Source: a virus. From it: a stretch of DNA of 51,988 bases. The DNA is taken from the IMG/VR virus record IMGVR_UViG_3300040801_006071, positions 1 through 51,988 of that record; one strand, given 5' to 3'. Below are positions 1 to 51,988 of this stretch, piece after piece (within the stretch, counting starts at the first letter, position 1; every line of letters begins with the position of its first letter). The notes beneath the pieces are model-generated. The model made no database searches and was not told the origin of the DNA. It saw nothing but the letters and a program-made list of their open reading frames with translations. The position numbers were made by a program, and so were the translations under genes.

Positions 1-336
1 ATGATGAAACTGAAAACTGTCGCCACCGCGCTTGCCCTGGTTGTGGCAAGCCAAGCCCACGCACAAAGCACCGAGGGGCTTTTCCATCCGCCTGCCCTGC
101 CATCGGCCTGTAACGACCGCATCGGGTCTTTGCTTATCAGCGAAGGACAAATGGAACAAGGCGAAGGGTCTTGTTCGCTTAGCAATCCGGTATCTGTTGG
201 GCAAGGCACCCGCTACACCGCCACCTGTTCCGCCGAAGGATCATCAGAGGTTGAAGATATCACACTGACCCCAACCGCAACCGGCATCACAATGCAGCGC
301 CGCGGGTTCACATTTGAATGGACGCGGTGTAACTGA
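1..336 (+). CDS. small exported hypothetical protein (probably host flank)
   Basis: This encodes 111 residues. A typical Sec signal peptide is visible: MMKLK, then a hydrophobic stretch of about 12 residues, then the cleavage-type motif SQAHAQ near residue 22. The mature part has four cysteines, one of them near the C-terminus in WTRCN, suggesting disulfides in the periplasm. I recognise no family and infer no function. It lies outside the predicted attL, so it is probably a host chromosomal gene rather than phage. The ATG is at window base 1, and because the signal peptide is complete at its N-terminus the gene is probably whole. A perfect hairpin follows it (352-376). Confidence 0.6.
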   Translation: MMKLKTVATALALVVASQAHAQSTEGLFHPPALPSACNDRIGSLLISEGQMEQGEGSCSLSNPVSVGQGTRYTATCSAEGSSEVEDITLTPTATGITMQRRGFTFEWTRCN

Positions 337-351
337 ACCGCACCAAACCCC

Positions 352-376
352 TGCCCCTGCCCCCAAGGCAGGGGCA
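352..376. terminator. perfect 10-bp hairpin downstream of the first gene
   Basis: TGCCCCTGCC (352-361) and GGCAGGGGCA (367-376) are exact reverse complements around a 5-base loop. It sits 15 bases after the stop codon of the exported protein. No T-run follows on either strand, so it is at best an imperfect intrinsic terminator or a transcript-stabilising hairpin. Confidence 0.4.
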
Positions 377-505
377 ACACAGGTTGATCAGATCCGATAA
401 GACAACCTGACCCGCCCCTTGATATCGCGCCCTTCAAAAGGGCTTTGTCAAAAGCCGCATTCGCAGCCTTTTATCTCATACCGTGTTTTGAATACTTGGG
501 TGAAA

Positions 506-521
506 TGGTGCCCAGGAGAGG
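506..521 (-). other. candidate attL: 3' end of a tRNA (tRNA-Leu-like) gene
   Basis: The bases TGGTGCCCAGGAGAGG read on the minus strand as CCTCTCCTGGGCACCA. That is a tRNA 3' end: T-stem strand CCTCT, acceptor strand CCTGGGC, discriminator A, then CCA. A GCCCAGG/CCTGGGC acceptor stem is common in bacterial tRNA-Leu. The rest of the tRNA body is absent here and the sequence changes to unrelated DNA 144 bases upstream of the integrase. This is the expected left junction of a phage inserted in the 3' end of a tRNA gene, with the intact tRNA at the other end. No second copy was seen in the window. Confidence 0.55.
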
Positions 522-523
522 CA

Positions 524-569
524 ACCCTAAAAACCGTAAAAACATATAAATACCCTTATATTTTAGGGT
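524..569. repeat. 9-bp inverted repeat next to attL (possible integrase/Xis arm sites)
   Basis: ACCCTAAAA (524-532) and TTTTAGGGT (561-569) are perfect inverted copies 28 bases apart, in AT-rich DNA between the tRNA-like core and the integrase start. Paired short repeats in this position are typical of arm-type binding sites for tyrosine integrases or excisionases. The role is inferred from position only. Confidence 0.4.
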
Positions 570-665
570 GATTTGTGGTTTTTCTTGCCGCCGGGAAAAC
601 AGAACATAACAAAAACAAACATATCATTTTGACATGCCATTACGAACGAATTACGAATTTGTGTT

Positions 666-1640
666 ATGGCAACATTCAAAAAACTTTCCTCAGGCAAGTG
701 GCAGGCCCAAATTGCCAAAAATGGCATTCGCAAATCCGCAAGCTTTGCCACCAAGCGCGAGGCACAGGATTGGGCCGGACGACAGGAATACCTTGCCGCA
801 CATACCAATACATACGCCCCAAAATCAACGGTAACATTTGGTGATGCATTGCGCAGATATGCCCGCGAAGAATCGCCTAAAAAGCGCGGTCAACGGTGGG
901 AAATTATTCGAATTGAACGCATGCTTAAAGATGACATTGCAGACAAGTTGATCACAAAATTAGAACCCGCAGATTTCGCGAATTGGCGGGACGCGCGGCT
1001 TAAGGATGTGTCGGCCGGAACTGTTAATCGTGAAATGACATTGCTATCGTCTGTTTTGACAATCGCACGCCGCGAATGGGGCCTGATTGCGCAAAACCCC
1101 TTATCGGATGTGCGCAAACCATCGCCCCCACCGCCACGTGACCGGCGCGTATCTGATGACGAAATAGAAAAATTAATGCAATCGGCTGGAACGGATTTAA
1201 CAAAGGCCACGGCCCGTGCAATTCATGCCTTTCGCTTTGCCATTGAAACCGCAATGCGCGCTGGTGAAATCATAAGCTTGACCGATGATAGCGTAGACAA
1301 GGCCAAACGCGTGGCCACCCTGCCCCACACCAAAAATGGCACGGCGCGTCAGGTGCCGTTGTCAAAAGCGGCGGTCGGGCTTTTGAATGCACTTCCCGAA
1401 ACCGATGGCCCGTTATTTGGGTTAACAAGCCAACAAATTGACGCCCTATTCAGAAAAGCACGGGATAATGCAGAAATTGAAAACCTTAAATTTCACGACA
1501 GCCGCCACGAGGCGATAACACGGCTGGCCAAAAAATTAGATGTCTTAAGTTTGGCCCGTATGGTTGGGCATAAAGATATTAAAATGCTCATGGTCTATTA
1601 TAATGAAACCGCCGAGGAATTGGCTCAACGGCTTGATTGA
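666..1640 (+). CDS. tyrosine recombinase / phage integrase
   Basis: This 324-residue protein is a site-specific recombinase that integrates and excises the prophage. The N-terminal 50 residues resemble an arm-type DNA-binding domain (KWQAQIAKNGIRKSASF), residues about 58-145 the core-binding SAM-like domain, and about 160-324 the catalytic domain. The catalytic set is visible: Arg198 (AMRAGE), Lys223 (HTKNG), His277 and Arg280 (FHDSRH), His302 (VGHKD), and the nucleophile Tyr311 or Tyr312 (VYYNE). Length is normal for the family. It is the leftmost phage gene, adjacent to attL, and converges on the excisionase-like gene with a 16-base 3' overlap. No clear Shine-Dalgarno sequence precedes the ATG. 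Confidence 0.93.
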   Translation: MATFKKLSSGKWQAQIAKNGIRKSASFATKREAQDWAGRQEYLAAHTNTYAPKSTVTFGDALRRYAREESPKKRGQRWEIIRIERMLKDDIADKLITKLEPADFANWRDARLKDVSAGTVNREMTLLSSVLTIARREWGLIAQNPLSDVRKPSPPPPRDRRVSDDEIEKLMQSAGTDLTKATARAIHAFRFAIETAMRAGEIISLTDDSVDKAKRVATLPHTKNGTARQVPLSKAAVGLLNALPETDGPLFGLTSQQIDALFRKARDNAEIENLKFHDSRHEAITRLAKKLDVLSLARMVGHKDIKMLMVYYNETAEELAQRLD

Positions 1641-1900
1641 TCTAACACGCAGGCACGGCTGATAAGAATATTCTTACCCTCGCGCCGTGTATCAAAATGG
1701 CCCGCGCGCACCTTGCGCCGCACTGTATCAGGCGTCAGGCGCAAATAGGCCGCCGCTTCTTTCACAGTTAACCACTCTGGCATTTGATCCTGACGCTGCG
1801 CCTCAACGGCAAGGGTTAGCGTATCAACCTTAGATGAAAGGCCAAGCATGATTTTCTTGATCTCTTCAATTTCATCCGATGTGGCAATTTCAATTCCCAT
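1625..1900 (-). CDS. excisionase-like helix-turn-helix protein
   Basis: This 91-residue protein has a C-terminal winged-helix 'DNA-binding, excisionase family' domain: LTVKEAAAYLRLTPDTVRR, then KVRAGHFDTRREGKNILISR. The N-terminal 35 residues are predicted helical and may be a short coiled coil. Proteins of this type bend DNA at att sites and set integrase direction, or act as small regulators. It is the last gene of the leftward operon. Its ATG shares one base with the methyltransferase stop (TAATG), and its 3' end overlaps the integrase 3' end on the opposite strand, so int and this gene could influence each other through antisense transcription. Xis function is inferred. Confidence 0.72.
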   Translation of the reverse strand: MGIEIATSDEIEEIKKIMLGLSSKVDTLTLAVEAQRQDQMPEWLTVKEAAAYLRLTPDTVRRKVRAGHFDTRREGKNILISRACVLDQSSR

Positions 1901-2955
1901 TATCCTATGCCTTTCTGAAAATCACGTATGCGGCCTATGATCCAACGCACCACTGGCACGGCCATTGAATTGCCCAAGGCTTTATATTGCTGGGCGTCTG
2001 TGGCCGGTTTGCCTTGGTGGGTGACGAAACAGTGATCATCGGGGAAGCCTTGCAGGCGCGCGCATTCGACGGGCGTTAGGCGGCGCACCGTTTTTGGATT
2101 CGTGGTTTTAGATACCGCCGGGTCAAGGTCGGCAATCATCGTTTCGGTCTCGTAGTCGATGCGCCCCATGCCACCCGCATTCAGACAATGGGCCACGTCA
2201 CCTGTGCTGGATATCATTCTTGACCCGCCCCCGCCTTGAGTGCCTTTTCGAAGGCTTGCGGCAACATCTTGCCCCGTTTCTCGGCCCGGCGCAGGATGCC
2301 GGCGCAGGCCTTGGGGCTCAAATAATACTTTGGCGGGATCGACCGCGTTTCCAAAATCTGCGACAACGAAGACGCGACGGCGGCGTTGGGGCACCCCGAA
2401 ATACTGAGCGTCGAAAACCCGCCATGCGCACCGTGCCCTTGGCCCGGCAACCATGCCTGCACTGGGCCAGCTTGCCCCGCCTGGCATATGCAGGGCATCA
2501 TCTGCGCCGACAATCCCGCCCAAGAAACATCCAAAGGCGTTTGACCGGTCGCTAAGCACCCCGGGGACGTTTTCCCACAAGGCAATAAGGCGTCCATCAG
2601 GTCGAGCTGCGACAATGTCATGGCATATCTCCACAAATTTTAGGGTCAAGTTGCCGCGCGTATCGGCCAAACCTTTGCGCTGGCCCGCGACCGAAAAGGC
2701 CTGACAAGGCGTTCCGGCCACAATCAGATCAGGCAATGGAATGCCATGGCTGCGCCAAAGATCGGGCGTGATCGTGGCCATATCACCCCAAAGCAACGGG
2801 TCGCCTTGGTTGTGGTCGGCGGGTGTTTTATACCCAAACCGCGCCGCCAAAACCGCACACGGGAATGGTTCAATTTCCGAGGCAAACCGCCAATCCACCC
2901 AAGGCGCGGCAAATTCAGGGGCGCCAATGCCACTGCAAAACGTCGCGCCGATCAT
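1900..2955 (-). CDS. DNA (cytosine-5)-methyltransferase
   Basis: This 351-residue protein transfers methyl from SAM to C5 of cytosine. The ordered C5-MTase motifs are visible: motif I FCSGIGAPE (residues about 6-14), motif IV TPCQAFS with catalytic Cys84, motif VI ENVPGV, motif VIII FGVPQRRRR, and motif X near the C-terminus (ALGNSMAV). The target-recognition region lies between motifs VIII and IX (about residues 210-285). No restriction endonuclease lies nearby, so it is an orphan phage methylase, presumably protecting phage DNA from host restriction. It is 42 bases downstream of the helicase in the leftward early operon. Confidence 0.93.
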   Translation of the reverse strand: MIGATFCSGIGAPEFAAPWVDWRFASEIEPFPCAVLAARFGYKTPADHNQGDPLLWGDMATITPDLWRSHGIPLPDLIVAGTPCQAFSVAGQRKGLADTRGNLTLKFVEICHDIVAARPDGRLIALWENVPGVLSDRSNAFGCFLGGIVGADDALHMPGGASWPSAGMVAGPRARCAWRVFDAQYFGVPQRRRRVFVVADFGNAVDPAKVLFEPQGLRRHPAPGRETGQDVAASLRKGTQGGGGSRMISSTGDVAHCLNAGGMGRIDYETETMIADLDPAVSKTTNPKTVRRLTPVECARLQGFPDDHCFVTHQGKPATDAQQYKALGNSMAVPVVRWIIGRIRDFQKGIG

Positions 2956-2997
2956 GGGGTGGTCGAAATAGTTGTGAAGATCATGGTGCCTTTCCTT

Positions 2998-4107
2998 TCA
3001 ACGAACGATTGTGATTGTTTCGGCAGCGCGGGTGATGCCGGTGTAAAGCCAACGACGCCAATCAGACCGAAAGGCATGGCTTTCATCAAACAGAACCACA
3101 TTACCCCATTGGCTGCCCTGCGCCTTATGAACGGTCAGCGCATAACCATAGTTGAATTGATCGGTGCCGCGCAGGTCTTTCCAGTCGATCTGTTCATGCC
3201 CACCGGCAAAGAATTCTTTGCGCACCTTTACCGTGATGGCGGCCTGGCCTGTAAAATCGGATGACAAGATGTCAAACCTGATGGTGTTATCTTGAATGGC
3301 GCCGGGAACCGGCTTGCGCAATTTTGCGACTTCGAACAGGCCGCCATTGAACAGCCCATTCGTGCGGTTGTTTTTCAGACATACAAGGCGGTCGCCGGGT
3401 TCGGGCATGTCGCTTTGTCGCCCAGCCAATTCGCGCATTCGTTTATTATACAAATGCCGGGTTTGATTTTTGCCAACCAGCACCTGATCGGCCTTCATGA
3501 TTATATCCGCGTCCAGATCGGCGCGGGGCATGACGCGGCTTGTGCCATAGTGCCCAAATTCAAGATCACGGCCTTCGCGTACATCATTGGCAAGGCGTAC
3601 AATCGGATTGTCGACCGCTTGACGGTGAATTTCGGTTAGCATTTGATCAGGGGCATGATCGGTGAAAAAACCACCGCCTTTGACTGGCGGCAACTGCGCC
3701 GGGTCGCCAAGCACAAGGATTGGCGTGTTAAATGACATCAGGTCACGCCCCAAATCGGCATCAACCATCGAACATTCATCCACCACAATCAACGCGGCAT
3801 CGCGGGCCGCGCTATCACGATCAAGAACAAATTTAATCGCGCCTGTATCTTCGTCTTGTATGGCCGAATAAATCAGGCCGTGAATCGTGCTTGCGCCTGT
3901 GCATCCGTTTTTTCGCATCACCATTGCGGCCTTGCCGGTAAAGGCCGCATAAAGGGTTTCGCCTTCAATCTGTGATGCGAAATGGCGGGCAAGTGTGGTT
4001 TTGCCAGTGCCCGCATACCCAAACACGCGATAGATTTGCTGGTTCCCGGCTTTGTGCCAAGCCGATACACCATCAAGTGCCGTGCGTTGTTGTAGTGACC
4101 AATCCAT
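2998..4107 (-). CDS. RecD/Dda-like SF1 DNA helicase (AAA ATPase)
   Basis: This is a 369-residue ATP-dependent DNA helicase. Walker A is FGYAGTGKTT (about 29-38) and Walker B is VVDECSMV. Next come motif III GDPAQLPPV and a C-terminal UvrD-like part with TVHKAQGSQW (motif V) and the arginine-bearing YTGITRA (motif VI). This set is typical of Dda/RecD-type SF1B enzymes in phages, which act in replication or recombination. An in-frame extension upstream exists, but the ATG at 4107 is preferred because the upstream gene stops two bases before it (TAGCAATG) and a G-rich stretch precedes it. Confidence 0.9.
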   Translation of the reverse strand: MDWSLQQRTALDGVSAWHKAGNQQIYRVFGYAGTGKTTLARHFASQIEGETLYAAFTGKAAMVMRKNGCTGASTIHGLIYSAIQDEDTGAIKFVLDRDSAARDAALIVVDECSMVDADLGRDLMSFNTPILVLGDPAQLPPVKGGGFFTDHAPDQMLTEIHRQAVDNPIVRLANDVREGRDLEFGHYGTSRVMPRADLDADIIMKADQVLVGKNQTRHLYNKRMRELAGRQSDMPEPGDRLVCLKNNRTNGLFNGGLFEVAKLRKPVPGAIQDNTIRFDILSSDFTGQAAITVKVRKEFFAGGHEQIDWKDLRGTDQFNYGYALTVHKAQGSQWGNVVLFDESHAFRSDWRRWLYTGITRAAETITIVR

Positions 4108-4109
4108 TG

Positions 4110-4439
4110 CTATACCCCCAGCTTTAATACACCATGCAGCACCATGAATTGTTGACTTCGGTAGAGCGCGTTTAAGATTTCCCAATCGCTTGGCTGTTCG
4201 GTGTGGTGGGATCGTTCATCCAAAATGTCGTGGCACCGGTCGCACAGATAGAGGCCAAAGAAGTCATGCGGCTTTTGCGCCATGCCAAGCGCCCATTTGC
4301 CGCGCAGATGGGCCAAAACCGTGTATTGCGGATCGGCCCTGCAGCCGAACAGAGCCAAGATACAGGGGACATCATGGTGTTTGGGCAAATTGCGGATTGC
4401 AGGTGAAACAATAGCGGGCAGTTTGGGAAGGGTGCTCAT
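4110..4439 (-). CDS. DUF1364-like putative phage nuclease
   Basis: This is a 109-residue protein. The central part TVLAHLRGKWALGMAQKPHD, followed by LCDRCHDILD, matches the layout of DUF1364 phage proteins. These are often labelled nuclease-domain proteins and carry Cys/His residues resembling an HNH/zinc site (CRADP, HLRG, CDRCHD). The catalytic role is family-based and not shown. The start at 4439 gives an ATGA overlap with the upstream methyltransferase stop, indicating translational coupling. It sits between a methyltransferase and a helicase, consistent with a DNA-metabolism cluster. Confidence 0.65.
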   Translation of the reverse strand: MSTLPKLPAIVSPAIRNLPKHHDVPCILALFGCRADPQYTVLAHLRGKWALGMAQKPHDFFGLYLCDRCHDILDERSHHTEQPSDWEILNALYRSQQFMVLHGVLKLGV

Positions 4440-5806
4440 GCCGTACCCCCCGCACGAAATTTCGCGATACCGGTGTTGATATTGGTGCCGCTTTCTGAAA
4501 ACGACCCAACTGGCAAATCGCGCCATTTGTCATAGCCCCGTTTGTCCGGTTTCACATAACCATGATCCGTGACTGCCGTGACTGGTAGGATGGCATATAG
4601 CACCCCACCGGGTTTTAGGAATTTCAGCGCGTGTTCGACATGTTTTTGATAATGTTTGCCGTAGAATGGCGGGTTCATCAAAACCATGTCATAGCGGGGG
4701 TCGGGGGCGGTTTGCAGGAAGTTTGCGCACAGAACGGAATGGCCCTTTGCCTTTGCCGCCTCGGCCCGTCCGCGATGAACCTCAATACCGAACGCGCTCA
4801 TGCCCACACCATATTTGCGGATCGCATCCAAGATCGCGCCATCGCCGCAAGATGGCTCCAAAATCTTCATGCCTTCGCGCGGGTTTGATTGATACACCAG
4901 CCACTCGGCTGCCGCCGCCGGCGTGCGATAAAATTGCAGGTCTTTCGCAATTTCGGTTGATGTCGCTTTGTGCTTTTCCTGCGCGGCTTCGGTGCAATCT
5001 GCCAGAACCTCGCCATAATATTCGGCCAAGGCCAAATTGACCGCCCTTAGGGTTTCTGGCGCAAAAAACAAATGCGCGTTTCCATTGGAAAACCGACGCA
5101 GCCTAAAACCTTCAATTTCCGCCACATCATTTTTCGCTGCTACCATGAAATCATTTATTTCGGGCCGCGTCATAAGGGGGAAACCATTGAATGCGCGCAC
5201 AGCATTAAGAACATCAAGCAAGCGATCAGCGCCATTGCCTTGGTACGCAAAATCACTTTGGCATCCCGGCAAAATCACCCGCTTGGGCAAACCCCTGACA
5301 CCAATTTTCATGCGATCATGTGATTTGAATGCCGGATCAAGCTTAACGAATTGTTCGGCCAGACCGCGCAATAAATGCGGGCGCGGGTTGTGGTATTTCC
5401 CAAACTCTTCCCAAAGGTTTTCAAGGGTAAAATCCGGGCAGTGGCCTTCGATCATTTGCGCAATGCGTGACCTGTCACCCGATGGTGCGATCCGATCAAT
5501 CTGTAACATATCATAGGCCTGCCACCATGCCGATTGCAGTAATTGCTTTTGCGCATCCTTCAAAGACACGCTGAGGTCACGCCCAATCAATGCACCCACA
5601 TAGCGTGTGCCAATTTGGCATTTTGCCTTTAGGTTGGCTTTTGCGGCCTCGAACGCGGCGATTTCGGCCGCGACACCCGCATATTCGGCGATCACATCTA
5701 TGGTGCCATCCCGGTTTTCACGGGTGATTTGGCCGCCATGGGCCTTGGCCTGATATTCTTGCACCAATCCATCAAAGCGGGGCATTTCTGCTGGTAAAGC
5801 GTTCAT
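4436..5806 (-). CDS. DUF4942 / class I SAM-dependent DNA methyltransferase
   Basis: This is a 456-residue two-domain protein. Residues about 60-265 look like DUF4942 (QKQLLQSAWWQAYDML, then LENLWEEFGKY). Residues about 285-440 are a Rossmann methyltransferase with SAM site LEPSCGDGAILDAI (motif I) and amino-methyltransferase motif IV NPPFYGKH. NPPF is typical of N6-adenine methylases. This fused architecture is common in phages and plasmids and probably modifies phage DNA. The SAM motif follows a conserved QFYRTP segment. It overlaps the next gene by ATGA at both ends. No partner endonuclease is present. Confidence 0.85.
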   Translation of the reverse strand: MNALPAEMPRFDGLVQEYQAKAHGGQITRENRDGTIDVIAEYAGVAAEIAAFEAAKANLKAKCQIGTRYVGALIGRDLSVSLKDAQKQLLQSAWWQAYDMLQIDRIAPSGDRSRIAQMIEGHCPDFTLENLWEEFGKYHNPRPHLLRGLAEQFVKLDPAFKSHDRMKIGVRGLPKRVILPGCQSDFAYQGNGADRLLDVLNAVRAFNGFPLMTRPEINDFMVAAKNDVAEIEGFRLRRFSNGNAHLFFAPETLRAVNLALAEYYGEVLADCTEAAQEKHKATSTEIAKDLQFYRTPAAAAEWLVYQSNPREGMKILEPSCGDGAILDAIRKYGVGMSAFGIEVHRGRAEAAKAKGHSVLCANFLQTAPDPRYDMVLMNPPFYGKHYQKHVEHALKFLKPGGVLYAILPVTAVTDHGYVKPDKRGYDKWRDLPVGSFSESGTNINTGIAKFRAGGTA

Positions 5807-6267
5807 TTCCGAAACTCCGCTATGATTTTATCCACTTGCAAAGCCCAGTCGCTGTCCATCAGATGTGGGCAAATCTCGGCCTCGATCACGCCGACCGCTT
5901 TGAACACAAATTCGCGGAATTGATCCTCGCTCATGCTGTCGAAACGGGTTGAGATATAGTCGATCTCATGGCTGCGCCCGGTCAGGCGTGCGATATGGGC
6001 GGGCATTTCGCGCACCTTGTAATAGCCCATATGAATCTTGATTTCCCGGTGCAGGTCGTCTTGGCTCCAATTCTCGCCTGAGGCCGCCAGTGCCTTGACC
6101 ACATAGCCAAGCAGGCTGTGATAAAGCGCGTTGAATTTCTTGTTGCGCCCACGCGTGACCTTGACGGCGACCACCTCAAACTGGCTGAGCTTTTCCCACG
6201 CCTCGGCCACAGGTTGGCTATAGGGGCGCAGGCGACCATCGACATATTGGGCAAAATACGTTGGCAT
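5803..6267 (-). CDS. DUF1367-like phage protein
   Basis: This is a 154-residue protein. It begins MPTYFAQYVDGRLRPYS and contains the KFNALYHSLLGYVVKAL segment, the HMGYYKVREMP segment and FDSMSEDQFREFVFKAVGVI. Together these match the DUF1367 layout of phage early proteins, found beside ninB/ninG-type recombination genes. The biochemical role is unknown. The start at 6267 is chosen because it overlaps the Rha stop codon, whereas the longer frame upstream reads through the Rha coding region. The gene overlaps the methyltransferase by ATGA. Confidence 0.6.
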   Translation of the reverse strand: MPTYFAQYVDGRLRPYSQPVAEAWEKLSQFEVVAVKVTRGRNKKFNALYHSLLGYVVKALAASGENWSQDDLHREIKIHMGYYKVREMPAHIARLTGRSHEIDYISTRFDSMSEDQFREFVFKAVGVIEAEICPHLMDSDWALQVDKIIAEFRK

Positions 6268-6803
6268 CACGCACCGCCTTTCTGCGCGATCCGCCGCGTG
6301 TGGGCGCGCACATGGGTGCGGCCCTGGGCGCGGGTGTGATGCACCATCTGATTTTGCTGCAACTTTCCGTAAAGGCGGGCGGCATCTTCGCACATGTGTT
6401 GCGCATCGATCTGAATCGTAATGGCAGACCGGCGCAAAGTCTCGGCCTCTTGCAATAGCGTTTCAGGATCAAATGGCAGGGGCACACCGCTTGCGCGCAA
6501 TTGCGCCTCCATGGCATTGAAGGCCTCAAGGAATTTGATTTTCCATGCCAGCGCCCGCTTGCCCGTAAAGCCCATCACCAGAAGTGCGAAGCCGTCACGG
6601 GTCAGGGCATAATATTTATATTCGCGATTTTGACCCGCGCCGTGCGATACCTCACGGACCCGTTCCGCAAAATTACGGAGCCGGTATTCTTCTGGAATTT
6701 CGAATGCATCAATGCGCTTCAAAACATCATCATGTCGCTTGCCGAATTTCTCGGCAATGATCAGCGACGTGGTTTTCATATCTGGGGAAATCAAATCACT
6801 CAT
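6267..6803 (-). CDS. Rha-family phage regulatory protein
   Basis: This is a 178-residue protein. The N-terminal 90 residues carry the phage regulatory protein Rha domain: TTSLIIAEKFGKRHDDVLKR, then FGxGQNREYKYYALTRDGFALL and a GFTGKRALAWK segment leading into the FLEAFNAME helix. Rha proteins (phi80, P22 relatives) act in phage regulation and interfere with growth in hosts lacking IHF. The C-terminus is variable, helical and Arg/His-rich. The frame stays open for 1.7 kb upstream, but only this part is supported: the ATG at 6803 overlaps the preceding gene's TGA, and upstream sequence is occupied by genes on the other strand. Confidence 0.85.
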   Translation of the reverse strand: MSDLISPDMKTTSLIIAEKFGKRHDDVLKRIDAFEIPEEYRLRNFAERVREVSHGAGQNREYKYYALTRDGFALLVMGFTGKRALAWKIKFLEAFNAMEAQLRASGVPLPFDPETLLQEAETLRRSAITIQIDAQHMCEDAARLYGKLQQNQMVHHTRAQGRTHVRAHTRRIAQKGGA

Positions 6804-7069
6804 GACTTGCCCCCGCGCCGCGTGGCCAAATCCCGAATTTCGGCCGCCAAACCCGCCGCGCGTTTGCGGTTGATCCAACCCGCGTGCAACAACGCCTTGA
6901 AGCAACGCGCCCTTTTGTCGTCCGGGATATGTTGCAAGAACTCTTCTAATAGGTCGAGACAACCGTGAAGCCGGTCTATTGTGGTGTCGAGATCGTTGCA
7001 AAGTAGGTGAATATGCTTGGCGCGTTTGATTTGTTTTGGGCGCACCTGCCCATTTGCCGCCTGAGACAT
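6800..7069 (-). CDS. hypothetical helical early protein
   Basis: This is an 89-residue protein starting MSQAANGQVRPKQIKRAKH, rich in helix-forming residues (DTTIDRLHGCLDLLEEFLQH) and ending in basic residues. I do not recognise it. The start at 7069 is set by a strong ribosome site (GGAGG, 7 bases upstream). It is the first gene of the left half of the early operon and overlaps rha by ATGA, so the two are probably co-regulated. The N-terminal charge pattern suggests a DNA- or protein-binding accessory factor, but nothing more specific can be said. Confidence 0.6.
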   Translation of the reverse strand: MSQAANGQVRPKQIKRAKHIHLLCNDLDTTIDRLHGCLDLLEEFLQHIPDDKRARCFKALLHAGWINRKRAAGLAAEIRDLATRRGGKS

Positions 7070-7110
7070 TGGCGATCCTCCTTGGTTCAGTTTCAAAACC
7101 TAACCGCAAG

Positions 7111-7187
7111 AGGACCAACTCTTGGCGGCCAGATGGCACAGGATTGGTCCTACCGCACCAAGGAGCGGCGCACCCAAGGGTGCTCCT
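7111..7187. repeat. clustered inverted repeats upstream of the left early genes
   Basis: This is non-coding DNA with two dyads. AGGACCAA (7111-7118) pairs with TTGGTCCT (7144-7151). A long hairpin pairs GCACCC (7170-7175) with GGGTGC (7178-7183), with AGGA/TCCT extending it (7161-7187). They lie between the terminator at 7204-7229 and the gene starting at 7069, so they could be operators, a transcript leader structure or an antitermination site. Function is not established. Confidence 0.4.
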
Positions 7188-7203
7188 GCGCATCTGACCA
7201 TAG

Positions 7204-7229
7204 AAAAAGCCGCGACAATGGGCGCGGCT
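7204..7229 (-). terminator. intrinsic terminator on the minus strand
   Basis: Read on the minus strand, AGCCGCG (7229-7223) and CGCGGCT (7214-7208) form a 7-bp stem with an 8-base loop, followed by TTTTT (7208-7204). It would stop leftward transcription coming from the SSB/RecT half of the operon or antisense to the HigBA island. The left half of the operon therefore needs antitermination or its own promoter in 7070-7200. Confidence 0.65.
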
Positions 7230-7349
7230 ATCAGAGCGCCTTGGTACAGACAGGGGACCAACCCTGACGACAGTTTTTTGCTGCCGTGGGTTTACTCTAG
7301 CCCGATAAAACGATCCGCTCAAGCTCATTTTTGATAAGGGTGGTTCAAA

Positions 7350-7694
7350 ATGCGGGGAACGGTTTTGCAGTACCTCGTCAAAAGCAAATCCAGCGGCACC
7401 GAGTATTTGATTGAGGTTTACCCCACCGACGATGGCCCAATTATCACCTGCACATGTCCTGCTGGTCAAAATGGGCAGTTTTGCAAACATCGTTTCGGAC
7501 TGATTAAAGGCGAAGAGCACGAGCTTGTTCGATCTTCTCACCCTGTTTTTGACCTGCAAAACATGGTTTCTGGTCGTCGCTTGGAAGTGGCGATTAACGA
7601 AATGGTTAAACAGGAAAGAATCTTTCAACAAGCGCAATCCAGATTGCGCTCGGTCAAGAAATCGGTAGCGCGGATTATACTTGGACAAAGCTAA
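7350..7694 (+). CDS. SWIM-type zinc-finger protein, function unknown
   Basis: This is a 114-residue protein. The N-terminal half contains CTCPAGQNGQFCKHR, that is Cys34-x-Cys36-x8-Cys45-x-His47. This matches the CxCx(n)CxH SWIM zinc-finger pattern, which binds DNA or proteins. The C-terminal half is a basic helix (QAQSRLRSVKKSVARI). A ribosome site (AAGGGTGG) precedes the ATG. It is on the strand opposite to the surrounding early operon, directly upstream of higBA, so it looks like part of an inserted cargo island. A regulatory role is possible but unproven. Confidence 0.65.
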   Translation: MRGTVLQYLVKSKSSGTEYLIEVYPTDDGPIITCTCPAGQNGQFCKHRFGLIKGEEHELVRSSHPVFDLQNMVSGRRLEVAINEMVKQERIFQQAQSRLRSVKKSVARIILGQS

Positions 7695-7799
7695 AGCAAT
7701 AGCCGCCTCAATCTCGATACACGGTTTTTGCATGTGCATGAATAATGGGCAGAGCTGTATCGCAACTGTTAGAATTTCTGGTATTTTGTAAGCTTTTTG

Positions 7800-7828
7800 T
7801 TGACAAGTGTCATTGAAATGCTTACACG
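7800..7828 (+). promoter_or_regulatory. higBA promoter
   Basis: TTGACA at 7800-7805 is an exact -35 box. A weaker -10 (TTACAC/TACACG) follows at about 7822-7828, after a 16-17 base spacer. It lies just upstream of the preferred higB ATG (7836) and covers the alternative ATGs at 7797 and 7818, which argues for the downstream start. The box positions are seen; promoter activity is inferred. Confidence 0.6.
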
Positions 7829-7835
7829 CAAAGCC

Positions 7836-8111
7836 ATGATAAGAAGCTTTGCTAACAAACAACTCAAAGCCTTGTGGGAAGGCAAGCGCTCCAAGATTGA
7901 TCAACGTTTGCACGACCGAATCCTGCGCCGCCTTGATCGTCTTGATGCGGCAAGCCAGCCTGAGGATATGAACCTGCCGGGTTTTGATTTTCACACCCTG
8001 CGGGGGGTCACACCGACGCGGTACACGGTGCATGTGAACGGCCCGTGGTGTGTCACCTTTGCGTTTGAAAATGGCGATGCTTATGTGATCGACTTTGAGC
8101 AATACCACTAG
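7836..8111 (+). CDS. higB: HigB-like RelE-family toxin
   Basis: This is a 91-residue protein beginning MIRSFANKQLKALWEGK, the classic start of HigB/'plasmid maintenance killer' toxins. These are ribosome-dependent mRNA endonucleases of the RelE fold. Other family traits are the LPGFDFHTLRG segment (central Arg), the TVHVNGPWCVTFAFENGDA beta region and the VIDFEQYH C-terminus. The start at 7836 fits family length; two upstream in-frame ATGs overlap the promoter. Toxin-first order with higA 9 bases downstream is characteristic of HigBA. It inhibits growth unless neutralised, so it probably stabilises the prophage or blocks superinfecting phages. Confidence 0.9.
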   Translation: MIRSFANKQLKALWEGKRSKIDQRLHDRILRRLDRLDAASQPEDMNLPGFDFHTLRGVTPTRYTVHVNGPWCVTFAFENGDAYVIDFEQYH

Positions 8112-8120
8112 GAGGCCAAC

Positions 8121-8420
8121 ATGACCCGCGATCCAAACCGCTGCCCCACCCATCCCGGCGCATTGCTGCGCGAGGATGTGATCCCCGCAACCGGCAAACC
8201 CAAGGCTGAGATTGCCCGCCTGTTGGGCATTTCTCGTCAACAGCTTTACGACATCATGGCCGAGCACAAACCGGTTAGCGCTGCAACGGCGGTTCGTCTC
8301 GCCAAACTTTTTGGTGGTGCGCCTCTCTCGTGGTTGCGCATGCAAGCCGCCTATGACGAATGGCATGCCGTTCGGTCTGTCGATGTAAGCCACATCCAGA
8401 CCTTGGAAGGGGCGGTGTAA
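8121..8420 (+). CDS. higA: HigA-family antitoxin (XRE HTH)
   Basis: This is a 99-residue antitoxin. A family-typical start, CPTHPGALLREDVIPATG, leads into a helix-turn-helix (KAEIARLLGISRQQLYDIM). After it come the AVRLAKLFGG segment and SWLRMQAAYDEW, hallmarks of the HigA addiction-module family. It binds HigB and represses the higBA promoter. It has a strong ribosome site (AGGAGG, 6 bases upstream) and lies 9 bases after higB, so the pair is one transcript. It converges on ssb, whose stop is 66 bases away. Confidence 0.93.
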   Translation: MTRDPNRCPTHPGALLREDVIPATGKPKAEIARLLGISRQQLYDIMAEHKPVSAATAVRLAKLFGGAPLSWLRMQAAYDEWHAVRSVDVSHIQTLEGAV

Positions 8421-8485
8421 AAGATCGCCAACCACTCTGGGCTTCTGGCATTGGCCCGCTGTGCTATGATCCATTACCCCAGACA

Positions 8486-8944
8486 TCAAAACGGAATCTC
8501 ATCGTCGATATCGGTGCTAAGGCGGTTGCCCGCGCTATGACCGCCCGCGCGATCATCTTGATAGCCGCCGCTGGTGCTTGCGTTGCCCTCAGGCTTGGCG
8601 TCCAAGAATTTTAACTCACCGCCATAGGGGCGCAGGACAACCTCTGTTGTGTATCGATCTTGGCCGGATTGGTCCTGCCATTTGCGGGTTTCCAGTTTGC
8701 CTTCGATGTAAACCTTTGATCCTTTGCGCAGATATTGTTCGGCCAGTCGAACGATATGCTCGCTAAAGATGGCAACCGAATGCCATTCGGTGCGTTCGCG
8801 CCGTTCACCGGTGTTGCGATCTTTCCAGCTTTCCGATGTGGCAATGCGTAAATTGCAGACCTTGTTGCCGGTTTGAAATGACCGCACCTCGGGGTCACGA
8901 CCCAGATGGCCGATCAAAATCACCTTATTGACAGAACTGGCCAT
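8486..8944 (-). CDS. ssb: single-stranded DNA-binding protein
   Basis: This is a 152-residue SSB. The OB fold occupies residues 1-110: [20 protein letters not shown], then [12 protein letters not shown] and TEWHSVAIF. It is followed by a Gly/Ser-rich linker and the conserved acidic tip DDEIPF that docks partner proteins such as helicases and exonucleases. It coats ssDNA during phage replication and works with the adjacent RecT annealase. Its start shares one base with the stop codon of the preceding small gene. Length is slightly short but normal for phage SSB. Confidence 0.95.
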
Positions 8945-9174
8945 TACGCGCCCTCCTCGGCCGGGGTGCTGGGGTTCAGCTTGCGTTTCCCCAGGCCGGT
9001 GATGCGGTATCGCATTTCACCGTGATCAAGCACCGCGCGGGCCAATTTATGTGCAGCCAGATCATCAAGGATGCTTTCGTCAACCCCGATCTCAGCGGCT
9101 GAACAAAACTGCTGGCTGAGTTTGCCTAGGGCGATTTTATGGCGTTTTGTAATTTTTAGCATGCGCTTACCCAT
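8944..9174 (-). CDS. small hypothetical protein between ssb and recT
   Basis: This is a 76-residue protein starting [20 protein letters not shown]. The rest ([20 protein letters not shown], then [13 protein letters not shown]) resembles a winged-helix-like small basic protein; the ending [12 protein letters not shown] is typical of a winged-helix beta hairpin. No family is firmly recognised. The start is uncertain (9174 or 9162). The ATG at 9174 overlaps the recT stop by 8 bases, as expected in this coupled operon. Position suggests a recombination or replication accessory. Confidence 0.55.
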
Positions 9175-10252
9175 TGGACAGACCATCACGGCGGGTATCT
9201 GCGGCCTGCATGATCTGATCATGGAATGCGGTGCCTTCGGTTTGTTCGATCTGGGCGGCGTAAATTTCCATCACAGCCTCAACCGCGCCCTGATCATTGG
9301 CGGCGACCAATTCCTCGGTGATTTTTGTTACAAAGCCTGAGAAATCCGGGGCACTGTTTTGTTCATCATCCGGCGCTTTGGTTGGTGCTTTATCTTCAGG
9401 CGCAGGGGGGGCGGTGTTTTCGGCTGATGTGCTGTCTTGCCCCTCAGGTTTACCACCTTCGATGATCCCATCATCAGATGCCGGGCCGGGTGTCGGCATG
9501 CCCTCAGCGGGTTGCATCGCAAAGCCCGAAAAATCGGCCGCCTGCCCGTCCACCTCAAGCGCATCAACCACCTTTTCGATTGAGATCGGCAATTCGTTAA
9601 ACAACGCCCGCACGGCGGTTTTGCGCGCCATCTGATGTTCATGCGCAATCCAAGGGTTATCTTTCTTGCCGTATTTGAGGGCCGTTTTATAGCCTTGTGA
9701 TGCATCGCGCACCTTCAAAACCTCGGCATAGGGCAAAACGATAAAGGCCTCGCCATCGGTCAGTTTAGCATGGCAATAGGCATGTGTGGGGGTGTTACGC
9801 GCGCTGCCCGGAATGTGGCGCAGATGTTGGTTTGAGCCGTATTCATAGGAAAATTCATCATTATCATAAACAACATCAGCATGGATATTGACCACGTGAC
9901 CCGACCGGCGGGCCAGATCAATCATGCCTTTATAGCCCAAGACCAACTGAATTTCGGTGATGCCTTTGCGCTTGTTATCAAACGGGATCAAATAGGCATG
10001 GCCAAGCACCGTGTTGGGTTCCAGACCAAGGCTGGCGCAGGTCATCATCGACCCCAGCAAGGTCAGCGGGTCACTTTGGGCCAATTTCGGCGTGGTGCGA
10101 ATGGCATTGGCCATCAACCGCATCATGCGTTCGGGCTTCATATGCTTGGCCGCTACAAGTTGCAGCTGATCACGGGCCATATCGTTGACCAATAGCTCTT
10201 GCACGGTCTGGACTTGGCGCAAGGGTTTCGTGATGGCAGTTTGTTTGGTCAT
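9167..10252 (-). CDS. recT: RecT-family ssDNA annealing protein
   Basis: This 361-residue protein belongs to the RecT/Redbeta-like recombinases that anneal complementary single strands and promote strand invasion. The core at residues about 20-215 shows the family features MKPERMMRLMANAIRTTPKL, then CASLGLEPNTVLGHAYLIPF, VLGYKGMIDLARRSG, and a TAVRALFNELPIS segment. The C-terminal about 130 residues are Pro/Glu/Ala-rich and low in complexity, variable in this family. The gene lies in the early operon with ssb. No exonuclease partner (RecE, lambda exo or YqaJ type) is evident beside it. Confidence 0.92.
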   Translation of the reverse strand: MTKQTAITKPLRQVQTVQELLVNDMARDQLQLVAAKHMKPERMMRLMANAIRTTPKLAQSDPLTLLGSMMTCASLGLEPNTVLGHAYLIPFDNKRKGITEIQLVLGYKGMIDLARRSGHVVNIHADVVYDNDEFSYEYGSNQHLRHIPGSARNTPTHAYCHAKLTDGEAFIVLPYAEVLKVRDASQGYKTALKYGKKDNPWIAHEHQMARKTAVRALFNELPISIEKVVDALEVDGQAADFSGFAMQPAEGMPTPGPASDDGIIEGGKPEGQDSTSAENTAPPAPEDKAPTKAPDDEQNSAPDFSGFVTKITEELVAANDQGAVEAVMEIYAAQIEQTEGTAFHDQIMQAADTRRDGLSNG

Positions 10253-10992
10253 AGCTTGCGTTCCTCTTGGATATCAAAACCGGGGATAGTGATGGCCTTG
10301 CCCTTGGCGGCGCGCAATTCGGCATTGGCCAAGCGCAACAACAGATCGGTCATTTCGGGATGCGCCCGGTAATGCAGCATCGCCTGATTGACATTGGTGA
10401 TTTCGGCATAGCGGCGGGTGCGCAGGGCCGTGCGTTTGCCGCCCCCCGTTGCGGAATCCAATTTTGTGCTTTGGGCTTTCTGCGCCTCGGCTTCGGCTTC
10501 ACGGGCAGCGACGGCACGTTTTTCGGCCTCTTGCTGGCCTAATATGTCATTGCGGACTTCGGCCTGTTTGCGGGCCTGTTCGGCCTGTTCAGCCTCAGCT
10601 TGGGCTTGGCGTTTCTCCTCGGCGCGGCGGGCACGTTCTTTGGCCTCTTCGGCGCGTAAAAAGGCTTCAACCAATGGTTTGACAAGACCGGCTGCGCGTT
10701 CGACCGTTTCGCGCACCTCACCGAAAGCCGCATCAATGGCACGGCCCGCTTCATAAAAAGGCTTTTTTTCCAGCTTTCGGCGCTCTTCAATGTCTTTGAA
10801 CAGTTTTCGGGCACCGCTTAAAAAATCATTAGCTTGCTGTGCCTGTTCGCGGGTGGTGATTTCGCCGGCATCTTTCCAAGAACCTGCGACATCAGCCATA
10901 TTGCGCGCCTTATCGGCCAGTTCAGCCACAATATCAGGGTTAAAGGCCGGACCTTGGTTGTGGTCATTGGGCGCGGGCGTCATATCGTTCAT
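10249..10992 (-). CDS. coiled-coil early phage protein, RecT-associated
   Basis: This is a 247-residue protein. It starts with a conserved-looking acidic/HNQGP segment, then FLSGARKLFKDIEERRKLEK. About 75 residues (110-185) of charged Ala/Glu/Arg/Gln repeats form a long predicted coiled coil. The C-terminal domain (RYAEITNVNQAMLHYRAHPE, then LLLRLANAELRAAKG) is the probable functional end. Proteins with this layout are frequent next to recT in alphaproteobacterial prophages; their function is unknown to me. It is coupled to recT by ATGA, suggesting a role in recombination or nuclease inhibition. Confidence 0.7.
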   Translation of the reverse strand: MNDMTPAPNDHNQGPAFNPDIVAELADKARNMADVAGSWKDAGEITTREQAQQANDFLSGARKLFKDIEERRKLEKKPFYEAGRAIDAAFGEVRETVERAAGLVKPLVEAFLRAEEAKERARRAEEKRQAQAEAEQAEQARKQAEVRNDILGQQEAEKRAVAAREAEAEAQKAQSTKLDSATGGGKRTALRTRRYAEITNVNQAMLHYRAHPEMTDLLLRLANAELRAAKGKAITIPGFDIQEERKL

Positions 10993-11007
10993 GATGTGTT
11001 CCTTGTG

Positions 11008-11391
11008 TTATGGGCGCATAATGGTGGTGGTTAGGTCAAAGGGCACATGGGTGGCCGCCATATCCGGCAAGGCCGCGCGCAAGGCGATAAGATGTTCATA
11101 TTCCGTCTTAGAGATTGGGTACTTACTTAACCAAATCCATTCGCGATCGGGGTCACGGCGTTCTCCATCAACCTCACACAGCAATCGTTCGTCATCGATT
11201 AGTTCACCGGTCTGTGGGCAAATATCGCGTTCAACCCAGATACGGGCGGGCACATAAGGCCCCTGACGCACCATGCGGGTTTTGAACCAACCCATTTGCG
11301 GTTCAGATTCATGGACCGGTGGGTTTTTTCCGGCTAATGCGGAACGGTGCCATTTTAACAAGTTTGCAATAGGTGTGGGTTGGCGCATCAT
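11008..11391 (-). CDS. conserved phage hypothetical protein
   Basis: This is a 127-residue protein. The pattern MGWFKTRMVRQGPYVPARIW, a variable acidic part, then WIWLSKYPISKTEYEHL is one I associate with conserved unknown proteins of alphaproteobacterial phages. No catalytic motif is visible. It overlaps the upstream gene by ATGA and lies 15 bases from the coiled-coil gene, so it is an integral member of the early operon. No function is proposed. Confidence 0.65.
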   Translation of the reverse strand: MMRQPTPIANLLKWHRSALAGKNPPVHESEPQMGWFKTRMVRQGPYVPARIWVERDICPQTGELIDDERLLCEVDGERRDPDREWIWLSKYPISKTEYEHLIALRAALPDMAATHVPFDLTTTIMRP

Positions 11392-11618
11392 ACCGCATAC
11401 CCCCCGGTTGCTTTGGCCGCTGTGCTGAACAAATCGGCCAGTTTTCGTAGGTCGGTTGGCGCAAGGTAGAAATCATCTAGATCAGCCGGTGATGTGCCCT
11501 GCATGACAGCGTAGTCGTGAAATTCCATGCGAATATCGCCGCGTATTGCGCAAACTAAGACTGTGACAGAAAACCCGGGATGATTCATCTTGCCTTCGAA
11601 ATCGTGAAACTGCTTCAT
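11388..11618 (-). CDS. hypothetical early protein
   Basis: This is a 76-residue protein starting MKQFHDFEGKMNHPGFSV and continuing with an acidic C-terminal half (DLDDFYLAPTDLRKLADLF). The start at 11618 is chosen because it forms an ATGA overlap with the upstream stop, the rule in this operon; a longer frame exists but would overlap that gene. I do not recognise a family. Confidence 0.55.
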   Translation of the reverse strand: MKQFHDFEGKMNHPGFSVTVLVCAIRGDIRMEFHDYAVMQGTSPADLDDFYLAPTDLRKLADLFSTAAKATGGYAV

Positions 11619-11803
11619 GAGAACACCAACCCAAACAGCAGCAGTATCCATGTCAGGACGACCAACGCTATTGTGCCCAAAAGGTCGCCCAAAAATTGCC
11701 ACCAGCTATCCCATAAAAAGCCCCGGCGGGCGGGAGGAGTGCCCGCCGAGGAAGGTGGTGCGCGACGAGGGGCGCGCGCACTGGCAGAAAACATAGGGAT
11801 CAT
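11615..11803 (-). CDS. small membrane protein
   Basis: This is a 62-residue protein. The N-terminal 30 residues are basic and rich in Ala, Pro and Arg. The C-terminal 25 residues form one strong transmembrane segment (LGDLLGTIALVVLTWILLLF) that ends the protein. The start at 11803 has an ATGA overlap with the preceding gene and the stop overlaps the next start the same way. A tail-anchored inner-membrane protein made early could affect host physiology or superinfection, but that is inference. Confidence 0.5.
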   Translation of the reverse strand: MIPMFSASARAPRRAPPSSAGTPPARRGFLWDSWWQFLGDLLGTIALVVLTWILLLFGLVFS

Positions 11804-11994
11804 TGGGCGCCTCCAATGCACAAAGCATTGCGCACAATGCGGATGGCGCGATTTATTGTGTTTAATTCTTTCTGCAGATATCCTAGCTTGAATCCGTGGT
11901 CGGTATGATTAGATTGAAGCGCCATTGCCTCTTCAACAAAAATCTGACCCGTTATCAGGGCCGATAAAAGCAATTCCAATTCGTTCCGTGTCAT
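11800..11994 (-). CDS. small helical hypothetical protein
   Basis: This is a 64-residue protein starting MTRNELELLLSALITGQ, nearly all predicted helix (YLQKELNTINRAIRIVRNAL). The start at 11994 forms an ATGA overlap with the upstream gene. No family is recognised. Its presence is supported mainly by the unbroken chain of coupled starts and stops. Confidence 0.5.
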   Translation of the reverse strand: MTRNELELLLSALITGQIFVEEAMALQSNHTDHGFKLGYLQKELNTINRAIRIVRNALCIGGAQ

Positions 11995-12446
11995 GCCGCC
12001 ACCTTTAGGGGCTGCGACACGGGTGCGATGTCTTTTGCAGTAATAAAGCAGCTCCCGCTCCACGGTTGTACAAAAAAGGCATGATGCGCGGCACCAAGGG
12101 CGTGATCGGATGTGCAATTTTCAACAGGGTAAAAATAACGATCCCGCCGCCAGGCCTGCATCAGGTATTCGGCCCAGCGTTCTGCGGTTAACTCCCAGAT
12201 TTCGCGCCCCTTAGGGGCAGAAAGATCAACCACAGCACCGTGTTTTGAGGCATCGGCAATTTGCAATGCCTCAACCTCAATCGCAAGGCGTTCTGCCTCA
12301 TCATGATCCCCGGCGGCGGCGGCCGCACGGATGGCAAGGGCGCGCTCTATTATATAGGCCTGTGCGCTCCATCCTTCGGATATTTTGGCCAGTTCACACT
12401 GCAAAGCCTCGGGGGCGTTTTGTATTGTGCATGCGGTGTTAGACAT
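11991..12446 (-). CDS. first gene of the leftward early operon, hypothetical
   Basis: This is a 151-residue protein starting MSNTACTIQNAPEALQCELA. Its central Ala-rich helical region (ALAIRAAAAAGDHDEAERLA) leads into TAERWAEYLMQAWRRDRYFY and a C-terminal part with SGSCFITAKD. I do not recognise it. It is the promoter-proximal gene of the leftward operon and starts 85 bases from the nearest operator (12531), so it should be the first gene made after induction. A role in early takeover or antitermination is possible from position only. Confidence 0.6.
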   Translation of the reverse strand: MSNTACTIQNAPEALQCELAKISEGWSAQAYIIERALAIRAAAAAGDHDEAERLAIEVEALQIADASKHGAVVDLSAPKGREIWELTAERWAEYLMQAWRRDRYFYPVENCTSDHALGAAHHAFFVQPWSGSCFITAKDIAPVSQPLKVAA

Positions 12447-12530
12447 CGTTTTATTCCCATATTACTTGCCGCGATCTAGGCCCGTTGGCTGTCTGCCGGT
12501 CGGCGCTGTCTTCGGCGGCTTATGGGAATA

Positions 12531-12591
12531 TGTACGTTTATTTCGTACAAAATTGCAAGCGAAAAATTCGTACGTTAAAAATTAATGTACG
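12531..12591. promoter_or_regulatory. OL-like operator region for the leftward early promoter
   Basis: TGTACG (12531-12536) and CGTACA (12544-12549) form a perfect dyad with a 7-base spacer. A second pair, CGTAC (12569-12573) and GTACG (12587-12591), follows. On the minus strand a TTGCAA box followed after 18 bases by TACATA lies over these sites, a plausible early promoter. The same half-sites recur at 14541-14596 beside cI/cro, so this is probably the second operator of a lambda-type OL/OR pair. Confidence 0.6.
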
Positions 12592-12620
12592 GAAATTGCG
12601 TATTCGCTGTATGTCCAAAG

Positions 12621-12652
12621 AAAAACCCCGCCTGAATACAGGCGGGGTTTTT
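12621..12652. terminator. bidirectional intrinsic terminator
   Basis: This is a perfect 14-bp stem (12621-12634 with 12639-12652) with a 4-base loop. The core CCCCGCCTG is flanked by AAAAA on one side and TTTTT on the other, so it works on either strand. It separates the cI-side genes (transcribed leftward from 14506) from the leftward early operon, insulating the lysogenic transcript from the lytic one. Confidence 0.9.
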
Positions 12653-12755
12653 CTTTGATTTTTTATGTCAGATAATGACAGTTACCAGCTCGCAGTCTAC
12701 CTACACACAACACCATCAACCGTGTCATACCGCAAATTCGGAAACGGGATTGCCT

Positions 12756-13388
12756 TCATTCGACGCTTAGAACCAAGTGAGAACAACTGCTGTTACTATA
12801 TGTGCCAACGGCTGTGCCAATATTCATACCACCGAAGCCATTTCTTGCGCGGTATCGCATCACAACCTGATGCATCCCGTTTTCGTCAACAGGCGTGACG
12901 CGTGTGTCAATGTGTTCGAAACTATCGGGGTCGCGCATAAGATCACGCACTTCATTACGAAACGATCTATGCGATCCGTCCCAAGAGCTTAGGCAATGAA
13001 AACCGCGCCGTCTATTATCTGCCTCTTCGGCTTCCTCTGCAGCGCGTTCTGCTTCGGCTTGCGCAAGGCGTTCGGCTTCACGCTGCTGCTGTGTTTCTCG
13101 TTCAATCTCTGCCAGCCGTTCACGCTCAACACGCCAGACTTCGGGGTCAGTGATGCCAGCACGCTGCGCTTGAGAATAATCAGAATAGCTTTCAAAACCC
13201 GCTTCAATCGCTGCAGAATTATCGTGAGACATTCCAAACACCGCCACCGCGACAAAAGCACAAAATGATCCAGAAAAAATAAGGCCTCCTCTCTTCCTAC
13301 GGCCTTGAAAAAAAATCAGCATGATCAAGCCAACCAAGGCAGAGACCATACTAACCAAAAGTAATAAACCGATAATGACATCGTTCAT
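12756..13388 (-). CDS. membrane protein with coiled coil, cI-linked
   Basis: This is a 210-residue protein. Two transmembrane helices lie at about residues 4-28 and 36-54. A charged Glu/Arg/Gln coiled coil spans about 85-125 (ERLAEIERETQQQREAER). A C-terminal domain of about 80 residues includes CLSSWDGSHRSFRNEVRDLM, DPDSFEHIDTRV and YRARNGFGGMN. The C-terminal domain resembles a conserved exported phage domain of unknown function. It is transcribed in the same direction as cI and is followed by a strong terminator, so it should be expressed in the lysogen. A role in superinfection exclusion or lysogenic conversion is inferred. Confidence 0.65.
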   Translation of the reverse strand: MNDVIIGLLLLVSMVSALVGLIMLIFFQGRRKRGGLIFSGSFCAFVAVAVFGMSHDNSAAIEAGFESYSDYSQAQRAGITDPEVWRVERERLAEIERETQQQREAERLAQAEAERAAEEAEEADNRRRGFHCLSSWDGSHRSFRNEVRDLMRDPDSFEHIDTRVTPVDENGMHQVVMRYRARNGFGGMNIGTAVGTYSNSSCSHLVLSVE

Positions 13389-13523
13389 AATGAATCTCGC
13401 AATCTAGCTTCATGTTGTGAATTTCTAGGGTTGATAAGATTAACATATAGTAAAATTGGCGCACAACAGACGCAAAATAACGAAAATCATCTATACACCA
13501 CAAAGAGCATATTTGAGATCAAC

Positions 13524-13799
13524 CTAGCAAAGATTTTCACACGGCACGCCATCATTGTCGCGATCCAAAGCCCCGCCCCAAGAACAGTTTTGATGATACC
13601 ATCGCGCCTCGGCGCAACTGCTAATGCTTCTTGAACAATAACGACGGGGAGAACAGCTATAGCCTTGGGATATTTGCAAAACTTGTTCCCTCAGCCCGCC
13701 AAACCCTTCAGGCGTATCATTTTCCTGTATAGGCGTTGCATGAACGGATACGGCAAGGGAAAACACCACACAAGCGACAATCAAAATCCTAATCTTCAT
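13524..13799 (-). CDS. exported Excalibur-domain protein, coupled to cI
   Basis: This is a 91-residue protein. A signal peptide is clear (MKIRILIVACVVFSLAVSVHA). The C-terminus is an Excalibur-type calcium-binding motif, CAEARWYHQNC followed by DRDNDGVPCENLC, with paired cysteines and the DxDxDG loop. The start at 13799 forms an ATGA overlap with the cI stop codon, so it is translated from the repressor transcript and present in lysogens. A periplasmic product could alter the cell envelope of the lysogen. The domain is recognised; its function is inferred. Confidence 0.75.
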   Translation of the reverse strand: MKIRILIVACVVFSLAVSVHATPIQENDTPEGFGGLREQVLQISQGYSCSPRRYCSRSISSCAEARWYHQNCSWGGALDRDNDGVPCENLC

Positions 13800-14506
13800 A
13801 CTTTGCCGCCCTTCCAAATCACCTTACCGACAACATCGACATCGCTTAAATGTATATCCTCAGCCGGGTATATGTCACGGTTGTCTGAAATGATCTTGAT
13901 GTGATCACGCTTCGCCGATCTTGCAACGCGCTTGACGTGCAGTGTTTCGCCAAACCGCAAAACAAACAGGCCATCATAGTTCAAATCGCACTTGCTGAAA
14001 TCCAACATGACGACATCATCGTCATGAAGAGTTGGCTCCATGCTATCTCCTTTGACACTGATGATCGCCAGATTTTTAAGATTAGAGTGCGTTAGATTCT
14101 TCAAGTAATCTTGCGGGAAGGCCAGCTTATATCCCACCATTTCCTCTGTTATGGCTAAGGCACCCCCACCAGCGCTCGCCGCAACATCATATACCGTTAC
14201 AAGCTTTGTATCGTTGGCAACGGCTGCCTCTGCAGGACCGACAAGTGCTGCAGCAGACATATCTTTTGAAACAGATAACCCACTCACACCTGCCAGAGCT
14301 AATACATCATCCGCGAAGCCTTCTTTATCAAGAGCCTGCGCAAATGACTGCGCCAACTTTAGCGGCAAAAAGTCTGCTTTGAATTTTTCTGGGTTCTCAT
14401 AATGCGCATAACTTGAGGCAGGTTTGCCCACGCGTTCCGCCATTGAACGCACGCTAACGCCCGCTTTTTCTCGCAGGGCTTTCAATCGAAGAGCTACAGG
14501 AATCAT
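13796..14506 (-). CDS. CI-like repressor, XRE HTH + S24 peptidase
   Basis: This is a 236-residue lysogeny repressor. Residues about 5-60 are an XRE helix-turn-helix (LKALREKAGVSVRSMAERVG). The C-terminal S24/LexA-like domain contains the Ala-Gly autocleavage site (ASAGGGA), the nucleophile Ser in GDSMEPT and the general-base Lys in LHVKRVAR. RecA-stimulated self-cleavage after DNA damage would induce the prophage. The start at 14506 is preferred because AGGG lies 8 bases upstream; 14512 and 14566 are alternatives. It is divergent from cro with operators between them. Confidence 0.93.
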   Translation of the reverse strand: MIPVALRLKALREKAGVSVRSMAERVGKPASSYAHYENPEKFKADFLPLKLAQSFAQALDKEGFADDVLALAGVSGLSVSKDMSAAALVGPAEAAVANDTKLVTVYDVAASAGGGALAITEEMVGYKLAFPQDYLKNLTHSNLKNLAIISVKGDSMEPTLHDDDVVMLDFSKCDLNYDGLFVLRFGETLHVKRVARSAKRDHIKIISDNRDIYPAEDIHLSDVDVVGKVIWKGGKV

Positions 14507-14540
14507 AGTCATACCCTGTTTTCGCACATTAAAGCCAAAA

Positions 14541-14596
14541 CGTACGTGCGAAAATATCGTTGACATATGTACGATTTATGCGCACATATCGTACAT
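14541..14596. promoter_or_regulatory. OR-like operators and cro promoter
   Basis: TTGACA at 14560-14565 is a consensus -35. CACATA/ACATAT at 14583-14589 is the -10. Overlapping operator dyads are TGTACG-N7-CGCACA (14568-14586) and TATGCG-N7-CGTACA (14577-14595), matching the perfect TGTACG-N7-CGTACA at 12531. A further CGTACG lies at 14541. Outer halves ATGTACGAT (14567-14575) and ATCGTACAT (14588-14596) are exact inverted repeats. Repressor and Cro would compete here. Confidence 0.7.
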
Positions 14597-14810
14597 GACC
14601 TATGTTGACACCATCATTGCACAGTTTGGCGGAATACGACCCCTTGCTCAGCTTATTGAAAGACCGCCATCAACGGTCAGCAGCTGGCGAACAAGCGGCA
14701 CGATACCGGACAAACACAAAGTCGAAATTCTAAAAGCAGCCCGCAAACAAGGCATAGACCTGCGGCCTGAGCATTTCTTCCCCGGCTACGACACCCCGAA
14801 GGCGAGCTGA
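14595..14810 (+). CDS. Cro-like HTH regulator
   Basis: This is a 71-residue protein starting MTYVDTIIAQFGGIRPLAQL, with a helix-turn-helix (IRPLAQLIERPPSTVSSWRT) typical of Cro/YdaS-type small repressors. The ATG at 14595 lies inside the operator and about 6 bases after the -10 box, so the mRNA should be leaderless or nearly so; the longer frame upstream crosses the promoter and is rejected. As the first rightward gene divergent from cI it should turn down cI and modulate early transcription. Confidence 0.8.
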   Translation: MTYVDTIIAQFGGIRPLAQLIERPPSTVSSWRTSGTIPDKHKVEILKAARKQGIDLRPEHFFPGYDTPKAS

Positions 14811-14907
14811 TGTTTGGTTTGGCTTCATATCTATCACTCCATTCACGGCTGAACAGTGCACAGGATGACCTGTCGGCGGCCGCTTTCCAAGGAAATGAGG
14901 TTTCCCG

Positions 14908-15339
14908 ATGATCAATCGCGATGCAATTCGCGCCATAATGGCCAGTATGATTGAACGTATCGGCTGTGGCGATGCGGCGGCGGCCACCATCAACGCACGT
15001 TGGAAATTTGGCGCCAGCAAGGGCACAGTTTCCAAAAAGGTGAATGGCCAGCTTGCTTTTACGATTGAAGACCTTTTGGCCATTGAAGACGCTCTAAAAG
15101 ATTACCCCATGACGCGGCTATTGGCGCTGCGCTTGCGCGAGGCCGATGGTGGCGTGGCCGATTGCCTGATCCAGCAAAGCGGGTTGATCGCCAAAGAGGC
15201 AGGCGAAGCCGTGGCTGCGGTTATTCAGGCAGGCAACTCTGCCTCAGCCCAAGACAAAGCCCAGGCCATTGTTGAGATTGACCAAGCGATTGATGCGCTT
15301 AAGGCCGCCCGCGCGCGATTGGCCAGTGGCAACACGTAA
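14908..15339 (+). CDS. HTH regulatory protein, CII-position
   Basis: This is a 143-residue protein. The N-terminal part (RDAIRAIMASMIERIGCGDA, then GASKGTVSKKVNGQLAFTIE) looks like a helix-turn-helix with recognition helix around SKGTVSKKVNG and an EDLLAIEDALKDYP follow-on. The C-terminal half is Ala-rich helix. It sits where lambda carries cII, second in the rightward early operon, behind a good ribosome site (AAGGAAATGAGG). Regulatory function is inferred from the HTH and position. Confidence 0.6.
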   Translation: MINRDAIRAIMASMIERIGCGDAAAATINARWKFGASKGTVSKKVNGQLAFTIEDLLAIEDALKDYPMTRLLALRLREADGGVADCLIQQSGLIAKEAGEAVAAVIQAGNSASAQDKAQAIVEIDQAIDALKAARARLASGNT

Positions 15340-15368
15340 CTCCCCACCCTGACAAGAAAGGACACACC

Positions 15369-15716
15369 ATGCCAGACGGTACAACATATCCCCAAAACAG
15401 CCTTGATTTCAGCGTCGATTTGGACAGGCTTTTGAAAGAACTGACCGAGATTGACGGCAAGAAAGACGAGGTTTCCAGCGCCACAGGCGATCTGCGTTCA
15501 ACCATCAAAACCATTTTGGACGACAGCGGCTATCACAAATCCGCGCTGGCCATGATCCGGCAAATCAACGACATGCCCGACACCAAAAAGGCCGATTGTC
15601 TGCGCACATTCAAACCCATGTTTGATGCGCTCTATCCCGTTTGGGAGCGCGCGATTCAAGACATGTTGGACAAGGCCGATGAAGAGGCCTCGGACATGGA
15701 ACGCGATTTCGGCTAA
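15369..15716 (+). CDS. helical early protein, possibly GapR-like
   Basis: This is a 115-residue protein. It is predicted mostly helical, with LLKELTEIDGKKDEVSSATG leading into DLRSTIKTILDDSGYHKSAL, then a hydrophobic FKPMFDALYPVWERAI. The spacing of a lysine-rich first helix and a following helical hairpin is reminiscent of GapR/DUF2312 nucleoid proteins, but similarity is weak and I do not rely on it. It shares one base with the next start (TAATG), so it is coupled to the resolvase gene. Confidence 0.55.
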   Translation: MPDGTTYPQNSLDFSVDLDRLLKELTEIDGKKDEVSSATGDLRSTIKTILDDSGYHKSALAMIRQINDMPDTKKADCLRTFKPMFDALYPVWERAIQDMLDKADEEASDMERDFG

Positions 15717-16240
15717 TGATCATCGCGGGGCTTGATATCGCAACAAAAACGGGTGTGTGTGTCGGAAAACCCGGCCACGCCCCCGTATTCTGGACGGAGA
15801 ACCTTGGTGAGCGTCTGCCGCATGAGCAGAGGTTTTCCAATGCGCTTCGCCTGGCGCACCGTTTGGTGACCCAACACGGCATCACCTTTATCGGAATTGA
15901 GGCCCCCATTATCGTGCCCAAGCGCGACAATAAGGCAATGAATGAACTCTTGATGGGGTTGGTGGCCTGTGTGCGCGGTTGGGCGGCGATGAAGGGCATC
16001 GCCTGCCAACGGTTTGAAGTGGCCACAATAGACAAACATTTCATCGGCCAACGCGTCAAAGGCCGGGCCGCGCGCAAAGCGGCCAATCTTGCGCGGTGTC
16101 ATCAACTTGGATGGGCACCCAAAACCGAAGACGAATCCGATGCCGGCGCCGTATTCGATCTGGCATGCGCCCTACAAAACCGCGCCCATGCGGTGCAGAC
16201 CGCGCCCTTAATCGCGGCGGGATTACGGGGGTGGCAATAA
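15716..16240 (+). CDS. RuvC-like Holliday-junction resolvase (RNase H fold)
   Basis: This is a 174-residue protein. The RuvC/RNase H-fold acidic residues are visible: first strand IIAGLDIATKTG (Asp7), then FIGIEAPIIV (Glu), and late ESDAGAVFDLA (Asp pair). A basic helix (GRAARKAANLARCH) lies just before the last acidic motif, as in phage crossover resolvases. It would resolve branched replication or recombination intermediates before packaging. Starts and stops overlap both neighbours by TAATG, indicating a translationally coupled operon. Confidence 0.8.
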   Translation: MIIAGLDIATKTGVCVGKPGHAPVFWTENLGERLPHEQRFSNALRLAHRLVTQHGITFIGIEAPIIVPKRDNKAMNELLMGLVACVRGWAAMKGIACQRFEVATIDKHFIGQRVKGRAARKAANLARCHQLGWAPKTEDESDAGAVFDLACALQNRAHAVQTAPLIAAGLRGWQ

Positions 16241-16893
16241 TGGTACAAAATACATCCCCCGCTGTGATGCAAAACCGCCAAGAACCGCGCAACAGCCTTG
16301 ATGACTTTCCTACCCCACCATGGGCCACACGCGCACTATGTGAATGGTTAAAGCGCCATCATGGGCCGCTTGGCGCACTGACATGCCGTGAACCGGCGGC
16401 CAATCGCGGGCATATGGTCACGCCACTATCGGAATATTTTGGCCCGGTTGAGGCCTCAGATGTGCATGATTATGGCGCGGGGTATCCGGTTCGGGATTAT
16501 CTGTTTGGGCCTGCACCAGCATCAGTGGATTGGACAATCACAAACCCGCCATTCCGGTTGGCCGAACAGTTTATCACACGCGCAATCAAAACCAGCCGCC
16601 TTGGCACCGCAATGATCCTGCGCAGTACATTTTTGGAAAGTGTGGGGCGGTTTGAACGCCTATTTGCCCCAACACCACCCTCACATGTTCTGCAATTTAG
16701 CGAACGCGTGGTGATGCATAAAGGGCGCCTGTCGCCCAAAGGATCAACCGCAACGGCCTATGCCTGGTTGGTCTGGGATACGCGTCCGGGGCTTTGGTCG
16801 GGCAAAGGCGGCACCACGCTTTCGTGGATCCCACCCTGCCGAAAGGCATTGGAACAACCAACAGATTACGCGCGAGATCACAATGCAGCGTGA
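16240..16893 (+). CDS. SAM-dependent DNA methyltransferase (NPPF type)
   Basis: This is a 217-residue protein. It opens with DFPTPPWATRALCEWL, typical of phage adenine-methylase-like proteins. Then come REPAANRGHM (degenerate SAM motif I), SDVHDYGAGY, and the catalytic-type TNPPFRLAEQFI (motif IV). The C-terminus has an aromatic AYAWLVWDTRPG segment. It probably methylates DNA adenine, although motif I (EPAANRG) differs from the usual FxGxG. The start at 16240 shares a base with the resolvase stop. It is the third methyltransferase of the phage. Confidence 0.75.
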   Translation: MVQNTSPAVMQNRQEPRNSLDDFPTPPWATRALCEWLKRHHGPLGALTCREPAANRGHMVTPLSEYFGPVEASDVHDYGAGYPVRDYLFGPAPASVDWTITNPPFRLAEQFITRAIKTSRLGTAMILRSTFLESVGRFERLFAPTPPSHVLQFSERVVMHKGRLSPKGSTATAYAWLVWDTRPGLWSGKGGTTLSWIPPCRKALEQPTDYARDHNAA

Positions 16894-16947
16894 CAGACAC
16901 CCACCTACACATACGCCGATATGGCGCAGGATCAGGAAGGATCAGAC

Positions 16948-17859
16948 ATGAGTAACATCGTGGCGGCCATATGCCAAAAACGTATCTTCGGTTCAGGGCC
17001 GAAGAAGGCTGTGATCATGTATATGGCAGACCGGGCCAGTGATGAAGGCGAAGGGGTATGGACCAGCAAGCGAACAATCGCAGACGATACCGAGCTTGCC
17101 AAACGCACAGTGCAAAATGCCATTCAGCATTTTCTTGACACAGGCCTAATCTCTCAGATCGGTCGGCGATCGTGCCAAAACGGGTTTACCTATGAATATC
17201 AAATCAACCTAAAAGCGGTCGAGCAGCTTCCACTAACCTCTGATCACGAGCGCAAAAGCACGGGTGCAACAGGTGCACCCCTGCCTGATTGGGGTGCAGG
17301 AGATTCACCTGACACATGCACCACATGCACCCGACAGGTGCAGGACATGCACCCGACACATGCACCACATGCACCCAAACCATCCATGAACCATCCTTTA
17401 ACCATCCATGAACCATCCAACGCGCAGGCGCGCGATGACAGGGAACCAGTTATTTTCGATGATGGCCCACCTCCCCAAACGGTATGGAAGGGCGGCCTGC
17501 GGGAAGGCTGCGCTACCATCGAGGATGAATTCGAAAAAGTCTGGCCGCATTACCGGGCCATTCGAAACTGCCCGAAGAAACCAGCCATCAAAGCGTGGCG
17601 AGCCGCAAGGCGAAAGGCCTGTTTCGCCGAAATTGCCGCTCCGCTTGCGGCCTACATCAAGGGCCGCACAGGCAAAGATCAGCAATTCACCAAGCATTTG
17701 TCCTCTTGGCTAAATGCCGAATCCTGGACGGAGGAACCAGAGGCGCTGCTGTCGGGTAAAGAAACGGCCCAAGATCGAAAGGCCCGGCTTTTAGGGGGGC
17801 AAACCACCACAGCCCAAAAACGGCGCGATGTGCCTTTGTTATTGAACGGCGGGGCATGA
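16948..17859 (+). CDS. helix-turn-helix replication-initiator-like protein
   Basis: This is a 303-residue protein. The N-terminal 90 residues form a winged HTH (KAVIMYMADRASDEGEGVW, then SKRTIADDTELAKRTVQNAI and FLDTGLISQIG) like phage O/RepA-type initiators and DnaD-like proteins. The middle (about 95-165) is a low-complexity linker with Thr-Cys-Thr and His-Ala-Pro repeats. The C-terminal domain has FEKVWPHYRAIRNCPKKPAI and FTKHLSSWLNAESW, a pattern seen in phage replication proteins. A ribosome site (AGGAAGG) supports 16948. An origin may lie in or near this gene, but no iterons were seen. Confidence 0.65.
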   Translation: MSNIVAAICQKRIFGSGPKKAVIMYMADRASDEGEGVWTSKRTIADDTELAKRTVQNAIQHFLDTGLISQIGRRSCQNGFTYEYQINLKAVEQLPLTSDHERKSTGATGAPLPDWGAGDSPDTCTTCTRQVQDMHPTHAPHAPKPSMNHPLTIHEPSNAQARDDREPVIFDDGPPPQTVWKGGLREGCATIEDEFEKVWPHYRAIRNCPKKPAIKAWRAARRKACFAEIAAPLAAYIKGRTGKDQQFTKHLSSWLNAESWTEEPEALLSGKETAQDRKARLLGGQTTTAQKRRDVPLLLNGGA

Positions 17860-17860
17860 G

Positions 17861-18502
17861 ATGACTTACGAACAGCGCATCAAGGCCATTTTCGATTGGC
17901 TTTACAGATCAGATACTGCCGTTCTGGCTGGTTATGAAGAACCCAACCACCTAAGTGATGCGGCGCTGATTGCAGAGGTCAATATGTTGGTCGAAGAGAT
18001 TAACGCTTTGATCCCTAAACAGGTGACTGTCGAAACTATGCCCACTGTCTTGGTTGAGGCGCGCACATGCTTGCGCCGGCGCCATGGTGCACGCACTTGG
18101 CCTACCTCCAAAGTCTTACAGGCTGCAATGACCGATGCAGTTCAAAACAAGGCCAAGTTGATCGCAGGCGAAATTAAGGCAGAAATTAATCTTAGCCAAG
18201 AAAACCTTGCCGCCAAACGGATTCGCGAGCGGCAACCCGTGGGAGAAAACTGGCTATATGGCCCCAAGGCCAACCGACTACTGGAGAAAGGGCTAATCAC
18301 ATTAGACGATTTGGAACTTTACCGCCAAGGGCATCGCCAAAACTTGATTGATCTTCATGGGGAAAGTGGCGCCACCACTAAAATCGCAAGACTGACAAAA
18401 GAGACTACACCCACAGCACCACAGCTTGAGGCGCAAACCAGCTTCCAACCCAAAAGTTTCGACGACGCCCCCCGCTATATTCAAACAGAGAAGAGTTGGT
18501 GA
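17861..18502 (+). CDS. hypothetical early protein
   Basis: This is a 213-residue protein. The sequence begins MTYEQRIKAIFDWLYRSDTA, is mostly helical, and contains a basic central stretch (CLRRRHGARTWPTSKVLQ) that could contact nucleic acid. The end is polar (FQPKSFDDAPRYIQTEKSW). I do not recognise it. It starts one base after the replication-protein stop and overlaps the next gene (TGATG). A replication-loader role would fit the position but is not supported by any motif. Confidence 0.55.
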   Translation: MTYEQRIKAIFDWLYRSDTAVLAGYEEPNHLSDAALIAEVNMLVEEINALIPKQVTVETMPTVLVEARTCLRRRHGARTWPTSKVLQAAMTDAVQNKAKLIAGEIKAEINLSQENLAAKRIRERQPVGENWLYGPKANRLLEKGLITLDDLELYRQGHRQNLIDLHGESGATTKIARLTKETTPTAPQLEAQTSFQPKSFDDAPRYIQTEKSW

Positions 18503-18843
18503 TGGCAAAGTCTGATATATCCCAAACAGACCCGGCCCACCCCATCGCACCCGGTGAATTCGATGACACCCTCACCAGCCCGGCCGATTGCCGTGATCTG
18601 TGGGCGGCGAAACTGATGGCCTATATGCATGATGCCCTGCGCCCCGAAAAACTTGGCATTAACCTAAGACCGGATGTGGCGCAGGGATGGTTTGGAACCC
18701 GTGATTTTCGCCTAACTTGCGAATGCGCGGGCTTGCATCCGGAAAAAGTGATGGAAACCTATCACACCCGCCTTGCCCTGACGCAACAGGGGCGATGGGA
18801 AGAGGCCCTCGATGGGCTTGTGCAAAAGAAGGCAAACAAATGA
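18502..18843 (+). CDS. hypothetical early protein
   Basis: This is a 113-residue protein with an N-terminal polar segment, then LTSPADCRDLWAAKLMAYMH and a C-terminal DFRLTCECAGLHPEKVMETY. The latter resembles the helical 'AGLDPDAVR' segments of small phage proteins that bind DNA. No family is firmly recognised. The start at 18502 shares two bases with the upstream TGA, and its stop overlaps the next ATG. Confidence 0.55.
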   Translation: MAKSDISQTDPAHPIAPGEFDDTLTSPADCRDLWAAKLMAYMHDALRPEKLGINLRPDVAQGWFGTRDFRLTCECAGLHPEKVMETYHTRLALTQQGRWEEALDGLVQKKANK

Positions 18844-19055
18844 CCCAAATCCCCTTTGGAGCCGTATCGGCCCGCATATCGCCCCACAACACGCATGGTG
18901 CGATCATCATAACCCATGAAGATGCACAAACCCTGCGTGCGCATTTGCAATGGATGCAGGCCACCCCGCTTTGCCACGACTTAACCGAGGCGTTGAAATG
19001 GATTGAGGGCAACACATCCGACACCGCACGCGCCGAAAGGAAGCGTATAAAATGA
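18840..19055 (+). CDS. small hypothetical early protein
   Basis: This is a 71-residue protein starting MTQIPFGAVSARISPHNTHG, with a C-terminal amphipathic helix (CHDLTEALKWIEGNTSDTAR). The start is supported by ATGA overlap with the preceding gene; its stop overlaps the next start likewise. No function is recognised. Confidence 0.5.
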   Translation: MTQIPFGAVSARISPHNTHGAIIITHEDAQTLRAHLQWMQATPLCHDLTEALKWIEGNTSDTARAERKRIK

Positions 19056-19285
19056 AAGGCCACCCCCGCATAAGCCCGATCTATCGTCTGGCCCAGCCCG
19101 ACACCCCTGACCCGGATCGCCACTTTGCCCGCATCTGGCGGTGGTGCCGTGATCTTTGGGTGCAAAACGGCACCATCGTCGCCAAACCCGCCGAATTGCC
19201 TGAAAATATAAGGGCCTCTATGATCCAATGGGCCAATGACACTTACGGAGAACACCGCAATGGCAAGAAAAGGCGCCGCCCGTAA
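19052..19285 (+). CDS. small basic hypothetical protein
   Basis: This is a 77-residue protein, rich in Arg and Trp (HFARIWRWCRDLWVQNGTIV) with a basic C-terminus (GKKRRRP). The start overlaps the previous stop by ATGA, and its last 26 bases overlap the next gene in another frame. No family is recognised; the charge suggests nucleic-acid contact. Confidence 0.45.
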   Translation: MKGHPRISPIYRLAQPDTPDPDRHFARIWRWCRDLWVQNGTIVAKPAELPENIRASMIQWANDTYGEHRNGKKRRRP

Positions 19286-19934
19286 AGTGGCCGGTTTATT
19301 GCGCCCGACCTTGAACCAAGGCGGCCAGGTCGCACGCCTAACAGGCCGTGCGGATATATATGAACGCCATGGCACACGGCTTGAACAAATCAACACGCCC
19401 GGCGTAAAGGTCAAAACCCGTGTGTTGCTATCGGGGCGCATCCGGCTGAATGACACCCTGCGCGGGGTGGGCAATGTCTATGGTGCCTCAGCCGAGGAAA
19501 TCCGCATCGGCCTATCGGGTGAATTTCTGCCAGAAATTGTGGATGGCGGCCAGAAATCCGCCGGCGGCATCACCCCGCATCTGGTGGCCGTGGCCCAGCG
19601 CGTCAGGTTTGCCCAAGCAGCCCTTGCCGATCTGCCCACCATCCGCCACCGCGCGACATCCCAACAAGGCGCAGGCCCGCACCGCCCCCTCACCCACCGC
19701 GATCTGATCGACACTGTCTGTGTCGAAGGCACAGAGCTGACCGAAATCGCCCTGCGCTATGGTTGGTACATCCGCGGCCTGCGCAAAGACGGCACACCCA
19801 AATACACCATCCCCAAACAACAATCCCAAAAACTAAAAGCCGCGTTGGTTGATGGGCTTGAGGCCATCGAAACCACATGGCGCGCGGAGGGAATTGATAT
19901 CAGCGGCTTGGTGGGTGGGGTTGAGGTGGGGTAA
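19260..19934 (+). CDS. last early gene before the CRISPR array; Q-position protein
   Basis: This is a 224-residue protein starting MARKGAARKVAGLLRPTLNQ, behind a ribosome site (GGAGAACACCGC). It contains LTHRDLIDTVCVEGTELTEI, followed by ALRYGWYIRGLRK, which could be a helix-turn-helix. No family is recognised. It ends 3 bases before the first CRISPR repeat, leaving no leader on that side. Because it is the last early gene and the next non-CRISPR element downstream is a lambda-like late promoter/terminator pair, it occupies the place of the late antiterminator Q. That is inference from gene order only. Confidence 0.55.
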   Translation: MARKGAARKVAGLLRPTLNQGGQVARLTGRADIYERHGTRLEQINTPGVKVKTRVLLSGRIRLNDTLRGVGNVYGASAEEIRIGLSGEFLPEIVDGGQKSAGGITPHLVAVAQRVRFAQAALADLPTIRHRATSQQGAGPHRPLTHRDLIDTVCVEGTELTEIALRYGWYIRGLRKDGTPKYTIPKQQSQKLKAALVDGLEAIETTWRAEGIDISGLVGGVEVG

Positions 19935-19937
19935 AAT

Positions 19938-20369
19938 GTTGCGGCTGGACCTCGAATTCTGAACTGCTATACTCGCCGTTTCAAATACGGTCGCGCGGTC
20001 GCGGTTGCGGCTGGACCTCGAATTCTGAACTGCTATACTTCTTCGGTCCCCGCCGCCACGCCCGTGCCTGTTGCGGCTGGACCTCGAATTCTGAACTGCT
20101 ATACTCGTCTTGGCCAATGGCCAGCGGTCGCCAAAGTTGCGGCTGGACCTCGAATTCTGAACTGCTATACTATGAACTGGAAATAACAGATAGCGTTGAA
20201 AGTTGCGGCTGGACCTCGAATTCTGAACTGCTATACTAAAAGGAAACCAAAGCATGACAATATCAGCGTTGCGGCTGGACCTCGAATTCTGAACTGCTAT
20301 ACTGACGTGCCTGTTGATGACGCGCTGCGCGAAGTTGCGGCTGGACCTCGAATTCTGAACTGCTATACT
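19938..20369 (+). CRISPR. type II-C CRISPR array, 7 identical repeats, 6 spacers
   Basis: Seven identical 36-base repeats start at 19938, 20004, 20070, 20136, 20202, 20268 and 20334, separated by six spacers of exactly 30 bases. The repeat begins GTTGCGGCTGGACC and ends TGCTATACT. The ending is an extended -10 promoter box (TG-n-TATACT), as in Neisseria II-C repeats. Each spacer should therefore be transcribed from the repeat before it, rightward, against the cas genes. Orientation is confirmed by the anti-repeat of the tracrRNA at 25097. The first repeat follows a stop codon by 3 bases. No spacer was seen to match elsewhere in the window. Confidence 0.98.
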
Positions 20370-20370
20370 T

Positions 20371-20416
20371 GATACACTTCCAAGACCCTGAAATAAAATG
20401 GGTTTTGGAAGGTATC
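20371..20416. other. long hairpin between CRISPR array and cas2
   Basis: GATAC plus a 12-bp arm (20371-20388) pairs with the arm ending GTATC (20400-20416), with one bulged base, one G-T wobble and an 11-base AT-rich loop. It sits exactly where array transcription (rightward) and cas transcription (leftward) meet. It lacks a T-run, so it is not a standard terminator. It could be a processing or convergent-termination hairpin, or part of the site where new spacers are added. Confidence 0.6.
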
Positions 20417-20442
20417 ATTTGCGGGAATCTGTATAAAACACA

Positions 20443-20787
20443 TCAAAATAACGCCAATTGTTCCGGGTTTTTTCGCGCGGCTTGTCTGCCTTGGTCGGAA
20501 TAATGAACAATATCACGGTATTGCCGGTCGGTAAAGTTAAGGATCTGGATGTCGCCTTTATCCGGCAGGTGCCGCTCGATTCGGGCGACGCGTGTCTGAA
20601 AGGCCTCTTTCCCGTTCACAAATCGCGCATAGACCGAAAACTGACTGCGCTCAAACCCTTCATCCAACAAAAAATTACGAAACCCGGTTGCCGCCTTGCG
20701 TTGCCGTTTCGTGTCAGTTGGAAGGTCAAACATCACAAGAATCCACATGATCCGGTATCCTGACAAAAAGGTAGGGTGGGCTGTCAT
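20443..20787 (-). CDS. cas2: Cas2 adaptation nuclease
   Basis: This is a 114-residue protein with a ferredoxin-like Cas2 core: MWILVMFDLPTDTKRQRKAA, then FLLDEGFERSQFSVYARFV. The catalytic-type Asp follows the first strand (MFDLP). With Cas1 it forms the integrase complex that adds spacers. The short N-terminal extension before MWILV (TFLSGYR) is usual in type II-C Cas2. The start at 20787 forms an ATGA overlap with the cas1 stop, and the gene is the last of the cas operon, 73 bases from the array. Confidence 0.95.
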   Translation of the reverse strand: MTAHPTFLSGYRIMWILVMFDLPTDTKRQRKAATGFRNFLLDEGFERSQFSVYARFVNGKEAFQTRVARIERHLPDKGDIQILNFTDRQYRDIVHYSDQGRQAARKNPEQLALF

Positions 20788-21695
20788 GTACCCAACCCCG
20801 CAAGGGTTAAGGGGTCGGGCGGCGCAGGCAGCGCAAGGTTGACTTTCCCGGTTTCAAAGCTTTGACCCAATGAAATGGCAAGTTTGCCAAGTGCGACGGA
20901 AACCGGGGTCAGCCCCTGACCCAATGGCAGGTCAAGCGCGATCAGACGGGCGAGGGTTTGTTTGGCCTCCGTATTTACCTCTGGGCCATTGCGCGCGGCA
21001 AGGCTGCGCACACAACAATCGACAAGCGGGCGGAAGGGTTCCATCAAATCATCAGCCAAGGCAAAGGCATTGCCCCGATTGGAATGATGCAACCCAATAG
21101 ATGGATGCAGACCCGCGGCCACAACCGAACGCGCCGTGGCCGCGCGCAAAACAGTATATCCATAATTCAAAAGCGCATTCACATCAGGCGCCGCGCGATC
21201 GCGCCGAAACTCTTTGCCCATCATACGCGGCCAATAATATCGGGCGGCTTGGGCTTCGATATTTGTGCTATCGCCACTTGTTACTTTGCGTTTCATCATG
21301 GTGATGGGCGCGCTAATCTGACCGGTGGCATCAAGGGCGGCGGCCTGCATGGTGATTTTGGATAACACCACATGTTTCCATGCCTGTTTCATAAATGGGG
21401 TTTTGGCCTGCCATTGCGCCCGCAAACGCCCGCCTTGGGCATGATGCCCCTCTAACGGGAGAAAAACAGACCGCGGCGCGTGATTGGCGGCGCATAACAC
21501 AACCGGCGCACCGCGATCGGCCAATTCTGTCAACAATGAGGTGCTGCATGTGGTGCCATGGGCATGGATGATAACAGCGGTGATTTGATCAAGCGGAATA
21601 CGCCCAATTTCTTGCGCTCCTGCGCTGACCTTTAGAAACCCACGATCGCGCGACAAATGCCGGCCATCGGTTGAAATATCTATGATTTGATCCAT
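20784..21695 (-). CDS. cas1: Cas1 spacer integrase (type II)
   Basis: This is a 303-residue protein with the full Cas1 fold length. The metal-binding residues are visible: Glu147 (NIEAQAARYYW), His203/His204 (IGLHHSNRGN) and Asp216 (LADDLMEPFRP). NALLNYGYTVLRAATARS is typical of type II Cas1. The start at 21695 is chosen over a longer frame that would overlap cas9; it begins MDQIIDISTDGRHLS, the usual N-terminus, and has GAGGG upstream. It lies 46 bases after cas9. All catalytic residues are intact, so the phage system looks able to acquire spacers. Confidence 0.95.
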   Translation of the reverse strand: MDQIIDISTDGRHLSRDRGFLKVSAGAQEIGRIPLDQITAVIIHAHGTTCSTSLLTELADRGAPVVLCAANHAPRSVFLPLEGHHAQGGRLRAQWQAKTPFMKQAWKHVVLSKITMQAAALDATGQISAPITMMKRKVTSGDSTNIEAQAARYYWPRMMGKEFRRDRAAPDVNALLNYGYTVLRAATARSVVAAGLHPSIGLHHSNRGNAFALADDLMEPFRPLVDCCVRSLAARNGPEVNTEAKQTLARLIALDLPLGQGLTPVSVALGKLAISLGQSFETGKVNLALPAPPDPLTLAGLGT

Positions 21696-21741
21696 GGCAC
21701 CCTCTTGCAAGTCTTTGAAAGGATAGCTTTTATACGCAAAG

Positions 21742-24700
21742 CTATTTCTTTTGACGTCGCGCGCCATCGCGCAACCGCCCAATTTCGTCGACCGACACAC
21801 GGCGAATATTGGCCACGATTGCAGGCCGGGCGGCGATCTGAATCCATTTGAACGGGTCGGTTTTGTCGTTGGTGCGTTCAGATGCATTTGCTTCGTTATG
21901 GGGAACAATGAACAAACCGTTTCCCATATCCATTTTTTGGATATGCCCAATCACCGTTTTGCCATCCCGTTCTAATGCCACCATGTCACCTTTATGCACG
22001 CACAAAAGGCGTTTGGCCGCCGGGTGGGGGCGTTTGGGTGATTTCAGACTATGGGCCTCATAAGTGGTGATGACCTGGGCCTGAATTTTACCATCGGGCA
22101 GGCGCCAGATTTCAAAACAATGATTGCTGCCACCCTGATACGCCTTGATCGGATCATTGGCGGGTACAGCTATCCGCGCCTGTTCTTGCAAGGGTTTGAT
22201 GATGCGCACACGGCGGATTCCTTGATAAGGGCCGGGTTTGGCCGCGAAATAGCGCAGAGCGGCCTCGTATTCCTTGCCGGTTTTATCTTTGGTCGCCACG
22301 CGCAATGCGTTGCGCAATTGTGGGTCGCGGATTTGACCGCCTTTTCCGCTTTTATCAAGTAATTGTGCGGGCTTGACACTTAACAAATCAGTTCGGCTGG
22401 CGACATGAGCATCATCAACGATGGAATAGGCCGTTTCCTGGTGTAACGGCCCGGCTGTGCTGTCTTTTCCGTGTTTGCGGCCTTCCATGTCTATCCTTCC
22501 GTGATCGGCGCGGTGGCTGACGATCAGGGTATCAAGCCGTGCACGCAGATCATCGCGGAATTCCGGCCATGGTGAGGGTGTTTCACGTGCGATCATTTCG
22601 GCCGATTGGCCTGCCTCTTCACCCCGGCCAGAGGCGCGGCTGATTTGGTTTAACAATCCACGGTCGGTTGCGGCCACCACGGCGGCGTCAATGGCGTGAT
22701 GGCGATGATCTGTGCGGTTTTTGGATTTGGCAACACCGCGATCCTTATCGCTTAGTAATGCATTCAACCCCCAATGGCGGCGTAACATTTCGGTCAACCG
22801 CCCCGGCACAACCCAAACATGACCACCTTTGGTAAAAAGCGTATCCAGATAGGTCCGCGATATCCGGGCAAGATATTGGGTATCCACCAAGGCGCGATCC
22901 AGAAAATCATTTTCGCCTTCAAACCGTTCCATCGCGTCTGACGCGAACCGCCAGCGTTTATTGTCGGGCAGGTTTTTGAGGTTTGCCTCAATCGGATCCC
23001 ATTGTGATGTGTTGCCCCATGCCTCCCACGGGGTTTGGTTACGTTTTTGGCGGTTGGCTTCTTGCAGGCACAAGGTGCGGTTGGCAAAACTATCGTCAAG
23101 CGTGCGCGAATAAGGCAGGATGTGATCCACATCACAGGCGGTAAAGACCATCCCTATTGAAATACGTTTACCCGTATAAGGGCAAAATCGGCGCATGATA
23201 TCATCGGGGTTCAGATCTTCCCAAAGGCGCAAAAGCATGCGATTGCGGCCATTATCGGCGATGCCAAGCTCTTGCAATTTTTCACTGCGTTTTATGGCGG
23301 CGGTGGTGGCAGTATTAATATTGCGGGTGGTCTCTTTTTTCTGCTGTTCCGATTGTTTCAGATCGCGGGCCAGTTCTACGACGATCTGATCGGGCTTGCC
23401 ATAGGTTTCGATGATCTTGTTGACCACCCGCCGCAATTGGTTCAGCCCGATATGCACGGTTGGGTTGGTGATGCGGCCATATCGCGTGACATCATCGTCA
23501 CTGTCGTCATAAGTGCCGGGAATAACGTGACGATCCAACACTTCGCCATAATAGGGCAGGCGATCAAGGCATTCGCCTCTGCGTTGGTTAGAATGGTGCC
23601 AGCCGCAATCGGTAACGGCTTGGGCATAGGCCATGACCGCCGCCTGCAATTTTTCCAAAATACGGGTTGTCGCCGTTAACCCCAAACGGCCATATCCTTC
23701 GGGAAGGACGATATTGGCACTTGCCGTTTTTTCGGCCTTATCACGGTCAAGCTTATGGGTTTGCATCAACCAATCCACCAATGCAGCGTATTCCGTATCG
23801 CTTTGCACGTCACGGATGCGGGAAATCACCTGCCATTGCGCGTCAAGATCAAGCGTTGACCAACGCGGCCCAAACCTGTCGGGATGGGTAAAGACGGAGC
23901 GAACCGGATCACAAGCAATGCCATCACGCACCCCGGTTTCCAATGTAAACCGTTCCCCATCGCGCAGCTTTAACGCCTTGGCCATTGCAGGTAATTTTAT
24001 GACCATCGATTTCAAAGATGCCGTTGGCTTTTTATTATCCAACATATGGATGATATGATCGCGTTCTTCCAAAAGTAACGGGCAGGTTGCTTTGCCATCT
24101 GATGTTATGCGCAACTGGTTTACCGTTTCAAAAACAACCCGGCGTTGGGTCAATGGATGGGCCTTTGGCAGGCGATGTTCCCCCGTAAACAGGCACAGAC
24201 CCACTTTGGGGTCTTTTAAGGGGCGTTGATAAAAGATTTTTTCAAACACCAAATCGCGCAAATCTTCGGTGAGTTCAGGGTGGTATTCGGCCTGTGCGGC
24301 CCATAATTTGTAAAATTCTTCTTCGAGGTGCCGACGGTCGGGATAGAAATCGTAACCGGCCTCTTCTTTTGCTTCAGGCCCGCCGCGTGCGGCCACCGAC
24401 AGCCGGGTACGCACCGTGGGCATATGCCGGTAATCAAGCCTTGTGCCGTCTTTGTTTGTTTTTGGTTCTGTTGCTGGCTTTTCATTCAGCTTGCACCGCC
24501 GCATATGAAGAAATTCGCCAAGGGTGCGTGCACCGTTTGCCATGATCTCTATATCAAGCCGGGCGGTCGCATCCTTGATTTTACCGCTTTCATTGTCACC
24601 GCGATCTGTTTTGCGGTTTGATTTGAACCCGCGTCTTTGGTTCAGGTGAAACAACGCCCGGCCCAAATGCGGCAGTGGCAGGGCTTGATCCAAGCCGGTT

Positions 24701-25002
24701 GCACGCAGGGTGTAGGGATCAAGATCGGCCAAGGCCTTGGCCTCAACCGAGTCGGTTGGCATTAACCCGGCATTGGCAAGAACCTTCATCAATGTGGCGC
24801 GGCGTTTCAAATAACGGTCACGGCGGCGGCGCATGGCGCGTGCAACCCGTCGATCCACGGCCAAAGATGCCTTTGATTTCGGATCACGCCCATCAGAAAA
24901 AATGCGCACACCGCCATCTATGACACCTGTAATTTTGATGCCATCCGTTTTGTAAAGCCACCACCCAATTGAATTTGTACCAATATCTAAACCCAAACGC
25001 AT
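21742..25002 (-). CDS. cas9: Cas9 nuclease, type II-C
   Basis: This 1086-residue protein has the compact II-C length. All nuclease residues are present: RuvC-I Asp6 (LGLDIGTNSIGW), an Arg-rich bridge helix (VARAMRRRRDRYLKRRATLM), RuvC-II Glu543 (IVVELARDL), HNH Asp626/His627 and Asn650 (DVDHILPYSRT), and RuvC-III His769/Asp772 (HHAIDAAV). The C-terminus (about 880-1086) is the PAM-interacting region. It is predicted to cut DNA guided by crRNA:tracrRNA. GAGGG lies 7 bases before the ATG. The tracrRNA is transcribed divergently from the same 94-base intergenic region. There is no csn2 or cas4, which fits II-C. Confidence 0.97.
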   Translation of the reverse strand: MRLGLDIGTNSIGWWLYKTDGIKITGVIDGGVRIFSDGRDPKSKASLAVDRRVARAMRRRRDRYLKRRATLMKVLANAGLMPTDSVEAKALADLDPYTLRATGLDQALPLPHLGRALFHLNQRRGFKSNRKTDRGDNESGKIKDATARLDIEIMANGARTLGEFLHMRRCKLNEKPATEPKTNKDGTRLDYRHMPTVRTRLSVAARGGPEAKEEAGYDFYPDRRHLEEEFYKLWAAQAEYHPELTEDLRDLVFEKIFYQRPLKDPKVGLCLFTGEHRLPKAHPLTQRRVVFETVNQLRITSDGKATCPLLLEERDHIIHMLDNKKPTASLKSMVIKLPAMAKALKLRDGERFTLETGVRDGIACDPVRSVFTHPDRFGPRWSTLDLDAQWQVISRIRDVQSDTEYAALVDWLMQTHKLDRDKAEKTASANIVLPEGYGRLGLTATTRILEKLQAAVMAYAQAVTDCGWHHSNQRRGECLDRLPYYGEVLDRHVIPGTYDDSDDDVTRYGRITNPTVHIGLNQLRRVVNKIIETYGKPDQIVVELARDLKQSEQQKKETTRNINTATTAAIKRSEKLQELGIADNGRNRMLLRLWEDLNPDDIMRRFCPYTGKRISIGMVFTACDVDHILPYSRTLDDSFANRTLCLQEANRQKRNQTPWEAWGNTSQWDPIEANLKNLPDNKRWRFASDAMERFEGENDFLDRALVDTQYLARISRTYLDTLFTKGGHVWVVPGRLTEMLRRHWGLNALLSDKDRGVAKSKNRTDHRHHAIDAAVVAATDRGLLNQISRASGRGEEAGQSAEMIARETPSPWPEFRDDLRARLDTLIVSHRADHGRIDMEGRKHGKDSTAGPLHQETAYSIVDDAHVASRTDLLSVKPAQLLDKSGKGGQIRDPQLRNALRVATKDKTGKEYEAALRYFAAKPGPYQGIRRVRIIKPLQEQARIAVPANDPIKAYQGGSNHCFEIWRLPDGKIQAQVITTYEAHSLKSPKRPHPAAKRLLCVHKGDMVALERDGKTVIGHIQKMDMGNGLFIVPHNEANASERTNDKTDPFKWIQIAARPAIVANIRRVSVDEIGRLRDGARRQKK

Positions 25003-25054
25003 TTTATGCCCTCATCCATAAATTTGAAAAAACTTTCCAATAAGAATGACGCAA

Positions 25055-25090
25055 TTTCAACTTGAAACTATGAACAATTTGAGCTATGTA
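25055..25090 (+). promoter_or_regulatory. tracrRNA promoter with overlapping dyad
   Basis: TTGAAA (25062-25067), a 17-base spacer and TATGTA (25085-25090) form a good sigma70-type promoter, placing the start at about 25097, the first base of the anti-repeat. The -35 box is the right half of a perfect dyad, TTTCAA-C-TTGAAA (25055-25067), a possible operator that could coordinate tracrRNA with the divergent cas9 promoter. Confidence 0.7.
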
Positions 25091-25096
25091 CATATT

Positions 25097-25178
25097 GTTC
25101 AGAATTCGCGGTCGAGCCGTTAACAAGTTCGAAAGAGCACCACATTCAAGCGCGTCCTACGGGGCGCGTTTTGCTTTT
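25097..25178 (+). ncRNA. tracrRNA of the phage type II-C system
   Basis: The anti-repeat is at 25097-25124. Its first 12 bases GTTCAGAATTCG are fully complementary to repeat bases 16-27. The next 4 of 6 bases pair across a mismatch-flanked segment, AGCCG pairs with repeat bases 5-9, and AAC with bases 1-3. Then follow a nexus hairpin GTTC(GAAA)GAGC (25127-25138) and a terminator stem CGCGTCC/GGGCGCG (25151-25168) closed by a TACG tetraloop and followed by TTTTGCTTTT. It guides Cas9 together with crRNA. About 80 nt is normal for II-C tracrRNA. Confidence 0.9.
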
Positions 25179-25257
25179 CATACCGTCCATCCAATTCATC
25201 CCGCCATTTCAAAGCTGAAACACCCAAGAATGATGTTAGAGTCGTCCCAACAAATCG

Positions 25258-25287
25258 TTGACAAAATGAGTCCTTAGGGCTTATCAA
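25258..25287 (+). promoter_or_regulatory. candidate late promoter (pR'-like)
   Basis: TTGACA (25258-25263) is an exact -35 box. TATCAA (25282-25287) is a weak -10 after 18 bases, or TTATCA after 17. A terminator begins about 10 bases after the expected start. This promoter-terminator pair in front of the whole late region copies the lambda pR'-tR' layout, where Q antiterminates. Sequence elements are seen; antitermination is inferred. Confidence 0.5.
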
Positions 25288-25304
25288 ATACCTAAGCTGA
25301 AATT

Positions 25305-25332
25305 GCGCCTATCGGATTGATGGGCGCTTTTT
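25305..25332 (+). terminator. intrinsic terminator ahead of the late genes
   Basis: GCGCCTATC (25305-25313) pairs with GATGGGCGC (25319-25327) in a 9-bp stem (one G-T pair) with a GGATT loop, followed by TTTTT. It would end a short RNA from the 25258 promoter and also stop any read-through from the tracrRNA before the late genes start at 25355. Confidence 0.8.
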
Positions 25333-25354
25333 GCGTTATTGGGGTGTGTTTCCC

Positions 25355-25558
25355 ATGACTGACAAATCCAATCTTACCTCTGTATCCCCTACCCGCCTAG
25401 GCAGGCTATCCCGTATCACAGGGCGTGATCCTGTGGATATTGAGGCGATGATCAAGCGTGGGGCAGCTATCTTGAAAGGACCGCAAGATGGACCTGATAG
25501 TTGCCCCTGGGGATCGGCTCCTCAGTCGATTCGCAAATGCCATCGGCGCCTTATCTGA
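25355..25558 (+). CDS. small hypothetical protein, first late gene
   Basis: This is a 67-residue protein starting MTDKSNLTSVSPTRLGRLSR. The first 50 residues look like a real protein with a helix (GRDPVDIEAMIKRGAAILKG). The last 24 residues overlap the next gene in a different frame. GGGGTG precedes the ATG. It begins 22 bases after the late terminator. No family is recognised. Confidence 0.45.
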   Translation: MTDKSNLTSVSPTRLGRLSRITGRDPVDIEAMIKRGAAILKGPQDGPDSCPWGSAPQSIRKCHRRLI

Positions 25559-26057
25559 ACGTGATGGGCACAGGGCGTTGGCGCGAGCTGTAAACCGCAC
25601 CACAAGGTCTGCTCAATCGCGTGTAATTAGTGCCATTGCACGCCAATCTTCAATCCCACGGCAGATCGTAAAATCTCAAATCAGCCGCACTCAGGTTCAG
25701 CCTGGTGGCAATGGTGTAATCGAAGGGCGTGTCGTTGCAACCGGACGGTCAATCGCTTTGCGGGAATTTGGTGCAAGGCAATTTAGCTGGGGCGTGCGTG
25801 CCCGTGTATGGGGTGAAACCCAACGATATGACGGGATGTTCATTTACGCAGGGACATTCAGGTCAGGCCAAGAGATCGCCAGTGGCCATGTCTTTCAACG
25901 TGTTACGACGCGGTCTTTGCCCATTGCCAAACAATATGGCCCATCGGTACCAACAGAAATGGTGCGCAATGCAAGCGCCCAAGAGTTCAACCGCACTGTT
26001 GATGAGATGCTGCCCGCGCGTATCCGGCATGAACTGTCACGTCTGCTACCGACATAG
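25488..26057 (+). CDS. phage minor tail protein Z-like
   Basis: This is a 189-residue protein. The N-terminus (LARAVNRTTRSAQSRVISAI, then ARQSSIPRQIVKSQI) is typical of the lambda Z/'prophage minor tail protein Z' family. It continues with VIEGRVVATGRSIALREFGA and GHVFQRVTTRSLPIAKQYGP, where the C-terminal segment is well conserved. Lambda Z finishes the head-proximal end of the tail before joining. A good ribosome site (GAAAGGA) precedes the ATG. Its place upstream of the terminase genes, away from the other tail genes, is unusual. Confidence 0.75.
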   Translation: MDLIVAPGDRLLSRFANAIGALSERDGHRALARAVNRTTRSAQSRVISAIARQSSIPRQIVKSQISRTQVQPGGNGVIEGRVVATGRSIALREFGARQFSWGVRARVWGETQRYDGMFIYAGTFRSGQEIASGHVFQRVTTRSLPIAKQYGPSVPTEMVRNASAQEFNRTVDEMLPARIRHELSRLLPT

Positions 26058-26366
26058 TGTGGGCACGCACACACCGTGCATGACGCGGCGTACCTAGCAC
26101 ACCACCACGACAACAGGGCGGCCCACCACCCCATCATCAAAAAAGGGACCGTATTTCAACCCCTTACGGTGCGGCGGGAGAAAGCCCCGAGATTTTAGCG
26201 TTTTTCAGATTTCAAAAACTGCATTTTGTTTTGGAATTTCCCGCAAATGCGGGAGGTCACGGGGCGTTGACGCGCCCCGCAACACGGGGCCTTAGCTCTC
26301 ACACCAGACCCCGCCGACCAGCATAGCCTTATGGCCGCCCCCTCCCCACGCGTAGGGACCGGCATA
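26058..26366. other. structured non-coding region, possible cos/packaging site
   Basis: About 300 bases without a convincing gene, containing three dyads: ACCGTA/TACGGT (26148-26153, 26165-26170), TCCCGC/GCGGGA (26239-26244, 26249-26254) and GGGGCG/CGCCCC (26261-26266, 26273-26278). None is followed by a T-run. The terminases downstream are of the Nu1/A type that cut cos sites, and cos lies upstream of the terminase genes in lambda. This dyad-rich block is therefore a candidate, although a methyltransferase gene intervenes. Confidence 0.35.
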
Positions 26367-27743
26367 ATGAGGCGATTCTTAGAAATGACACAAGAACGAG
26401 ATTGGCCCGCCTTTGAGGTTGTTCGTCGTAATACGGAGGTTTTAACCCCATCGGCCCGCAATGCGCGCCGCCATAGCAAAGCGCAAATTGAACAAATTGC
26501 GCAATCGATCCTGTCTTTTGGGTGGACGACACCCCTTTTGATTGATGACAAAAACACCATCATCGCGGGGCATGGCCGCCATATGGCAGCACAAAAATTG
26601 GCGATCCCAGAACTGCCCTGCATCATCGCAAATGGATGGACCGAGGCCGAATGCCGCGCCTATGCATTGGCCGATAATAAGATCGCCGAAAATGCCGATT
26701 GGGATGTCGAATTGTTGCGTGTTGAATTAGAATATGTCGATCAATCTGGCTTGGCGCTTGAAAACATTGGCTTCAACACCGAGGATATGGACGCCGTGAT
26801 TGACGGACTGAACACGATACCGTCGCGCAAATCAAGCGGCGCATTGGCGCGAAAATTTGGTTTTCCGCCCTTTTCCGTTCTAAATGCGCGCGATGGGCGC
26901 TGGGCCGAACGGAAACAAAAGTGGATTGAATTGGGCATTCGAAGCGAAACCGGCCGCGACGAAAGCCTGTTGTTATCCAGCAGTTCGGACTTCATGACAG
27001 AGGCCATTAAACAAACCGGTGGCGGCACAAGCATTTTTGACCCGGTTCTGTGTGAATTGCTGTATAACTGGTTTTGTCCCGAAGGGGGCGATGTGCTTGA
27101 TCCCTTTGCGGGCGGGTCGGTGCGCGGAATTGTGGCCGCCCATCTGGGCAGACGATACACTGGCATAGAATTGCGTGATGAACAGGTCGTGGCCAACTGC
27201 GCCCAAGCCAAAGACATAGAAATGGACGCGGCCCCGCAGTGGATATTGGGCGATAGCCTATGCCTTGATACGCTGATTGCGCCTGATTATGAATGTGATT
27301 TTATGTTCAGTTGCCCACCTTACGGCGATCTTGAACAGTACAGTCAGGACGTGCGTGATTTGTCGAATATGCCGTATGAAACCTTTATCGAGGCGTATTC
27401 AACCATCATCGCTAAATCATGTGCACGATTAAAACCAGACCGCTTTGCGGCTTTTGTTGTTGGCGAAATCAGGGATCGCAAAGGCATATATCGCAGCTTT
27501 GTGCCCCACACGATTGCTGCCTTTCAAGCCGCAGGTCTGCGGTATTATAATGAGGCGATCTTGGTCACACAGGCCGGGTCATTGCCCTTGCGTACGGGCC
27601 GCCAATTCAGTTCGAGCCGCAAGCTTGGCAAAACACATCAGAATATTTTGATTTTTGTAAAAGGCGATCCCAAACAAGCCGCCGCTGCCTGCCCGGTGAT
27701 GGAAGATAACACAGTAGATAATTCAGATAATCACGCCGCATAA
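26367..27743 (+). CDS. ParB/Srx-domain DNA methyltransferase
   Basis: This is a 458-residue two-domain protein. Residues about 10-115 are a ParB-like nuclease-fold domain (NARRHSKAQIEQIAQSILSF, then TIIAGHGRHMAAQKL, with the GHGR motif). The C-terminal half is a methyltransferase with DPFAGGSVRGIVAAHLGRRY (motif I, FAGGS) and SCPPYGDLE (motif IV of the SPPY type, which suggests N4-cytosine or N6-adenine modification). This fusion is common in phages next to terminase. The start is uncertain: 26367 has AGGGA upstream, but 26331 and 26385 are possible. It is the fourth methyltransferase here. Confidence 0.85.
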   Translation: MRRFLEMTQERDWPAFEVVRRNTEVLTPSARNARRHSKAQIEQIAQSILSFGWTTPLLIDDKNTIIAGHGRHMAAQKLAIPELPCIIANGWTEAECRAYALADNKIAENADWDVELLRVELEYVDQSGLALENIGFNTEDMDAVIDGLNTIPSRKSSGALARKFGFPPFSVLNARDGRWAERKQKWIELGIRSETGRDESLLLSSSSDFMTEAIKQTGGGTSIFDPVLCELLYNWFCPEGGDVLDPFAGGSVRGIVAAHLGRRYTGIELRDEQVVANCAQAKDIEMDAAPQWILGDSLCLDTLIAPDYECDFMFSCPPYGDLEQYSQDVRDLSNMPYETFIEAYSTIIAKSCARLKPDRFAAFVVGEIRDRKGIYRSFVPHTIAAFQAAGLRYYNEAILVTQAGSLPLRTGRQFSSSRKLGKTHQNILIFVKGDPKQAAAACPVMEDNTVDNSDNHAA

Positions 27744-27955
27744 GTGGCGATCAAAGCATCCCTGGCCGCGTCTTTGGCGCGTTCGGGGTCTTTATTAATT
27801 TGGCGCATAAAGCCAGGGTTTGTATAAGCCATCTGGCCGTCAAGGATGACATTGCGAATGGTGCCAAGGCGGGGGAATTTAGAGGCAACACTGACGGCCT
27901 TTTGCCAATCTTGTTTATCCATCGCCTCACGCAGAATATCAATTTTACGTCTCAT
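27731..27955 (-). CDS. small conserved phage protein encoded antisense to the late operon
   Basis: This is a 74-residue protein: MRRKIDILREAMDKQDWQKA, then SKFPRLGTIRNVILDGQMAY and TNPGFMRQINKDPERAKDAA. The 'KFPRLG...AYTNPxFxRQ...KDP' pattern is one I know from small proteins near terminase genes in many proteobacterial phages, function unknown. It is the only minus-strand gene inside the head-tail cluster. Its 3' end overlaps the methyltransferase 3' end by 13 bases. Constitutive expression in the lysogen is possible. Confidence 0.65.
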   Translation of the reverse strand: MRRKIDILREAMDKQDWQKAVSVASKFPRLGTIRNVILDGQMAYTNPGFMRQINKDPERAKDAARDALIATYAA

Positions 27956-27983
27956 ATCATAGCGATGCGGGAGACCACCCCAC

Positions 27984-28484
27984 ATGTCCAGAACGACATC
28001 CGGAAAAGACCAAAATACTGGGCATCTAAGCACACAAAATGTTGCCAAACTCTTGATGTTAAACCCTGAACGCATCAGGCAATTGACCAATGATGGATAT
28101 ATTGAGCGGATTGGCCGCAACAAATATAGCCTAAACGCAGCGGTTCAGGGATATATTCGGTTTCTCAAATCTGACGAACGCAGAAACAGCAAAAGCGCGT
28201 CGCAATCACGCTGGCAAGATATCAAAACCCAAAAGGCCGATTTTGAACTTTCGGTTCTGCAAGGCCAATACCTGCCGCGCGATGATATGATGGCGGCCAT
28301 TGATGTGATTGTGGCCACTGCAAAACAGGAAATTCAAAAACTCCCCGCGCGCTTGACCCGTGACCCGGTTGAACAACGGCGGATCGAGGCAGAGGTGGTC
28401 GATGTCCTCAACCGTATTTCAGACAAAATTGAACGGCAGGCAGGGGTTGCTGTGGCGGGCGGCCAAGATATTTCGCAGCTCTGA
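27984..28484 (+). CDS. terminase small subunit (Nu1-like)
   Basis: This is a 166-residue protein. The N-terminal winged HTH (STQNVAKLLMLNPERIRQLT, then DGYIERIGRNKYSLNAAVQG) binds packaging sites. A helical linker (KADFELSVLQGQYLPRDDMM) and a C-terminal segment that contacts the large subunit follow. This arrangement matches lambda Nu1. It recognises phage DNA and hands it to the large subunit for cos cleavage and packaging. The large-subunit gene overlaps its 3' end. Confidence 0.85.
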   Translation: MSRTTSGKDQNTGHLSTQNVAKLLMLNPERIRQLTNDGYIERIGRNKYSLNAAVQGYIRFLKSDERRNSKSASQSRWQDIKTQKADFELSVLQGQYLPRDDMMAAIDVIVATAKQEIQKLPARLTRDPVEQRRIEAEVVDVLNRISDKIERQAGVAVAGGQDISQL

Positions 28485-30468
28485 CCGGCAAAGCCCGGCG
28501 GAATTGGCCGCGCGCTGGCGCGAATACCCCGATACGGCTGGTTTGCCCGGCCCGCGCGACCCGTATGTGACGCCATACATGGTGCCATTGGCCAATGCGG
28601 TGGTATCGGGCCGGTATGAACGCGCGGTGGCGGCCACGGCGGCGCAATCGGGTAAAACCGATACCGCGCTTGATTTGATCTTGCACCGACTTGATCAAAA
28701 GCCCGCGCCGATCATTTTCGCCGGCCCGTCGGCGGAATTTAACCGCGATCAATTTGAACCGCGCCTGACCGAAATGTTGACGCAATGTGCAAACCTGAAT
28801 GAAACCTTTCTGCGCGGTAAGAAAGAAAAAAAGACCCTTAAACAGGTGGCCGGTGTCACGATCCGTCTGGCCAGTGGGGCGTCATCAACCGCGCTGAAAT
28901 CAAACCCTGCCGCACTGGCCTTCATTGATGAGTATGACGAAATGGCGGCCAACATTCGCGGCCAGGGCGATGCGCTTAATCTGGTTGAGGTGCGCGGCGA
29001 TACCTATGCCGATTCCATCACGGTTGTGACCTCAACCACCAGCCGCGGCGTTGTGGAAACCGAAGAACAGGTCGTTGGCCATGATGACAACGGTGCCCCG
29101 ATCACATTGGAATTTTGGGCAAAGGGGGATGTGACCGAAATTGAAAGCCCGATCTGGCGTTTGTTTCAGGAAGGCACACGCCACCACTGGGCATGGCCCT
29201 GCCCGCATTGCGGTGTGCCGTTTATCCCGATGCGTAAACACCTGCACTGGGATCAAGGCGCCACCCCCGCCCAGGCCCGGCGCAGCGCGCATTTGGTATG
29301 CCCCAATAATGGCTGCATCATTGAAGAAGGCACGCGCGGCGAAACAAAGGCCGCCATGAATGCGCGCGGTTTTATGATCGCGCCAGACCAAACGCTTGAT
29401 GACGTTGCCCAAAACCGCAACGACCCCGAAAACGCCACCTATTCACAATGGTCATCGGGGCTATGTTCGCCTTTTGTAACATGGGGCCAACGGGCCGAAC
29501 GGTTGCTTAAGGCCGAAATGTCGGGCGAGGAAGACAAGATACAAACCGCCGTCAACGCCAATTTCGGTGAAATGTACGCCCCCGGCGTGACTGGCGATAT
29601 GCCCGATTGGAAAGCGTTGTTAGATCACCGCAAAGATTATGCGCCCGGCCAAATTCATAACGGCATTTTGCGCGTGGTTATGGGCGTCGATGTGCAAAAA
29701 CGCGGTCTTTATTATGTCATCCGTGGGTTTGGGGCGCGGGGTACATCATGGATGATCCGCTATGGGTATCTAATCGGGGAAACCGCCGAACAGGATGTTT
29801 GGGAACAATTGGCCAATATCATGCTATCGCCCATTGCCGGGGTGCATATCGAAAAGGTGTTTGTCGATGCAGGCTATCGCCCTGACAAACCCAATGCAGG
29901 CAGTGTGCACCGTGTTTATGATTTTGCGCGGCAATATTCATTTGTGGTGTCGCCCTGCAAAACCCGCAGCAATACCGGCGGCAAGCCCTATTCGGTTAGC
30001 AAGATTGAGGTCAAACCCGATGGCAAACAACGGCCCTTTTCCATCAATCTGGTTAGCCTTGATCCAGATTTTTTCAAAAGCCTTGTCCATTCGCGCATCA
30101 AAACACCCTTGGGGAGGCCCGGCGCGTTTTACCTGCACAAAGAGGCCGATGACGAATACGCCAAACAGGTGTTGTCCGAGGTGCGCCTAATCAAAGCGGG
30201 ATCTACAAAACCCGAATGGAAACCCATACGGCGCGACAATCACCTGTTTGACTGCGAAGCCTTATGCGCCGCCGCCGGTTACACCCTAAACGTGCAGGCC
30301 ATACCCGAAGGCGTTGAACGTATGTGGGGTGAGGTTGAAACCAACACCGCCCCGCAACAACACGCGCCTGAACCCGATCAAGCCACCGATCAAAAGCCGC
30401 CAACAGACACCAAAGACGATTTACGCAATCGCTTTCGCCGCTTTGGGGCTCGTCCCCGGCCGAGGTAA
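28402..30468 (+). CDS. terminase large subunit (GpA family)
   Basis: This is a 688-residue ATPase-nuclease that packages DNA into proheads. The Walker A-like ATPase segment is AATAAQSGKTDTALDL, with Walker B AALAFIDEYDEMA. There is a zinc-type CPHCGVPF...CPNNGC segment and a C-terminal RNase H nuclease with MGVDVQKRGLYYVI, VFVDAGYRPD and DNHLFDCEALC. The length matches the lambda A family. The start is uncertain: ATG 28402 has AGAGG upstream and overlaps the small subunit by 83 bases; TTG 28447 is the alternative. Confidence 0.92.
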   Translation: MSSTVFQTKLNGRQGLLWRAAKIFRSSDRQSPAELAARWREYPDTAGLPGPRDPYVTPYMVPLANAVVSGRYERAVAATAAQSGKTDTALDLILHRLDQKPAPIIFAGPSAEFNRDQFEPRLTEMLTQCANLNETFLRGKKEKKTLKQVAGVTIRLASGASSTALKSNPAALAFIDEYDEMAANIRGQGDALNLVEVRGDTYADSITVVTSTTSRGVVETEEQVVGHDDNGAPITLEFWAKGDVTEIESPIWRLFQEGTRHHWAWPCPHCGVPFIPMRKHLHWDQGATPAQARRSAHLVCPNNGCIIEEGTRGETKAAMNARGFMIAPDQTLDDVAQNRNDPENATYSQWSSGLCSPFVTWGQRAERLLKAEMSGEEDKIQTAVNANFGEMYAPGVTGDMPDWKALLDHRKDYAPGQIHNGILRVVMGVDVQKRGLYYVIRGFGARGTSWMIRYGYLIGETAEQDVWEQLANIMLSPIAGVHIEKVFVDAGYRPDKPNAGSVHRVYDFARQYSFVVSPCKTRSNTGGKPYSVSKIEVKPDGKQRPFSINLVSLDPDFFKSLVHSRIKTPLGRPGAFYLHKEADDEYAKQVLSEVRLIKAGSTKPEWKPIRRDNHLFDCEALCAAAGYTLNVQAIPEGVERMWGEVETNTAPQQHAPEPDQATDQKPPTDTKDDLRNRFRRFGARPRPR

Positions 30469-30471
30469 ACC

Positions 30472-32070
30472 ATGACACGACCTGCCCTTGTTCAAGCTGA
30501 TGGCATCAGCCCATTAATCGCGCCTGCAAATACCGGGTCTGGGTTTGTGCCCATCCCGCGCAGTGAATTTATGCGCGGCGCAAAGGGCAGTGGCGCGCAA
30601 TGGCAACCGGCCCTGCGGTCAATCGCAGATGATGTGGATGCCGCGTGGGAACCGGCGGTCGCGCGTGCCACTGATCTTGTGCAAAATTCAGGCTGGATTT
30701 CGGGCATGTTTGATCAGGCCGTGTCAAACACGGTTGGGTCGGGGTTACGCCTGCGCTGTGCGCCTGAAAACGACCTAATCGGCATGGATGAGACACAGGC
30801 CCAAAAGTGGCGCAATATGGTCGAACGTCGTTGGGGCCTGTGGTCAGAAACCGCCATTGAATGCGATATTGAGGGCCGCCGCACCATCGCGCAGATGCAA
30901 GAGGCCGCGTTTCGATCATGGCTAAGCACCGGCGAAATCCTTGGTGAATTGGTGTGGCGCAAACGCTTTGGGTCGCAATGTGGCACCAAACTGCGCCTGC
31001 TGCCGCCAACCAAATTGTCACTGGAAAGTGATGCGTTCAAACGCACGATATCGGGCGTGGTTGTGGATGGGGATGGGTTCCCCATCGGGTATATGGCCCG
31101 CAAACGCCGGTTTGGTGCCATAGATACAGGCCATCACACCGTGCGCGTGCCTGCGCGCGATGCTTATGGGCGGCCAAAAGTGATCCATGTCTTTGTTGGC
31201 TTGCCCGGTCAGGTGCGCGGTATCACACCTTTGGTACCCGTGATGAAGGTGGCAAAACAGTTTGACCAACTGGCCGATTCAACCTTGTTGGCGGCGTTAA
31301 TCCAAACGGTGTTTGCCGCCAATCTGCAATCAGACGCCCCAAGCGAAGAGGCACTGGCCGGGTTGCTAACCCCGCAAGAGGCACAGGTTTTAGCCGCGCA
31401 AGGCGTTTCCCCGTTTGAGGCATGGGCCGAAATGCAGGCAGGCTGGGCCGATGCAAACGCGATTGATATCGGCATTGGCGGGCGGGTGGTTAGCACCTTT
31501 CCCGGCCAAAAGCTTGAATTTCTATCGCCCAATCAACCGCAATCATCCTACAAGGAATTTGCGTTGCATTTATTGCGCGAAATGGCGCGTTGCCTTGGCC
31601 TGACCTATGAAAGTGCGACCGGCGATTATACCGGCGCGACCTATTCATCGGTTCGAATGGCAGTGAATGAGATTTACCAAATCACATTGGCCCGCCGTAA
31701 ATTCGTGATCGCACCGTTCTTGCAGCCGATCTATGAGGCCTGGCTTGAAGAAGAAATCGCCACAGGCCGTATTGGCTTTCCGGGCGGCTATTCTGCCTTT
31801 TTGGCCAACCGCGTTGCGGCCTGCCGGGCACAATGGATCGGCGCGCCCAAACCCGTGGCCGATGACCTAAAGGCGGCAAAGGCCCATCAGGTTTACCGCG
31901 ATATGGGCGTGATGACAGATGAAATGATCGCCAATGATTTGGGTGTGGATATCGAAGATGTCTATGCACAACGCGCGCGTGAGGCCGATTTGCGCGACGT
32001 TTACGGCCTGCACATCCCGGCAAACGGCCCTGCCCTTTCTAATGACGAAAAGGATGATGAGGATGAGTAA
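30472..32070 (+). CDS. portal protein, lambda B family
   Basis: This is a 532-residue protein forming the dodecameric channel at one capsid vertex through which DNA enters and leaves. Family features are WQPALRSIADDVDAAWEPAV, then LVQNSGWISGMFDQAVSNTV, GSGLRLRC, a LRLLPPTKLSLESDAF segment and the strongly conserved MARCLGLTYESATGDYTGAT followed by YSSVRMA. The acidic C-terminus (SNDEKDDEDE) overlaps the next gene by 8 bases. The gene begins 3 bases after the terminase stop. Confidence 0.93.
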   Translation: MTRPALVQADGISPLIAPANTGSGFVPIPRSEFMRGAKGSGAQWQPALRSIADDVDAAWEPAVARATDLVQNSGWISGMFDQAVSNTVGSGLRLRCAPENDLIGMDETQAQKWRNMVERRWGLWSETAIECDIEGRRTIAQMQEAAFRSWLSTGEILGELVWRKRFGSQCGTKLRLLPPTKLSLESDAFKRTISGVVVDGDGFPIGYMARKRRFGAIDTGHHTVRVPARDAYGRPKVIHVFVGLPGQVRGITPLVPVMKVAKQFDQLADSTLLAALIQTVFAANLQSDAPSEEALAGLLTPQEAQVLAAQGVSPFEAWAEMQAGWADANAIDIGIGGRVVSTFPGQKLEFLSPNQPQSSYKEFALHLLREMARCLGLTYESATGDYTGATYSSVRMAVNEIYQITLARRKFVIAPFLQPIYEAWLEEEIATGRIGFPGGYSAFLANRVAACRAQWIGAPKPVADDLKAAKAHQVYRDMGVMTDEMIANDLGVDIEDVYAQRAREADLRDVYGLHIPANGPALSNDEKDDEDE

Positions 32071-32359
32071 CACCCCACAGGCATCCCCGCCCGCACCGGG
32101 TCACATTCCCGATCTTGAAACCCATCCGTGCGAACGGGCCGCGGCCTTGCGTGCGCGGCGTGACAAGATCATCACGGGCGATGGTTTGGCCGAATATGAC
32201 GCCGAACAGGGCAACGGCGTGCGGCGGCGCGTGCGATATAGCGCCGCCGATCTGCCCCGCCTTGACGCCGAAATCCGCACCGCCGAGGCCGCCTGCCGCC
32301 GCCATAAAGGCCAAAAACCCCGCCAATTTGCGGCCACACCCAAAGGAAGGGGATGGTAA
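32063..32359 (+). CDS. gpW-like head-tail joining protein
   Basis: This is a 98-residue small basic protein whose gene lies between portal and capsid protease. It contains AALRARRDKIITGDGLAEYD, followed by RVRYSAADLPRLDAEIRTAE. The 'G..ev.y...dl..l...i..le' arrangement matches gpW-type head-tail connectors that stop DNA leakage and accept the tail. The ATG overlaps the portal stop codon, and its stop shares a base with the next ATG (TAATG). Confidence 0.75.
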   Translation: MSNTPQASPPAPGHIPDLETHPCERAAALRARRDKIITGDGLAEYDAEQGNGVRRRVRYSAADLPRLDAEIRTAEAACRRHKGQKPRQFAATPKGRGW

Positions 32360-33681
32360 TGCCAACACAATTGCCCCGCATTAGCGCGCGCATCTTTGGC
32401 CAACCGTTACTGGTGACGCCAGAGGCCGCCCAACAGGTGGCCGATTTCCTGTGCCAAACCAACCGTGTTGAATTTGGTTTTGATATTGAGGCCGACCACC
32501 TAACCGCCGATCAGGTCGAATCCCGCACCGGCTTTGTTGGCACCCATCGCCGCCAAGATGGCGCATTCAGCCTTACCCGCCGCGAAAATGGTGTTGGCAT
32601 CATCAAAATCCATGACAAGCTAATCAATCGCGGATCATGGATCGGGGCCAGCAGCGGCCTAACCTCTTACGAAGGGATTGAGGCCCAGATTGACGCCGCG
32701 CTAAAAGATGACGAAGTGCATTCGATCATCCTTGATATCAACAGCCCCGGTGGCGAAGCCCCCGGAATGTCAGCACTTGCCCTGCGCATTCGCCAGGCTA
32801 ACGAGGTCAAGCCGGTGGTGGCCGTCGTCAATGCGGTTGCAGCCTCGGCCGCCTATGGCATTGCCTCTGCGGCCAGTGAAATTGTGGTGTCTGATACCGC
32901 CGTTCTTGGGTCAATCGGGGTTGTGTTTGTCCATGCTGACCGTGGCAGCCAAATGGAAAAACAGGGCGTCAAGGCAACCGTGATCCATGCGGGGGCACAT
33001 AAGGTTGATGGCCACCCGTTTGGCCCATTGACCGAAAGCGCCAAGGCCAATCTGCAAGACATGATAAACGCCCATTACAAGGCCTTTATCAATACTGTCG
33101 CGGCTGGTCGGGGTGATCGTTTTACCGCGCAAGACGCAATGGCAACCGAGGCGAAAACATATCTCGGCCAAGAGGCCATAGAGATCGGCCTAGCCGACCG
33201 CATGGCGTCTTTTGATCAAATCCTTTCCGAACTTCAAACCAACGCCCCTTCGGGCATATCTCAGGAGATTACGACAATGGCAGGCACAACATCAGGCACC
33301 GGCGCAAAGGGCGACGGCAAAATTTACACACAGGCCGAAATGGATGCGGCAATCACCAATGCCAAGGCCGAAGGCCTGTCTGATGCCACCACACGCATCG
33401 GTGCGATCCTTGATAGTGATGAGGGCAAAGCAAACCCCGCATTGGCCGCGTATTTCGCATTTAAAACGCAAATGGATACACAGGGTGCCAAAGCCGCCCT
33501 TGCCGCAGCCGGCCCGGCCACACCGCCCAATAATGCGACGCCCAACACCATCCCCACGCCTGAACAACGCGCCCATGATTACCCTGAAATGGGGTCAAAT
33601 GACCCAACCCCAACCACCCATGCGCCCAGCCAGAATTACGGTTGGGGCGATGTTGTGGCCGAACATAACAAAAACCACTGA
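32359..33681 (+). CDS. S49/ClpP-fold capsid protease with C-terminal scaffold (lambda C-like)
   Basis: This is a 440-residue protein. Residues about 75-290 are a signal-peptide-peptidase A (S49) domain: HSIILDINSPGGEAPGMSAL, then VVNAVAASAAYGIASAASEI with the nucleophile Ser in AVAASAAYG, and SIGVVFVHADR. It matures the prohead. After a short linker comes a scaffold-like region rich in Ala and Lys that ends in a Pro/Thr/Asn tail. An internal start (33277) should make the scaffold alone. The ATG at 32359 is preferred over 32353 because GGAAGGGG lies 6 bases upstream. Confidence 0.88.
   Translation: MPTQLPRISARIFGQPLLVTPEAAQQVADFLCQTNRVEFGFDIEADHLTADQVESRTGFVGTHRRQDGAFSLTRRENGVGIIKIHDKLINRGSWIGASSGLTSYEGIEAQIDAALKDDEVHSIILDINSPGGEAPGMSALALRIRQANEVKPVVAVVNAVAASAAYGIASAASEIVVSDTAVLGSIGVVFVHADRGSQMEKQGVKATVIHAGAHKVDGHPFGPLTESAKANLQDMINAHYKAFINTVAAGRGDRFTAQDAMATEAKTYLGQEAIEIGLADRMASFDQILSELQTNAPSGISQEITTMAGTTSGTGAKGDGKIYTQAEMDAAITNAKAEGLSDATTRIGAILDSDEGKANPALAAYFAFKTQMDTQGAKAALAAAGPATPPNNATPNTIPTPEQRAHDYPEMGSNDPTPTTHAPSQNYGWGDVVAEHNKNH
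33277..33681 (+). CDS. nested capsid scaffold protein (lambda Nu3-like)
   Basis: This is an in-frame internal start within the protease gene. ATG 33277 is preceded by a consensus ribosome site AGGAG (33263-33267) 9 bases upstream, at exactly the domain border before MAGTTSGTGAKGDG. The 134-residue product (IYTQAEMDAAITNAKAEGLS, then helical region and Pro-rich tail) would be the free scaffold, as Nu3 is to C in lambda. The ribosome site and frame are seen; expression is inferred. Confidence 0.6.
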   Translation: MAGTTSGTGAKGDGKIYTQAEMDAAITNAKAEGLSDATTRIGAILDSDEGKANPALAAYFAFKTQMDTQGAKAALAAAGPATPPNNATPNTIPTPEQRAHDYPEMGSNDPTPTTHAPSQNYGWGDVVAEHNKNH

Positions 33682-33730
33682 TCCCAACGCCAATCTTTAA
33701 CGCAACACCAAGGTTTCAAAGGAAAAAACC

Positions 33731-34114
33731 ATGACAATGCTGACCGAACCCCGCCACCCCGGTGAGGCAATCCTGTCTGAGGCGAATGGCAACCGATCCC
33801 GCGATAATATTATCATTCCTGCAGGCACAGGCGTTGTGCCCGCAGGCACAGTTTTGGGTGAAGTAGCCGCAAATCCCGGCCAGTTCGTGCCTTCGCCGCA
33901 CGCTGTCGTCACCGGCCTTGAAGGGGCCGAAACCGCCAGTGCCGTGAACATTCACACCGTGGATGCAACCAATACCGACCGTGCCGTTGCCGCCATCACA
34001 CGCGATGCCGCGCTAAACGGATCATGTCTGGAATATGACACAACCGTTGATGACCCGGCCAAACGCGCCGCAAAGGCCGCGCAACTCAAAACGCAGGGCA
34101 TGATCGTACGCTGA
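33731..34114 (+). CDS. head decoration protein (lambda D-like)
   Basis: This is a 127-residue protein: MTMLTEPRHPGEAILSEANG, then NIIIPAGTGVVPAGTVLGEV and a C-terminal KRAAKAAQLKTQGMIVR. This is the standard layout of lambda D-family trimers that stabilise the expanded capsid. It lies directly between the protease/scaffold and the major capsid gene, the conserved order in lambda-like heads. Confidence 0.9.
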   Translation: MTMLTEPRHPGEAILSEANGNRSRDNIIIPAGTGVVPAGTVLGEVAANPGQFVPSPHAVVTGLEGAETASAVNIHTVDATNTDRAVAAITRDAALNGSCLEYDTTVDDPAKRAAKAAQLKTQGMIVR

Positions 34115-34168
34115 TCTGTGCCACATACCATAAATCCCCCACCTATACAGGCTAACGGAGACATGCAG

Positions 34169-35182
34169 ATGTTAGACATCTTTAACAACAACGCCTTTGG
34201 CGTGACGGCCCTGACCGATGTGGTCAATGATATGCAATACCAATCAACCCGCATTCAGGATATGGGCCTGTTCCGGCCATCCCGCATCCCCACGACATCT
34301 ATATCGATTGAACGCATCGGCAACACATTGCAATTGGTCACACCAACCCCACGCGGCGGGCCGGGCGAAACGCGGGATACGCCCAAGCGGTCGATGAAAT
34401 CCTTTACCATCCCGCATTTCCAACGCGATTGGAATGTTTACGCGGATGAAGTGCAAGGCGTGCGCCAAATTGGATCAGAAACCGCATTGCGCACTGTGCA
34501 GGGCGTGGTGGCCGACCGCATGGGCGAACAATTGGATGATTTCGCCATCACCGAAGAACACGCCCGCCTAGGCGCCGTAACCGGGATTGTCACCTATGCC
34601 AATGGCCAAACCCTTAATCTATTTGCCGAATTTGGTGTATCACAACTGGCAGAGATCAATTTTGACCTCGGCACCAAAAAAGACGGCGATTTGCGCAAAA
34701 CATGCACCGATACGATCCGCGATATGCGCCGCCAGTTGGGTAATGTTGGATTTAGCCATATTCACGCCTTTGCGGGGGATAATTTCTTTGACGATCTTTT
34801 GAAAAACCCCGAATTGCGCGCCACATATGAAGGGTGGTCTGAGGCCAAAATTCTGCGCGAAAGTTATGTGGGGCCAAATCGTGGATCAAACCCAATTCTT
34901 GAATTTGGCGGCATCGTCTGGGAAAATTATGGATCGGTTCATGATGGCGGCGTTGGTATTGAAACCGACAAGGCGCATTTCTTTCCCATGGGTGTGCCCA
35001 ACCTGTTTCGCACCTATTATGCGCCGGCCGATTATATCGAAACGGTCAATACGCGTGGTCGCCGCCTGTATTCCAAACAATGGCCAATGCCCAATGACAA
35101 GGGCATCAATGGCGAAATGCAGACAAACATGCTGCAACTGTGCACGCGGCCCAAAACCTTGATGAAGGGCCGCCGGGCGTAA
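34169..35182 (+). CDS. major capsid protein (lambda E family)
   Basis: This is a 337-residue protein. Family features are the start MLDIFNNNAFGVTALTDVVN, then YQSTRIQDMGLFRP and TTSISIERIGNTLQLVTPTP. Next come the 'FTIPHFQRDWNVYADEVQGV' segment and the C-terminal GSNPILEFGGIVWENY with FRTYYAPADYIETVNTRG. It forms the icosahedral shell with the HK97 fold. GGAG lies 8 bases before ATG 34169; ATG 34163, two codons upstream, is possible but too close to the ribosome site. Confidence 0.92.
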   Translation: MLDIFNNNAFGVTALTDVVNDMQYQSTRIQDMGLFRPSRIPTTSISIERIGNTLQLVTPTPRGGPGETRDTPKRSMKSFTIPHFQRDWNVYADEVQGVRQIGSETALRTVQGVVADRMGEQLDDFAITEEHARLGAVTGIVTYANGQTLNLFAEFGVSQLAEINFDLGTKKDGDLRKTCTDTIRDMRRQLGNVGFSHIHAFAGDNFFDDLLKNPELRATYEGWSEAKILRESYVGPNRGSNPILEFGGIVWENYGSVHDGGVGIETDKAHFFPMGVPNLFRTYYAPADYIETVNTRGRRLYSKQWPMPNDKGINGEMQTNMLQLCTRPKTLMKGRRA

Positions 35183-35212
35183 CCCTTAAATCTATTGAAA
35201 GAACGCAGCGCG

Positions 35213-35617
35213 ATGACTTCAACCTTTGACGAAATTGACGCGGCCGGTCAGGCCGTGATTTGTGATCATTTGGGCGAAAGTATCGCGCTGCTTGGGATGG
35301 ATGGGGGCGATTATGCGCGCGGGCCTGACCCCGCGCGGCCTCAGGTTGCAACACGCGGTGTTGTTTCACTTGCCCCGCGCATAGGCAAGATATCACAAGG
35401 GTTAGATAATGCCAAAACACGGCGCATCCATGCCAGCAGCGAAATCTGGATGACGGGGCAGAATTTTAACGCCCTGCCCTGGCAGCCCAGAAAAGATGAC
35501 ATCGCCCTGATTAACCCCGGCACCACAGGCGAAAAGCGGTTTCGTATCGCGATGATCCTGCCAAGTGGCATGGGGGATGTTCAATTGATCATAAACGAAG
35601 AAAGCACCCCCGCATGA
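35213..35617 (+). CDS. head-tail connector-like protein (lambda FII position)
   Basis: This is a 134-residue protein: MTSTFDEIDAAGQAVICDHL, then an ATRGVVSLAPRIGKISQGL segment and a beta-rich C-terminus (EKRFRIAMILPSGMGDVQLI). It sits after the capsid gene, where head-tail joining proteins such as FII are found, and its small beta-barrel look agrees with that. No diagnostic motif is seen. Its stop overlaps the next start (ATGA). Confidence 0.6.
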   Translation: MTSTFDEIDAAGQAVICDHLGESIALLGMDGGDYARGPDPARPQVATRGVVSLAPRIGKISQGLDNAKTRRIHASSEIWMTGQNFNALPWQPRKDDIALINPGTTGEKRFRIAMILPSGMGDVQLIINEESTPA

Positions 35618-36354
35618 GCAGCCTTGTCGCCATGGCCCTGCGTCTTTCGGCGCGCCGCTTGATTGAGGGCGCAACCTATGCCGATATGCGCGTTCACGAT
35701 AGCGCCATCGCACCCATTGATCATATGGCCTTTGATGAGGGCAAGGATGAACCCTTTATCGTGATCTCAACCGAAGATGAAAATGCCACCGATATTGACG
35801 GGCGGGATGTCACCGGGGGCAACCGCACGATTGATTTGGTGATCGAAGTCGCAATCGCCCATGCCGTCGCGGCGCAAGGCCCCACACCGGCGGGCGCGGG
35901 CACTGGCCCAAATATCGTGATCCCCGCCACGGATTCGGGGTTTGAAATATCGCTTGGGTTGATATCGCGCCAAATCATGCGCGCGCTTTTTGAACAAAAA
36001 ACAAACCCCTGGGATGCAGTGTTCAAACGCTTTTGCCTCAGCGTGGACAAGATTACCAACAAACGTGGGGTCGGCGCGAATGATGAGGCCCGATTTGCCG
36101 CGCGGCAAATCGTGATCACCATCATGGCCCCGCATGAACCCCATTTCGGCCATGATCCCAGCCCCGGTGATATATGGGCGGATTTTCTAACCCAAATCGA
36201 CACGGATGGGGAAATGGCCCCCCTATCGCCTTTGATCCGGCAAAGCATCACCGGCACCCCGCCCATCGCCCCACCCGACAGGGCGCGCGCCGATCAGGGC
36301 CTATCGGATGATGCGGCGGCCAAAATAGGCATCACCATCCCCGGTGTGCCGTGA
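35614..36354 (+). CDS. tail completion/terminator-like protein
   Basis: This is a 246-residue protein. The N-terminus (SSLVAMALRLSARRLIEGAT) leads to the acidic MAFDEGKDEPFIVISTEDEN, then GGNRTIDLVIEVAIAHAV. An ARQIVITIMAPHEPHFGH segment and a C-terminal Pro-rich tail follow. The pattern of a short-chain tail-terminator protein (U/gp-like, beta-sheet with a helix) is suggested by position between connector and baseplate genes. The family is not certain. It is coupled by ATGA to the connector. Confidence 0.55.
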   Translation: MSSLVAMALRLSARRLIEGATYADMRVHDSAIAPIDHMAFDEGKDEPFIVISTEDENATDIDGRDVTGGNRTIDLVIEVAIAHAVAAQGPTPAGAGTGPNIVIPATDSGFEISLGLISRQIMRALFEQKTNPWDAVFKRFCLSVDKITNKRGVGANDEARFAARQIVITIMAPHEPHFGHDPSPGDIWADFLTQIDTDGEMAPLSPLIRQSITGTPPIAPPDRARADQGLSDDAAAKIGITIPGVP

Positions 36355-36378
36355 CCTTTGCAAAGACCGAGGCATAAA

Positions 36379-36924
36379 ATGTCATCACAAATTGAATCAT
36401 TGGTCCATCGCGTTGCCGCGTTGGAACGGTTGGCGCGTGGCAATTGCCGCCAAGGCACCGTGGCGCAGGTTGACCCCGCCGCCGGCACCGTGCGGCTGCG
36501 CTTTGGTGGCAACGAACATGGTGATTATCTTTCTGCGCCCATTCCTTACGCACAAACCGCAGGCGCCATGCGCATTCATTCCCCACCAAGCGTAGGCCAA
36601 CAAATGATGACCATGGCGCCGGGTGGTGACCTAAGACAGGCGATTGCAATGCCGCTTGGGTTTTCATCGGCCACACCAAGCCCAAGTGGCGCAGGAAACC
36701 AGCACGTGATGACGTTTGGGTCTGCGACACTCACGCTGAGCGCAGGCAGTCTTACAATAAAAATTGGTGGCAGCACAGTGGTGATTGATGCATCGGGCCT
36801 AACCGTCAATGGCAATCTTGTCGTTGCAGGCGGCGGTGTCACCAATAACGGCAAAGATATCGGAAGCACCCACACCCATGGCGGTATTCGTTCGGGTGGT
36901 TCTTCAACCTCACCCCCAAATTAG
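36379..36924 (+). CDS. baseplate assembly protein V / tail spike
   Basis: This is a 181-residue protein with an N-terminal helix (SSQIESLVHRVAALERLARG), an OB-fold domain (GTVAQVDPAAGTVRLRFGGN, then APIPYAQTAGAMR) and GEQM-type SVGQQMMTMAPGGDLRQAIA. Its C-terminal repeats ASGLTVNGNLVVAGG form a beta-helix tip ending STHTHGGIRSGGSS. That HTHGG ending binds iron in P2 gpV spikes. It punctures the outer membrane. Confidence 0.9.
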   Translation: MSSQIESLVHRVAALERLARGNCRQGTVAQVDPAAGTVRLRFGGNEHGDYLSAPIPYAQTAGAMRIHSPPSVGQQMMTMAPGGDLRQAIAMPLGFSSATPSPSGAGNQHVMTFGSATLTLSAGSLTIKIGGSTVVIDASGLTVNGNLVVAGGGVTNNGKDIGSTHTHGGIRSGGSSTSPPN

Positions 36925-36935
36925 GAGATTACGGG

Positions 36936-37208
36936 ATGGCAAAAGATACGATTCAAGACCTTATCATGGCACGACAAGATGACCCACGCGCCTTGCGCGG
37001 TGCGATTGTGATTGTGCATGGCAAACCACGATTAACATTCGGCGCGGTTGGCAATCACCGCCGCGTTTCGGTCGAAATCAACGGCAATTCCGTAAAACTG
37101 GCCGATGATCCGCGCAAAGGGCCAGACCTGCCACCCGATGATCAGGCTGCGGACGATACCGATACCACGAAAAAAGACGCAGACACCCCAAAACCCAAAG
37201 ACACTTGA
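36936..37208 (+). CDS. hypothetical baseplate-module protein
   Basis: This is a 90-residue protein. The N-terminal 55 residues form a small domain (LRGAIVIVHGKPRLTFGAVG); the rest is a charged Asp/Lys/Pro/Thr tail (DDTDTTKKDADTPKPKDT). A strong ribosome site (AGGAG) precedes the ATG. It lies between the spike (V) and W genes. No family is recognised. Confidence 0.6.
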   Translation: MAKDTIQDLIMARQDDPRALRGAIVIVHGKPRLTFGAVGNHRRVSVEINGNSVKLADDPRKGPDLPPDDQAADDTDTTKKDADTPKPKDT

Positions 37209-37220
37209 AAGAGGTGACAC

Positions 37221-37637
37221 ATGTCCGGATCGGTTGGATTAGACGCCCTGAATGTCGATTTTGACCGATCCACGGGCGAAACCTTGGTGGGTTGGCCTGC
37301 GGTCGCGCAAAACATTCGCGAAGGGTTTTTAACAGGGTTAGGCACCCGCATCATGCGCGAATATTACGGGTCACTTGTGCCGCAAACATTGGGCCGAAAC
37401 ATATCACAAGACACAATGCTTGGCCTAACCGCAAGCATCATCGCCTTTTTAGATGTGTTTGAGCCGCGGTTTCGCGTCACCCGCGCGGTGCCGACCCATT
37501 TAACACGTGGCGGCGTCGTAGGCATCGAAATCAGGGGCGAATACATGCCGCTGGCTTTGCTTGGCGATGATACCGCAAGCGGCCTGAGGCAGGTCAGTGT
37601 TCAACTGGCCGGGCCAGATATTGGGGGTGTTTTATGA
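37221..37637 (+). CDS. baseplate protein W (gp25-like)
   Basis: This is a 138-residue protein. The GPW/gp25 features are the AQNIREGFLTGLGTRIMREY segment, followed by YGSLVPQTLG and a later FEPRFRVTRAVP segment. In P2 and T4 this protein is part of the inner baseplate wedge and helps start sheath assembly. GAGGTG lies upstream of the ATG; the stop overlaps the J start (ATGA). Confidence 0.93.
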   Translation: MSGSVGLDALNVDFDRSTGETLVGWPAVAQNIREGFLTGLGTRIMREYYGSLVPQTLGRNISQDTMLGLTASIIAFLDVFEPRFRVTRAVPTHLTRGGVVGIEIRGEYMPLALLGDDTASGLRQVSVQLAGPDIGGVL

Positions 37638-38527
37638 CCACACTTGATCTTTCTCAATACCCTGCCCCACAGGTTTTGGAAAACCTAACCTATGATCACA
37701 TCCTAACCGAAATAAAGGCCGAGTTTCTAAAACAGTTTCCGACCACAAGCCTTGCGGCGGCCGAAAAAGGCGTGCCAACCCGCGCGCAAGTCACGGTTTT
37801 ATTGGATGTTGAGGGCAACCTAATCGTCAAAATGCTGCAGGCTTATGCCTATCACGCCATGCAAATGCGCGCGCGTGTGAATGATGCGGCCAAGGCCACG
37901 ATGCTTGCCTATGCAACCGGCACAGATTTGGACAATCTGGCCGCCTTTTATATGGTGACGCGTCTCAATGGCGAAGGTGATGCAGAATTGCGCGAACGCA
38001 TTATTTTGGCGGTGGATGGGTTTTCCACCGCAGGCCCGATTGGCGCATATCGGTTTCATGGGCTATCCGCCGATCCCGATGTCAAAGATATCGGCGTGCA
38101 ATCCCCCAATCCGGGAGAGGTATTGATCACCGTCTTATCCAAAACGGCAAACGGGGTGGCACCGCCAAACCTTTTATCAACGGTCACGGCGGCCCTGAAT
38201 GACGAAGATGTGCGCCCTTTGACAGATGCCGTAACGGTGCAATCGGCCAGTGTTTTAGATTATCAGGTGACCGCGCAAATCTGGTGCTATGCCGGGATTG
38301 ACGGTAATTTTGTGCGCGACGCGGCCACGCGCGCGGTTCACGATTATACAGACGCCATGCATCGTTTGGGCCATGATGTTACAATATCGGGTCTATATCG
38401 CGCCCTGCATCAACCAGGTGTGCAACGCGCCGAGATCACAAACCCAACCGCCACAATCACACGCAATGAAAGCCAAGCGGCATTTTGCACAAATGTAACC
38501 GTTACATATGCGGGGGTCGATGTTTAA
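37634..38527 (+). CDS. baseplate assembly protein J
   Basis: This is a 297-residue protein: DLSQYPAPQVLENLTYDHIL, then AYAYHAMQMRARVNDAAKAT, MLAYATGTDLDNLAAFY and the ELRERIILAVDGFSTAGPIG, AYRFHGLSADPDVKDI region. These are well-conserved gpJ segments. The protein belongs to the wedge of the contractile-tail baseplate. It is coupled to W at its start and overlaps I by 8 bases at its end. Confidence 0.95.
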   Translation: MTTLDLSQYPAPQVLENLTYDHILTEIKAEFLKQFPTTSLAAAEKGVPTRAQVTVLLDVEGNLIVKMLQAYAYHAMQMRARVNDAAKATMLAYATGTDLDNLAAFYMVTRLNGEGDAELRERIILAVDGFSTAGPIGAYRFHGLSADPDVKDIGVQSPNPGEVLITVLSKTANGVAPPNLLSTVTAALNDEDVRPLTDAVTVQSASVLDYQVTAQIWCYAGIDGNFVRDAATRAVHDYTDAMHRLGHDVTISGLYRALHQPGVQRAEITNPTATITRNESQAAFCTNVTVTYAGVDV

Positions 38528-39089
38528 CACTATATCCTCGGTTTTGCCCGATCATTCTACGAATTTTGAACGTGCATTAGAACAGGCCTCCCTTTGGGCC
38601 ATACGCAACGCCGATCTTGCCAACACATGGAATCCCGACACGTGCCCACCCGAATTTTTGCCTTTGTTATCATGGGGTCTGTCGGGTGATTTATGGGATG
38701 CGGCATGGGCCGACGAAGACCGCCGATCCTATGTACGCGCCACGATAGATATCCACCGCAAAAAGGGCACATTAGGTGGTATTAAGGCGGCGTTAAAGGC
38801 ATCGGGCTATGGCGATGCGATTGTTTTAGAACGCTATGGTTGGACGTTTTATAACGGGCAAACTGTGAGGGATGGCACAACCACGCGCGCGCCTGCAGAC
38901 CATTGGGCCGAATACAGAGTTATACTGGCCCGACCCATCACCATCGCACAAGCCGCGCAGGTACGAACAATCCTGCAACAAACCGCGCCCGCACGGTGCC
39001 ATCTCAAAGCGCTTGATTATTCGCAAGCTTCACATCTTTACAACGCCCGCCTTGTCAGGGACGGGACGAACACAAGGGGTGTTTTATAA
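38520..39089 (+). CDS. tail protein I
   Basis: This is a 189-residue protein. P2 gpI features are the start ISSVLPDHSTNFERALEQAS, then PPEFLPLLSWGLSGDLWDAA, WADEDRRSYVRATIDIHRKK and GTLGGIKAALKASGYGDAIV. It is a baseplate wedge component that anchors the tail fibres. The ATG at 38520 lies within the end of J. Its stop shares two bases with the fibre-gene start (TAATG). Confidence 0.93.
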   Translation: MFNTISSVLPDHSTNFERALEQASLWAIRNADLANTWNPDTCPPEFLPLLSWGLSGDLWDAAWADEDRRSYVRATIDIHRKKGTLGGIKAALKASGYGDAIVLERYGWTFYNGQTVRDGTTTRAPADHWAEYRVILARPITIAQAAQVRTILQQTAPARCHLKALDYSQASHLYNARLVRDGTNTRGVL

Positions 39090-40591
39090 TGGCAAATCTT
39101 GTCGAAAATTCCACATGGGAAAATGGCATTTATCAACTTGAACAAACCGATCCTGTGCTAGGTGGTCCGCCAAATCTTGCCCTAAATGAAGGGTTTGACA
39201 ATGTGCCCCACCAAATGTTGGCCAACCGCACCCAATGGCTGCGCGATCAAATTCAGACCCTGCAAACGGCCCTGAATAATATTGATGTCAGCGCGCAAAT
39301 TAATGCCGCGATCAACGATCTTGTGAATGGCGCGCCGGGTGCGTTGGATACCCTGAATGAATTGGCTGCGGCTATCCAATCTAACGATGCCGATATTGCT
39401 GCAGCCCTAGCGCAATTGGCAACCGCCATGAACGGGGCGAATAACCTGTCTGAAATCACCGATCCGGCACAGGCCCGCGCCAATATCGGCGCAGGCGCGG
39501 GCACACCCATTGGCGCAATATCGCCATTTTATCAAGACACGGCCCCTGCGGGGTGGTTGGTGTGTGATGGGTCGCCGGTGACATCGCTTTACCCCGAATT
39601 GCGGGCGCATTTATTGGCACAGGCGGGAGTGGTGACAGATGCCAATGGCGATCCGTTTTTGCCCGATCTGCGCGGTGAATTTCTGCGCGGCCTTGACAAT
39701 GGGCGCGGCGTGGATGCGGGCCGTGTATTGGGGTCGGCGCAGGGCGATGCCATTCGCAACATCACCGGGCAAATCGGCACGATTGGGGCGAATGGTGCGA
39801 TCACTGGCGCGTTTCGAAATATTGGCGCAGCCGGGGTTCTATCCAATAGTGGTGGTGCGGATTTTCAGGCCGATTTTGATGCATCCCGCGTGGTGCCAAC
39901 CGCACATGAAAACCGCCCTCGCAACGTCGCCGCGCTGTATTGCATCAAAGCATTCGATACGGTGAGCCTTGCAGGGACGGCGGATTTGGCAGCTCTTTTG
40001 AATAGCATCGCGACACAGTCCGAGGCCGAGCAAGGCACAAACAACACCGATTTGATGACCCCACTTCGCACAAAACAGGCGATTGCGGCACAGACCAGTC
40101 GCGTGCATATCGCCACGGCCACGGCCAATAATGACGCGGTGATTGACTTCACGGGCTTTGATTCAAGTCTTTATATTTCTTATGTTTTTCAATACAGTTC
40201 GATGACGCCTCAAACAAGCGGTGGCATGTTACTTTTCCGGTTTTCGACAGATGGCGGCGTGTCATATGTGGATACTGCGAGCCAATATCAGCGGCACAAC
40301 CTTGGGTTTAGCCCAACCACTGCTAGCGCTGGTCGATTGACCGATGATATCGCCAATGGCCCAGTCAAACCGGGCGCTTCTGGCGAAATGACATTGCACA
40401 ACCCCGACATCGCGGGGAAGCAGGTTCAAACCTCAAGCCTAGGCGCAAGGCCATCAACAAACGGGCTAAGCTATGCCGATGTTCGGGCAAATTCATCTGT
40501 TTTTTCAGGGCCAGTTAACGGCATTCGGTTCTTTATGGACACCGGCGCAATCGCATCCGGCACCATCCATATGTATGGCATTCCCCGCTAA
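39089..40591 (+). CDS. tail fibre protein with tail-collar domain
   Basis: This is a 500-residue receptor-binding fibre. The N-terminal part has the fibre-attachment look (NEGFDNVPHQMLANRTQWLR, then repeated helices NDLVNGAPGALDTLNELAAA). A phage tail-collar domain follows at about 148-210 (IGAISPFYQDTAPAGWLVCD, then FLPDLRGEFLRGLDNGRGVD) and a distal beta-rich tip of about 150 residues with no recognisable family. The tip probably binds the host surface and should vary among relatives. Confidence 0.88.
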   Translation: MANLVENSTWENGIYQLEQTDPVLGGPPNLALNEGFDNVPHQMLANRTQWLRDQIQTLQTALNNIDVSAQINAAINDLVNGAPGALDTLNELAAAIQSNDADIAAALAQLATAMNGANNLSEITDPAQARANIGAGAGTPIGAISPFYQDTAPAGWLVCDGSPVTSLYPELRAHLLAQAGVVTDANGDPFLPDLRGEFLRGLDNGRGVDAGRVLGSAQGDAIRNITGQIGTIGANGAITGAFRNIGAAGVLSNSGGADFQADFDASRVVPTAHENRPRNVAALYCIKAFDTVSLAGTADLAALLNSIATQSEAEQGTNNTDLMTPLRTKQAIAAQTSRVHIATATANNDAVIDFTGFDSSLYISYVFQYSSMTPQTSGGMLLFRFSTDGGVSYVDTASQYQRHNLGFSPTTASAGRLTDDIANGPVKPGASGEMTLHNPDIAGKQVQTSSLGARPSTNGLSYADVRANSSVFSGPVNGIRFFMDTGAIASGTIHMYGIPR

Positions 40592-40608
40592 ATCTTGAGG
40601 TAATACAA

Positions 40609-41061
40609 ATGACAATGACAAAACTTGTCAACGGACAACGCATTCCCGTTGATCCGGCAGACAAAGCCGCGATCTTGAACGAATGGGAAACCGCCGCGCG
40701 GCCCACGCCCGATGATATCAACACTGAACGCGACCGGCGGCTTTTAGCCGGCGGGGTGTTCACGGTGGCGGGTTACGATAACCCTATAAATATGACAGGC
40801 ACCGAGACCGCCATTCAGGATATGCTGGTCATCGAACGCCTTGCCGAAAAGGCACACGCCGCCGGTGTAACAGACCCCGACATCAAATGGCGCGACGCCG
40901 ATAACATCATCCACGCCCTGACACCCGATCAATTCATCGCGTTTGCCCAAACCGTCATCGCATATGCAATGGCCATAAAACAAACCGCATGGGCCATCAA
41001 AGACAATGGCGATATCCCAACCGATTACGACAATGATAAACATTGGCCGGTGATCGGTTAA
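40609..41061 (+). CDS. DUF4376-like fibre-associated protein
   Basis: This is a 150-residue protein. The C-terminal 110 residues show the DUF4376 order: ERDRRLLAGGVFTVAGYDNP, then IKWRDADNIIHALTPDQFIA, and a final helix with TVIAYAMAIKQTAWAIKDNG. Such domains occur in or just after tail-fibre genes and probably help fibre folding or attachment. It follows the fibre by 17 bases. Confidence 0.7.
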   Translation: MTMTKLVNGQRIPVDPADKAAILNEWETAARPTPDDINTERDRRLLAGGVFTVAGYDNPINMTGTETAIQDMLVIERLAEKAHAAGVTDPDIKWRDADNIIHALTPDQFIAFAQTVIAYAMAIKQTAWAIKDNGDIPTDYDNDKHWPVIG

Positions 41062-41107
41062 GCGCCTGCCCCTTCCCCTAAATCGCACATGAAAAGGAAC
41101 CACGAAA

Positions 41108-42325
41108 ATGGCACTTCCTACCTTTGGCTTTACAATCACACAGGTGAATAATGAGGTACGCTCTGCCGTGGCGGCGGACCTATCTACAATTGGTCTAGTC
41201 GTCACTGCGCCGGCGGCAGACCCGATTTTATACCCGATCAACACGCCTGTTTTAATCAATTCTGCGGATAAAACTGCTGTAACCGCATTGGGCACTGGCG
41301 GCACGATTGATCATCAAATTGATCTGATTGAGGCACAGATGACGGGTTTTGCGGCCTCGGCCCGGCTTGTCATTGTGCGTGTTGAACAAGGCATTGACGA
41401 GGCCACCACCATGGCAAACCTCATCGATGGTATTGAAGCCCTGGAAGACGCCGAAAGTTTGCTTGGCGTGGCCCCACGCCTTATTGGGGTGCCGGGATAC
41501 ACCCACCAACAACAAAGCCCGACAACGGCAAACCCGATTGTGGCCGCCTTGCCCGGGACGTTGGAAAAATTGGTCGCTATGGCCGTGATTTCAGGGCCGC
41601 ATAACAGTTTGCAAGGCTATACCGATTGGCGCGAAACATTCAGCAGCGAACGACTTATCCCTGTTGAAACATGGGTTAAGGTTGGCAATCCTGCGGTTGA
41701 TGTTGATAGCATTGGCGGCGTTCTGGGCATGATCGTGGCGCGTGATAACAACAATCGCGGTGTTCCATCCAAATCAGCCGCCAACCGCCCCATGCAGGGC
41801 ATTGTCGATGTTAGCCGCCCCATTCCATTCAGTACAGTTGATGGCAATACCGAAGGGCAACAAATTCTTGCATTAAACGGCGGTATCATCGTGCGCGGCG
41901 AAGCCGGGTCTGTCACATCCCTTGGGTCGGGCGGGTTTACCTTTGTCGGCACAGACACCGCCGCCGAAGACGACCTGTGGCGGTTTTATAATGTCAAACG
42001 CACCCGTGATTATATCCATCTGATGTTCCTGCGCACGTTGCGGTTTTATCTGGGCCGGTTCAACCTAAACGCCCAAACGATTGAAGGTGTGATGCAGACC
42101 ATGACAATGGCCCTGCGCGGGCTTGAGGCCGATGGCGATATCCTTGGGTTTAAGGTTGGGTTCAATCCCGATCAAAACAACGTTGGTGATTTGCGGCTTG
42201 GCAATTTCTCGCTTTATTTCAAGGCCGAAGAACCACCCGTTTTGCGCCGTCTTGATATTGAATCGCACCGCTATGCACCGGCACTTGATACGATGCTTGA
42301 AAACCTATTGGCGGCGGCGGGTTAA
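41108..42325 (+). CDS. contractile tail sheath protein (P2 FI-like)
   Basis: This is a 405-residue protein. The start FGFTITQVNNEVRSAVAADL, followed by STIGLVVTAPAADP, matches sheath N-termini. The C-terminal tube-interacting part shows NVKRTRDYIHLMFLRTLRFY, and LGNFSLYFKAEEPPVLRRLD followed by IESHRY is diagnostic. It polymerises around the tube and contracts on infection, so the phage is a myovirus. It has a good ribosome site (AAGGA). Confidence 0.95.
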   Translation: MALPTFGFTITQVNNEVRSAVAADLSTIGLVVTAPAADPILYPINTPVLINSADKTAVTALGTGGTIDHQIDLIEAQMTGFAASARLVIVRVEQGIDEATTMANLIDGIEALEDAESLLGVAPRLIGVPGYTHQQQSPTTANPIVAALPGTLEKLVAMAVISGPHNSLQGYTDWRETFSSERLIPVETWVKVGNPAVDVDSIGGVLGMIVARDNNNRGVPSKSAANRPMQGIVDVSRPIPFSTVDGNTEGQQILALNGGIIVRGEAGSVTSLGSGGFTFVGTDTAAEDDLWRFYNVKRTRDYIHLMFLRTLRFYLGRFNLNAQTIEGVMQTMTMALRGLEADGDILGFKVGFNPDQNNVGDLRLGNFSLYFKAEEPPVLRRLDIESHRYAPALDTMLENLLAAAG

Positions 42326-42388
42326 ACCCAAGCACCCATTTACATATGGCCAAACCCGGCCAAACCCCCAATTTAAGGAATAATCCCA

Positions 42389-42913
42389 ATGTCCACCCTC
42401 TATGTGATGGAGGCCGTGAACCTGTTTTGCGGCACAGTAGACCCGACATCATCCAAACACCTTTCGCTTGCCGAATTAAAGGTGCCGGAACTTAATGAAA
42501 CCTTTGCCGATCATTCCCCCGGTGGCGGGCGCGTGGGTATTGAGGTGCCCGTTGGCATCGACAAATTGAACGCAACCTTCAAACTTACCGGTCATGATCC
42601 ACAGGTTTTGTCGCAATTTGGCCTAGGCACACGCACGGCAGAAACCTATACCGGGTTTGGGTCTGTTGTGGATCGCCGCACCGGGCGGGCCTTTCAGGCC
42701 AAGGTCATCATGGAAGGCCGGTTGGGCAAGGTCGCACCAGATGCCTTTGAACGGGGGTCTTTGCAAGGCCATGAATATGCGATCCATGCCATTACGCATT
42801 ATGAATTGCATTTTGACGGGGCCGAAAAATTCTATTTCGACTTTTTCTCAAACTCATGGCGGGTGGATGGTGTTGACCAAAATGCCGACATGAACCGTAA
42901 TCTCGGCCTCTGA
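42389..42913 (+). CDS. major tail tube protein (P2 FII-like)
   Basis: This is a 174-residue protein. Family segments are YVMEAVNLFCGTVDPTSSKH, LSLAELKVPELNETFADHSP, VGIEVPVGIDKLNATFKLTG and VIMEGRLGKVAPDAFERGSL. It forms the rigid inner tube. It is located right after the sheath gene, as in P2, with ribosome site AAGGA upstream. It lies 64 bases before the E gene. Confidence 0.95.
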   Translation: MSTLYVMEAVNLFCGTVDPTSSKHLSLAELKVPELNETFADHSPGGGRVGIEVPVGIDKLNATFKLTGHDPQVLSQFGLGTRTAETYTGFGSVVDRRTGRAFQAKVIMEGRLGKVAPDAFERGSLQGHEYAIHAITHYELHFDGAEKFYFDFFSNSWRVDGVDQNADMNRNLGL

Positions 42914-42977
42914 CCCCTGCCCTATACCATCATTTTCTAACCACCCCGGGTGCCCCGCGCATCTGGGGTTTATTCAT

Positions 42978-43358
42978 ATGAAAGATCACAAAATGAAATT
43001 CGAAACCAAAGAATACACCCTAAAATGCCCTGTTGAGTTTCAACCCGAAGGGGAAAAAACGGCACCAATCGTGATTGAAAAGGCGGTTGTACAAACCCCC
43101 AAAGGCAAACAGATGCGCCAAATCGCGCGTTTGGTTGATCGGGTGCGATCCCCGTCTGATGCGTATTCTGAGGGCGAAATGACCCTAGATGCGATTGAGA
43201 TCATCACAGACCTGCCCAAAGGCGCACTTGATGAAATGCACGTTGGCGACATCAACAATATCGTGGAAATGATCGCACCTTTTTTGGAACAGGCCCTGGG
43301 GGTGAAACCCAAATCGCAGACATCGCCCGATGGTACTGCGACAACGAACAGCAAATAA
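42978..43358 (+). CDS. tail assembly chaperone E (P2 gpE-like)
   Basis: This is a 126-residue protein. The second half (VDRVRSPSDAYSEGEMTLDA, then IEIITDLPKGALDEMHVGDI and NNIVEMIAPFLEQAL) matches gpE tail assembly proteins. It coats the tape measure during tail assembly. A T TTT TTG slippery heptamer at codons 101-103 allows a -1 shift to make the longer E+E' form. The start is uncertain: 42978 or ATG 42993. Confidence 0.85.
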   Translation: MKDHKMKFETKEYTLKCPVEFQPEGEKTAPIVIEKAVVQTPKGKQMRQIARLVDRVRSPSDAYSEGEMTLDAIEIITDLPKGALDEMHVGDINNIVEMIAPFLEQALGVKPKSQTSPDGTATTNSK

Positions 43359-43486
43359 AAGCCAATATTTGCCATTTTTTCCACGTCCCATGGCCTGACG
43401 TCGAAGACTTAGACGTTTTGACACTGATTGACATGCAAGTCGAAGCGGGGCGGATCGCCAAAATTTACCAGGTGAATATAAGATGA
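43280..43486 (+). other. programmed -1 frameshift extension E' of the tail chaperone
   Basis: The heptamer T-TTT-TTG (43280-43286) is in the correct frame register for a -1 slip and is the same type known for P2 E/E'. After the slip the frame stays open for 66 codons to TGA 43484-43486, encoding a segment with HFFHVPWPDVEDLDVLTLID and then MQVEAGRIAKIY. That stop overlaps the tape-measure ATG (ATGA at 43483). The slippery site, open frame and overlap are all seen directly; frameshifting itself is inferred. Confidence 0.85.
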
Positions 43487-45984
43487 CCAACCTAACCAGT
43501 TCTTTGATTATCCGCCTTGTCGATCAGGTAAGCCGCCCCGCGCGCAATGTTTCAAATAGCCTGTTGGGCATTCGCAACGCGGGCCAAGGGCTTGAAGGCA
43601 TGTCATTCGGGCGCAGGTTAAACATCGCCATGCGCGAAAATGACCGTTCCCTTGCAAACGCGCGTGGTGGTCTGGTCGATGCCACGGCGGGGTTCTTTGC
43701 CCTGCGCGCCGCGATTGCAAGCCCCGTTCAGGCAGCGGCAAATTTCGAGGCCTCAATGGACCGCGTTGGTGCATTAGCTCGCGCAAATGATGATCAGCTT
43801 ACCCAAATGACTTCAACTGCGCGTGAATTGGGGGCAACTACAAACTGGTCTGCCACGCAAGCTGCAGAAGGTATGCAGTTTTATGCGATGGCCGGCTTTT
43901 CGGTGAACGACACAATTGCGGCAATGCCTGGCGCGCTTGCATTGGCAAGCGCTGCACAGGCCGAATTAGGCGCAACCGCCGATATCACATCCAATATCAT
44001 GAGCGGCTTTGGCATGCAGGCAAGCGAAGTCGGCCGCATTGGCGATGTTTTGACCAATACATTCACATCATCCAATACCGATCTGCAAATGCTTGGCCAT
44101 ACGATGGGGTATGTAGCCCCCGTCGCCAATGACCTTGGCGGGTCTATTGAAACGGTGGCAGGCATGACCGGCCTATTGGGCAATGCCGGGATTCAAGGGT
44201 CACGTGCCGGTACGGCAATGCGTGCGATTTATTCACGTCTGGCCGCCCCCACCGAAGAGGCCGCAAGCGCATTGCGCGCCTTGGGGGTTGAAACAACCGA
44301 TGCCAATGGCAATCTGCGTGACATGCCCGATATCTTAGCCGATCTTGACGGAGCCATGACCGGAATGGGCACCGCCGCCCGGTCTGAGATTATTGGGACA
44401 ATCGCAGGGATGGAGGCCGCAAGTGCTGCCACGGTTTTGATCACCGAGGCCGGTACAGGCGCATTGCAAGACTATATCGCGACCCTTTATGAACGCGGAT
44501 CCGCAGAACGCGTCGCCGCAGAACAACTTGACAACGCCCGCGGCGCGTTTCGGCGTATTGCATCCGCTTGGGAAAGCCTAAGTATCAGTTTGGGCAATGC
44601 GTTGCTTCCCAATCTAATGGCTCTGATTGAAACCCTGATCCCTGTGATCAACCGGGTTGATGAATTCATCACCGCCAACCCACAACTTGCCGCCACGCTG
44701 TTTCAGGTTGCCGCAGGTGTGATCGCATTCAAAATTGCCTTGGCAGGTTTACGGTTTGCCGGCCTTTTGGGGCGCGGCGGTGCGCTTTCGATGCTGTCCT
44801 TTGGGCTTCGTAGCGTTCAAGGGGCCGGGCGACTAGCTGCTGCTTCGGCTGTGCTTATGTCTAGGGCAATTATGGGCGTCACCATAGGCCCCCTTATTGC
44901 TGTTTTGCGCCGGGCCAGAATGGCAATGATTGGGTTTTCTGCATCCGCTTCGATCATAGGAACAGGCGGTGCGATAAGAATGGCTGCGGGCAGCATATTG
45001 AGCCTCCTAAATCCTTTGCGTTTGCTGCGTGGCGGCCTAACATTGGCGGCTGGAGCCGTGAGAATGCTAACAACCGCAGTTCTTGCAAACCCTATCGGAT
45101 TGGCGTTGGCTGCCGTGGCCGCCGCAGGAACTTGGATTTACAACAACTGGGATGGCATTCGAGCGATGTTTCAGGGCATTGGCGAAGGCATCCGGAGTGC
45201 CTTTGAACCAGCCGCTCCTATTTTTGATGCACTTTCAGCATCTTTTGAAACTTTATTCGGCTGGCTGGGTGATTTATTAGGGCCTATTGACGCGACCGAA
45301 GCCGAATGGCGTGATTTTGGTGTAAATATAGGAGAGTGGATTGGCGGGGCCATTACCTCATTGATAGATATGTTCAATGGGTTCGTTGAATGGCTGACTG
45401 GCCTCCCGTCTATGATTATCGACGCCATTGGGTCCATTAGCCTGTCCGATATCATTCAATGGCCAGAACCACCCGATTGGTGGACCGCGTTGATGGGTGG
45501 GTTAGAACCTTCTGAAACCGTGTCAGGCGCGATAGGCCGTGGTTCGATGCGGCGCAGCCGCGGTAGTGGCCCTTCAATTGATGGCGCGCGTGCATCCGGC
45601 GGGCCTGTGCGTGCAGGTGGCACCTATCTTGTGGGCGAAGAAGGCCCCGAATTGGTGACATTCGGGCAAAGTGGCTTTGTCCATAATACGCGTGCAACAA
45701 CAAACGCCCTATCCGGGGCGCGGGATGCAGTATCACCGGGCGGTGCGGGTGGTATCACCCTGCCCGATCCCAATGCGCTTACCCCTCAGGGCATAGGCGC
45801 CACACAGGGCACACCCCAAACCAGCGCAGGCGATGGTGTGGCGGTTTCAATCACTGGGCCATTGACCGGGCCAATCACAATCACCAACGGCCAAAACCCG
45901 ATGGATTTTGTGGATCAAATCGGTGAACGGCTTGAGGCCGAATTGGCGCGTCGTTTACGTGGGCTTTATGCAGATGGAATTTGA
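43483..45984 (+). CDS. tail tape measure protein (P2 T-like)
   Basis: This is an 833-residue protein whose length sets tail length. The N-terminal 400 residues are the phage-tail tape-measure domain (SMDRVGALARANDDQLTQMT, then AQAELGATADITSNIMSGFG and GIQGSRAGTAMRAIYSRLAA). Hydrophobic helices at about 405-430 and 530-550 could span the host membrane during DNA entry. The C-terminal part is Gly-rich and has the GGTYLVGEEGPELVTFGQSG motif common in tape measures. It is coupled to the E' frame by ATGA. Confidence 0.95.
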   Translation: MTNLTSSLIIRLVDQVSRPARNVSNSLLGIRNAGQGLEGMSFGRRLNIAMRENDRSLANARGGLVDATAGFFALRAAIASPVQAAANFEASMDRVGALARANDDQLTQMTSTARELGATTNWSATQAAEGMQFYAMAGFSVNDTIAAMPGALALASAAQAELGATADITSNIMSGFGMQASEVGRIGDVLTNTFTSSNTDLQMLGHTMGYVAPVANDLGGSIETVAGMTGLLGNAGIQGSRAGTAMRAIYSRLAAPTEEAASALRALGVETTDANGNLRDMPDILADLDGAMTGMGTAARSEIIGTIAGMEAASAATVLITEAGTGALQDYIATLYERGSAERVAAEQLDNARGAFRRIASAWESLSISLGNALLPNLMALIETLIPVINRVDEFITANPQLAATLFQVAAGVIAFKIALAGLRFAGLLGRGGALSMLSFGLRSVQGAGRLAAASAVLMSRAIMGVTIGPLIAVLRRARMAMIGFSASASIIGTGGAIRMAAGSILSLLNPLRLLRGGLTLAAGAVRMLTTAVLANPIGLALAAVAAAGTWIYNNWDGIRAMFQGIGEGIRSAFEPAAPIFDALSASFETLFGWLGDLLGPIDATEAEWRDFGVNIGEWIGGAITSLIDMFNGFVEWLTGLPSMIIDAIGSISLSDIIQWPEPPDWWTALMGGLEPSETVSGAIGRGSMRRSRGSGPSIDGARASGGPVRAGGTYLVGEEGPELVTFGQSGFVHNTRATTNALSGARDAVSPGGAGGITLPDPNALTPQGIGATQGTPQTSAGDGVAVSITGPLTGPITITNGQNPMDFVDQIGERLEAELARRLRGLYADGI

Positions 45985-45986
45985 AT

Positions 45987-46409
45987 ATGCTGTATCAATT
46001 GGGGGCATTGTCGATCAAAATTCACCCGTTCAACATAAACGAAATCCAAGCAGAGGCCGCAACCGATTACGTGCCCAAACCCGTTTTGGGCGCAGAACCC
46101 CCAATGGAATATGTCGGCGAAGGTGCCCATACATGGACATTAAGCGGCGATCTTTTCCCCAAAACCATTGGGGGGCTTGATGAATTGGGCATTCTGCATG
46201 CCATGCGATCGCGCGGGCATCCGCAATTTCTTTTGCGCGGTGATGGCGTGCCAATGGGGTGGGTTGTGATCGAAAGCGTAAGCACCCGAAACACACATTT
46301 GGCCGCCGATGGCGTGGGGCAGAAAATTTCTGTGACAGTCAAGCTAAGACGCGCAGGCCGCCCAAGCCGCCTTGCACTTGCCACTATCCTATTGGGATTA
46401 TTTACATGA
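45987..46409 (+). CDS. tail protein U
   Basis: This is a 140-residue protein. P2 gpU features are MLYQLGALSIKIHPFNINEI, then YVGEGAHTWTLSGDLFPKTI and LRRAGRPS near the end. It takes part in tail assembly beside the tape measure. ATG 45987 is chosen over an upstream TTG at 45981; its stop overlaps the X start (ATGA). Confidence 0.93.
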   Translation: MLYQLGALSIKIHPFNINEIQAEAATDYVPKPVLGAEPPMEYVGEGAHTWTLSGDLFPKTIGGLDELGILHAMRSRGHPQFLLRGDGVPMGWVVIESVSTRNTHLAADGVGQKISVTVKLRRAGRPSRLALATILLGLFT

Positions 46410-46636
46410 GTGAAAGCATCGAAAAGATCGAAGTCACCGGTGCGGGCCTGACGGTGGCGCGCCTAATCTGGAACCGATTTCGCGCGCCCATGCCCGATAT
46501 GCTTGGCCAAATCTATGATCACAACCCAGGTTTGGCCGAAATGGGCACGCATATTCCAATCGGTACGATTGTCACCCTTCCCGTTCCGGATCAATCAGAT
46601 GAACGGATTGTGGAACAGATTACATTATGGAGCTAA
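46406..46636 (+). CDS. tail protein X
   Basis: This is a 76-residue protein: SESIEKIEVTGAGLTVARLI, then DMLGQIYDHNPGLAEMGTHI and PIGTIVTLP. These match the LysM-like P2 gpX family. It is a small tail-assembly or baseplate component. It is translated through an ATGA overlap with U and followed 3 bases later by the D gene. Confidence 0.93.
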   Translation: MSESIEKIEVTGAGLTVARLIWNRFRAPMPDMLGQIYDHNPGLAEMGTHIPIGTIVTLPVPDQSDERIVEQITLWS

Positions 46637-46639
46637 CAC

Positions 46640-47644
46640 ATGCGCAACCAAGGCATTTGTGTTGTGTTCATTGAGGGTGTGAATATCATGCTTACCCTGC
46701 GCCGGGTGTTGCAACGCGTTAATGTCACCGACCGCGCGGGCACATCATCCGACACTGCCACCTTGATGATTGATGACAAAGATGGCCTTGTGGCCTTTCC
46801 CCGCCACAACGCCAAAATCACCATCTATATGGGGTTTCGTGAGTTGGGGGTGGCCCAAGTATTCAGCGGCACAATTGATGAAGTTCGCAGCACAGGTGGA
46901 CGCAGTGGAACGTATATTGAGGTCTCGGCCAAGGGGTTAGACACCAGCGGAAAGGCCAAAGAACCCCAACAACGCCATTTTGACAACATGACGATTGAAG
47001 CCATGATCAGGGCCGCAGGCGCGCATGCAGGCATCACCGATATTCGCATTGATCCCGATATTGGCACCATCACCCGTAACTATGAACATATGGATGACGA
47101 AAGCTTTATCGCATTTGGCGAACGTCTGGCCCGCGAATTGGGCGGTACATTCAAAATCAGGAATGACGCCGCGATTATGGTACGCAAAAACGCCAATAAG
47201 GCCCCATCAGGTGATACATTGCCCCCCATAGTCGCGGCGCGGGGCGAAAACCTGCATTCTTGGGATATCACCCCCTATATCGGGCGGGCACGATATAAAG
47301 AAATTCGTGTGCGATATTATGACCGCGACCAAGCCCGCCATGATGAGGTTGTCGTTGAAACAGAAATCGAAGGCAGCCGCGCCATTGCCGTTGGTAGATT
47401 TGAAGCCCCCAACCGACAAACAGCCGAGGAAATGGCAAACGCCCTAAAATCCGAAAGCGAACGCGGCAGTGGCGTTGGCAAAATCATCATCGAAGGCAAC
47501 GCCGCCGCCCAACCCGAGGCCGCCTGTATCTTAACCGGGGCGCGCATCAGTGTGACCGGGGCTTATGTCATATCGGGCGTCGAACACACCTATTCGCGCA
47601 GTTCTGGTTTTGTCACCAAACTGCACCTGGCCCATCCATTGTAA
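46640..47644 (+). CDS. late control / baseplate hub protein D
   Basis: This is a 334-residue protein. P2 gpD features are the start with VNIMLTLRRVLQRVNVTDRA, then DTATLMIDDKDGLVAFPRHN and AKITIYMGFRELG. The hub region carries YEHMDDESFIAFGERLAREL and the C-terminal half is beta-rich. In P2-type tails it forms the baseplate hub around the tube end. GGAG lies just upstream. It is the last tail structural gene. Confidence 0.93.
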   Translation: MRNQGICVVFIEGVNIMLTLRRVLQRVNVTDRAGTSSDTATLMIDDKDGLVAFPRHNAKITIYMGFRELGVAQVFSGTIDEVRSTGGRSGTYIEVSAKGLDTSGKAKEPQQRHFDNMTIEAMIRAAGAHAGITDIRIDPDIGTITRNYEHMDDESFIAFGERLARELGGTFKIRNDAAIMVRKNANKAPSGDTLPPIVAARGENLHSWDITPYIGRARYKEIRVRYYDRDQARHDEVVVETEIEGSRAIAVGRFEAPNRQTAEEMANALKSESERGSGVGKIIIEGNAAAQPEAACILTGARISVTGAYVISGVEHTYSRSSGFVTKLHLAHPL

Positions 47645-47712
47645 AACTGGAGCACTTTTTGTTACAGGTGGGGCAACGCGGCCCCACAAGGCCATCACAT
47701 ACGGAGCATTCT

Positions 47713-48075
47713 ATGCCTGATACAAGCTGGTGCCGTTTAGGTGGGTCGCGGGGTTATATTGTTGTTCGGGAATTGCGGTGGGATGTTGGCAGGAAAGGGT
47801 CGAGTTGGGTATTTTTGGTGCCTGTAGGCACGGAATTTGAAAGCTCGGTCCCGCGTCTTTTGACATGGGTGTTTCCCCCCGATGATCCATATTTTCTAAA
47901 GGCCGCCGCGATTCATGATTGCCTGCTTGAGGCCGGATACCGCCACGCTTTTGCCGATAGCCAGTGGTTTGAAGCCGCACTCAGCGATCACGCCCCCCCT
48001 TTGCGGGTTTGGGTCGCCTATTTTGCCATAAGGTGGCGCCGGTTTTTCATTTGGGCCACGAAAAGAATTTTCTGA
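47713..48075 (+). CDS. DUF1353-family phage protein
   Basis: This is a 120-residue protein: GYIVVRELRWDVGRKGSSWV, then FLVPVGTEFESSVPRLLTWV, FPPDDPYFLKAAAIHDCLLE and AGYRHAFADSQWFEAALSDH. This order is that of DUF1353 proteins, common near lysis genes of tailed phages, function unknown. A basic hydrophobic C-terminus (AYFAIRWRRFFIWATKRIF) may attach to the membrane. Start 47713 has GGAG upstream; the longer frame adds a non-conserved segment. Confidence 0.85.
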   Translation: MPDTSWCRLGGSRGYIVVRELRWDVGRKGSSWVFLVPVGTEFESSVPRLLTWVFPPDDPYFLKAAAIHDCLLEAGYRHAFADSQWFEAALSDHAPPLRVWVAYFAIRWRRFFIWATKRIF

Positions 48076-48111
48076 AATGGCCCCCAAAAACCTTTTTCTC
48101 AATCCGAACGC

Positions 48112-48216
48112 GTGGTTTTTCATTCACCAATCGAAATTTTTAGAACAGATGACCGTGATGAACTGCGCCGTATGATCCATAAAGGCACCACGCTTCGCAA
48201 AGTTATCTTGGCCTAG
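48112..48216 (+). pseudogene. possible N-terminal fragment of a transposase
   Basis: A short open frame from GTG 48112 to TAG 48216 reads VVFHSPIEIFRTDDRDELRR then MIHKGTTLRKVILA. It resembles the beginning of IS630-type transposases (the 'TDDERAELRR...TTLRKVILARAE' pattern). Only about 34 codons remain and no terminal repeats were seen. It may be a relic of an insertion sequence between the tail and lysis modules, or chance similarity. Confidence 0.3.
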
Positions 48217-48261
48217 AAAGCCAATTTCCGCGTAGTATAAACACTTAAAACCGCAAGCAGA

Positions 48262-48657
48262 TCAATCGTTTTGATGGGCGACTTGAAGCCGATCTTTAGC
48301 CAATTCCGCGAAAAAGGCAGACCGGTTTGGGGTCACCGCATCAACCCGTGCCAGCAGGGATTTGGGGATGGTGATGTAAATGCGTTCTGCCGCGTTGGTG
48401 ACTGTTACAGGCAGCCACGCCACTACGCCACCATCGGCCTCAATATCGTTTGCATCCATTGGGGCGGGCAAGTCTTGGCCCGCATCTACAAGGGTGGCAA
48501 TCTCGTCATCCAACATCAATTGCGCAAGGCGCAGGGCCTCGGCCTGTGTGGGGGCGCCACCGCCGCCAAATTCAGGGCTGAAATACCCCCACAAATCTCC
48601 GTCATGATGCAGAATTACAGGGTAAAGGCGGGTTTCTTTATAGGTCATCTTGGGCAT
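48262..48657 (-). CDS. hicB: HicB-family antitoxin
   Basis: This is a 131-residue protein. The HicB-like N-terminal domain shows YPVILHHDGDLWGYFSPEFG, then GAPTQAEALRLAQLMLDDEI. The C-terminus (IYITIPKSLLARVDAVTPNR, then SAFFAELAKDRL) is a ribbon-helix-helix-type DNA-binding domain that represses the operon. It neutralises HicA and lies directly downstream of it. Start 48657 (ATG) is preferred; a GTG at 48669 would overlap the hicA stop. Confidence 0.88.
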   Translation of the reverse strand: MPKMTYKETRLYPVILHHDGDLWGYFSPEFGGGGAPTQAEALRLAQLMLDDEIATLVDAGQDLPAPMDANDIEADGGVVAWLPVTVTNAAERIYITIPKSLLARVDAVTPNRSAFFAELAKDRLQVAHQND

Positions 48658-48665
48658 GACTGATC

Positions 48666-48851
48666 TCACTTCGGTAATTTGATCTTGGCTTGTTTGGCAA
48701 TCATTCGTGCAGTGGGCAGGGGAATGTCTTTATGCCGGCCAACGATCGTGGTGCGGCCATCATTATGTACCCATTTTTCGTGATTGGCGCCGCCTTTGCT
48801 TAGAAACCCGGCGGCCTCAAGGGCTTTGATGATGTCGCGTCTTTTGGTCAT
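48666..48851 (-). CDS. hicA: HicA-family mRNA interferase toxin
   Basis: This is a 61-residue toxin: RRDIIKALEAAGFLSKGGAN, then HEKWVHNDGRTTIVGRHKDI and PLPTARMIAKQAKI. This is the complete HicA dsRBD-like fold, with catalytic His in GANHEKW. It cleaves mRNA and arrests growth. It is first in the operon, with hicB 8 bases or less downstream. It is transcribed against the late genes, so it is likely active in the lysogen and stabilises the prophage. Confidence 0.92.
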   Translation of the reverse strand: MTKRRDIIKALEAAGFLSKGGANHEKWVHNDGRTTIVGRHKDIPLPTARMIAKQAKIKLPK

Positions 48852-48903
48852 GCTTTATTTATAAACTTTTGCGCATAATTAAACAAGCGTAAAATACACA
48901 AAT

Positions 48904-48930
48904 GCGTATAAAAAACTAGGCAATATACGC
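48904..48930. promoter_or_regulatory. inverted repeat upstream of hicA (probable HicB operator)
   Basis: GCGTATA (48904-48910) and TATACGC (48924-48930) are exact inverted copies 13 bases apart in the AT-rich 123-base gap between hicA and the divergent holin-like gene. Related GCG/TAT elements recur nearby (about 48870, 48890 and 48941). It is a likely autoregulatory operator of the hic operon. Confidence 0.5.
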
Positions 48931-48974
48931 GCAAACTTCGACGCTTATAACGCAATAACTCAAGGAATTTACAT

Positions 48975-49307
48975 ATGGAATGGTGGGATGTTTTGGGTGT
49001 TAAGGCGGGGGCGGTTGTGGCTGGGTTTGTGGGCGGTGTTGTGTCTTTGTCTTTGATCCGCAATCTCACGCCCTTATCGGCGGTTGGCACGGTGTTGGGC
49101 GGCACGGCCTGTGCGGCGTATCTGACGCCTATTGTGCTTGAATATACCGGGTTAAATGGGTCGATGGAACATGCGCTGGCGTTTCTATTGGGGATTGTTG
49201 GCATGAATGGCGTGGCGGGGGTGTTCAAGATATCCGAACGGTTCAAATCCCAACCGATTGACACCATCACCACATTGCGTGGGGGGCGCGACGGCGATGA
49301 TAATTGA
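48975..49307 (+). CDS. holin-like membrane protein
   Basis: This is a 110-residue protein with three hydrophobic segments (about 9-30 AGAVVAGFVGGVVSLSLI; 34-54 AVGTVLGGTACAAYL; 64-82 HALAFLLGIVGMNGVAGVF) and a charged C-terminus (RGGRDGDDN). This matches the size and topology of class I/III holins. Such proteins open the inner membrane at the programmed time so that endolysin can reach the wall. It is the first lysis gene, overlapping the next by 11 bases. Confidence 0.65.
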   Translation: MEWWDVLGVKAGAVVAGFVGGVVSLSLIRNLTPLSAVGTVLGGTACAAYLTPIVLEYTGLNGSMEHALAFLLGIVGMNGVAGVFKISERFKSQPIDTITTLRGGRDGDDN

Positions 49308-49599
49308 TCGGATCATATCCATCACAACCCTGCTGTTTGACCCAATCGCGGCGGTTGTGATCATTATCTTTCTTGTCACCGACAAGGGCGCGCGCGCAGC
49401 CCCTATGTTATTGCGCATTGGGCTGGCGCTGTGCGCGGCGGGTCTTTTGGCGCAAAGCCACCGCAGCTTGGTTGCCTTTTTATTTGGTGGCTTTCCCGGT
49501 GATCTGGAATTGCCATTCTGGGTGCTAAAGGATTGGGGCCTTGTCGTGATCGCCCTGCATTTCGCCCGCGTTCGATGGTTTGCGCCAAAGCGCGGCTAA
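49297..49599 (+). CDS. second holin-like / antiholin membrane protein
   Basis: This is a 100-residue protein. Its hydrophobic stretches include DPIAAVVIIIFLVTD (about 15-30), LRIGLALCAAGLLA (about 36-52) and WGLVVIALHFARV near the end, with a basic C-terminus. It starts inside the end of the preceding holin-like gene, suggesting coupled expression as a holin/antiholin pair. The functional assignment is by topology and position. Confidence 0.55.
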   Translation: MIIDRIISITTLLFDPIAAVVIIIFLVTDKGARAAPMLLRIGLALCAAGLLAQSHRSLVAFLFGGFPGDLELPFWVLKDWGLVVIALHFARVRWFAPKRG

Positions 49600-49622
49600 T
49601 CATTCAATCATATACACCATCC

Positions 49623-49645
49623 CCCGCCCTTTGGCGGGTTTTTTT
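49623..49645 (+). terminator. intrinsic terminator within the lysis module
   Basis: CCCGCC (49623-49628) and GGCGGG (49633-49638) form a 6-bp stem with a 4-base loop followed by TTTTTTT (49639-49645). It lies between the holin pair and the endolysin, so endolysin expression depends on antitermination or read-through. Confidence 0.85.
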
Positions 49646-49659
49646 AACGGAGAAACCCC

Positions 49660-50298
49660 ATGCGTGACATCACCGATATTATCATTCACTGCACCGCCAC
49701 CCGCCCAAATTGGATGCAGGGGCGCGCCCTCACCGATAAGGTTGCCGAAATCCGACACTGGCATGTCGATGATCGCGGGTTTGCCGATATCGGCTATCAC
49801 TATCTGATCGATCGCGATGGCACGGTGGCCGAGGGACGGCCCGTCGAACGGCCCGGCGCGCATACTTATGGCCATAATGCCAACAGCATCGGCATCGCCT
49901 TGATCGGCGGGCATGGCGGGGGCGCGAATGATCAATTTTTCGATCACTTTACCCCCGCGCAAGACCGCGCCCTGCGCGATGTAATCACGCAACTAGAGGG
50001 GCAGTTTGGGCCTGCGCGCCTGTCTGGCCATAATGAATATGCGGCCAAGGCCTGCCCCTGTTTTAAGGTGCGCGATTGGTTTGCGGCCCGCGCGCCGCGC
50101 ACATCCCCCGCGCAATCCACCACATTGCAGGCCACCGCCGCGGCCGCCCTGGCCAGTGCCGGCGGCGTCTTTACCGCCCTTGGCGAATTAACACCCGGCG
50201 CGCAGATCGCGGTGGTGGGTCTGGCCGGTATCGGGGCCATTGCGCTTGGCTGGATCGCGCGCGAACGTCTGCGCAAATGGGCCGGGGGGGATCGGTGA
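49660..50298 (+). CDS. endolysin: N-acetylmuramoyl-L-alanine amidase with C-terminal membrane segment
   Basis: This is a 212-residue protein. The PGRP/amidase_2 domain (1-145) shows IIIHCTATRPNW with zinc ligand His10, then GYHYLIDRDGTVAEGRP, RPGAHTYGHNANSIGIALIG and SGHNEYAAKACPCF (His and Cys ligands). It cuts the amide bond between muramic acid and L-alanine. A hydrophobic segment (about 168-195) at the C-terminus suggests membrane tethering, which is unusual for endolysins. GGAG lies upstream. It overlaps the i-spanin gene (TGATG). Confidence 0.93.
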   Translation: MRDITDIIIHCTATRPNWMQGRALTDKVAEIRHWHVDDRGFADIGYHYLIDRDGTVAEGRPVERPGAHTYGHNANSIGIALIGGHGGGANDQFFDHFTPAQDRALRDVITQLEGQFGPARLSGHNEYAAKACPCFKVRDWFAARAPRTSPAQSTTLQATAAAALASAGGVFTALGELTPGAQIAVVGLAGIGAIALGWIARERLRKWAGGDR

Positions 50299-50549
50299 TG
50301 ATCATCCCCAAACTACCTTGGGCGCTGGCCGCCATTCTGGCCGGGGTCGCCCTGGCCAAACATATCGACGCCACCCAAACGCAGGCGCGCCTTGACCGCG
50401 CCCTGCATGACCTGACCACCGCGCGCGGATCACACGCCGCTTGTACCGCCCGTATCCAAAACATCCAAGAGGCAGAAACCCGCAATGCGACACTTCCTGA
50501 TGACCTGCGCAACTTTGATCCTCGTGAGTGGCTGCTCATCCCCGAATAG
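50298..50549 (+). CDS. i-spanin (Rz-like)
   Basis: This is an 83-residue protein with a single N-terminal transmembrane helix (LPWALAAILAGVALA, 6-20), a periplasmic helical region (DATQTQARLDRALHDLTTAR) and a polar end. This is Rz topology. Its 3' third is overlapped by the Rz1-like gene in another frame. With Rz1 it fuses inner and outer membranes in the last step of lysis. Confidence 0.7.
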   Translation: MIIPKLPWALAAILAGVALAKHIDATQTQARLDRALHDLTTARGSHAACTARIQNIQEAETRNATLPDDLRNFDPREWLLIPE

Positions 50550-50706
50550 GACCACAAACGCGCCGCTGTTCTGTGACCTCGTGACCGAAGATTTTCGGTG
50601 GACCCAACCCGAATGGGACGCCCGATTGGCGAACGAATGGCAGGCAAACCTAAGACGCGAGGTGCAGATTAATCAGCACCGAAGGGCGATGTGTGGGGAT
50701 GGATAA
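50485..50706 (+). CDS. o-spanin lipoprotein (Rz1-like), overlapping Rz
   Basis: This is a 73-residue protein. The signal sequence ends in a lipobox (ATLILVSGC, with Cys at about residue 17), then a Ser-Pro rich start typical of Rz1 mature parts. It begins inside the Rz gene in a different frame, 65 bases overlapping, and ends well beyond it. The lipid anchor would place it in the outer membrane, where it pairs with the i-spanin. Confidence 0.75.
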   Translation: MRHFLMTCATLILVSGCSSPNRTTNAPLFCDLVTEDFRWTQPEWDARLANEWQANLRREVQINQHRRAMCGDG

Positions 50707-50721
50707 ACGTCAAAATGGGGA

Positions 50722-50749
50722 TTACCTATCAAAACCACTGTGCTAAGAT
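50722..50749 (+). promoter_or_regulatory. promoter of the DUF488 pair
   Basis: TTACCT (50722-50727), 16 bases, then TAAGAT (50744-50749) preceded by TG at 50741-50742, an extended -10 box. AAGGAG follows as a ribosome site for the ATG at 50767. An own promoter suggests expression independent of the late transcript. Confidence 0.5.
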
Positions 50750-50766
50750 AAATAAAAGGAGAAGAC

Positions 50767-51282
50767 ATGAGTATATTATTCACAGTCGGTTATGAGGGCA
50801 CAGATATCGACAGGTTCGTGCGGACACTGAAGGCTGCCGGGGTCCGACAGTTGGCCGATGTGCGCGCAGTTGCCGTTTCGCGCAAGCCCGGTTTCTCTAA
50901 AAAGAAACTCTCGCAACGCCTCGCTGAAGAAGGCATCGAATATATTCATTTCGTTGCCCTTGGAGATCCGAAGCCCGGCAGAGAAGCAGCCCGCGCGGGC
51001 AAATTCGATCTTTTCCGTTCAATCTATGGCGACCACATCGAAACAGATGCAGCACAGCATGCGCTTCAGGACTTGAAGGATACAGTAGTTGCTGCGGCAA
51101 CGTGCTTGCTATGTTTTGAGCGAGACCCAGAAACTTGCCATCGAACAATTGTTGCACGTGAAGTAACCGATCAACTCGGCTTCAATATTTTCAACCTTTT
51201 TGCTGATGATCCAGAGCGCTATGTCCGTCACGCTGAAAAATTGCCGCGTTTCCATCCTAGTGAAAGCGTTACCGCGGCGTAG
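50767..51282 (+). CDS. DUF488-family protein
   Basis: This is a 171-residue protein: FTVGYEGTDIDRFVRTLKAA, then LADVRAVAVSRKPGFSKKKL and FVALGDPKPGREAARAGKFD. The hallmark CLLCFERDPETCHRTIVARE follows. These are the DUF488 features (Cys-His cluster CxxCxRxxxxCHR). The biochemical function is not known to me. It has its own promoter and a partner gene overlapping its 3' end by 62 bases. It lies at the phage right end outside the lysis cassette, a usual place for cargo or defence genes. Confidence 0.88.
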   Translation: MSILFTVGYEGTDIDRFVRTLKAAGVRQLADVRAVAVSRKPGFSKKKLSQRLAEEGIEYIHFVALGDPKPGREAARAGKFDLFRSIYGDHIETDAAQHALQDLKDTVVAAATCLLCFERDPETCHRTIVAREVTDQLGFNIFNLFADDPERYVRHAEKLPRFHPSESVTAA

Positions 51283-51988
51283 TGCCACACATGGGGAAAC
51301 AGTTTGCTGCGCCGGGGTGACGCACTACGGCGATTTCAAACGGTTGTTTCCGGTTCGTTTTCGGCATTTGGGCGATGGGGCATCCTTTAAACGATGGGAT
51401 TGGGTTGATTTCAAATATCGGCTACCAACAAGCGACCGCAGAAGTGAAAGCTGCCATGTGATGGAGGACTCCATTGTTGTAGATGGGTCAATGTCTGCAA
51501 GGGACCGTTCAGCATTCCTAGACCCACTTGTGTCAAATTCGGTCGAGGACGCAGCTGCAGAAGGCAAATCTCTGGCATTAATTCGGCCTAGGAATACCCG
51601 CTTTTATTACAAGGTCAAGGCAGATGCGGAGCTCGAAGCCGAGCGAAAAATCTATAAACAAGCTGCAAGCCAAGGCTCCTTTTTTGATAAACAGCTTGCA
51701 GCACTTGAACCAAGCCCTTTTGAATTTCGTTTCAAGTTTGAAGATGGCAGCGGCCCACATGATTACGCAAATGGTGATTGGGAGGCTCATGCCATGTTCT
51801 TCAATGGGCGAAAGCGTGAAAAATCGGACCAGGCGGTACTCGATTGGATGAGCACGACATTCAACGAACAATACGCAACCCGCGGAATGCTCTTCTGTGT
51901 CGGCAACATGGCTAAGCACCCGAAAACATGGCAACTTTTGGGAGTGCTGCGCGTGGATGACACGAGCCAAAGCGCTTTACAGTTTTGA
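51221..51988 (+). CDS. DUF488-partner protein of unknown function
   Basis: This is a 255-residue protein. The N-terminus (VSILVKALPRRSATHGETVC, then CAGVTHYGDFKRLFPVRFRH and FKRWDWVDFKYR) belongs to an uncharacterised family I recognise from genes paired with DUF488 in many bacteria. The C-terminus holds an acidic helical part and a YATRGMLFCVGNMAKHPKTW segment. Start 51221 lies within the DUF488 gene in another frame, indicating tight coupling. The gene ends at the last base of the window. Nucleic-acid processing or phage defence is possible but unproven. Confidence 0.75.
   Translation: MSVTLKNCRVSILVKALPRRSATHGETVCCAGVTHYGDFKRLFPVRFRHLGDGASFKRWDWVDFKYRLPTSDRRSESCHVMEDSIVVDGSMSARDRSAFLDPLVSNSVEDAAAEGKSLALIRPRNTRFYYKVKADAELEAERKIYKQAASQGSFFDKQLAALEPSPFEFRFKFEDGSGPHDYANGDWEAHAMFFNGRKREKSDQAVLDWMSTTFNEQYATRGMLFCVGNMAKHPKTWQLLGVLRVDDTSQSALQF

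Follow-up and report, generated by a model that had tools for sequence, protein, structure and literature searches.

A predicted complete type II-C CRISPR-Cas system carried as cargo by a temperate phage with a Rhodobacteraceae-like host

The stretch of DNA analyzed here (the window) covers the whole of IMG/VR record IMGVR_UViG_3300040801_006071, a metagenomic assembly of 51,988 bases. A CRISPR array, three cas genes and a tracrRNA lie at positions 19938-25178 of the window, between the last gene of an early operon and the first gene of a late operon. From left to right the features are as follows:

19236..19934, plus strand: last early gene, the left border; its stop codon lies 3 bp before the first repeat
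19938..20369, plus strand: CRISPR array of seven identical 36-nt repeats and six 30-nt spacers
20375..20430, between the last repeat and cas2: hairpin CTTCCAAGACCCTGAAATAAAATGGGTTTTGGAAGG, kept in seven relatives
20443..20787, minus strand: cas2 (PF09827, E 1e-14; TIGR01573 above its cut-off)
20784..21695, minus strand: cas1, type II (NMENI) (PF01867, E 3e-32; TIGR03639 cas1_NMENI, 231.7 bits, cut-off 120)
21742..25002, minus strand: cas9, 1086 aa (TIGR01865, 559 bits, cut-off 100; Pfam HNH_4, RuvC_III and Cas9_a)
about 25097..25178, plus strand: tracrRNA, divergent from the cas operon, with an anti-repeat, hairpins and a rho-independent terminator stem at 25148-25171
25488..26057, plus strand: gpZ-like (Minor_tail_Z / neck) protein, the first late gene and the right border (PF06763, phrog_27)

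The cas genes were called with Pfam, TIGRFAM-style curated models (TIGR01573, TIGR03639 and TIGR01865) and PADLOC. Alignment of the Cas9 to solved Cas9s shows intact catalytic residues at D6, E543, H627 (with N650) and H769/D772, indicating that the RuvC and HNH residues are all kept, as the sequence-only reading had claimed, and that on sequence this is not an inactive Cas9. The cas1 product is 72-85% identical to its chromosomal homologues. Neither csn2 (II-A) nor cas4 (II-B) is present at 20443-25002, which is taken up by the three genes alone, and since the locus has no room for either gene its anatomy is that of subtype II-C. An Rfam scan returned only a C4 RNA that is unrelated to the predicted tracrRNA, which itself matched no Rfam family. 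The tracrRNA sequence is nearly identical across six relatives, and the duplex between anti-repeat and repeat has a predicted energy of -42.1 kcal/mol versus a mean of -17.2 (sd 4.6) for random 46-mers from the window. DNA homology with other loci runs exactly from 19937 to about 25180. With array, cas2, cas1, cas9 and tracrRNA each identified, these predictions support a complete type II-C CRISPR-Cas module, and both the full set and the right end at 25178 that had been proposed for this stretch proved accurate.

Exact copies of the 36-nt repeat start at 19938, 20004, 20070, 20136, 20202, 20268 and 20334, a seven-fold repetition far above chance, and the repeat is nearly identical to repeats of the host family. 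All seven repeats end in the extended -10-like sequence TGCTATACT, and the -35-like hexamer TGGACC lies 16 nt upstream of it in every copy. A scan of the region found 15 promoter-like sites versus 5.8 expected, with 7 of the 15 located within repeats. Extended -10-like repeat ends are known from Clostridium cellulolyticum and Neisseria meningitidis, two type II-C systems, and in N. meningitidis transcription starts within each repeat (PMC7038990). The hairpin CTTCCAAGACCCTGAAATAAAATGGGTTTTGGAAGG probably is a terminator that serves both the array and the cas operon.

The rest of the record holds a full set of phage genes, which from left to right are arranged as follows:

left end of the record: integrase, followed by a leftward operon of methylases, helicase, SSB and RecT
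between the leftward operon and the rightward early operon: CI repressor
left of the CRISPR module, rightward early operon: RuvC-like resolvase, methyltransferase and replication protein
right of the CRISPR module, late operon: gpZ, ParB-methylase, TerS, TerL, portal, protease, capsid, baseplate, tail sheath and tape measure
after the late operon: amidase (lysis)

Each phage module is present in one copy, in the order and orientation usual for a phage, and judged by these genes the record is a contractile-tailed temperate phage of ~50 kb. Its host is probably Rhodobacteraceae-like (marine-type). No att repeat of at least 11 bases was found between the two ends of the record, so that the outermost genes may belong to the host, and there is no tRNA in the 51,988-base window. 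When the genes at the left end were checked for host origin, weak homologues (26-36% identity) were present in 10 of 149 genomes, a result that points neither way.

At both borders the CRISPR module meets genes of one phage, with zero host genes between the module and its phage neighbours. The last early gene, a putative late regulator from its position alone, has a full-length C-terminus as in the homologues of L043 and L044. Its homologues were found in degraded prophages only, and the border argument therefore leans on prophages L128-L131 and on Mae-JY30. A comparison across 395 genomes of the family to which the Loktanella genome belongs gave TerL matches with E below 1e-100 in four. Mae-JY30 and the Rhodobacteraceae prophages L128-L132 have a homologous late operon (gpZ, ParB-methylase, TerS, TerL and portal) but no CRISPR, and their slot before gpZ either has no cargo or contains toxin-antitoxin or small genes; in Mae-JY30 collinear homology with the window begins at gpZ (25485). 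Prophage L128, one of those with such a TerL, has homologues of the early genes of the window (RecT 66%, RuvC 40%, RepO 29% and gene 17861 42%) together with homologues of its late genes (ParB-methylase, TerS and TerL, the last at 53%), in the same order as in the window and with no CRISPR between them. This indicates that both halves of the window come from a single kind of phage, and speaks against flanks that belong to different elements. The slot itself is best seen in prophages L129 and L130, which are 85-92% identical over matched blocks and 88-90% identical in the DNA flanking the slot. L129 is contiguous directly upstream of gpZ (9853|9882), leaving the slot empty, whereas L130 carries about 1.5 kb of toxin-antitoxin genes there (Fic/DOC, MazE-like and PIN), which marks the position directly before gpZ as a cargo slot. 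The comparison with CRISPR-less prophages that had been suggested for this locus thus revealed the slot, although no relative of the window phage with exactly this site empty was found among the compared prophages. We infer that in the window phage the CRISPR-Cas system occupies this slot, which varies in content and lies between the early genes and gpZ. Flanks that are single and complementary, the link that L128 makes between both halves, uniform GC and the lack of an interposed host gene agree with the earlier claim that the module sits inside one phage, and make its carriage by one phage, as judged from sequence comparison, well supported.

The base composition of the module (52.4% GC) is close to that of the window phage (53-55%) and unlike that of its nearest relatives (59-62%), and the same is true for cas9 at third codon positions, where GC3 is 55% in the window versus 69-76% in the nearest relatives. 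This match indicates that the module was not recently joined to the phage from those chromosomes. It could alternatively stem from a low-GC host before capture, and part of the shift may predate capture. Comparison with relatives gave pN/pS values of 0.16-0.20 for cas9, 0.12-0.15 for cas1 and 0.07-0.11 for cas2, with synonymous sites near saturation, and as read from these ratios all three cas genes are under purifying selection. Phage-like GC together with purifying selection makes the module look long resident and maintained, neither a recent graft from those chromosomes nor a relic.

A Cas9 tree places the window in a clade of six (support 100), the other members being the L027 satellite described below, Loktanella, Aliiroseovarius, an alphaproteobacterial MAG and Mesobacterium. 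A genome scan for Cas9 gave 22 bacterial loci at 54-80% identity, several of which adjoin serine recombinases, integrases or transposases, and most of the nearest Cas9 relatives are encoded on chromosomes and islands. A related system with 65% identity is carried by 37 Pseudosulfitobacter plasmids. Among the 50,697 phages of INPHARED there is no close relative of the lineage, the single match having 27% identity. IMG/VR scans with cas9 and with cas1 returned the same three contigs, two of which are identical over their overlap, and the lineage occurs in only two other distinct IMG/VR elements. The rarity that the sequence-only reading had ascribed to such a phage is thus upheld, and a review agrees (PMC11656645).

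One of the mobile carriers of the same cas lineage lies within IMG/VR record 3300010013_000013 (L027) and is a 16.9-kb tail-less element bounded by a 14-bp repeat of a tRNA-Ser 3' end (86-99 and 16952-16965). It encodes an integrase, a head decoration protein, a protease-capsid fusion, portal, TerL, TerS and a primase, with no tail or lysis genes in the element; this gene content and the att repeats are those of a capsid-forming satellite, as which we class it and which would be mobilised by a helper phage that provides tails. Its CRISPR module lies between the TerL and portal genes, where about 20 CRISPR-less relatives carry other cargo. In both assemblies its cas9 has a TGA stop at a conserved Trp. 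A remnant of an L027-type element in Primorskyibacter flagellatus (L026) retains a cas9 fragment only, and an L027-type integrase lies near the CRISPR of a Maritimibacter locus (L024).

The window system resembles the II-C systems of N. meningitidis, C. cellulolyticum and the chromosomal loci of Loktanella (L005) and Aliiroseovarius (L006) in its cas9-cas1-cas2 set with no csn2 or cas4, in an array transcribed against the cas operon, in a divergent tracrRNA and in extended -10-like repeat ends; its Cas9 is ~81% identical to those of the Loktanella and Aliiroseovarius loci. Unlike chromosomal II-C loci, it lies inside a complete temperate phage and has the lower GC of that phage. Complete virus-encoded CRISPR systems are already known, mostly from jumbo phages and from ICP1, and it is the carrier that is unusual here. 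Like the system of ICP1, that of the window is phage-borne and complete, with both an array and adaptation genes (PMC11656645), but the ICP1 system is type I-F in a lytic phage with known anti-PLE spacers, whereas the present one is type II-C in a temperate phage. Virus-encoded CRISPR-Cas systems of jumbo phages were described by Al-Shayeb et al. (2022), as cited in PMC11656645 and PMC12607003, and include type II nucleases, for which the same work is cited in PMC12607003. They mostly lack acquisition genes (PMC13037316), whereas the window has cas1-cas2 on a phage of ~50 kb. According to a 2024 review, CRISPR systems are seldom found in phages below 200 kb but abound in jumbo phages (PMC11656645). 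The earlier remark that known phage CRISPR systems are mostly type I or miniature understates the jumbo-phage systems.

We consider that the module is a complete II-C adaptive immune system carried as moron cargo by a temperate phage with a contractile tail and a Rhodobacteraceae-like host, with a probability of roughly 0.75. Its completeness and maintenance suggest that its most likely role is to make lysogen and prophage immune to competing mobile DNA. In a lysogen, cas9-cas1-cas2 would be expressed from their own minus-strand promoter, and the promoters inside each repeat would start short crRNAs. Base-paired with the tracrRNA, which is transcribed divergently, these would guide Cas9 to cut invading DNA that matches a spacer, while Cas1-Cas2 would insert new spacers. 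Both lysogen and prophage would gain, since rival phages, satellites or plasmids would be kept out, and the system would be packaged and travel with the phage.

A different role, which we regard as unlikely, is counter-defence of the kind known from ICP1, where a CRISPR system active mainly in the lytic phase would destroy host defence islands or satellites rather than guard the lysogen. For this ICP1 is a studied precedent (PMC11656645), and tail-less satellites with related integrases and CRISPR exist in the same bacterial family. The array also begins 3 bp past the last early gene and has the same orientation, such that early transcription could read into it, but the repeat-borne promoters would permit expression in the lysogen as well. 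The spacers match no searched satellite, island or phage. Specifically, the joined spacers gave no convincing target in INPHARED or PLSDB, matches in the 395 Rhodobacteraceae genomes cross spacer junctions or are GC-rich chance matches, 20-nt seeds from spacers 3 and 5, searched as exact matches, have no target in IMG/VR, and nothing convincing was found among all compared loci, including satellites, islands and phages. As no protospacer was found, the target evidence favours neither protection of the lysogen nor ICP1-like counter-defence.

Protection of the lysogen and prophage is also preferred over an inactive relic that hitch-hikes in the phage. Decay of this kind has precedent in the sister cas9 copies, one interrupted by a stop codon on L027 and the other reduced to a fragment in L026, but in the window every gene has an open and conserved reading frame, the repeats show no differences, and the tracrRNA and terminators are conserved, which makes decay very unlikely. 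It is even less probable that a host chromosomal CRISPR locus lies between two prophage remnants or that the assembly is chimeric: although the nearest Cas9 relatives are mostly chromosomal or island-borne, no att sites were found and the record is a metagenomic assembly, this was rejected on phage modules that occur once each in the right order and orientation, on L128, which joins homologues of both halves without CRISPR, on the lack of an interposed host gene and on a module composition that is that of this phage and unlike that of the chromosomal relatives. Equally hard to credit is an anti-CRISPR mimic, in which the Cas9 and tracrRNA of the phage would tie up host crRNAs, as described for a phage type II-C Cas9 with a dead RuvC (Altae-Tran et al., 2023; PMC10910872), for while that Cas9 is likewise of type II-C with a tracrRNA on a phage, and the repeat here is nearly identical to host-family repeats, the published decoys have an inactive RuvC without an array or adaptation genes, and the window has an intact RuvC, its own seven-repeat array, and cas1 and cas2 under purifying selection. 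The intact nuclease, array and acquisition genes thus make a decoy role unlikely, and the system is not assigned to the dead-RuvC decoys.

The sister copy on the tail-less satellite suggests a route of horizontal CRISPR spread. We tentatively propose, as a possibility we hold with less than even confidence, that the lineage is a recurrent self-contained II-C cargo module among Rhodobacteraceae phages, capsid-forming satellites, islands and plasmids, which would enter the defence or cargo slots of each, such that rivals for the same hosts may fight with sister Cas9s. Phages of normal size rarely carry a complete adaptive immune system, and here a complete and seemingly intact one of type II-C occupies a cargo slot in a temperate phage of ordinary size. 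Whereas a phage-borne II-C Cas9 described before is a decoy whose nuclease domain is dead (PMC10910872), the Cas9 of the window is intact and accompanied by acquisition genes. The phage thus offers a natural test case for whether prophages adaptively immunise their lysogens.

The site immediately upstream of gpZ, the first late gene, is a cargo slot, for which two related CRISPR-less Rhodobacteraceae prophages, L129 and L130, provide a clean empty versus filled pair (both on the reverse strand of the fetched locus):

L129, 9853-9882: empty slot, without toxin-antitoxin genes
L130, 7647-9153: filled slot, with the toxin-antitoxin genes Fic/DOC, MazE-like and PIN

The window phage itself has the following additional features:

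7121-7205, minus strand: C4 antisense RNA (Rfam RF01695, 56.5 bits)
25258-25327: TTGACA-type promoter-like sequence followed immediately by a terminator-like hairpin, ahead of the late operon
50767-51282: DUF488 protein, matching PADLOC candidate defence families PDC-M19/M45
51338-51988, right end: partner of the DUF488 protein, function unassigned

The C4 RNA, of the kind known from the P1/P7 antirepressor control region, lies inside the leftward operon. By analogy with lambda pR'-tR', antitermination could take place at 25258-25327; the gene directly left of the CRISPR array, the last of the early genes, is a candidate for its regulator. The DUF488 gene and its partner may be either cargo of the phage or genes of the host.

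A sister II-C CRISPR module is carried by L027 (IMG/VR 3300010013_000013, 86-16965), a 16.9 kb tail-less, capsid-forming satellite inserted at tRNA-Ser. Its cas9 has a TGA in place of a conserved Trp, and the same TGA is present in a second metagenome (L028). The module in L027 and two further loci with satellite-type genes are located as follows:

L027, 6244-11734: sister CRISPR module, between TerL and portal
L026 (Primorskyibacter flagellatus), 10001-16719: L027-type satellite remnant with a cas9 fragment, TerL end, capsid end, head decoration and integrase
L024 (Maritimibacter HTCC2654), 7501-8772: satellite-type integrase (66% identity), 1.2 kb from the II-C cas9

In two contigs, L029 (IMG/VR 3300013122_000399) and L009, a serine recombinase directly adjoins a CRISPR of the window lineage, with phage replication genes present on one of them.

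Finally, spacers from three chromosomal or mobile II-C systems (L016, L019 and L029) exhibit exact 18-19-nt matches to tail-less satellite relatives (L107, L112 and L117), falling in at least some cases in the satellite portal gene. The real spacers exceed a rough control of reversed spacers, which gave 3 hits. These sequence matches weakly hint that tail-less satellites are targeted by this II-C lineage.
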